DNA from: Burkholderiales bacterium | GTDB lineage: Bacteria; Pseudomonadota; Gammaproteobacteria; Burkholderiales; JAEUMW01 | Reading direction: 5' to 3' | Length of the DNA: 29,416 nt | Assembly (NCBI GenBank): GCA_016791285.1 | Contig: JAEUMX010000298.1 | Location: 1-29,416 of the forward strand | Shown: one piece after another, positions 1-29,416 of the stretch | Numbering within the stretch: the first letter of the stretch is position 1 | Layout: every line of letters begins with the position of its first letter | Notes under the pieces: model-generated | What the model saw: the letters and a program-made list of their open reading frames with translations, nothing else | What the model was told of the DNA's origin: nothing | Databases searched by the model: none | Program-made: the position numbers and the translations under genes

Positions 1-26
1 CGGTACCAGGCAGTATATTCGTCTCA

Positions 27-222
27 TCATGTCGCTCGTCCTCCACGAGGTCCGCGCCTACTTCCAGCATAGGCGACAAACCCGCTGATCGCTACCCCGG
101 GATTGGCGCTCGCCGTCATCGCCGTCCTGCCGTCCGGACCCTGCGCTTTCCAGCTCGACCCCGGAGTCCACCAGCCGTCCGACCAGGCGAAACGGTGCAT
201 CGTCGAAGAGCGGCGTCTGGTC
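27..222 (-). pseudogene. Frameshifted 3' remnant of a mesaconyl-C4-CoA hydratase (Meh)-like gene
   Basis: Directly after the mct stop, the minus strand encodes a piece that reads like the C-terminus of a FAS1/HTD2-type MaoC dehydratase, the family of mesaconyl-C4-CoA hydratase. One frame (222 to about 147) reads TPLFDDAPFRLVGRLVDSG then VELE. The next frame continues KAQGPDGRTAMTASA from about 150 to a TGA at 27-29. Removing one A from the AAA run at 147-149 joins the two into PLFDDAPFRLVGR...VELEAQGPDGRTAMTASA. This fits the usual family ending (FD..PF...GR...V.L.A...G...M.A.A). The roughly 230 N-terminal residues are absent. I infer a deletion plus a +1 frameshift. The family match is from memory, and an unrelated short ORF is possible. 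Confidence 0.45.
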
Positions 223-230
223 ATCGCGGT

Positions 231-1466
231 CTACTCGAGGTCGATCGGACCGGCCACGACACGCGCATCGCGCAACTCACCGATACGGCCCGACGACATA
301 CCGAGCACGTCGGCCAGAATCTCGTCGGTATGCTCGCCGAGCACGGGCGCGCGCCGCGGCACGTCGCGCGCGGCGGCGGCGAACTGTAGCGGCGACCCGG
401 GCACCAGATACGTGCCGATGCCGGGCTGTTCGATCATCGAGAAGAGCGGATTGGCGGTGGAGCAGCGGGGATCCTCCGCCACCATCTGCGCGAAGGTCTG
501 GTACGGCCCCCAGCACACTCCAGTGCCGTGAAAGACCTCAGCGATCGAGGCGACGCTGCGCTGCCGGAACCAGGGCGCGAGCACCGCCGTGATCGCCTCC
601 CGTGCCTGGAAGCGCTCACCCTCTCGCGCGAGATCGACCCCGAGCAGCGACCCGAGCGCCGCGAGCTTGTCCGCCAGGCCGGTGGTCTTCGAGAGCTCGT
701 CCCATTGCCGCCTCGTGATCGCGGCCACGTAGACCAGGCGCTCGTCCGCGGTCTCGAATTCGCACCCATAAGCGCCGTACAGATAATTGCCGGATGAGCG
801 CCGCTCGGTCCCGTTTACCTGCACCTCCGCGATGTAACCGAGATTGCCCGTCATCGCGAACGCGACGTCGGCGAGCGGCAGCTTGACGAGCTGTCCTTTC
901 CCCGTGAGGCGCCGGTGCCGCTCCGCCGCGAGGATGCCGAGCGCCGCGGTCAAGCCGGCGACCGCATCCCACGCCGGCAACACGTGGTTGACGGGATTCA
1001 CCGGCGCGCCCCCGTGCGCGGGGCCGGTCACGAAGGGAAAGCCGAGCGCGCAATTGACGGTGTAATCGACCGCGGAGCTGCCGTCCGGATTGCCGGTCAC
1101 GTTCATCATGATGAGATCGCTGCGACGCTGCCGCAGCGCGTCGTACCCGAGCCAGCCGGAGGCGGGAAAATTGGTGAGGAAGATGCCGTTACCTTCACCG
1201 GGCGCCGTGATCAGCGCAGCGATCAGCTCGCGCCCCTCGGCGCTGCGGGTGTCGACTGCGAGCGAACGCTTGCCCTTGTTGAGGCCGGCCCAGTAAAGAC
1301 TCTTGCCGCCCCCCGTCACCGGCCAGCGCCGCGCATCGAGCCCGCCTTCGAGCGGATCGAAGCGGATCACGTCCGCGCCCTGCTGCGCCAATGTCATGCC
1401 GCACAGCGGCGCCGCGACGAACGCCGCGCCCTCGACGATGCGCAGCCCTTTCAGTATCGCGTTCAT
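231..1466 (-). CDS. mct: Mesaconyl-CoA C1-C4 CoA transferase (class III CoA-transferase)
   Basis: A 411-residue class III (CaiB/BaiF, formyl-CoA transferase fold) protein. The Chloroflexus enzyme moves CoA within mesaconate, turning mesaconyl-C1-CoA into mesaconyl-C4-CoA in the second cycle of the 3-hydroxypropionate bi-cycle. The sequence shows the Mct-specific start (ILKGLRIVEGAAFVAAPL), LYWAGLNKGKRSLAVD near residues 57-72, and LPAWD with the likely catalytic Asp at about 167. It also has RLTGKGQLVKL and the late block EQPGIGTYLVPGSPL. Length equals the family norm of about 410. The ATG at 1466 has a good ribosome site (GAGAGGGGG). It is divergent from smtA with 88 bp between the starts, so a shared control region is likely. 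A degraded meh-like tail lies immediately downstream. Closer in motifs to Mct than to Smt or generic CaiB proteins. Confidence 0.9.
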   Translation of the reverse strand: MNAILKGLRIVEGAAFVAAPLCGMTLAQQGADVIRFDPLEGGLDARRWPVTGGGKSLYWAGLNKGKRSLAVDTRSAEGRELIAALITAPGEGNGIFLTNFPASGWLGYDALRQRRSDLIMMNVTGNPDGSSAVDYTVNCALGFPFVTGPAHGGAPVNPVNHVLPAWDAVAGLTAALGILAAERHRRLTGKGQLVKLPLADVAFAMTGNLGYIAEVQVNGTERRSSGNYLYGAYGCEFETADERLVYVAAITRRQWDELSKTTGLADKLAALGSLLGVDLAREGERFQAREAITAVLAPWFRQRSVASIAEVFHGTGVCWGPYQTFAQMVAEDPRCSTANPLFSMIEQPGIGTYLVPGSPLQFAAAARDVPRRAPVLGEHTDEILADVLGMSSGRIGELRDARVVAGPIDLE

Positions 1467-1554
1467 TTTCCCCCTCTCGTCATTGGATTTGCGCTATTCT
1501 GCCAGCGGAGCGCGCCGCCAGGCTCATCGTCGCGGCGCGAACAGGGATTACAAG
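1467..1554. promoter_or_regulatory. Divergent promoter region between mct and smtA
   Basis: These 88 bp separate the starts of mct (minus) and smtA (plus), so both promoters must lie here or inside the neighbouring coding ends. I could not find a convincing -35/-10 pair on either strand. A TATTCT box near 1494 lacks a well-spaced -35. The assignment rests on gene layout alone. Confidence 0.45.
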
Positions 1555-2859
1555 ATGTCAGCCAACGGCAACGATCAGGGCGCGGTCCCGACTGGGGAAG
1601 GGGCCGACAACCCCGACACGGCGGCACCCGCGTCCGCACACTCGAACGACGACACCACGAAACCGCTGCCGCTGTCCGGCATTCGCGTGATCGATGTCGG
1701 CACCTTTCTCGCGGGTCCCTACGCGGCCTCGATCATGGGCGAATACGGTGCCGAGGTGCTCAAGGTCGAGTACCCCATCGGCGGCGATCCGATGCGCCGC
1801 TTCGGCACCGCGACCAAGCGCCATGACGCGACGCTCGCGTGGCTGTCGGAAGCGCGCAACAAGAAGTCGGTCACGATCGATCTGCGGCGGCCCAAGGGCG
1901 TCGAGCTGTTCGTGAAGCTGGTGTCGAAATCCGACGTGCTGGTGGAGAACTTCCGCCCCGGTACGATGGAGGAATGGGGCCTCGGCTGGAACGAGCTCTC
2001 GGCCGCCAATCCGGGCCTCATCATGCTGCGCGTCTCCGGCTACGGGCAGACCGGCCCCTATCGCCGCCGTCCCGGTTTCGCGCATCTCGCGCACGGCTTC
2101 GGCGGCTTGTCCTACCTCGCCGGATACCCCAACGAAACGCCGGTCGTGCCGGGCATCGCGCCGCTCGGTGATTACATCTCGAGCCTCTACGGCGTGATCG
2201 GCATCATGCTCGCGCTGCGCCACAAGGAGAAGACCGGCGAAGGCCAGGTGATCGACGTCGGCATCTACGAGGCGGTGTTCCGGCAGATGGACGAGATGGC
2301 GACGGTCTACGGCCTGTCCGGCAAGGTGCGCGAACGCGAAGGCGCGGGCAGCTTCGTCGCCGTCCCGCATGGGCACTTCCGCACCAAGGACGGCCACTAC
2401 GTCGCGATCGCCTGCACCAACGACAAGATGTTCGAGCGCTTCGCGCAGGCAATGGAGCGCCCGGAACTCGCCTCCACCACGCTCTATGGCGAGCAGCGCA
2501 AGCGGCTTGCGGCGAGCGCCACGGTGATCGCGATCGTCAACGAGTGGGCAGCCGGGCTCACGTGCGACGAGCTGCTCGAACGCTGCATCGCCAAGCAGGT
2601 GCCCGTGGGCAAGTTGAACAGCATCGCCGACATCTTCGCCGATCCGCACTTCAAGGCGCGCGGCAATCTGCTCGAGATGGAAGAGGAAGCGCTCGGCAAG
2701 GTCGTGATTCCGGGCGTGGTGCCGACACTCTCCGAGACGCCGGGGCGGGTGACGAACCTCGGGCCGCGCCTGGGCGAGGCGACCTACGAGGTGATGCGCG
2801 AGCTGCTCGAACTCACCGCCCAGGAGATCGCCAGCCTGCGCCAGCAGCGCATCATCTGA
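1555..2859 (+). CDS. smtA: Succinyl-CoA:(S)-malate CoA-transferase, subunit A
   Basis: A 434-residue class III CoA-transferase. In Chloroflexus, SmtA and SmtB together move CoA from succinyl-CoA to malate, giving malyl-CoA for the lyase. Family marks are [20 protein letters not shown] near residues 39-58, [40 protein letters not shown], and APLGDY with the probable catalytic Asp at about 206. [19 protein letters not shown] and the SmtA-like PHGHF also appear. The first 35 residues are a polar Ala/Asp/Thr-rich tail, as in the longer SmtA subunit of the Chloroflexus pair. The ATG at 1555 was chosen because the frame upstream runs antisense through mct. It leads smtA-smtB-mcl-mch, with 10 bp to smtB. 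Subunit choice (A rather than B) rests on the longer N-terminus and remembered family motifs. Confidence 0.88.
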
Positions 2860-2869
2860 GGAAGAACGC

Positions 2870-4087
2870 ATGGATCACGAACCGTCCGAGAACCTGCCCC
2901 TGAGCGGCATCCGTGTCATCGATCTCGCGACCGTGGTCGCCGGCCCTTATTGTGCCGGCATACTCGGCGAGTTCGGTGCCGAAGTGCTGAAGGTCGAGCA
3001 TCCTGTGGGCGGCGACACCGGCAGGCACTTCGGGACGCCCGGGCCACGCGGCGACACGCTGGTGTGGGTCAGCGAAGGGCGCAACAAGAAGTCCGTGACC
3101 ATGGATCTGCACCGCGCCGAGGGCGTGCGGATGTTCAAGGACCTGATCGCGAAGTCCGACGTGCTGGTCGAAAACTTCCGTCCCGGCACGCTGGAGAAAT
3201 GGGGCATCGGTTGGGAGGTGCTGCACGCGATCAATCCGGGATTGATCATGCTGCGCGTGTCCGGCTACGGTCAGACCGGGCCATACAAGGATCGACCCGG
3301 CTTCGCCCGTGTCGCCCACGCCGTGGGCGGGCTCACCTATCTCGCCGGCATGCCGAAGGGCACGCCGGTCACCGCCGGATCGACCACGCTGGGGGATTAC
3401 TTCACCGGCCTCTACGGCTGCATCGGCGTGCTGCTCGCGCTGCGCTACAAGGAGAAGACCGGGCGCGGCCAGTACATCGACGCGGCGCTCTACGAATCGG
3501 TGTTCCGTTGCACCGACGAGCTCGCGCCGGCGTATGCGATGTACGGCACGGTGCAGGAGCGGCACGGACCGCACATGGAAAGCGGCTGCCCCTACGGCCA
3601 CTTTCCCACCCGCGACGGCAAGTGGGTGGCGATCGCGTGCACCACCGACAAGATGTTCGGACGGCTGGCGGAAGCGATGGGTCGACCGGAGCTTGCTTCG
3701 AGCAGCCTGTACGGCGAACAGAAGGCGCGCATCGCGAGCCGCACCGACGTGAACGAGATCGTGCGCGACTGGTGCGGCTCGATGCCGCGCGACGAGGTGC
3801 TCGCACGGTGCAACGCCGCCGGCGCACCCGCCGCGCCGCTCAACAACATCGCGGACATCTTCGGCGACCGGCAGTTTCACGCGCGCCGCAATCTCGTATC
3901 GATCGACGACGCCGCGCTCGGCGAGACGGTGATCGTGCCCAACGTCATTCCTCGGCTTTCGAAGACTCCTGGCCGCATCAAGCATCTCGGGCCGCGGCTC
4001 GGCCAGCACACCGACGAGGTGCTGAAGGATCTGCTCGGAATCTCCGACGCGGAGATCGAAGCGCTGCGCGCACAGCGCGTGATCTGA
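2870..4087 (+). CDS. smtB: Succinyl-CoA:(S)-malate CoA-transferase, subunit B
   Basis: A 405-residue class III CoA-transferase, clearly paralogous to the gene before it but without the polar N-terminal tail. It should form the second subunit of the heteromeric Smt enzyme that makes malyl-CoA and free succinate. Visible marks are [21 protein letters not shown] near residues 10-30, [38 protein letters not shown] with the likely catalytic Asp at about 176, [20 protein letters not shown], and [12 protein letters not shown]. Its length matches the known SmtB of about 405. The ribosome site GAGGAAG lies 5' of the ATG at 2870, only 10 bp after smtA, so the two are co-transcribed. The strong A/B similarity ([18 protein letters not shown] in both) indicates an old duplication. 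Confidence 0.88.
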
Positions 4088-4104
4088 AGCTTCCCGGAGC
4101 GACC

Positions 4105-5148
4105 ATGAAACTACCCGCGAACTTCTACCGGCCGCTTGCGATCGGCGCCCCGCTCCCCCTGCGCGAGCTGCCGGTGCGGCCGGAACGGATGATCCATTTC
4201 TTCCCGCCGCACGTGGAGAAGATCCGCGCCCGGGTACCGGAAATGGCAAGGCAGGTCGACGTGCTGTGCGGCAACCTGGAAGACGCGATCCCGATCGATG
4301 CCAAGGAAGCCGCGCGTGCCGGCTTCATCGCCGTGCTACGGAATACCGACTTCGGTGGCACTGCTCTGTGGACCCGTGTCAACGCGCTCAATAGCCCGTG
4401 GTTCCTCGACGACATGCTGGAGATCGTCGCCGCCGTCGGCAACAAGCTCGACGTGATCATGGTGCCGAAGGTCGAGGGGCCGTGGGACATCCACTTCGTC
4501 GATCAGTTGCTGGCGCAGCTCGAAGCGCGCTACAAGGTGACGAAGCCGATCCTCATCCACGCACTGCTCGAAACCGCGCAGGGCGTGAAGAATGTCGACG
4601 AGATCGCGTGTGCCAGTCCGCGCATGCACGGCATGAGTCTGGGTCCCGCCGATCTCGCAGCCTCGCGCGGGATGAAGACGACGCGTGTCGGCGGCGGTCA
4701 TCCCTTCTACGGCGTGCTCGCCGACCCGGTCGAGGGCCGGACCGAGCGCACGTTCTCGCAGCAGGACCTCTGGCACTACACCATATCGCGCATGGTCGAC
4801 GCCTGCGTGTCGTCGGGCATTCGGGCGTTCTACGGACCATTCGGCGACTTCGCCGACGAGGCGGGCTGCGAAGCGCAGTTTCGCAACGCGTTCCTCATGG
4901 GCTGCACCGGCACCTGGACCCTGCACCCGGGTCAAATCGCGATCGCGAAGCGCGTGTTCAGTCCGGACGTGAACGAAGTGCTGTTCGCGAAGCGGATTCT
5001 CGAAGCGATGCCCGACGGCGCCGGTGCGGTGCTGATCGACGGCAAGATGCAGGACGATGCCACCTGGAAGCAGGCGAAGGTGATCGTCGATCTCGCGCGG
5101 CTCGTCTCCGAGCGCGACCCGGAGCTCAGGCGCGCTTACGGGTTCTGA
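4105..5148 (+). CDS. mcl: (S)-Malyl-CoA / beta-methylmalyl-CoA / (S)-citramalyl-CoA lyase
   Basis: A 347-residue CitE-superfamily TIM-barrel lyase. The Chloroflexus homologue cleaves malyl-CoA to acetyl-CoA and glyoxylate, condenses glyoxylate with propionyl-CoA to beta-methylmalyl-CoA, and cleaves citramalyl-CoA to acetyl-CoA and pyruvate. The sequence shows [11 protein letters not shown] near the start, [56 protein letters not shown] (Glu at about 156) and [19 protein letters not shown] (Asp at about 183). The last two give the expected Mg2+ ligands. The tail [12 protein letters not shown] and [14 protein letters not shown] is typical of this bi-cycle clade, not of CitE of citrate lyase. 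The ATG at 4105 follows GGAGCG and lies 17 bp behind smtB. It is the hub of the cluster, and all its partners except Meh are beside it. Confidence 0.92.
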
Positions 5149-5154
5149 CCCATC

Positions 5155-6207
5155 GTGAAGACCGAGACCGGCAACTTCTTCGAGGATTTCCGGATCGGCC
5201 AGGAGATCGTCCACGCCACGCCGCGCACCGTGAGCGAAGGCGACGTTTCGCTTTACACCGCGCTCTACGGGTCCCGCTTCGCAGTGAACGCGTCGTCGCC
5301 CTTTGCGGCAGCGCTGGGCTTTCCGCGCGCGCCGGTGGACGACCTGCTCGCCTTCCACGTGGTGCTCGGCAAGACGGTGCCCGACATCTCGCTCAACGCC
5401 GTCGCCAACCTCGGCTACGCTCTCGGTCGCTTCGGCGAGCCTGTCTACCCCGGCGACACGATCTCGGCCGTCTCGACCGTGCTCGGCCTCAAACAGAACA
5501 AGGACGGCAAGGCAGGTGTCGTGTACGTGCGCTCGGTCGGCCGCAACCAGCGCGCGGAGATGGTCGTCGAATACTGCCGCTGGGTGATGGTGCGAACGCG
5601 CGATGCGGATGCCCCGGCGCCGGCGCCACGGGTTCCAGAGTTCCCGTCAGTGGTAGCGACCGATGACCTGCTCGTGCCGCGCGGACTGCGCCTCGATGCC
5701 TACGACGGCACACTGGCGGGTAGTCCGTACGGCTGGGAGGACTACGCGGTCGGCGAGCGCATCGATCACGTCGACGGCATGACGATCGAGCAATCCGACC
5801 ACATGATGGCGACGCGCCTCTACCAGAACACGGCGCGGGTGCACTTCAACCAGCACGTCGAGAAGGACGGGCGGTTCGGCCGCCGCATCGTCTACGGAGG
5901 CCACGTCATCAGCCTCGCACGCTCGCTGTCCTTCAACGGCCTCGCCAACGCCTTCAAGATCGTCGCGATCAACGGCGGACGCCACGTGGCCCCGACCTTC
6001 GCCGGCGACACGGTCTATGCGTGGTCGGAGGTCCTGGACAAAACGGCGCTGCCGACGCACAACGACGTCGGCGCGCTGAGGCTCAGGCTGGTCGCGACCA
6101 CGGATCGCGCGTGCACGGATTTTCCGTACAAGGCGGACGCTGAGCGCTACGACCCGTCGGTGGTGCTCGATTTCGACTACACGGTGCTGGTGCCGCGGCG
6201 GGGCTGA
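5155..6207 (+). CDS. mch: Mesaconyl-C1-CoA hydratase (beta-methylmalyl-CoA dehydratase)
   Basis: A 350-residue double-hotdog MaoC-like hydratase. Mch interconverts beta-methylmalyl-CoA and mesaconyl-C1-CoA, the step after Mcl condenses glyoxylate with propionyl-CoA. The sequence contains GNFFEDFRIGQEIVHATPRT near residues 5-24, SEGDVSLYTALYGSRFA, VPDISLNAVANLGYA, GKAGVVYVRSVGRNQR, and a second half with WEDYAVGERIDHVDGMTIEQ, YQNTARVHFNQH and RRIVYGGHVISLARSLSFNG. Length and motifs fit Mch of Chloroflexus and Rhodobacter, not the shorter Meh type. The start is a GTG at 5155, 6 bp after mcl, with no strong ribosome site, so translational coupling is likely. It converges on glgP, with only 3 bp between the two stop codons. 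Confidence 0.9.
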   Translation: MKTETGNFFEDFRIGQEIVHATPRTVSEGDVSLYTALYGSRFAVNASSPFAAALGFPRAPVDDLLAFHVVLGKTVPDISLNAVANLGYALGRFGEPVYPGDTISAVSTVLGLKQNKDGKAGVVYVRSVGRNQRAEMVVEYCRWVMVRTRDADAPAPAPRVPEFPSVVATDDLLVPRGLRLDAYDGTLAGSPYGWEDYAVGERIDHVDGMTIEQSDHMMATRLYQNTARVHFNQHVEKDGRFGRRIVYGGHVISLARSLSFNGLANAFKIVAINGGRHVAPTFAGDTVYAWSEVLDKTALPTHNDVGALRLRLVATTDRACTDFPYKADAERYDPSVVLDFDYTVLVPRRG

Positions 6208-6210
6208 ACC

Positions 6211-8718
6211 TCAGCTCTCGGCCAGCGGTTCCACCGGCTCCAGCCGCCAGATCTCCCGGTTGTACTCGTGCATCGTGCGGTCGGTCGAGAAGCGGCCGCT
6301 GGCAGCGGTGTTGAGGATACTCATGCGTGTCCAGCGCGTGCTGTCCCGGTAGGCCATCTCGGCCTGTCGTTGAGCTTCGAGGTAGCTGCGAAAGTCAGCC
6401 GCCGTCAGCCACGGGTCGCGCGGGTCGCGGATCGACCGGATCACTGCTTCGAACAAGCCCGGCTCGAACTGGCTGAAATGGCCGCTTTCGAGCATGTGCA
6501 TCACCCGCCGCAGATCCTCGTCGGCCTCGATGATCTCGTTCGGCTGGTAGTTCTCGCGCCGCACCGCCACCTCCTCGGCCGTCAAGCCGAACAGGAAGAA
6601 GTTGTCCGCGCCGACCGCCTCGCGGATCTCGATGTTGGCCCCGTCGTAGGTGCCGATCGTCACCGCGCCGTTCATCATGAACTTCATGTTGCCGGTGCCG
6701 GAGGCTTCCTTGCCGGCAGTGGAGATCTGCTCCGACAGATCGGTCGCCGCAGCGATGACCTCCATGGCGGAGACCCGGTAGTTCGGCAGGAACGCAACCC
6801 TGAGCCGATTGCCCAGGTCGCGGTCACTGTTGATGACGTGGGCGACATTGTTGATCAGTTTGATGATGCGCTTCGCGAGCCAGTAACCCGGAGCCGCCTT
6901 GCCGCCGAACAGCACGCAGCGCGGTGTCCAGTTTGCGCTATCACCGCGCTTGAGGCGATCGTAGAGATGGATCACGTGCAGCACGTTGAGGAGCTGGCGC
7001 TTGTACTCGTGAATCCGCTTCACCTGCACATCGAACATCGCACCCGGGTCGAAGTCGATCTTGCACTCCTCCGCCACCATCTCGGTGAGACGCCTCTTGT
7101 TCTCTTCCTTGACCTTCTGCCAGCGCGCGCGGAACGATTCCTTCTCGGCGTGCGGAGCGAGCCGCGCAAGCTGGTCGAGATCGGTGATCCAGCCGCCACC
7201 TATGGTCTGGCTGATGAGCTCGGCGAGCTTTGGATTGGCCCAGGCGATCCAGCGCCGCGGTGTGACACCGTTGGTCTTGTTATTGAACTTCTCCGGCCAC
7301 ATCTCGTAGAAGTCGCGGAACAGCCCCTCGCGCAGGAGCCGCGAGTGCAACTCCGCCACGCCGTTCACGGAAAAGCTGCCGACGATGGCGAGGTGCGCCA
7401 TGCGCACCTCCTTTTCGGACCCTTCCTCGATCAGCGACATGCGGCGCAACCGCTCCCAGTCCCCCGGCCACCGGCGCGCGATCTCCGTGACGAATGTCGC
7501 ATTGATCTCGTAGATGATCTCGAGCAGGCGCGGCAGCAGCCGCTCGAACATCCGCACCGGCCACCGTTCGAGCGCCTCCGGCAGGAGCGTGTGATTGGTG
7601 TAGGCGATGGTGCGTGTCGTGATGCCCCACGCGCGGTCCCACTCCAGCCCGTTCTCGTCGACCAGCAGGCGCATGAGCTCGGCCACGGCAATGCTCGGAT
7701 GCGTGTCGTTCAGCTGGAAGATGCTCTTCTCGTCGAACCGGGAGAAGTCCTCGCCGTGCATGCTCTTCCACCGCCGGATGACGTCCTGCAGCGTCGCCGA
7801 GACCAGGAAGTACTGCTGGCGCAGCCGCAGCTCCTTGCCCATCTCGGTCACGTCGTTCGGGTAGAGCAGCATGCTGATGTTCTCGGCGGCGTTCTTCTCC
7901 AGCACCGAGCCCGAGTAGTCGCCGGCGTTGAACTGCCCCAGATCGAAGACGTCCCGGGCCTGCGCGCGCCACAGGCGCAGCGTGTTCACCGTGCCGTTGT
8001 GGTAGCCCGGAACCGGCGTGTCGTAAGGCACCGCGAGCACGTCGTTGGTCTCGACCCAGCGGTGGATCGTCCTGCCATCGCCGTTCGTCCAGCGTTCCGT
8101 ACGGCCGCCGAACTTGATGGTCACGATGAACTCCGGCCGCTCGAGCTCCCACGGGTTGCCGTCGATGAGCCAGCGCTCGGGCTCCTCGACCTGCTCTCCG
8201 TTCTTGATCGTCTGGCGGAAGATGCCGTACTCGTAACGGATGCCGTAGCCCATCACCGGCAACTGCAGGGTCGCGCAGCTGTCGAGAAAGCAGGCGGCGA
8301 GACGCCCCAGGCCGCCGTTGCCGAGGCCGGCATCGTGCTCGAGCTCGATCATGTCCTCGAGGCGCAGGTCGAGTTCCTTCAACGCATCGCGCACGGCCTG
8401 TTGAATGCCGAGGTTGAGCAGTGCGTTGCCGAGCGTGCGCCCCATCAGGAACTCCATCGACAGGTAGTAGGCGCGCCGGCAGTCGTTCTCGCGATACGAG
8501 TAGTGGGTGTTCTTCCACATGACCATGAGCCGGTCGCGCAGTGACATGGCGAGCGCCTCATACAGGTGGAAAGCGTACTTGGAGTGAATGTCGCACCCCA
8601 ACGTGTGGTTGAAGTGCCGTCTGAAATCCGCCGCGATGCTGCGGGCGTCGAGACCGAGGGTGGGCAGATCCCGCAGCAATGGGGTGGGGATCGCCTCACG
8701 TTCCGTGATGGCAGCCAT
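6211..8718 (-). CDS. glgP: Glycogen/alpha-glucan phosphorylase
   Basis: An 835-residue GT35 phosphorylase that releases glucose 1-phosphate from glycogen with inorganic phosphate, using pyridoxal phosphate. The PLP-binding motif EASGTGNMKFMMNG is present, with the Schiff-base Lys at about 679, followed by TIGTYDGANIE. Other blocks are YYLSMEFLMGRTLGNALLNL, DAGLGNGGLGRLAACFLDS, QLNDTHPSIAVAELMR and RIHEYKRQLLN. Length fits bacterial GlgP (about 800-850). The ATG at 8718 was chosen over a longer reading to 8784 because GGGAGGAAACC stands directly before it. It is the only glycogen gene here and is a single-gene unit. Divergent from the methylmalonyl-CoA decarboxylase operon and convergent with mch. 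MalP (maltodextrin phosphorylase) is the same family and cannot be ruled out on substrate. Confidence 0.93.
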   Translation of the reverse strand: MAAITEREAIPTPLLRDLPTLGLDARSIAADFRRHFNHTLGCDIHSKYAFHLYEALAMSLRDRLMVMWKNTHYSYRENDCRRAYYLSMEFLMGRTLGNALLNLGIQQAVRDALKELDLRLEDMIELEHDAGLGNGGLGRLAACFLDSCATLQLPVMGYGIRYEYGIFRQTIKNGEQVEEPERWLIDGNPWELERPEFIVTIKFGGRTERWTNGDGRTIHRWVETNDVLAVPYDTPVPGYHNGTVNTLRLWRAQARDVFDLGQFNAGDYSGSVLEKNAAENISMLLYPNDVTEMGKELRLRQQYFLVSATLQDVIRRWKSMHGEDFSRFDEKSIFQLNDTHPSIAVAELMRLLVDENGLEWDRAWGITTRTIAYTNHTLLPEALERWPVRMFERLLPRLLEIIYEINATFVTEIARRWPGDWERLRRMSLIEEGSEKEVRMAHLAIVGSFSVNGVAELHSRLLREGLFRDFYEMWPEKFNNKTNGVTPRRWIAWANPKLAELISQTIGGGWITDLDQLARLAPHAEKESFRARWQKVKEENKRRLTEMVAEECKIDFDPGAMFDVQVKRIHEYKRQLLNVLHVIHLYDRLKRGDSANWTPRCVLFGGKAAPGYWLAKRIIKLINNVAHVINSDRDLGNRLRVAFLPNYRVSAMEVIAAATDLSEQISTAGKEASGTGNMKFMMNGAVTIGTYDGANIEIREAVGADNFFLFGLTAEEVAVRRENYQPNEIIEADEDLRRVMHMLESGHFSQFEPGLFEAVIRSIRDPRDPWLTAADFRSYLEAQRQAEMAYRDSTRWTRMSILNTAASGRFSTDRTMHEYNREIWRLEPVEPLAES

Positions 8719-8985
8719 GGTTTCCTCCCGATTTCTTATAGTGGCCGGGGGTAACCGTACCACAGACCGAACGTCGCCGACCACATCAATGTATCAGCAT
8801 GCCGCGGCGTCGCTGCATTGAATGGCTCACCTGTATGCAAAGTTGCGCTATCATCATCGGCGCGCAAACGCCCGAACGCACGCAGGCGGGAAAACATCGC
8901 CACCGTGCACCAGCGGGAATCGACGGGCCCAAGGCCCGCCGCTGTCGACGCGGGCGTCGGGCAAACGCAGCAACGGGGGGAAAAG
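8719..8985. promoter_or_regulatory. Divergent control region between glgP and mmdA
   Basis: These 267 bp lie between two divergent starts. On the minus strand a TATAAG box sits about 20 bp before the glgP ATG, probably too close to the ribosome site to be its -10. On the plus strand a TATCAT near 8850 has no good -35. A small hairpin, GGGCC-CAA-GGCCC, lies at 8925-8937 in the mmdA leader. No operator could be assigned. The role follows from gene layout. Confidence 0.4.
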
Positions 8986-10539
8986 ATGGCACTACGACCA
9001 GAGTCGTTGGAGCAGTTGCGCAAGCGGCGCGGCGCGGCGCAAGCGGGTGGGGGCGAGAACAAGATCAACGAACGGCGCGCCAAGGGGCTGCTCTCCGCGC
9101 GCGACCGCGTCGAGGCACTGTTCCAGTCCGGGACCTTTCAGGAAATCGGGATGCACGTGCGCCACAGCGGGCGGCATTTCGGGCTGGAGAAGAAGGAATT
9201 CCCGGCCGACGGAGTGATCACCGGCACCGGTTACGTCAACGGCAAGCTCGTCGCCGCGATCAGCCAGGATTTCACCGTGGCTGCCGGCACACTCGGCAAG
9301 ATGCACGCACACAAGATCGTGGAGCTCATGAAGCTCGCGATCAAGACCGGCACTCCGTTCGTGGCCTTCAAGGACTCCGGCGGCGCGCGCATTCAGGAAG
9401 CGGTCGACGCCCTCTCCGGCTACGGCAACGTCTTCTACCACAACGTGCTGATGTCGGGCGTCGTGCCGCAGATCGCGGTGGTGTGCGGCCCCTGCGCGGG
9501 TGGCGCCTCCTACTCCCCGGCGCTCATGGACTTCATCATCATGACGCGCCAGAACGCGCAGATGTTCATCACCGGTCCCGAGGTCATCAAGGCGGTGACC
9601 GGGCGCGCGACGACCATGGCCGAAGTGGGCAGCGCCGAGATGCACGCAACAGTGAGCGGCAACGTGCACTTCGTCGCCGACGACGATCGCCACGCCATCC
9701 AGATCGTGCACAAGCTGCTCTCGTATCTGCCGTCCAACAACACGGAGGACCCCCCTCATCATCTGAGCCCGGACCTCACGCTCGCGCACGACGAGTCGAT
9801 GAACAGCCTGATCCCAGACGATTCATCGGAGCCCATGGACGTGCGCAAGATCATCAGCCACCTCGTGGACGATGGCCAGTTGCTCGAGGTTCACGCCGGT
9901 TGGGCGCGCAACATCATCGTCGGCTTCGCCCGGATCGAGGGCATGGTGATCGGTCTTGTGGCGAATCAGCCAACGGAGATGGCCGGCGCCCTGGACATCC
10001 ACGCTTCGGACAAGGGCGCGCGCTTCATCCGCACCTGCAACGTCTTCAACATTCCGATCGTGACGCTGGTCGACGTGCCGGGCTTCCTGCCCGGCGTCGA
10101 ACAGGAGCGCAGCGGCATCATCCGCCACGGCGCCAAGATGCTGTTCGCCTACGCCTCGTGCACCACCCCGAAGATCACGCTGATCCTGCGCAAGGCCTAT
10201 GGCGGATCGTATCTCGCGATGTGCAGTCAGGAGATGGGGGCGGATTTCGTGTACGCGTGGCCCAACGCCGAGATCGCGGTGATGGGCGCGGAGGGCGCCG
10301 TGAACATCCTCTATCGCAAGGAGCTCTCCGACGCAGCCGACCGCAAGGCGAAGCACGCCGAGCTGGTGACCGGCTACCGCACCGAGTTCGCCTCACCGTA
10401 TCTCTCCGCCTCGCACGGCTACATCACCGACGTGATCGAGCCCGCCGAGTCGCGTTCGGTGATCGCGCTGTCGCTGCGCAAGGTGCTCAACAAACGGGAG
10501 CTGCGGCCCGCCAAGAAGCACGGCAACATTCCACTCTAG
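8986..10539 (+). CDS. mmdA: Methylmalonyl-CoA decarboxylase, carboxyltransferase (alpha) subunit
   Basis: A 517-residue acyl-CoA carboxyltransferase of the PccB/MmdA family. It moves the carboxyl group from an acyl-CoA, probably (S)-methylmalonyl-CoA, to biotin on the carrier subunit. Crotonase-fold marks are NERRAKGLLSARDRVEALF near the N-terminus, [75 protein letters not shown], and the usual end KKHGNIPL. The ATG at 8986 has GGGGGGAAAAG in front; the frame is open upstream but reads as low-complexity. The next genes are an OadG-like membrane protein, a biotin carrier and an OadB-like pump in the mmdA-D-C-B order known from Propionigenium and Veillonella. That favours a Na+-pumping decarboxylase over a carboxylase. 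Substrate is inferred; malonyl- or glutaconyl-CoA are less likely. Confidence 0.85.
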   Translation: MALRPESLEQLRKRRGAAQAGGGENKINERRAKGLLSARDRVEALFQSGTFQEIGMHVRHSGRHFGLEKKEFPADGVITGTGYVNGKLVAAISQDFTVAAGTLGKMHAHKIVELMKLAIKTGTPFVAFKDSGGARIQEAVDALSGYGNVFYHNVLMSGVVPQIAVVCGPCAGGASYSPALMDFIIMTRQNAQMFITGPEVIKAVTGRATTMAEVGSAEMHATVSGNVHFVADDDRHAIQIVHKLLSYLPSNNTEDPPHHLSPDLTLAHDESMNSLIPDDSSEPMDVRKIISHLVDDGQLLEVHAGWARNIIVGFARIEGMVIGLVANQPTEMAGALDIHASDKGARFIRTCNVFNIPIVTLVDVPGFLPGVEQERSGIIRHGAKMLFAYASCTTPKITLILRKAYGGSYLAMCSQEMGADFVYAWPNAEIAVMGAEGAVNILYRKELSDAADRKAKHAELVTGYRTEFASPYLSASHGYITDVIEPAESRSVIALSLRKVLNKRELRPAKKHGNIPL

Positions 10540-10574
10540 TCGCGGTCAGCGGCCCAACAGGGAGGCAGCAGACA

Positions 10575-10904
10575 ATGTCCGACATGATCATGAAGACGCT
10601 CTGGATGTATGGCCTCGCCATCGTGGTGTCGATGGTCGTCGCGGTCGTCATCAAGCTGATTGTGGTGATCCTGGGTGCACTCGAACGCAAGCCCGCGGCA
10701 GCATCGAAGCCGGTGCCCGCTCCCGCTGCCCCCGCGCTCGATCTCCTTGGCGACCACGTGGCCGCGATCTCGGCAGCGGTCTATTCCGTGCTCGGCGCAC
10801 ATCGCATCGTCCATATCGAAGAGCACCGCGATCCCGGCTGGGTCGTGGAAGGAAGACTGGCCCACCACACCTCGCACGCGGTCTCGCACCGCCCGAAGCA
10901 ATAG
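10575..10904 (+). CDS. mmdD: Sodium-pump decarboxylase small membrane subunit (OadG/MmdD-like)
   Basis: A 109-residue protein with one N-terminal membrane span at about residues 10-35 (a Val/Ile/Met-rich stretch), then an Ala/Pro-rich linker (about 42-56) and a soluble tail with AAISAAVYSVLGAHRIVHI. This layout fits the OadG/MmdD family, which holds the carboxyltransferase subunit on the membrane pump and helps assemble the complex. Similarity in this family is low, so the call leans on topology, size and position between mmdA and the biotin carrier. The ATG at 10575 is 36 bp after mmdA and follows GGAGGCAGCAGACA. The His-rich C-terminal end (LAHHTSHAVSHR) could bind a metal, as reported for Zn2+ in OadG; this is inference. 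Confidence 0.72.
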   Translation: MSDMIMKTLWMYGLAIVVSMVVAVVIKLIVVILGALERKPAAASKPVPAPAAPALDLLGDHVAAISAAVYSVLGAHRIVHIEEHRDPGWVVEGRLAHHTSHAVSHRPKQ

Positions 10905-10938
10905 CGAAAAAGCTTCAGAAGAAAGGGAGAGAAAAATC

Positions 10939-11328
10939 ATGGAGAAGAAGTTCCGGATCACGGTCGACGGCAAGCAGTACAGCGTAACGGTGGAGGACCT
11001 CACCGAGGGACCCAGCCTGCTCTACCCCACGCCCGGCAGCATGACCATTCCGAGCCCGCAGCCAGCGGCACCCGCCGCCGCGCCGGCGCCCGCTGCAGCC
11101 AAGGCCGCTGCGGGCGCGGGGGACGTGGTGAGCACGCTGGGCGGTGTCGTGGAGTCGATCCCGGTTTCGGTCGGACAGGCAGTAAACCAGGGCGACAAGG
11201 TCGTGATCATCGAAGCGATGAAGATGAAGACGCCCATGATTGCCCACATGGCCGGCAAGATCACCGCGATCCACGTCAAGGCGGGGGATGCCGTCGAGGC
11301 CGGTCAGGCGCTGGTCAGTATCGGGTAA
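10939..11328 (+). CDS. mmdC: Biotin carboxyl carrier subunit of the decarboxylase
   Basis: A 129-residue biotin carrier. The N-terminal 25 residues (KKFRITVDGKQYSVTVEDL) form the short strand region seen in OadA-tail and MmdC proteins. An Ala/Pro-rich flexible linker follows (about 38-60), then a biotinyl-lipoyl domain with IIEAMKMKTP, in which Lys at about 95 should carry biotin. The linker lets biotin swing between the MmdA carboxyltransferase site and the MmdB membrane site. The ATG at 10939 has AAGGGAGAGAAAAATC upstream. It lies 34 bp after mmdD and 12 bp before mmdB. No biotin carboxylase subunit is in this operon, which supports decarboxylase function. The separate pccA gene carries its own biotin domain. 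Confidence 0.88.
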   Translation: MEKKFRITVDGKQYSVTVEDLTEGPSLLYPTPGSMTIPSPQPAAPAAAPAPAAAKAAAGAGDVVSTLGGVVESIPVSVGQAVNQGDKVVIIEAMKMKTPMIAHMAGKITAIHVKAGDAVEAGQALVSIG

Positions 11329-11340
11329 GCGGGAGGCGCC

Positions 11341-12546
11341 ATGGAAGGCATCCACCTGCTCGACATCTTCCAGGGCATCGCGACGCTGGCCGCGTCCGAG
11401 CCAAAGATTTTCTGGGGCCGGATCGGTCTGATTTTTCTCGGTTTCGCGCTGATCTATCTCGGCAAGAAGGGGGTGCTGGAAGCGCTGCTGATGATCCCGA
11501 TGGGTCTCGGCATGGCTGCCGTCAACGCGGGCGTGATGTTCTTCGAGGGCAACAAGCCCGGCACGCTCTTCGTCGACCCGCTGGTCGAGGGCACCGACGC
11601 CACCATGACGATCCTGCAGATCGACTGGCTGCAGCCGATCTACACCTTCATGTTCAGCAACGGTCTCATCGCCGTGCTCGTGTTCATGGGGATCGGTGTG
11701 CTGCTGGACGTGGGTTTCGTCATGGCGCGGCCGTTCCAGAGCATGATCCTCGCCCTGTTCGCCGAACTCGGCACGGTGGCTACCCTGCCGATCGCCGTCT
11801 GGCTCGGCATGACCGAGCGCGAGGCAGCCTCGGTCGCTCTCATCGGAGGCGCCGACGGCCCGATGGTGCTGTTCGCCTCGCTGATTCTCGCCAAGGATCT
11901 GTTCGTCCCGATCACGGTAGTGGGCTACCTGTATCTAGGCCTCTGCTACGGCGGCTATCCGTATCTCATAAAGATGCTGATTCCCGAGCGGTTGCGCGCG
12001 ATCCCGATGCCGATGGGAGACGTCAAGCGGATCACGTCCGGGCAGAAGCTCGTCTTCGCCGTGGTGGCCTGCACGCTGCTGTGCCTGCTGTTCCCGGTGG
12101 CGGCGCCGCTCTTCCTGGCGCTTTTCATCGGTGTGGCGGTACGCGAGAGCGGGCTCCTCAACTTCCAGAACCTCTTGAGCGAGACCGTTCTCTACGGCGC
12201 GACCTTCTTCCTCGGCCTGACACTCGGGATCCTGTGCGAGGCGAACACGATCCTGAGCCCGGTGGTCCTCAAGCTGCTGCTGTTGGGCGTCGTGGCGCTC
12301 ACCCTGGCGGCCCTCGGCGGCATCCTCGGCGGTTATGTTCTGTACTTCTGGTACAAGGGCAAGTACAACCCCATGATCGGCGTCGCCGGCGTGAGCTGCG
12401 TGCCGACGACCGCGAAGATCGTGCAGAAGATCGCGACCGAGGTGGCGCCGGGCGTGGTGATCATGCCTCATGCTTTGGGCGCCAACATCAGCGGCGTCAT
12501 CACCACCGCCATCCTCACCGGCATTTTCGTGGCGGTGTTGCGCTAA
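11341..12546 (+). CDS. mmdB: Na+-translocating decarboxylase beta subunit (MmdB/OadB family)
   Basis: A 401-residue polytopic membrane protein with many hydrophobic segments. It decarboxylates carboxybiotin and couples this to Na+ export across the cytoplasmic membrane. The family signature ALIGGADGP is present, with Asp at about 172 corresponding to the Na+-binding Asp203 of Klebsiella OadB. The C-terminal half has YKGKYNPMIGVAGVSCVP and HALGANISGVITTA, matching the conserved NPLIG-AGVS-VP and GANV-GVI blocks. Length fits the family (about 375-430). The ATG at 11341 is preceded by GCGGGAGGCGCC. It is the fourth gene of the mmd operon. I cannot tell methylmalonyl-CoA from other acyl-CoA pumps by this subunit alone, because the beta subunits are very alike. 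Confidence 0.9.
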   Translation: MEGIHLLDIFQGIATLAASEPKIFWGRIGLIFLGFALIYLGKKGVLEALLMIPMGLGMAAVNAGVMFFEGNKPGTLFVDPLVEGTDATMTILQIDWLQPIYTFMFSNGLIAVLVFMGIGVLLDVGFVMARPFQSMILALFAELGTVATLPIAVWLGMTEREAASVALIGGADGPMVLFASLILAKDLFVPITVVGYLYLGLCYGGYPYLIKMLIPERLRAIPMPMGDVKRITSGQKLVFAVVACTLLCLLFPVAAPLFLALFIGVAVRESGLLNFQNLLSETVLYGATFFLGLTLGILCEANTILSPVVLKLLLLGVVALTLAALGGILGGYVLYFWYKGKYNPMIGVAGVSCVPTTAKIVQKIATEVAPGVVIMPHALGANISGVITTAILTGIFVAVLR

Positions 12547-12594
12547 GGACGACGCGATCGCGCCGGCAACACGACAACACAAGAGGAACTCCGC

Positions 12595-13026
12595 ATGGCT
12601 GACTTCGACAAGCAGGCGGTCGTTGCCGTCTTGAACCGCATCCTCGAGCACGAGCTCGCCGGCGTGGTGCGCTACACCCATTTCTCTTTCATGGTGTTCG
12701 GCCACAGCCGCATTCCCATCATCTCGTGGCTGAACAAGCAGGCCGACGAGTCCCTGCTGCACGCGCGCGAAGCCGGCGAGATGATAACGCTGCTGATCGC
12801 GCAGCCTTCGCTTCGCGTCGGTGCGCTGCTCGACGCGCACGAGCCGGACATCGATGCGCTGCTGCGTACGTCCCTGGACAGCGAGCGCGCGGCGGTCGCC
12901 CTGTACCGCGAGCTGCTCGATCTGGTCCGCGACAAGTCGGTGCTGCTCGAGGAGTATGCGAGAAGGATGATCGTCGGCGAAGAACTGCACGTCGGCGAAG
13001 TGGAGAAGATGCTGCGCCGGTCATGA
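12595..13026 (+). CDS. Bacterioferritin-like diiron protein
   Basis: A 143-residue four-helix ferritin-like protein. The spacing of likely iron ligands resembles bacterioferritin: Glu18 in LEHELAGVVRYTHF with Tyr27, Glu52 and His56 in DESLLHAREAGEM, Glu97 in DSERAAVALYRELL, and Glu129/130 with His132 in IVGEELHVGEVEKML. The Met that binds haem in true bacterioferritin (next to the second-helix Glu) is Ser here, and that Glu-His spacing is one residue longer. Haem binding is therefore doubtful. Possible roles are iron storage, ferroxidase or oxidative protection. The ATG at 12595 follows AAGAGGAACTCCGC, 48 bp after mmdB on the same strand, so it probably shares the transcript. Why an iron protein sits with a Na+ pump is unclear. 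Confidence 0.75.
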   Translation: MADFDKQAVVAVLNRILEHELAGVVRYTHFSFMVFGHSRIPIISWLNKQADESLLHAREAGEMITLLIAQPSLRVGALLDAHEPDIDALLRTSLDSERAAVALYRELLDLVRDKSVLLEEYARRMIVGEELHVGEVEKMLRRS

Positions 13027-13037
13027 GCGTCAGGGAG

Positions 13038-13058
13038 GTCGCGCCGTGGCGGCGCGAC
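13038..13058 (+). other. Hairpin between ferritin-like and VOC genes
   Basis: A perfect 9-bp inverted repeat, GTCGCGCCG-TGG-CGGCGCGAC, lies in the 63 bp between the two genes. No T-run follows, so it is more likely an RNA stability or processing element than a terminator. The downstream gene has its own good ribosome site. Confidence 0.4.
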
Positions 13059-13089
13059 GGCAATCGACACAACAACCGAGGAGGTATTC

Positions 13090-13557
13090 ATGAGCGACAG
13101 ACCTTTCCGCATTCTTGGCCTGCAGCAGATCGCCATCGGCGGCGCCGACAAGGGGCGGCTGCGCCGGCTGTGGGTCGACACGCTGGGGGTGCCGGTCACC
13201 GGCAATTACCGCAGCGAACGCGAGAACGTCGACGAGGACATTCTCGCGCTGGGCACGGGTCCGACCAAGGTCGAGATCGATCTCATGCAGCCGGTCGACA
13301 TCGCCAAGAAGCCGGCGGTGCACGAGACCCCGCTCAATCACATCGGGCTGTGGGTGGACGATCTGCCGAAGGCGGTGGAATGGCTGACCGCGAACGGCAT
13401 GCGCTTCGCCCCGGGTGGCATCCGCAAGGGCGCCGCCGGCTTCGACATCTGCTTCGTGCACCCGAAGGGCAACGACCAGTTTCCGATCTCGGGCGAAGGC
13501 GTCTTGATCGAGCTGGTGCAGGCGCCGCCCGAGGTGGTCGCCACTCTCGGCGCCTGA
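13090..13557 (+). CDS. VOC/glyoxalase-family protein, candidate methylmalonyl-CoA epimerase
   Basis: A 155-residue protein of two beta-alpha-beta-beta-beta modules, the vicinal-oxygen-chelate fold. The modules start at [10 protein letters not shown] (about 9-18) and [15 protein letters not shown] (about 82-96). A Glu in [10 protein letters not shown] (about 140) can serve as the last metal ligand. Methylmalonyl-CoA epimerase normally uses His, Gln, His, Glu. Here the first His position reads Gln (QQIAIG) and the second reads Glu (TKVEIDLM), while His84 and the C-terminal Glu are kept. Position after the mmd operon and facing pccA strongly suggests an epimerase of methylmalonyl-CoA, which would link PccAB, mutase and Mmd. 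The changed ligands leave room for another VOC function. The ATG at 13090 has GAGGAGGTATTC before it. Confidence 0.6.
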
Positions 13558-13567
13558 GGGCTACCTA

Positions 13568-13592
13568 GCGGCCGGCGGGTGACGCCGGCCGC
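13568..13592. terminator. Bidirectional hairpin between convergent VOC gene and pccA
   Basis: A perfect 10-bp GC-only stem, GCGGCCGGCG-GGTGA-CGCCGGCCGC, lies in the 42 bp between the two convergent stop codons. There is no clear T-run on either side, so termination efficiency is uncertain, but its place suits a shared terminator. Confidence 0.6.
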
Positions 13593-13599
13593 GCTGGAC

Positions 13600-15597
<1,998 letters not shown>

Positions 15598-15727
15598 GGT
15601 TTTGTCCGGGATGGGGATGATGGTCGGGGATGACTTCGACCCCCTGTGTGCCCCCTCGTTTCAAGGTCCGAGAGGGCGACAGCGGCAGTTCAACGCCGCA
15701 CTCTTGCCCCTGCTCCCTTCTCCCTTG

Positions 15728-17260
<1,533 letters not shown>

Positions 17261-17326
17261 AGATGTTGTGCCTTGTTCTCTTGTGGGTGTGAGCGGTTCT
17301 CGCTCCTCCACGTGAACGGTCGCGAT

Positions 17327-17344
17327 CGGTCATCGCGATGACCG
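17327..17344. promoter_or_regulatory. 18-bp perfect palindrome upstream of pccB, candidate operator
   Basis: CGGTCATCGCGATGACCG reads the same on both strands and lies 67 bp before the pccB start, in the 213-bp gap behind hprK. TCGCGAT also occurs just beside it. A perfect 18-mer palindrome in a promoter-sized gap suggests a dimeric regulator site. The regulator is unknown. Confidence 0.4.
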
Positions 17345-17473
17345 CGCCGCTCATTCCCTGACTTCCCCTGCACCCATGACGTTATCACGCCGCACGGGAG
17401 ACCTCAAGCCGACGGGGCAGATCGAGCGTGAAAAAGCCGGCCGCGAGCCGCGGGCAACGGGGCGCGCGAGATC

Positions 17474-18433
17474 CTACGCGTCCCCCTCGTCGTCGCTGGT
17501 GGGCGGGTCGGCGAGCGCTTCGGTCAGCCGCTGCGCCATCAGGCGCGCCGTGTTGACGCCCATGTTCTTGAGCTTCTGGTTCAGGGCGGCGATCTCGATC
17601 AGGGTGGCGATGCTGCGGCCGGGCTTGACCGGTAAGGTGATGTGCGGCACGCGCACGTCGAGGATGCTCACCGAGTCGTCGGTGAGTCCGATGCGGTCGT
17701 ACTCTTCGCTCTCCTGCCAGTCCACCAGCGTGATCACGAGCGAGATGCGCTTGTCCGGACGCACCGCAGCCGCACCGAACAGTCGGTTCACGTCGATCAC
17801 GCCCAGGCCGCGCGCCTCCATGTGAAAGGGCAGGAGGTTCGACCCGCGCCCGATAAGAATCGAATCGTTCAGGCACTTGATGGTGACCATATCGTCGGCG
17901 ACCAGGTGCGAGTCGCCGCGGCGGAGGAGATCGAGTGCCACCTCACTCTTGCCGATGCTGCTGTGGCCCTGGATCAGCACACCCAGGTCGTGAATCTCCA
18001 GCAGAACCCCGTGGACGTCGGTGGCCGGTGCGAAGTACGGCTCGAGGTGCTCCCAGAGCCGCTTGAAGAGCTTGGTCGTGTGGTGCGGGCAAGAGAGAAC
18101 CGGGATGCCGACGGCGTCGGCGCGCTCGCACATGACCGTCGGCGGCTTGCTCCCGTTGGTCACCACGGCGCAGGGCACACCCTCGCGCGACAGGATCTGC
18201 GAGAGCGCCGCCAGCACGCTCTCCCGCTCGGCGCTCACCGCGAGATAGGTGAGCTCGCCCTTGCCGAAGATCTGAATCCGATCGGAGCGGAACTCGTCGA
18301 AATAACCCGTGAGCTCCAGTGCCGGCCGATTGAGCTCGGCGGTGGTGATGCGGCGGTCGAGGCCGGCTTGTCCCGCCACCACGGTCAGACCGAGCATGGG
18401 CTGGTCGAGCAGCTTGCGTACGGTCGTGGTCAT
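17474..18433 (-). CDS. hprK: HPr kinase/phosphorylase
   Basis: A 319-residue HprK that phosphorylates and dephosphorylates a serine of HPr, linking the energy or carbon state to regulation. Its N-terminal domain covers about 1-130. The kinase domain has the P-loop GHSSIGKS at about 156-163 (usually G-x-SGIGKS, so one Gly is Ser here), the preceding His near 141 (DVHGVLLEI), LVADDM (Asp180/181), and the HprK-specific FHMEARGLGVIDVNRLFG. Length is typical (about 310-325). The start at 18433 has a weak ribosome site and is only 19 bp behind phaC, so co-expression with the PHA synthase is likely. In many betaproteobacteria hprK sits with ptsN/rpoN genes; none is visible here. No HPr or PTS gene is in the window. 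Confidence 0.92.
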   Translation of the reverse strand: MTTTVRKLLDQPMLGLTVVAGQAGLDRRITTAELNRPALELTGYFDEFRSDRIQIFGKGELTYLAVSAERESVLAALSQILSREGVPCAVVTNGSKPPTVMCERADAVGIPVLSCPHHTTKLFKRLWEHLEPYFAPATDVHGVLLEIHDLGVLIQGHSSIGKSEVALDLLRRGDSHLVADDMVTIKCLNDSILIGRGSNLLPFHMEARGLGVIDVNRLFGAAAVRPDKRISLVITLVDWQESEEYDRIGLTDDSVSILDVRVPHITLPVKPGRSIATLIEIAALNQKLKNMGVNTARLMAQRLTEALADPPTSDDEGDA

Positions 18434-18452
18434 CGCGAGGCAACCGGGTGCG

Positions 18453-20330
18453 CTACTCCTGAAACACGTAGGAACCCGGCGCCTGACCGATCACGGCGAA
18501 CCCCTCCGCCGCCGCACCGATCTGCGGGGGGCGCACCCGCTCGGGCGAAGAGCGGGCGGTGAGCCAACGCTGCCATTCCGGCCACCAGGAACCCTCGGTC
18601 ACGGGTACCTGCGCCGCCCAGGTGTCGGGGTCGACGTAACGCTCGCCCTCCTTGCGCGTGGTCACCTGATAGCGCCGCCGCGGATGCCCGGGCTCGCTCA
18701 CCACGCCCGCATTGTGGCCGCCGCTTGCGAGCAGGAACGTGACGTCGGTGTCGGCCAGCAGATGCAGCTTGTACACCGACTTCCAGGGGGCAACGTGGTC
18801 CTCGGCCGTCGCCACGCAAAAGATCGGCGAGCGGATATCGCCGATCACCACCGGCCGGCCATCCACCTTGTAGTGTCCTGCCGCGAGATCGTTCTGCAGG
18901 AACAGCGAGCGCAGCACTTCCGAGTGCATGGCGTACGGCACGCGCGTGACATCGGCGTTCCAGGCCATGAGATCGGTCATGCCCTGGCGCTCGCCGAGCA
19001 GGTACTCGCGCATCATCTTGGACCAGATCAGATCGTTCGAGCGCAGCAGGTGAAATGCGCCGGCGAACTGCCGGCCGTCGAGGTAGCCCTGGTCCCACAT
19101 CATGTCCTCGAGGTACGCCACCTGGCTCTCGTCGATGAACGGGAGCAGCTCGCCCGGCTCGGTGTAGTCGAGCTCCGTGGTGAAGAGGGTGAGCGTACGG
19201 ATGCGCTCCTCGCCATCGCGCGCCATGGCCGCGACCGCCGTCGTGAGCACGATGCCGCCGAGACAATAGCCCACCGCGTGCGGCTTTGCTCCCGGGACGA
19301 CGGCCTCGATCACGCGCAGTGCAGCGCGCACGCCGAGGCGGCGATACTCGTCCATGCCGAGGTCGCGGTCCTCGGATCCCGGGTTCTTCCACGAGATCAT
19401 GAACACCGTGTGCCCCTGCTCGACCAGATATCTCACCATCGAGTTCTCCGGCGAGAGGTCGAGGATGTAGTACTTCATGATCGGTGCCGGCACGATGAGA
19501 ATCGGCTCGGCGTACACCGTCTCCGTGGCGGGCGTGTACTGAATGAGCTCGATCAGACGATTGCGGAACACCACGTGCCCCGGCGTGAGCGCCACGTCGC
19601 GGCCGACCACGAACCGCTCGGTACCGACCGGCTTGCGGCCGGCGACGACGCGCTCCATGTCCTGCAGGAAGTTCGCCGCCCCGCGGACGAAATTCATCCC
19701 GCCCGAGGTCGCGGTCGCCTTCAACACCTCCGGATTGGTCCACGCGAAGTTCGAGGGCGCAATCATGTCCAGGAGCTGGCGCGCCATGAAGCTCACCGAC
19801 TGTTCGTTCTGCTTCGACATCCCGCGGATGTGTGTCGTCGCGTTCCACCACCACTGCTGGGTCAGCAGGAACGCCTGGTAATAGAAATTGAAGGGCGGTC
19901 GCTGCCACTCGGGACTGCGAAAGCGCCGGTCCTGCGGCATCGGTTCGATGCAGGGCGGCGTGTCCGGGCGCAGCGCGGCGTGCGTCGACCAGGCGGCAAA
20001 GCGGGCGGCTTTGCGCCATGCCTTCTGCGCGAGCTCGGCCTGTTTGCCCGGCGCCATCGCGAGGTGGGTCATCCACTCCATGTACGCGAGGGCGGCAGCT
20101 GCCGGTGAGACGCCCAGCGTCATCCGCCCGAGCACCGCGTGGAAGAAGCGATCGATGGTGCGACCGCTCGCTGGAAACGTGATGCCGTCGGTGATCTCGC
20201 GCCGCTCTTCGGTGGCGGCCGCAGGCGCGGGCAGCCGCGGCTCGGCACGACGCTCACCGCCAAGGCTGGCCGGCTGCGGACCGGCGACTGGGGAAATTCG
20301 CGATACGGGTTTGGGGATCGAGTCGGACAT
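18453..20330 (-). CDS. phaC: Class I-type polyhydroxyalkanoate synthase
   Basis: A 625-residue PHA synthase that polymerises 3-hydroxyacyl-CoA monomers at the granule surface. The lipase-like box AVGYCLGG puts the nucleophile Cys at about 356. ATAEDHVAPW supplies Asp at about 511 and LLASGGHNAG the His at about 539, completing the triad. PhaC N-domain blocks (RPPFNFYYQAFLLTQQWWW, FAWTNPEVLKAT) and the core (LVPAP-type IVPAPIMKYYILDL, MISWKNPG) are present. Length fits single-subunit class I enzymes. I chose the ATG at 20330 because GGGAGGTG stands 8 nt upstream; an ATG at 20366 is preceded by a poor site. The first 60 residues are Pro/Ala-rich. It lies between a patatin-like gene and hprK in a minus-strand run. 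No phaA/phaB is fused to this locus. Confidence 0.92.
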   Translation of the reverse strand: MSDSIPKPVSRISPVAGPQPASLGGERRAEPRLPAPAAATEERREITDGITFPASGRTIDRFFHAVLGRMTLGVSPAAAALAYMEWMTHLAMAPGKQAELAQKAWRKAARFAAWSTHAALRPDTPPCIEPMPQDRRFRSPEWQRPPFNFYYQAFLLTQQWWWNATTHIRGMSKQNEQSVSFMARQLLDMIAPSNFAWTNPEVLKATATSGGMNFVRGAANFLQDMERVVAGRKPVGTERFVVGRDVALTPGHVVFRNRLIELIQYTPATETVYAEPILIVPAPIMKYYILDLSPENSMVRYLVEQGHTVFMISWKNPGSEDRDLGMDEYRRLGVRAALRVIEAVVPGAKPHAVGYCLGGIVLTTAVAAMARDGEERIRTLTLFTTELDYTEPGELLPFIDESQVAYLEDMMWDQGYLDGRQFAGAFHLLRSNDLIWSKMMREYLLGERQGMTDLMAWNADVTRVPYAMHSEVLRSLFLQNDLAAGHYKVDGRPVVIGDIRSPIFCVATAEDHVAPWKSVYKLHLLADTDVTFLLASGGHNAGVVSEPGHPRRRYQVTTRKEGERYVDPDTWAAQVPVTEGSWWPEWQRWLTARSSPERVRPPQIGAAAEGFAVIGQAPGSYVFQE

Positions 20331-20412
20331 CGCTGCACCTCCCGATGGCAGTTCGGAATCAGTCATTCTGTTTCCGGCGCCCGCAAAAGTCCAATGAAGA
20401 TATTGCAGCGCA

Positions 20413-21393
20413 TCAAGGCGCCGTCGGCAGCTCCAGCAGGCGCGCCACCTCCTGCTGGCCGAGCTCGAAGTATTCCTTCTGCAGTCTGCTGTCGCGCAGT
20501 GCGATGGTCATGCTCTTCAGGTTATGTGGCCGCAGGACGTGCAGCGGTTTGCGGCGATATACCCTGCCGTCGATCTCCAGCTCGGAAAGACCGGCGACCT
20601 CGAGAACGCGGTTCAAGAGCTGCGCCTGGCGCAGCACGCCCATGGCAGGCAGGTTCATCTGGATGTCGGTCACCAGCAGGTTCATGTCGATGCTGTTGAA
20701 CAGCACCATGAGCGGATTCTTGCCGTAGGCCGTCTCGAGTTCCGAGTGATAGTTGCGGTCGGTGAAGTCGACGGCGATGATCTCGTCCACCTCCGGATCA
20801 GCGAACAGCGTGCGCAGCGGGACGTTGTCGGTGTATCCGCCCTCGACGTAGTAGTCGCCGTGCATCCTGATCGCTGCGAAGTACGGGATGGTCGTGATCC
20901 CCGCGAGGAACACGTCCATGAACCGGGCGAGCGACGGCGCGTCGATCCGGGCCAGGATTTCGTTCACGCTGAAGTACTCGGCGCGCCGCTGCGTCAGGTT
21001 GGTGGCAACGATGTCCCAGCGTGTGGCCGCAAGCGCGTTCTGCAGCGTCGCCCTGCGAGCGGTTTCGTCCAGGAGCAGCGACTTGCGGCAGCGGTCCTTG
21101 TCGACCTTGAGCAGATGCGCGCCGTTCGGCAACAGCGAAGGGCGCAGGCCGAGAAAATTCGAGAGGACATCGAAGGTGTCCGCCAGGCTGAGCCGCAGTG
21201 TCTTGGTGAGCACCGGCGGCAACTCCTCGCGCGCCTCGTCCCACATCAGCCAGTCGAGGACGATGTTGTTGCCGGAGCTCGTCGAGGCCAGGTGCACCAC
21301 CGGAATGCCCTGGCGCCGCAGCCACACGAGGGCGCCTTCGGTGTAGAAGCTGCGATACCCGCCGCCCGCGGCGACGAAGCCGAATCGTTTCAT
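20413..21393 (-). CDS. Patatin-like hydrolase with altered motifs
   Basis: A 326-residue patatin/PNPLA-fold protein, expected to be a Ser-Asp dyad lipid acyl hydrolase. The oxyanion loop is GGGYRSFYTEGAL at about 10-22. The nucleophile elbow reads S-T-S-S-G (37-41) in place of G-x-S-x-G, so Ser39 is the candidate nucleophile but the first Gly is lost. The dyad motif DGG/DGA reads VEGGYTDN, with Glu184 where Asp is usual, followed by the expected Asn-Val-Pro-Leu. The rest (DEIIAVDFTDRNY) fits the fold. The ATG at 21393 has a strong GGGGAGGATGAACA site. It lies 82 bp before phaC on the same strand and is probably co-transcribed. A role in lipid or PHA-granule turnover is possible but unproven. 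The motif changes make catalysis uncertain. Confidence 0.8.
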   Translation of the reverse strand: MKRFGFVAAGGGYRSFYTEGALVWLRRQGIPVVHLASTSSGNNIVLDWLMWDEAREELPPVLTKTLRLSLADTFDVLSNFLGLRPSLLPNGAHLLKVDKDRCRKSLLLDETARRATLQNALAATRWDIVATNLTQRRAEYFSVNEILARIDAPSLARFMDVFLAGITTIPYFAAIRMHGDYYVEGGYTDNVPLRTLFADPEVDEIIAVDFTDRNYHSELETAYGKNPLMVLFNSIDMNLLVTDIQMNLPAMGVLRQAQLLNRVLEVAGLSELEIDGRVYRRKPLHVLRPHNLKSMTIALRDSRLQKEYFELGQQEVARLLELPTAP

Positions 21394-21651
21394 TGTTCAT
21401 CCTCCCCACGCGCTTGCACGCGATGCCGCCGCGCCGGCGCAAACGTCCGCGATTCGCGGTAAGATAGCGACCGCCTCGAATTGATCGCATCGTCGACAGG
21501 GTCGGGGCGCTTGTCAACAAGTTGCATGCGCACGGGAGGAGAGCCCGGGCCGTTCGCGCATGGGAGTTATGCGAGTCGCCGACCGAGTGAACGACACCCT
21601 GGTCGCGATCGCATGGCAGCGGGGCTCAACACCGAGACGGGAGAAGGAAGC
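21394..21651. promoter_or_regulatory. Divergent control region between patatin-like gene and SDR operon
   Basis: These 258 bp separate two divergent operons. A 13-bp inverted repeat, CCGCGA-T-TCGCGG, lies at 21447-21459, about 55 bp before the patatin-like start. Next to it a TATCTT on the minus strand could be a -10, but its -35 is weak. A short CTTGT-CA-ACAAG repeat lies near 21510. No coding sequence is convincing here. Assignment is by layout. Confidence 0.4.
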
Positions 21652-22446
21652 ATGCAAGTCAAAGGGAGCGTGGTAGTCATCACGGGCGGCGGCAGCGGCA
21701 TCGGCGAAGTCGTCGCGAAGGAAATGGCCAAGGGCGGCGCGAAGGTCGTTCTGGGCGACATGAACCAGGAAGGTCTCGATCGTGTGGTGAACGAGATCAA
21801 GGCCGCCGGCGGCGAGGCGATCGGCGTTGCCGGCAACGTCACCAAGGAAGAAGACGTCGCGGCGTTGATGGACGCGGCGATGTCCAAGTTCGGCGCCATC
21901 AACGTCGTGTTCGCCAATGCCGGGATCATTTCGGACGGTCTGGTGGTCAACACCGACAAGGCCGGCAAGGTGAAGAGCGTGATGAGCGTCCAAGCCTTCA
22001 GGTCGGTCATCGAAGTCAACCTGGTCGGCGCCTTCCTGACGGTGCGCGAGAGCGTGCGGCGGATGGTCGACAACGGCTGCAAGGGTGTCGTCATCCTGAC
22101 CTCCTCGATCAACCATACCGGACAGGTCGGCCAGATCAACTATTCGTCGACCAAGGCCTCTCTCGCCTTGTGGCCGAAGATTCTGGTCGGCGAGCTCGCC
22201 ATGAAGGGCATCAGCGGCATCCGCGTGGCGGCCATCGCGCCCGGATACACGGCCACCCCGATCCTGCTCGGGATGAACCAGGAGGCGCTCAACGCCATCC
22301 TCAAGGACGTGCATGTCGGGCGCCTGGTCGAGCCAACGGAGATCGCGTCCGCGTTCCGCTTCATCGTCGAGAACGATGCCGTGGACGGAACCTTGATCGA
22401 AGTGACCGGCGGGGTTACCTACGGCGCACGCCAGCGCGCCAAGTAA
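21652..22446 (+). CDS. Short-chain dehydrogenase/reductase (FabG-like)
   Basis: A 264-residue classical SDR. The cofactor loop TGGGSGIG is at residues 11-18. Asp36 after the second strand (VVLGDMN) suggests NAD(H) preference. NAG is in VFANAGII, and the active site has Ser151/152 (ILTSSINHTG), Tyr164 and Lys168 (YSSTK). It should oxidise or reduce a hydroxyl/keto group on an acyl-type substrate. The next genes, an SCP-x-type thiolase and its OB-fold partner, suggest a 3-hydroxyacyl-CoA dehydrogenase role in chain shortening. PhaB-like acetoacetyl-CoA reduction is a weaker option. The ATG at 21652 follows GAGAAGGAAGC; the frame extends upstream but without a conserved sequence. It is the first gene of a three-gene plus-strand set, 142 bp before the thiolase. 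Confidence 0.85.
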   Translation: MQVKGSVVVITGGGSGIGEVVAKEMAKGGAKVVLGDMNQEGLDRVVNEIKAAGGEAIGVAGNVTKEEDVAALMDAAMSKFGAINVVFANAGIISDGLVVNTDKAGKVKSVMSVQAFRSVIEVNLVGAFLTVRESVRRMVDNGCKGVVILTSSINHTGQVGQINYSSTKASLALWPKILVGELAMKGISGIRVAAIAPGYTATPILLGMNQEALNAILKDVHVGRLVEPTEIASAFRFIVENDAVDGTLIEVTGGVTYGARQRAK

Positions 22447-22451
22447 GGTTC

Positions 22452-22499
22452 GGCAGCCGTCGGGCCGGGCGCGACGCAGCGCGTCCCGGCCGGTCTGCC
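22452..22499 (+). other. Long GC-rich hairpin between SDR and thiolase genes
   Basis: The arms GGCCGGG-CGCG (22463-22473) and CGCG-T-CCCGGCC (22480-22491) pair with one bulged T around a 6-nt loop. Outer GGCAG/CTGCC arms lie at 22452 and 22495. There is no T-run. It could attenuate or protect the SDR transcript, or be a weak terminator before a separate thiolase promoter. Confidence 0.4.
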
Positions 22500-22588
22500 A
22501 TTCCTGGTCATTGACGTCCAAGCGCGGGTCCGACTGCCTATCCCGAGGTGGCGGATGCGGTCGTCCCGCATCGAGGGAGGATTCACTC

Positions 22589-23854
22589 ATGGCTGTTCGA
22601 AAGATGAAAAGGGGCGCCGCGCTCGTGGGCGCGGGGATGACCTCGTTCGGCGCGTTTCCCGGCCTCAATACGCGGGACATGTTCGTCGATGCATTCCGCG
22701 ACATGCAGGGGTCCGTCGACAAAGGCTTCGATCCGAAGGACATCGACGCGCTTGTCATCGGCAACTACAGCAGCACGATGTTCGAAGGGCAGAATTTCAT
22801 GGCGCCCTTCGTCGCCGATTCGGTCGGCCTGACACCCATTCCCGCAACGCGCACCGAATGCGCCTGCGCCAGCAGCGGCCTCGCCTTCCGGCAGGCGCTG
22901 ATGGCGATCGGGTCGGGGATGGCCGATGTGGTCCTGGTCGGCGGTCTCGAGAAGGAAAGCGATCTGCCGATCGCGCGCGTGACAGACGTTCTGGCGACCG
23001 CGAGCGACAGTTTGTACGAGAACCCGGCGGGCTTCACGTTCCCGGGCCTCTACGCCACGCTCGCGACGGCGTACATGCACCAGTACGGCGCTACGCCCGA
23101 CACGTTCATGCAGATCGCCATCAAGAATCACGAGAACGGCGCCCTCAACCCGAAGGCCCAGTTCGGCGCCCGCATCGCCGACATCATGGCGAGCAAACAG
23201 AAGTCAGCCGCCAAGCGCGGCAAGCAGGTCCCGTCGTGGGAAAACGAGATGGCGTTCCTGAAGGACGACAGGGCCAACCCGCCGATCGCGTGGCCGATGC
23301 GGCTCTTCGACTGCTCGCCCGTTTCCGACGGCGCGGTCGCGCTGCTGCTGGTGGCCGACGAGATCGCCTCGAAGTTCACGGACAAGCCGCTCCACGTCAT
23401 CGGCTACGGCCAGGGCAGCGACGTCCCGACCTACGAGCGGGAAAGCCTGACCAGCATCAAGGCCACCAAAGTCGCGGCCGAGCAGGCATACGGGTCGGCT
23501 GGCGTGGCACCCAAGGACATCAAGGTGTGCGAAGTGCACGACTGCTTCACGATCGCCGAGCTGCTCGCCATCGAGGACCTCGGGTTCTTCAAGCCGGGTG
23601 AAGGTTTCCGCGCGATCGCCGAAGGCCAGACTGCCCGTCTCGGGCCGCGCCCCATCAATTCGTCCGGCGGCCTCAAGTCGAAGGGGCACCCGGTCGGCGC
23701 GACCGGCGCCGGGCAGATCGTGGAAGTCTTCAAGCAGATGCGCGGGGAAGCCGGACCGCGGCAGGTGCCCGGTGATTTGAATCTGGGCCTTACCCTCAAT
23801 CTCGGCGGCAGCGGAATGGCCGCCATCGTGCACATCTTCGAGCGGAGGAACTGA
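22589..23854 (+). CDS. SCP-x-type thiolase (acetyl-CoA acetyltransferase family)
   Basis: A 421-residue thiolase of the SCP-x/archaeal type that works with a DUF35 OB-fold partner. The nucleophile is probably Cys93 in TECACASSGLAF. The second active-site region is VCEVHDCFTIAELL, with its His and Cys. The C-terminal signature is GGLKSKGHPVGATGAGQ followed by LNLGGSGMAA. It should cleave or form 3-ketoacyl-CoA. Such proteins lack the usual PhaA/FadA spacing, so it should not be called phaA. The ATG at 22589 has a strong GAGGGAGG site. It is 3 bp before the DUF35 gene, whose ribosome site lies inside the thiolase end, so the pair is translationally coupled. Exact substrate (branched, short or long acyl-CoA) cannot be read from the sequence. 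Confidence 0.87.
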   Translation: MAVRKMKRGAALVGAGMTSFGAFPGLNTRDMFVDAFRDMQGSVDKGFDPKDIDALVIGNYSSTMFEGQNFMAPFVADSVGLTPIPATRTECACASSGLAFRQALMAIGSGMADVVLVGGLEKESDLPIARVTDVLATASDSLYENPAGFTFPGLYATLATAYMHQYGATPDTFMQIAIKNHENGALNPKAQFGARIADIMASKQKSAAKRGKQVPSWENEMAFLKDDRANPPIAWPMRLFDCSPVSDGAVALLLVADEIASKFTDKPLHVIGYGQGSDVPTYERESLTSIKATKVAAEQAYGSAGVAPKDIKVCEVHDCFTIAELLAIEDLGFFKPGEGFRAIAEGQTARLGPRPINSSGGLKSKGHPVGATGAGQIVEVFKQMRGEAGPRQVPGDLNLGLTLNLGGSGMAAIVHIFERRN

Positions 23855-23857
23855 GCG

Positions 23858-24280
23858 ATGAGCGACGTGCCATTCAACAATGCCGGCTTCACGAAGCTTC
23901 TCTCGGAGCACAAGCTGATGGGTTGCCGCAACAAGACCAGCGGCAAACTCTATTTCCCGCCGCGTCCGCTTTGCACCAAGAGCTACACGGACGATATGCA
24001 ATGGGAAGCGGTCTCCGGCGAAGGGGAAGTCATCGCCTTCACGGTGATCACGGTGCCGCCAACGCACATGATCGAAGCCGGCTACAGCCGCGACAATCCG
24101 TATTGCGCCGGCATCGTGCGCCTCAAGGAAGGGCCCGCGATCAGCGGCCAGATCCTCGGCGTCAATCTGTCGAAGCCGGCCGATAGCGTGAAGATCGGCA
24201 TGCCGGTCAAGGCAGTGTTCATCGACCGCGGCGAAGGGGAGGCGAAGAAAACACTCCTCGGGTTCGAGGTCGTGAAGTAA
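23858..24280 (+). CDS. DUF35 OB-fold protein, thiolase partner with half-lost zinc ribbon
   Basis: A 140-residue DUF35 protein. It has an N-terminal rubredoxin-like zinc-ribbon region (about 20-43) with the conserved KLYFPPRPLC, then an OB-fold (about 45-138) with GEVIAFTVITVPP and PYCAGIVRLKEGP. These proteins bind next to SCP-x thiolases and form a CoA-channelling complex. The usual four zinc Cys (CxxC...CxxC) are reduced to Cys23 and Cys39. The other two positions are Lys26 and Ser42, so zinc is probably not bound. The start at 23858 is 3 bp after the thiolase stop, with GGAGG inside the thiolase end. The fixed pairing with the thiolase is the best clue to its job. A strong hairpin follows 10 bp behind it. 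Confidence 0.85.
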   Translation: MSDVPFNNAGFTKLLSEHKLMGCRNKTSGKLYFPPRPLCTKSYTDDMQWEAVSGEGEVIAFTVITVPPTHMIEAGYSRDNPYCAGIVRLKEGPAISGQILGVNLSKPADSVKIGMPVKAVFIDRGEGEAKKTLLGFEVVK

Positions 24281-24290
24281 CGTCACATCA

Positions 24291-24320
24291 CTGCCAGGGT
24301 CTTCAGACCCTGGCAGTTTG
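24291..24320 (+). terminator. Rho-independent-type terminator after the DUF35 gene
   Basis: A perfect 11-bp stem, CTGCCAGGGTC-TTCA-GACCCTGGCAG (24291-24316), is followed by TTTG. It starts 10 bp after the DUF35 stop and should end the SDR/thiolase/DUF35 transcript. The T-run is short. It also lies just before the sulfotransferase start at 24345. Confidence 0.75.
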
Positions 24321-24344
24321 TCGGGAAACCGGAGGGTTAGGAAG

Positions 24345-25334
24345 ATGGGTTTCGCGGGCCCTTTGTTTCTTGTGGGAATGCCACGCTCAGGCACGAAGCT
24401 CCTGAGGGAGCTACTGAATCGTCATCCCAGAATCGCTATACCGCCGGCTGAGACGGAGTTCCTGCCGTATCTGGTCAGGTGCATCGAGCGCTTCGGTGAT
24501 CTGAGCGATTTCTCTCGTTTCGAGCGCTTTCACAAGCATATCGGCGATTCCAGCTACTTTCAGTATCGACAAGACTACGGGCCACCCCTGAGTGCGGGGG
24601 CGTGGTATGCAAAGTGCCGCGACTTCACGGCGGCGGGTATATTCGAGGCGCTGGTACGCATCGACGTCGAGGCGCCGGTCGACAGCGACATCGTCTGGGG
24701 CGATAAGTCTCCGTCCTATATCGACGATCTCACCCTCATTTCCCGCCTTTACCCGAGCGCGAAGTTCATTCACCTCATTCGGGACGTGCGGGATTATTGT
24801 CTCTCGATCAATGCGGCCTGGTCGAAAAACATGCTTCGCGCCAGCCAACGTTGGGTCGACGACGTGGAGCGTGCACGCGACGTAGGCCGCACGCTCGGTG
24901 CAACGACCTACACCGAACTACGTTACGAGGATCTGCTGCGAGACCCGACAAACGCATTGCTGCGCCTCTGCGATTTCCTCGGGGTTGAGTTCGACGCGAG
25001 CATGACACTCCTGGAAAGGCCGACTGAGAATCTGGGCAACGCAAAGGGAGAGGCGCGAATCGTTGCGGACAACTTCGGCGAGTACCGTAAGCGCATGCCT
25101 CGCGGCGTCCTGATCGAAATTGAGGCGATTGCCGGTGAGACGCTGCTGGCATGCGGGTACGAGCTCGCGGCCCCGGTTCAACCGCGCCGGCGCATGCCTG
25201 AGTGGAGAATGCGGGCGGCCCAGCTCAGGGATGGGTGGAACCTCCTCCAGAGCAAGCGCGATCGGTTCGGTTGGCTGGCGAACGTCAAGCACAGCCTCCG
25301 CTACTTCTCGATTACCAGAGCCGGTCGCCGATAG
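24345..25334 (+). CDS. Sulfotransferase-family protein
   Basis: A 329-residue PAPS-dependent sulfotransferase-like protein. The 5'-phosphosulfate loop LVGMPRSGTKLLRELL is at about 9-24. A probable 3'-phosphate region is HLIRDVRDYCLSINAAW (about 145-161), close to the usual R-x-P-D-x-x-S form. YEDLLRDPTNALLRLCDFLG is the typical late block. It would move sulfate onto a carbohydrate, lipid or small molecule; the acceptor is unknown. The ATG at 24345 has GGAGGGTTAGGAAG before it. The upstream hairpin ends the previous operon, so this gene needs its own promoter or read-through. Its base use is less GC-rich at third positions than its neighbours (many T/A-ending codons), which suggests later acquisition. 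It stands alone, convergent with phaC of the class III pair. Confidence 0.85.
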   Translation: MGFAGPLFLVGMPRSGTKLLRELLNRHPRIAIPPAETEFLPYLVRCIERFGDLSDFSRFERFHKHIGDSSYFQYRQDYGPPLSAGAWYAKCRDFTAAGIFEALVRIDVEAPVDSDIVWGDKSPSYIDDLTLISRLYPSAKFIHLIRDVRDYCLSINAAWSKNMLRASQRWVDDVERARDVGRTLGATTYTELRYEDLLRDPTNALLRLCDFLGVEFDASMTLLERPTENLGNAKGEARIVADNFGEYRKRMPRGVLIEIEAIAGETLLACGYELAAPVQPRRRMPEWRMRAAQLRDGWNLLQSKRDRFGWLANVKHSLRYFSITRAGRR

Positions 25335-25373
25335 CCCAACGCACGCAAGTTCCCGTGCGTCTTCGAACAAGAA

Positions 25374-25398
25374 GGCGCTGGGGGATTTGCCCAGCGCC
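25374..25398. terminator. Bidirectional terminator between sulfotransferase and class III phaC
   Basis: A perfect 9-bp stem, GGCGCTGGG-GGATTTG-CCCAGCGCC, lies between the two convergent genes. On the minus strand it is followed by TTCTTGTT, a fair T-rich run, so it best fits the phaC transcript. A second small hairpin, ACGCACG...CGTGCGT, lies at 25340-25360. Confidence 0.7.
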
Positions 25399-25424
25399 GG
25401 TTCTCTTTGCTCGGCCAAGCCGCC

Positions 25425-26531
25425 TCAGGCACCCCGCTCCCGCAACCAGTTCCCTACGGCCGGCGCCAGGATCTTCTGCGACGCACCGCCGGTGTAGATG
25501 CCGATGTGCCCGGTCTTGATGGCGAGCTCGGTGTAGTCCTTGTTGTCGATGTACTTCTTCATCCCGACCGTGCACGCGGGCGGCACGAGGTGGTCGCGCT
25601 CCGCGTAGATGCTGAGGATCGGCATGGTGAGGTTCTTCATGTCGACCTTGCGCCCGCCCAGCTCGAGCTCGCCCTTCACCAGCTTGTTGTTGTGAAGGAA
25701 CTCCTTCACGAACTGACGGTACGCCTCGCCGGCCGCGGCGGGACCGCCGAAGAGCCACTTCTCCATGCGCAGGAAGTTGAGCAGCGCATTCTTGTCATCG
25801 AGCGAATCGATGAGGTCGGTGTACTTGCCGACCGCAAGGTTGAACGGCGAGGCCATCAGGAACGAGACGTTCAGCTGGTCGGCCGGAACATTGCCCGCGG
25901 CCGCGACCATCGTGTCGACATCCGCACCTGAGGCCATGTTGAACATGAGGCCGATATGCGGCTGCTCCTTGGTCCACTGATAGGCGTGAAAGTCGATCGG
26001 AGAGACGGTCAGCACGAGATGCGCGATCTTGTCCGGGTGCAGGCACGAATAGCAGGTGCTGAGCGTGCCGCCCTGGCAGATGCCGAACATCGTGAGCTTC
26101 TCGGCCCCGTGCAGATCGAGGATGACATCGACGCACTCGTCGAGGTATCCCTCCACGTAATCGTCGACCGTCAGCCACTTGTCGGCCGGCTTCGGATAGC
26201 CCCAGTTGATGAGGTAGACGTCGATGCCTTCATTGAGAAGATTGCGCACGAGCGAGCGGTCCGGCTGCAGATCGGCGACCTCGTAGCCGTTGATGAGCGG
26301 CGGCGTGATCACGAACGGCGTCTTCATGATCTTGCTCGCCTCGACCGTGGGCTTGTAGTGGTACACCTTGAGGCGGTCCAGCTCGAAGACCGTGTCCTTC
26401 GGCGTGCTGCCGATGTCGACGTCCGCGTCCTTCAGGTGATTGAGATTCTCGATCCCCTTCGTGAGCTTGCGGTTGATCTCGCTGATTTCGCGCGCGATGT
26501 CGCTCGCCTGGATCTGAATCGGGAACACCAT
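25425..26531 (-). CDS. phaC: Class III polyhydroxyalkanoate synthase, catalytic subunit PhaC
   Basis: A 368-residue PHA synthase of the short class III type, which needs PhaE. The lipase-like box MFGICQGG puts the nucleophile Cys at about 152. YAERDHLVPP supplies Asp at about 313 and KTGHIGIYTGG His at about 342. These positions are close to Cys149, Asp302 and His331 of the Allochromatium enzyme. Other marks are TPPLINGYEVADLQPDRSL (77-95) and VYLINWGYPKPAD. Length fits class III (about 355), not class I (about 590). The ATG at 26531 follows AGGAGATCTTCGAT, 69 bp after phaE on the same strand. Together with the class I enzyme at 18453-20330, this gives two independent polymer synthases in one window. 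Different monomer ranges are a likely reason, but this is inference. Confidence 0.92.
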   Translation of the reverse strand: MVFPIQIQASDIAREISEINRKLTKGIENLNHLKDADVDIGSTPKDTVFELDRLKVYHYKPTVEASKIMKTPFVITPPLINGYEVADLQPDRSLVRNLLNEGIDVYLINWGYPKPADKWLTVDDYVEGYLDECVDVILDLHGAEKLTMFGICQGGTLSTCYSCLHPDKIAHLVLTVSPIDFHAYQWTKEQPHIGLMFNMASGADVDTMVAAAGNVPADQLNVSFLMASPFNLAVGKYTDLIDSLDDKNALLNFLRMEKWLFGGPAAAGEAYRQFVKEFLHNNKLVKGELELGGRKVDMKNLTMPILSIYAERDHLVPPACTVGMKKYIDNKDYTELAIKTGHIGIYTGGASQKILAPAVGNWLRERGA

Positions 26532-26600
26532 ATCGAAGATCTCCTATTCTCGTTGTCTCGGTTCTGCAATGGCGACGGGGTCACCGCACGGGTGAAGCCG

Positions 26601-27683
26601 TCACCCTCCCTTCGCCTTGCTGCGGCTCGCGCTGCGCGCACCGGATGTTTTCGCGACGACCTTGGTGCCGGTGGCCGCGGCAAGTGCCTTCTTCAGCGCG
26701 CGCACCTCGACCTTGAGGTCGTGGATGATCTTGTACGCGTCGTCGATCTCCGACCGGGTAGGAATGTCGAGCTGCAGGTAGACGTCCTCGAGCATCGCGC
26801 GCTGACGGATCCGCAGCTCGTTGTTCGCCGTCGTCATCTCGTCCTGGATGGCGAGGAACTCGGGTGAATTGAAGACGTGCATCAGGGTGCCGTCCGCCGA
26901 CGTGAACCAGAGCTTCATCAGATCCCGCACGGAGCTGATCTTCTCGCCCTTGGCCTTGAGCTGCGCCAGGCGATCGATGGTCGCCTCGACCGCCTTGCCC
27001 ATGCCCTGGGCCATCATGGTCTGGAACTTCAGGTTGGTGCGGCGCGCGTCGACCACCGCGTCCAGATACCGCAGCAGCTTCGCGTTCTTCTCACGCGTGA
27101 GGCCCGCGCGGGGCATCTCGGCAAGGCCCGAAAGAAACGGGAAGAGCTCGGATTCCATCGCCAGCAGCCGCGTGAGGTTGGCCGCTCCGCCGAGGGTTGC
27201 CTCGCCCAGGTGACCCGCCGTGCTCGACTGGCCCATGAAGGCGAGCCACGGCAGGAGCACCGGTGGCCAGTCCTTCCCCATGGACTTGGTGAGGTCGGTC
27301 AGATCCTTCATCATCCCGGTACTGCGGTCGAGCGAGGACGCCATCTGCTCGCTCCACTGCTTGGAGAAGTTCTCGAAGTCGACCCGCCAGTCCTTGCCGG
27401 CGTCGACGCTCGGCGCGACGACCTTCCATGCCTTGAGGAAAAAATCCGTCGCCTGCTTGGCGGCATTCTGGCCGCTCAACAGCTTGTCCAGCAGCTCGCG
27501 CCCGGCTTCGCTCGTACCCTTGCCGAAGGCATCCGCGCTGTTCTTGAGCCACTCGGCCGGATCCGGCGAGCCGGTGTTCACCGCCGCGGCGCTGTTGAGC
27601 AGCCCCATCCACCCGTCCACCAGGCGTTTCTGCGCTTCGGTCCAGGTGTTGACGGCCGTGCCGATCTGTTCGGTAGCGTCCAT
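26601..27683 (-). CDS. phaE: Class III PHA synthase subunit PhaE
   Basis: A 360-residue mostly helical protein, the non-catalytic partner that activates class III PhaC. It starts with a Trp/Leu-rich helical region (TWTEAQKRLVDGWMGLL). The family block DLMKLWFTSADGTLMHVFNSP (about residues 254-274, in two parts) precedes a helical FLAIQDEMTTANNELRIRQR and the PhaE-typical PTRSEIDDAYKIIHDLKVEV, then a coiled segment. The last 30 residues are Lys/Ala/Ser-rich (SRSKAKGG), like the PhaP/PhaF-type tails that may touch nucleic acid or granules. Length fits A. vinosum PhaE (about 357). The ATG at 27683 has GAGAGGAAAGAA before it. Gene order phaE then phaC is one known arrangement for class III pairs. 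Confidence 0.9.
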   Translation of the reverse strand: MDATEQIGTAVNTWTEAQKRLVDGWMGLLNSAAAVNTGSPDPAEWLKNSADAFGKGTSEAGRELLDKLLSGQNAAKQATDFFLKAWKVVAPSVDAGKDWRVDFENFSKQWSEQMASSLDRSTGMMKDLTDLTKSMGKDWPPVLLPWLAFMGQSSTAGHLGEATLGGAANLTRLLAMESELFPFLSGLAEMPRAGLTREKNAKLLRYLDAVVDARRTNLKFQTMMAQGMGKAVEATIDRLAQLKAKGEKISSVRDLMKLWFTSADGTLMHVFNSPEFLAIQDEMTTANNELRIRQRAMLEDVYLQLDIPTRSEIDDAYKIIHDLKVEVRALKKALAAATGTKVVAKTSGARSASRSKAKGG

Positions 27684-28062
27684 TTCTTTCCTCTCTGATG
27701 GTTTGTTTCATACCGGCCGAGTGCCCGCCGGCGGTCTCGTGATGCTCAGGCGTTGGTGCCGAATCTCAACGGTGGCCTTGGAGCACCGCTGGAACTCGCC
27801 GACCGAGCCATCAGGGAGGAGCAAGCCGAATTGTCCACGCCAGTACCTGTCGACGCGAAGGCGCGCAACCGCGGATGTCCCGGCAACGGCCGCGTCGATA
27901 GGTGCAGTGCGCGGATTCGATCCTCCCCGTATTCTTCTGCGCGGCAAGCCGCGCCGCGCCCCGGAATGCAAGCCCGTGCGCCGCGCTTGTCGCAGGTCGT
28001 GAAGCATAGTGGATCGAGGGCAGGAAATCCATCCGAAACTCTGCGCCGAAGCGAGCACGAAC
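27684..28062. other. Gap between hcp and phaE with no convincing gene
   Basis: About 380 bp lie between the hcp stop and the phaE start on the minus strand. The phaE promoter should be here, but I found no clear -35/-10 pair. A minus-strand frame from 28088 to 27708 could give 126 residues. Its second half (RYWRGQFGLLLPDGSVGEF) looks mildly protein-like, while its first half is Arg-rich as expected for out-of-frame GC-rich DNA. It overlaps the hcp end and lacks a ribosome site, so I do not call it a gene. Confidence 0.5.
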
Positions 28063-28548
28063 CTAGGGAGCCCCGGCCCCCCACTCATCCTCCGCCACCA
28101 GCCCGTCGGTCCAGATCCACTCGATCCTTTCGTAGCTGAAGGCGATACGTTCCATCTCCGGCAGCTTGGACGTCTCGGGGCTGCGCGTATTCGCGAGCTC
28201 GAGGTGCACGCTCTCCACCTGGGCGTTCAGGAGCCGGATCGTGAAGTGCTGCTTTTCGGTGCCGCGCGTCATGGCGCGCCAGAATTGCAGCTCCCACAGC
28301 GTGAAGGTCTCGTTGATGACGAGCGCCTGGCGCAGCGGCACCGAGCTGCGGTCGAGCTCCTTCATGATGACGAGCGGGCTGTGCTTCCGTTTCCCGGTCT
28401 TGAGGCCGCTCGCCGGATCTCGCGCGCTGTCGATGTCGTGGCTGCACGCGATCACCACGATGCGCCCCTCGCGACCCTTGACGGTCGCCGAACCCTTGAT
28501 GTCGCCCTGCATTTCGCCTTGCACTTTGAGATATGCGTTGAGCGCCAT
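28063..28548 (-). CDS. hcp: Hcp/TssD-type VI secretion tube protein (orphan)
   Basis: A 161-residue Hcp-family protein. Hcp rings stack into the inner tube of the type VI secretion system and can be secreted. Family marks are YLKVQGEMQGDIKGS at the start, CSHDIDSARDPASG then LKTGKRKHSPLVIMKELDRSS (about 35-69), and FSYERIEWIWTDG near the end. This follows the Vibrio-type Hcp pattern (RDP-SG--TG-R-H-PLVI-K--DKSSP). Length is normal (about 160-172). The ATG at 28548 has AGCAGGAGGCC before it. It lies 30 bp after the Fae-like gene on the same strand, so they probably share a transcript. No other T6SS gene is in the window. It could be a housekeeping orphan Hcp served by a T6SS locus elsewhere, or a repurposed tube protein. 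Confidence 0.88.
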   Translation of the reverse strand: MALNAYLKVQGEMQGDIKGSATVKGREGRIVVIACSHDIDSARDPASGLKTGKRKHSPLVIMKELDRSSVPLRQALVINETFTLWELQFWRAMTRGTEKQHFTIRLLNAQVESVHLELANTRSPETSKLPEMERIAFSYERIEWIWTDGLVAEDEWGAGAP

Positions 28549-28578
28549 CCGCGGCCTCCTGCTTCGAGCTGTGGAGTG

Positions 28579-29130
28579 CTACAGCATCCACTTGCCGGTA
28601 GCCGCGTCGAACATGTCGTGCTTGACGCTCTCGCGTGTCCGGATCAGCTCGTCGATGCCCGGTTCGTCGTTCAACGCGCGCTGCACGGCGAGCTTGGTGG
28701 CCTCGTAATTCGTCCGGTACATGTCGTCGGTGTCGAGGTTGGGATCCTTGGGTGCGCGCGGGTCGATCCATACCAGCGAGATGATGCAGAGGTTGTTGAC
28801 CTGCTCCTTCGGGATGATGCCCTCGGATACGCAGTCCACGATCGCGTCCGCGGTGGCTGCCTGGACCACGCTGCCCATCAGGTTGACGTAAGCCGAGTCC
28901 TTGATGGTGACCTTGGTCGCCAGCATCGTCGGCGGCCGCACCATGTAGTTGCACGCGCGCACGGCGAACATGCAGGTGTGCCCTGCGCTTTGCGCCATCA
29001 TGTTGGCGAACGCCTGGCCGACGGGACCGGCGACATCCCCGATCAGGATCTCCGGCATCGCATCGGTGTACTGCCCCTCCTTGGCGAAAACGGTGGCCTC
29101 GCCGGCCTTGAACAGGATCTGTGCTGCCAT
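28579..29130 (-). CDS. Formaldehyde-activating enzyme paralogue (Fae-like)
   Basis: A 183-residue Fae-family protein. True Fae joins formaldehyde to tetrahydromethanopterin. Shared blocks are LFKAGEATV near the start, VRACNYMVRPPTMLATKVTIKD (about 58-79, in parts), AIVDCVSEGIIPKEQ, and NYEATKLAVQRALNDEP. The catalytic His of Fae (His17, in the VAHIDLIIG region) aligns with Met25 in DAMPEILIG, so normal Fae chemistry is doubtful. This is a known sort of Fae paralogue whose role I cannot state. No tetrahydromethanopterin genes are in the window. The ATG at 29130 has AGGGGGACACC before it; an upstream in-frame extension is not conserved. It stands between a broken COG4091-type gene (34 bp) and hcp (30 bp), all on the minus strand. 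Confidence 0.82.
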   Translation of the reverse strand: MAAQILFKAGEATVFAKEGQYTDAMPEILIGDVAGPVGQAFANMMAQSAGHTCMFAVRACNYMVRPPTMLATKVTIKDSAYVNLMGSVVQAATADAIVDCVSEGIIPKEQVNNLCIISLVWIDPRAPKDPNLDTDDMYRTNYEATKLAVQRALNDEPGIDELIRTRESVKHDMFDAATGKWML

Positions 29131-29164
29131 GGTGTCCCCCTGGTTCGCGTTGCAAGAAAGGCGT

Positions 29165-29416
29165 TCAGCCGAATGCGGCGTCCATCTCGCGGCGGAAGCC
29201 GACGGTGTCGTTGTCGACAACCTCGACGTCGCTCCAACACACCGGCGAGCCGGTCGCGTCGATCACGACCTTGACGCGGTCCGCGGTGATCAGCGCCGTC
29301 GCATCGTCGGTGACGATGGTCGTTCGGTGCCACATAACCTCGTCGATCGATCTCGCCGCCGACACCTCGCTCGCCCAGCCGATGACGCCGCCTGCGCACG
29401 CGCCGGATCGAGGTCC
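29165..29416 (-). pseudogene. COG4091 (SAF-domain homoserine dehydrogenase-like) gene with centre deleted, cut by window end
   Basis: The last 83 codons before a TGA at 29165-29167 run open to the window edge. The first part (SAARSIDEVMWHRTTIVTDD and ATALITADRVKVVIDATGSP) matches the N-terminal NAD-binding domain of COG4091 proteins (ARS-DEA...VTDDA-ALI-AD-I-VVIEATG-P). The last 24 residues (VCWSDVEVVDNDTVGFRREM then DAAFG) match their extreme C-terminus (PV-W-DV-V...RFRREMEAAF). The roughly 300 residues expected between them are missing, joined in frame at GSPV near 29240-29251. The join lies in a 14-bp palindrome, ACCGGC-GA-GCCGGT (29241-29254). The full gene start is outside the window. 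The match is from memory and should be aligned. Confidence 0.55.

Follow-up and report, generated by a model that had tools for sequence, protein, structure and literature searches.

The closest described counterparts of the locus analysed here are the glyoxylate-assimilation cluster of Chloroflexus and Roseiflexus, the partial sets found in bacteria such as Accumulibacter, which stores both PHA and glycogen, and a group of more complete clusters in Burkholderiales. The literature already describes both partial clusters and Burkholderiales bi-cycle sets (available part of PMC6593406; PMC9802188): the former from more clades than Accumulibacter and Kentron, at least as far as the available part of PMC6593406 goes, and the latter from the families Ga0077523 and Burkholderiaceae. 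For the partial set, the accessible portion of the Kentron paper suggests a role similar to that proposed below, and gives PHA and glycogen storage as a shared trait of Kentron. An earlier note on this DNA had pointed to Accumulibacter and Kentron as carriers of such clusters; this is borne out in print but understates their spread, as both papers indicate and as do the best 120 SmtA relatives listed, which by protein name include Planctomycetaceae or Isosphaeraceae (77–82% identity) and Rhodospirillales (78–80%).

In the window (the whole 29,416-nucleotide stretch analysed) we find the five genes mct, smtA, smtB, mcl and mch between positions 231 and 6207, where that note had placed them, now with refined coordinates and preceded by a further remnant:

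~219–102, minus strand: meh stump (mesaconyl-C4-CoA hydratase); tblastn of Meh relatives
231–1466, minus strand: mct; TIGR04253 561.6 bits; 8apq/7xkg, E 1e-160
1467–1554: mct–smtA divergent intergenic region, 88 bp, from the gene ends
1555–2859, plus strand: smtA; PF02515, E 8e-114 (on a longer frame)
2870–4087, plus strand: smtB; PF02515, E 2e-118
4105–5148, plus strand: mcl; 6kin, E 6e-197; 4l7z, E 1e-196
5155–6207, plus strand: mch; 4e3e, E 3e-165; 8hgn, E 4e-140

The mct gene reads divergently from a tight smtA-smtB-mcl-mch operon, the gaps within which are 10 bp (smtA/smtB), 17 bp (smtB/mcl) and 6 bp (mcl/mch); the reading frames of all five are supported by third-position GC. Each product is close to its Chloroflexus/Roseiflexus-type counterpart, as had been claimed, by structure match for Mct, Mcl and Mch—7xkg (E 1e-160) and 8apq (E 7e-160) being nearest to Mct, and 6kin matching Mcl over its full length—and by identity to the three cluster-bearing Chloroflexota loci (L028, L048 and L079) for all five: 68–77% for SmtA, 73–76% for SmtB, 78–83% for Mcl (177 amino acids only in L079), 70–72% for Mch (two loci) and 57–60% for Mct, which reaches 63% against a fourth locus (L022) that has Mct without SmtA, SmtB, Mcl or Mch. 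Curated NCBIfam cut-offs are reached by none of SmtA, SmtB, Mch or Mcl, the last finding only distant models there, and Mct scores 561.6 bits to TIGR04253 where 725 are needed. Membership of the general CaiB, CitE or MaoC clades, which the earlier note had named as the outcome that would speak against its assignments, is ruled out: distant paralogues share ~21–43% identity, as against 57–98% for the kin of the window proteins.

With functional residues numbered as in PMC9813914, Leu43 and Arg47 are conserved in Mct, as is the catalytic Asp (position 167, against 165 in C. aurantiacus), and Arg104 is replaced by Ser; the enzyme would thus appear to carry the signature of an intramolecular transferase. 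The adjacent smtA and smtB genes probably encode the paired SmtA and SmtB of a glyoxylate-assimilation module, Mch is the predicted hydratase of that module (on its match to 4e3e), and Mcl looks to be of the Chloroflexus type, its substrate range being a prediction. Homology therefore supports the previous claim of an enzyme set covering the steps from succinyl-CoA plus malate through to mesaconyl-C4-CoA, with activities and direction of flux as predicted from the sequences.

That the host is a proteobacterium, as had been supposed, is supported by a fragmented MAG (G479) from the order of Accumulibacter (G010), an order we take to be Burkholderiales, consistent with the naming in PMC9802188. 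Window positions 10411–23598 are collinear with G479 at 84.5% DNA identity along the whole of a 13.2-kb contig, the biotin carrier-to-thiolase stretch being collinear; the mct-smtA-smtB stretch is 93.8% identical across 3850 bp, and the Mct, SmtA and SmtB proteins 95.6–98.4% (SmtA 98%, SmtB 96%). Given 93.8% there and 84.5% elsewhere, the 4.1-kb G479 contig bearing the module may belong to a closer strain and have been misbinned, or may have recombined. We accordingly dropped the idea, taken from the 93.8% stretch, of a near-conspecific: G479 is, judged by sequence identity, a relative of about genus level.

Two other hosts were considered. The best Mct locus (L001, 71%) would suggest an alphaproteobacterium, and this is ruled out because GlgP and PccB are only 52% and 74% identical in its genome (G001), while G479 shows the 13.2-kb collinearity (84.5%) described above. 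Nor does the order of Contendobacter G011, presumably Competibacterales, find support: PccB is 84–85% identical in G008 and G011 versus 96% in G479, and GlgP, present at E<=1e-200 in 35 of 40 genomes of that order, finds best matches there of 62–70% identity (one at 51%), with no member standing out as closer.

The next 21 kb beside the cluster hold propionyl-CoA, glycogen and PHA genes that the earlier note overlooked:

6211–8784, minus strand: glycogen phosphorylase; TIGR02093 1182 bits, over cut-off
8818–10539, plus strand: acyl-CoA carboxyltransferase, MmdA-like (putative Na+ decarboxylase); PF01039, E 1e-174; TIGR01117 732.6 bits, below cut-off of 998.8
10675–11328, plus strand: biotin carrier protein; PF00364, E 6e-15
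11341–12546, plus strand: Na+-transporting carboxybiotin decarboxylase beta subunit; PF03977, E 6e-104; TIGR03136 506 bits, below cut-off of 596.9; 93.5% in G479
13090–13557, plus strand: methylmalonyl-CoA epimerase-like protein; PF13669, E 1e-32; TIGR03081 46.3 bits, below cut-off of 115; 96.8% in G479
13600–15597, minus strand: propionyl-CoA carboxylase (PCC) alpha (biotin carboxylase, PCC_BT, biotinyl); PF02786, PF18140, PF00364; 92.8% in G479
15728–17311, minus strand: PCC beta; PF01039, E 4e-203; 96% in G479, 85% to Contendobacter MAG G011
17474–18433, minus strand: HPr kinase/phosphorylase; TIGR00679 319 bits, over cut-off
18453–20366, minus strand: PHA synthase, class I PhaC; PF07167, PF12551
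25425–27683, minus strand: class III PHA synthase PhaC + PhaE; PF09712, E 2.5e-34; PF00561, PF07167

The PCC and methylmalonyl-CoA epimerase that the bi-cycle requires are thus represented by both PCC subunits and by an epimerase-like protein scoring below its NCBIfam cut-off; methylmalonyl-CoA mutase is absent among the annotated genes of the window, a point against the role proposed below. Searches of 122 G479 contigs (908,130 of ~3.4 million bases) with E. coli AceA, AceB and ScpA were negative at 1e-20, about a quarter of the MAG being too small a sample to speak for absence. Glycogen phosphorylase (67%) also adjoins an mcl-mct-meh-mch locus in Chromatiaceae (L006).

We propose, with a probability of roughly 0.6, that the cluster represents the glyoxylate-assimilating half of the 3-hydroxypropionate bi-cycle, present without the CO2-fixing half, and that in its host it balances propionyl-CoA, malate and acetyl-CoA pools while glycogen and PHA are built and used. 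SmtAB would pass CoA from succinyl-CoA to malate; Mcl would cleave the malyl-CoA to acetyl-CoA and glyoxylate, and would also join glyoxylate to propionyl-CoA; Mch would dehydrate the resulting beta-methylmalyl-CoA to mesaconyl-C1-CoA, and Mct would shift the CoA to C4, from where Meh and then Mcl would give acetyl-CoA and pyruvate. In sum, such a module converts malate, propionyl-CoA and succinyl-CoA to two acetyl-CoA, pyruvate and succinate with no loss of carbon; the supply of propionyl-CoA would be set by the adjacent PCC, epimerase-like and decarboxylase genes. Run in reverse, the same enzymes would turn acetyl-CoA and pyruvate into propionyl-CoA and glyoxylate, an anaplerotic route for acetate and a source of propionyl-CoA for 3-hydroxyvalerate-containing PHA. 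Mcl and the transferases can in principle work in both directions, and PHA synthases and propionyl-CoA genes lie close by, but this direction requires Meh as well, and we regard it as very unlikely.

Directly 3' of mct, on the same strand, is the meh stump, also overlooked previously: ~40 C-terminal residues spread over two frames by a frameshift, the first ~240 codons being gone. Searching by tblastn with 8 Meh relatives, picked from a family of 16, we see pieces of Meh at 219–139 and 155–102 (minus strand), the best combined E being 4e-8 against a 400-nt subject and 2.5e-6 against the window as a whole; the match has E<=0.002 with 7 of the 8 queries in the former (the exception being L037), and E<=1e-3 with 4 of the 8 in the latter. 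A gene merely truncated by the window end is ruled out, because mct is followed directly by Meh C-terminal codons. The deletion begins one base past the start codon, the frameshift in the remnant being a separate lesion; at the same spot G479 has an intact-looking meh start, cut short by the end of its contig.

In the window sequence the module is therefore broken, which counts against the proposed role. Such lesions, set beside the intact-looking start in G479, could mean that the module is decaying, carbon being blocked at mesaconyl-C4-CoA and the rest being lost or kept for the SmtAB/Mcl (glyoxylate) and Mch steps only. Against this, the other five genes are open, three of them (mct, smtA and smtB) with products 95.6–98.4% identical to their G479 counterparts, and the defect lies <220 bp from the window end, where assembly flaws are common; we consider decay unlikely. 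Under the proposed role in storage turnover, the stump may be just such a flaw near the window edge, or another hydratase would cover the Meh step. The only other Meh-like gene in G479 (42%) may be a different enzyme, given its very long tree branch and its thioesterase and HMGL-like neighbours.

The autotrophic markers malonyl-CoA reductase (Mcr) and propionyl-CoA synthase (Pcs), reported missing by the earlier note, are indeed absent among the genes of the window, and the wider search it had advised, run on G479, found neither at E<=1e-40 in this MAG, whose fragmentation shows in 20 of its contigs that measure 2.0–22.4 kb. Across the 23 genomes searched, Mcr was found in 6 and Pcs as a single long match in 6, with a split match in one more (G014) and a short ligase-like match only in G011. 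The same search also missed both in a Roseiflexus MAG (G007), from a lineage that has the bi-cycle, so absence from a MAG is weak evidence. Read with that limit, the G479 result supports co-assimilation rather than CO2 fixation, as had been argued; all four Accumulibacter genomes searched (G010, G022, G846, G847) likewise hold mct-mcl-mch without Mcr or Pcs.

A further genome, G523, which belongs to one order with Accumulibacter G010 and G479, shares the mct / smtA-smtB-mcl-mch backbone with the window; there mcr adjoins mct, and the contig that bears the cluster also holds pcs and meh. This genome, together with the published Burkholderiales sets, is what favours a full autotrophic bi-cycle with mcr and pcs elsewhere in the host genome; the G479 search speaks against it, as does the slot beside mct, occupied by mcr in G523, by meh in G479 and by the stump here, and we think it quite unlikely. 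The G523 arrangement also makes loss from an autotrophic ancestor possible: a G523-like cluster (mcr-mct / smtA-smtB-mcl-mch plus pcs and meh) would have shed mcr and pcs in the lineage of G479 and the window, the module being kept for propionyl-CoA and storage, and the window strain would then have lost meh. We hold this history to be doubtful; were it true, the remaining enzymes must route mesaconyl-C4-CoA, or glyoxylate alone, elsewhere.

Transfer from a Chloroflexus-like source, thought plausible by the earlier note, is not supported. The window is nested inside Chloroflexota in none of five trees, those for Mch and SmtA not resolving; its Mct belongs to a proteobacterial lineage, and its Mcl lies between the Chloroflexota/Accumulibacter set and the other. 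Bearing in mind that the AU groups were chosen once the trees had been seen, so that p values are indicative only, the test rejects a window Mct constrained to the Chloroflexota/Accumulibacter group (p-AU 2.4e-6) and, for Mcl, rejects only the pairing of the window with G001 (0.003); it does not reject the Mct split for Mch (0.19) or, for Mct, a G001 grouped with the Chloroflexota set (0.28). A mosaic operon, with mct and mcl from different lineages, was dropped as unproven, the Mct split already forming one side of a branch in the Mcl tree (90/87).

To the few bi-cycle clusters from beyond Chloroflexota the locus adds a host in Accumulibacter's order, a second gene order and a second Mct lineage. 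G523 and G479, with and without detected mcr and pcs, lend themselves to a comparison that asks if a propionyl-CoA/glyoxylate module acquired CO2 fixation or once had it and lost it. As a sign of the bi-cycle, Mct by itself is unreliable: 60 of 80 Mct loci examined show no SmtA, SmtB, bi-cycle-type Mcl or Mch (flanks <=10 kb, some contig-truncated).

Compared with the Chloroflexus/Roseiflexus cluster, the window has the same five enzymes (57–83% identity), with smtA-smtB and mcl-mch adjacent in the same order. In Roseiflexus L028 and Chloroflexi L048 (also L049 and L072) meh (minus) precedes smtA-smtB-mct-mcl-mch (plus), whereas in the window mct lies upstream of the operon and reads away from it, with the meh stump next after it, and neither the window nor G479 has yielded mcr or pcs. 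The partial clusters of Accumulibacter, Kentron, Thiosymbion and Competibacter resemble it in being a set without Mcr and Pcs (available part of PMC6593406; the four Accumulibacter genomes). Accumulibacter L049 and L080, unlike the window, retain smtA-smtB-mct-mcl-mch, and L070 and L076 have mct-mcl-mch with meh (minus) alongside; Mct is of the Chloroflexota type in Accumulibacter and of another lineage here. Of the Burkholderiales bi-cycle clusters (PMC9802188; here G523 and G013), those of G523 and G013 share their contig with mcr, pcs and meh, in contrast to G479 and the window, where mcr and pcs were not found; it is G523 that shares with the window the backbone with divergent mct.

The cluster at 231-6207 is a genuine glyoxylate and propionyl-CoA module of the 3-hydroxypropionate bi-cycle type, carried by a bacterium of Accumulibacter's order. 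The five genes claimed by the earlier note are present where it had placed them, with starts slightly corrected; beside mct lies a stump of meh (mesaconyl-C4-CoA hydratase):

219-102, minus strand: meh stump (last ~40 residues, in two frames; best combined E 4e-8)
231-1466, minus strand: mct
1555-6207, plus strand: smtA-smtB-mcl-mch (intergenic gaps of 6-17 bp)

The gap from mct to smtA is 88 bp. The encoded proteins belong to the Pfam families CoA-transferase family III, HpcH/HpaI and MaoC, and match related NCBIfam models, none above its own cut-off. Amongst solved structures we see matches to the bi-cycle enzymes themselves (Mct, E 1e-160; Mcl, 6e-197; Mch, 3e-165), with much weaker scores for relatives from the same families: formyl-CoA transferases, the malyl-CoA lyase 4l9y and an Rv0216-like protein. 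In the numbering of PMC9813914, the window Mct has retained the catalytic Asp along with Leu43 and Arg47, but carries Ser in place of Arg104 of the C. aurantiacus enzyme. On these results, we name the proteins after their closest characterised relatives and gene context.

The Meh family (~290 aa) matches the Pfam FAS1-dehydratase model weakly, and its genes in many loci adjoin mct or sit divergently upstream of smtA; as NCBIfam gives no match for the family, its name is provisional, following locus context and the Chloroflexus cluster. The stump emerged when eight Meh proteins, out of 16 in the family, were searched by tblastn against window positions 1-400; the L030 and L052 queries matched weakly and L037 gave nothing meaningful. 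The match begins 11 bases past the mct stop. In G479, a fragmented metagenome-assembled genome (MAG) related to the host, the DNA match to the window crosses the mct stop and ends one base beyond the meh start codon; past this point, and up to its contig end, G479 encodes a match to L005 Meh residues 10-89. Judged from sequence, the window meh would either have lost ~240 codons and suffered a further frameshift, or belong to a misassembled window end.

G479, which comes from the same order as Accumulibacter G010, was picked up through its SmtA (98%). Its 13,227-base contig C79 is collinear with window positions 10411-23598, biotin carrier to thiolase, at 84.5% DNA identity, and so the window host is roughly a genus-level relative; the short module contig C110, of 4103 bases, aligns to the mct-smtA-smtB stretch (221-4070) at 93.8% over 3850 bp, a higher identity that may reflect conservation, recombination or misbinning. 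A full-length HPr kinase (17474-18433) adjoins the PHA synthase and propionyl-CoA carboxylase (PCC) genes. Its nearest named relatives, at 85% and 68% identity, belong to MAGs of Betaproteobacteria and Rhodocyclaceae respectively, and G479 encodes both the window type (84.5%) and a second one (33%); nine matches in 17 genomes (Contendobacter, Accumulibacter, Chromatiaceae and others) are 28-34% identical.

Rightward of the cluster, glycogen phosphorylase is followed by genes for an MmdA-like carboxyltransferase, a biotin carrier protein and the beta subunit of a Na+ carboxybiotin decarboxylase; next are ferritin-like and epimerase-like genes, PCC alpha and beta, and the HPr kinase. After these come class I PhaC, patatin and SDR genes, a thiolase gene and its OB-fold partner, and a sulfotransferase gene; last are class III PhaC and PhaE, followed by the Hcp-like gene and that for a formaldehyde-activating enzyme. 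The exact substrates of the decarboxylase and epimerase are assigned provisionally, since scores fall below curated cut-offs. Within this stretch, 8818-12546 encodes a putative Na+-pumping decarboxylase (beta subunit nearest malonate-type MadB, carboxyltransferase MmdA-like); the two PHA synthases, class I and class III with PhaE, span ~9 kb (18453-27683); the sulfotransferase stretch (24001-25334) has the lowest GC (0.595, against 0.62-0.68 elsewhere); and the Hcp-like gene adjoins that for the formaldehyde-activating enzyme at 28063-29220.

The autotrophy markers were sought in 23 chosen genomes with queries recognised by domain make-up: Mcr (malonyl-CoA reductase; 1258 aa in two SDR halves) and Pcs (propionyl-CoA synthase; 1878 aa with parts for ligase, hydratase and reductase). 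Mcr is found in six (G523, G013, G848, G003, G014, G009) and Pcs, at E<=1e-40, in eight: as a long single match in G013, G523, G848, G003, G009 and G002, split in G014, and short and ligase-like in G011. Neither was found in the MAG G479; absence from a MAG is weak evidence, because the same search found neither in the Roseiflexus MAG G007. Co-assimilation, as the earlier note had proposed, is retained as the most likely role of the module, linked to storage metabolism. In the Rhodopila MAGs G003 and G848 (loci L003, L004 and L130), the Pcs and Mcr genes are adjacent and mct, mch and mcl occur too, SmtAB not being seen near mct; a full bi-cycle is possible, on gene content, in this purple non-sulfur genus.

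An Mct alignment scan of the genome collection returned at least 585 relatives, of which 80 were kept. In a census of fetched flanks of up to 10 kb per side (identity thresholds 60-70%), 20/80 loci show one or more of SmtA, SmtB, and Mcl or Mch of the bi-cycle type, the other 60 (L051, L052, L020 and L025, for example) having none of these in the fetched flanks; the complete five-gene set occurs in five (L028, L048, L049, L072, L080), several loci ending at contig ends. SmtA occurs in 5/369 genomes from the class of genome G008 at E<=1e-120 (two above 70% identity, counting G008), and in 3/399 from the order of G010 at E<=1e-150, counting G010. Meh relatives (E<=1e-20) occur in 21 of the 22 genomes tested, paralogues counted in. 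Ten of the 60 loci hold a methylsuccinyl-CoA dehydrogenase-like gene, 11 a Meh relative and four both; the L051 dehydrogenase-like gene matches 6es9 (E 2e-197), which we take to be methylsuccinyl-CoA dehydrogenase, and crotonyl-CoA carboxylase/reductase scores above cut-off in 16/45 Mct genomes. These counts hint that, in such genomes, an ethylmalonyl-CoA route might lead out by way of Mct and Meh, ending in acetyl-CoA and pyruvate.

In the Mct tree, the window and G479 join genomes G001 and G523 in a lineage that takes in Rhodopila, Magnetococcales and Chromatiaceae, among others, and is separate from a Chloroflexota/Accumulibacter set (100/99); the window Mcl falls between the two sets, the Mch and SmtA trees resolve poorly, and SmtB joins the window to Accumulibacter, Competibacterales and G523, not to Chloroflexota (93/95). 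As the window is nested within Chloroflexota in none of these five trees, which are unrooted and give no direction of transfer, the suggested origin from a Chloroflexus-like source is not borne out; its position agrees with the view, given in PMC6593406, that Chloroflexota probably gained these genes by transfer too.

The window and G479 share one arrangement, smtB-smtA divergent from mct-meh; in the window, mcl-mch follow smtB and a stump stands in the place of meh. Roseiflexus L028, Chloroflexi L048, Accumulibacter L049 and Burkholderiaceae L072 instead have meh on the minus strand and smtA-smtB-mct-mcl-mch on the plus strand, whilst mcl-mch-meh share a single strand in the Chloroflexaceae MAG G014. 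Loci L005-L009 carry consecutive mcl-mct-meh with no SmtAB nearby (the left end of L008 is cut). In L001, smtA and mct diverge around an IS1-like transposase gene (below cut-off), with mch-mcl on a separate contig. In G523, of the same order, mcr-mct diverges from smtA-smtB-mcl-mch on a single contig that continues with pcs and meh; both of the latter look intact, since their internal-looking stops are the 3' ends of open frames (1946 and 396 codons). Two superclusters, L124 (G013) and L127/L133 (G523), each unite mcr, pcs and meh with smtAB, mct, mcl and mch on a single contig, and their gene orders differ. In L005, L006, L007 and L009, a second Mcl-like lyase (38-43%), possibly a separate citramalyl-CoA lyase, lies directly upstream of the 77-79% Mcl. 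A ~650-aa FadX-like CoA-transferase gene adjoins mct in L003, and in L005 and L007-L009 lies between meh and mch or directly after meh.

Partial bi-cycle sets (PMC6593406) and Burkholderiales sets (PMC9802188) have been described. The window module is thus of a kind already known; what is new here is its gene order, its Mct lineage and, probably, its meh stump.
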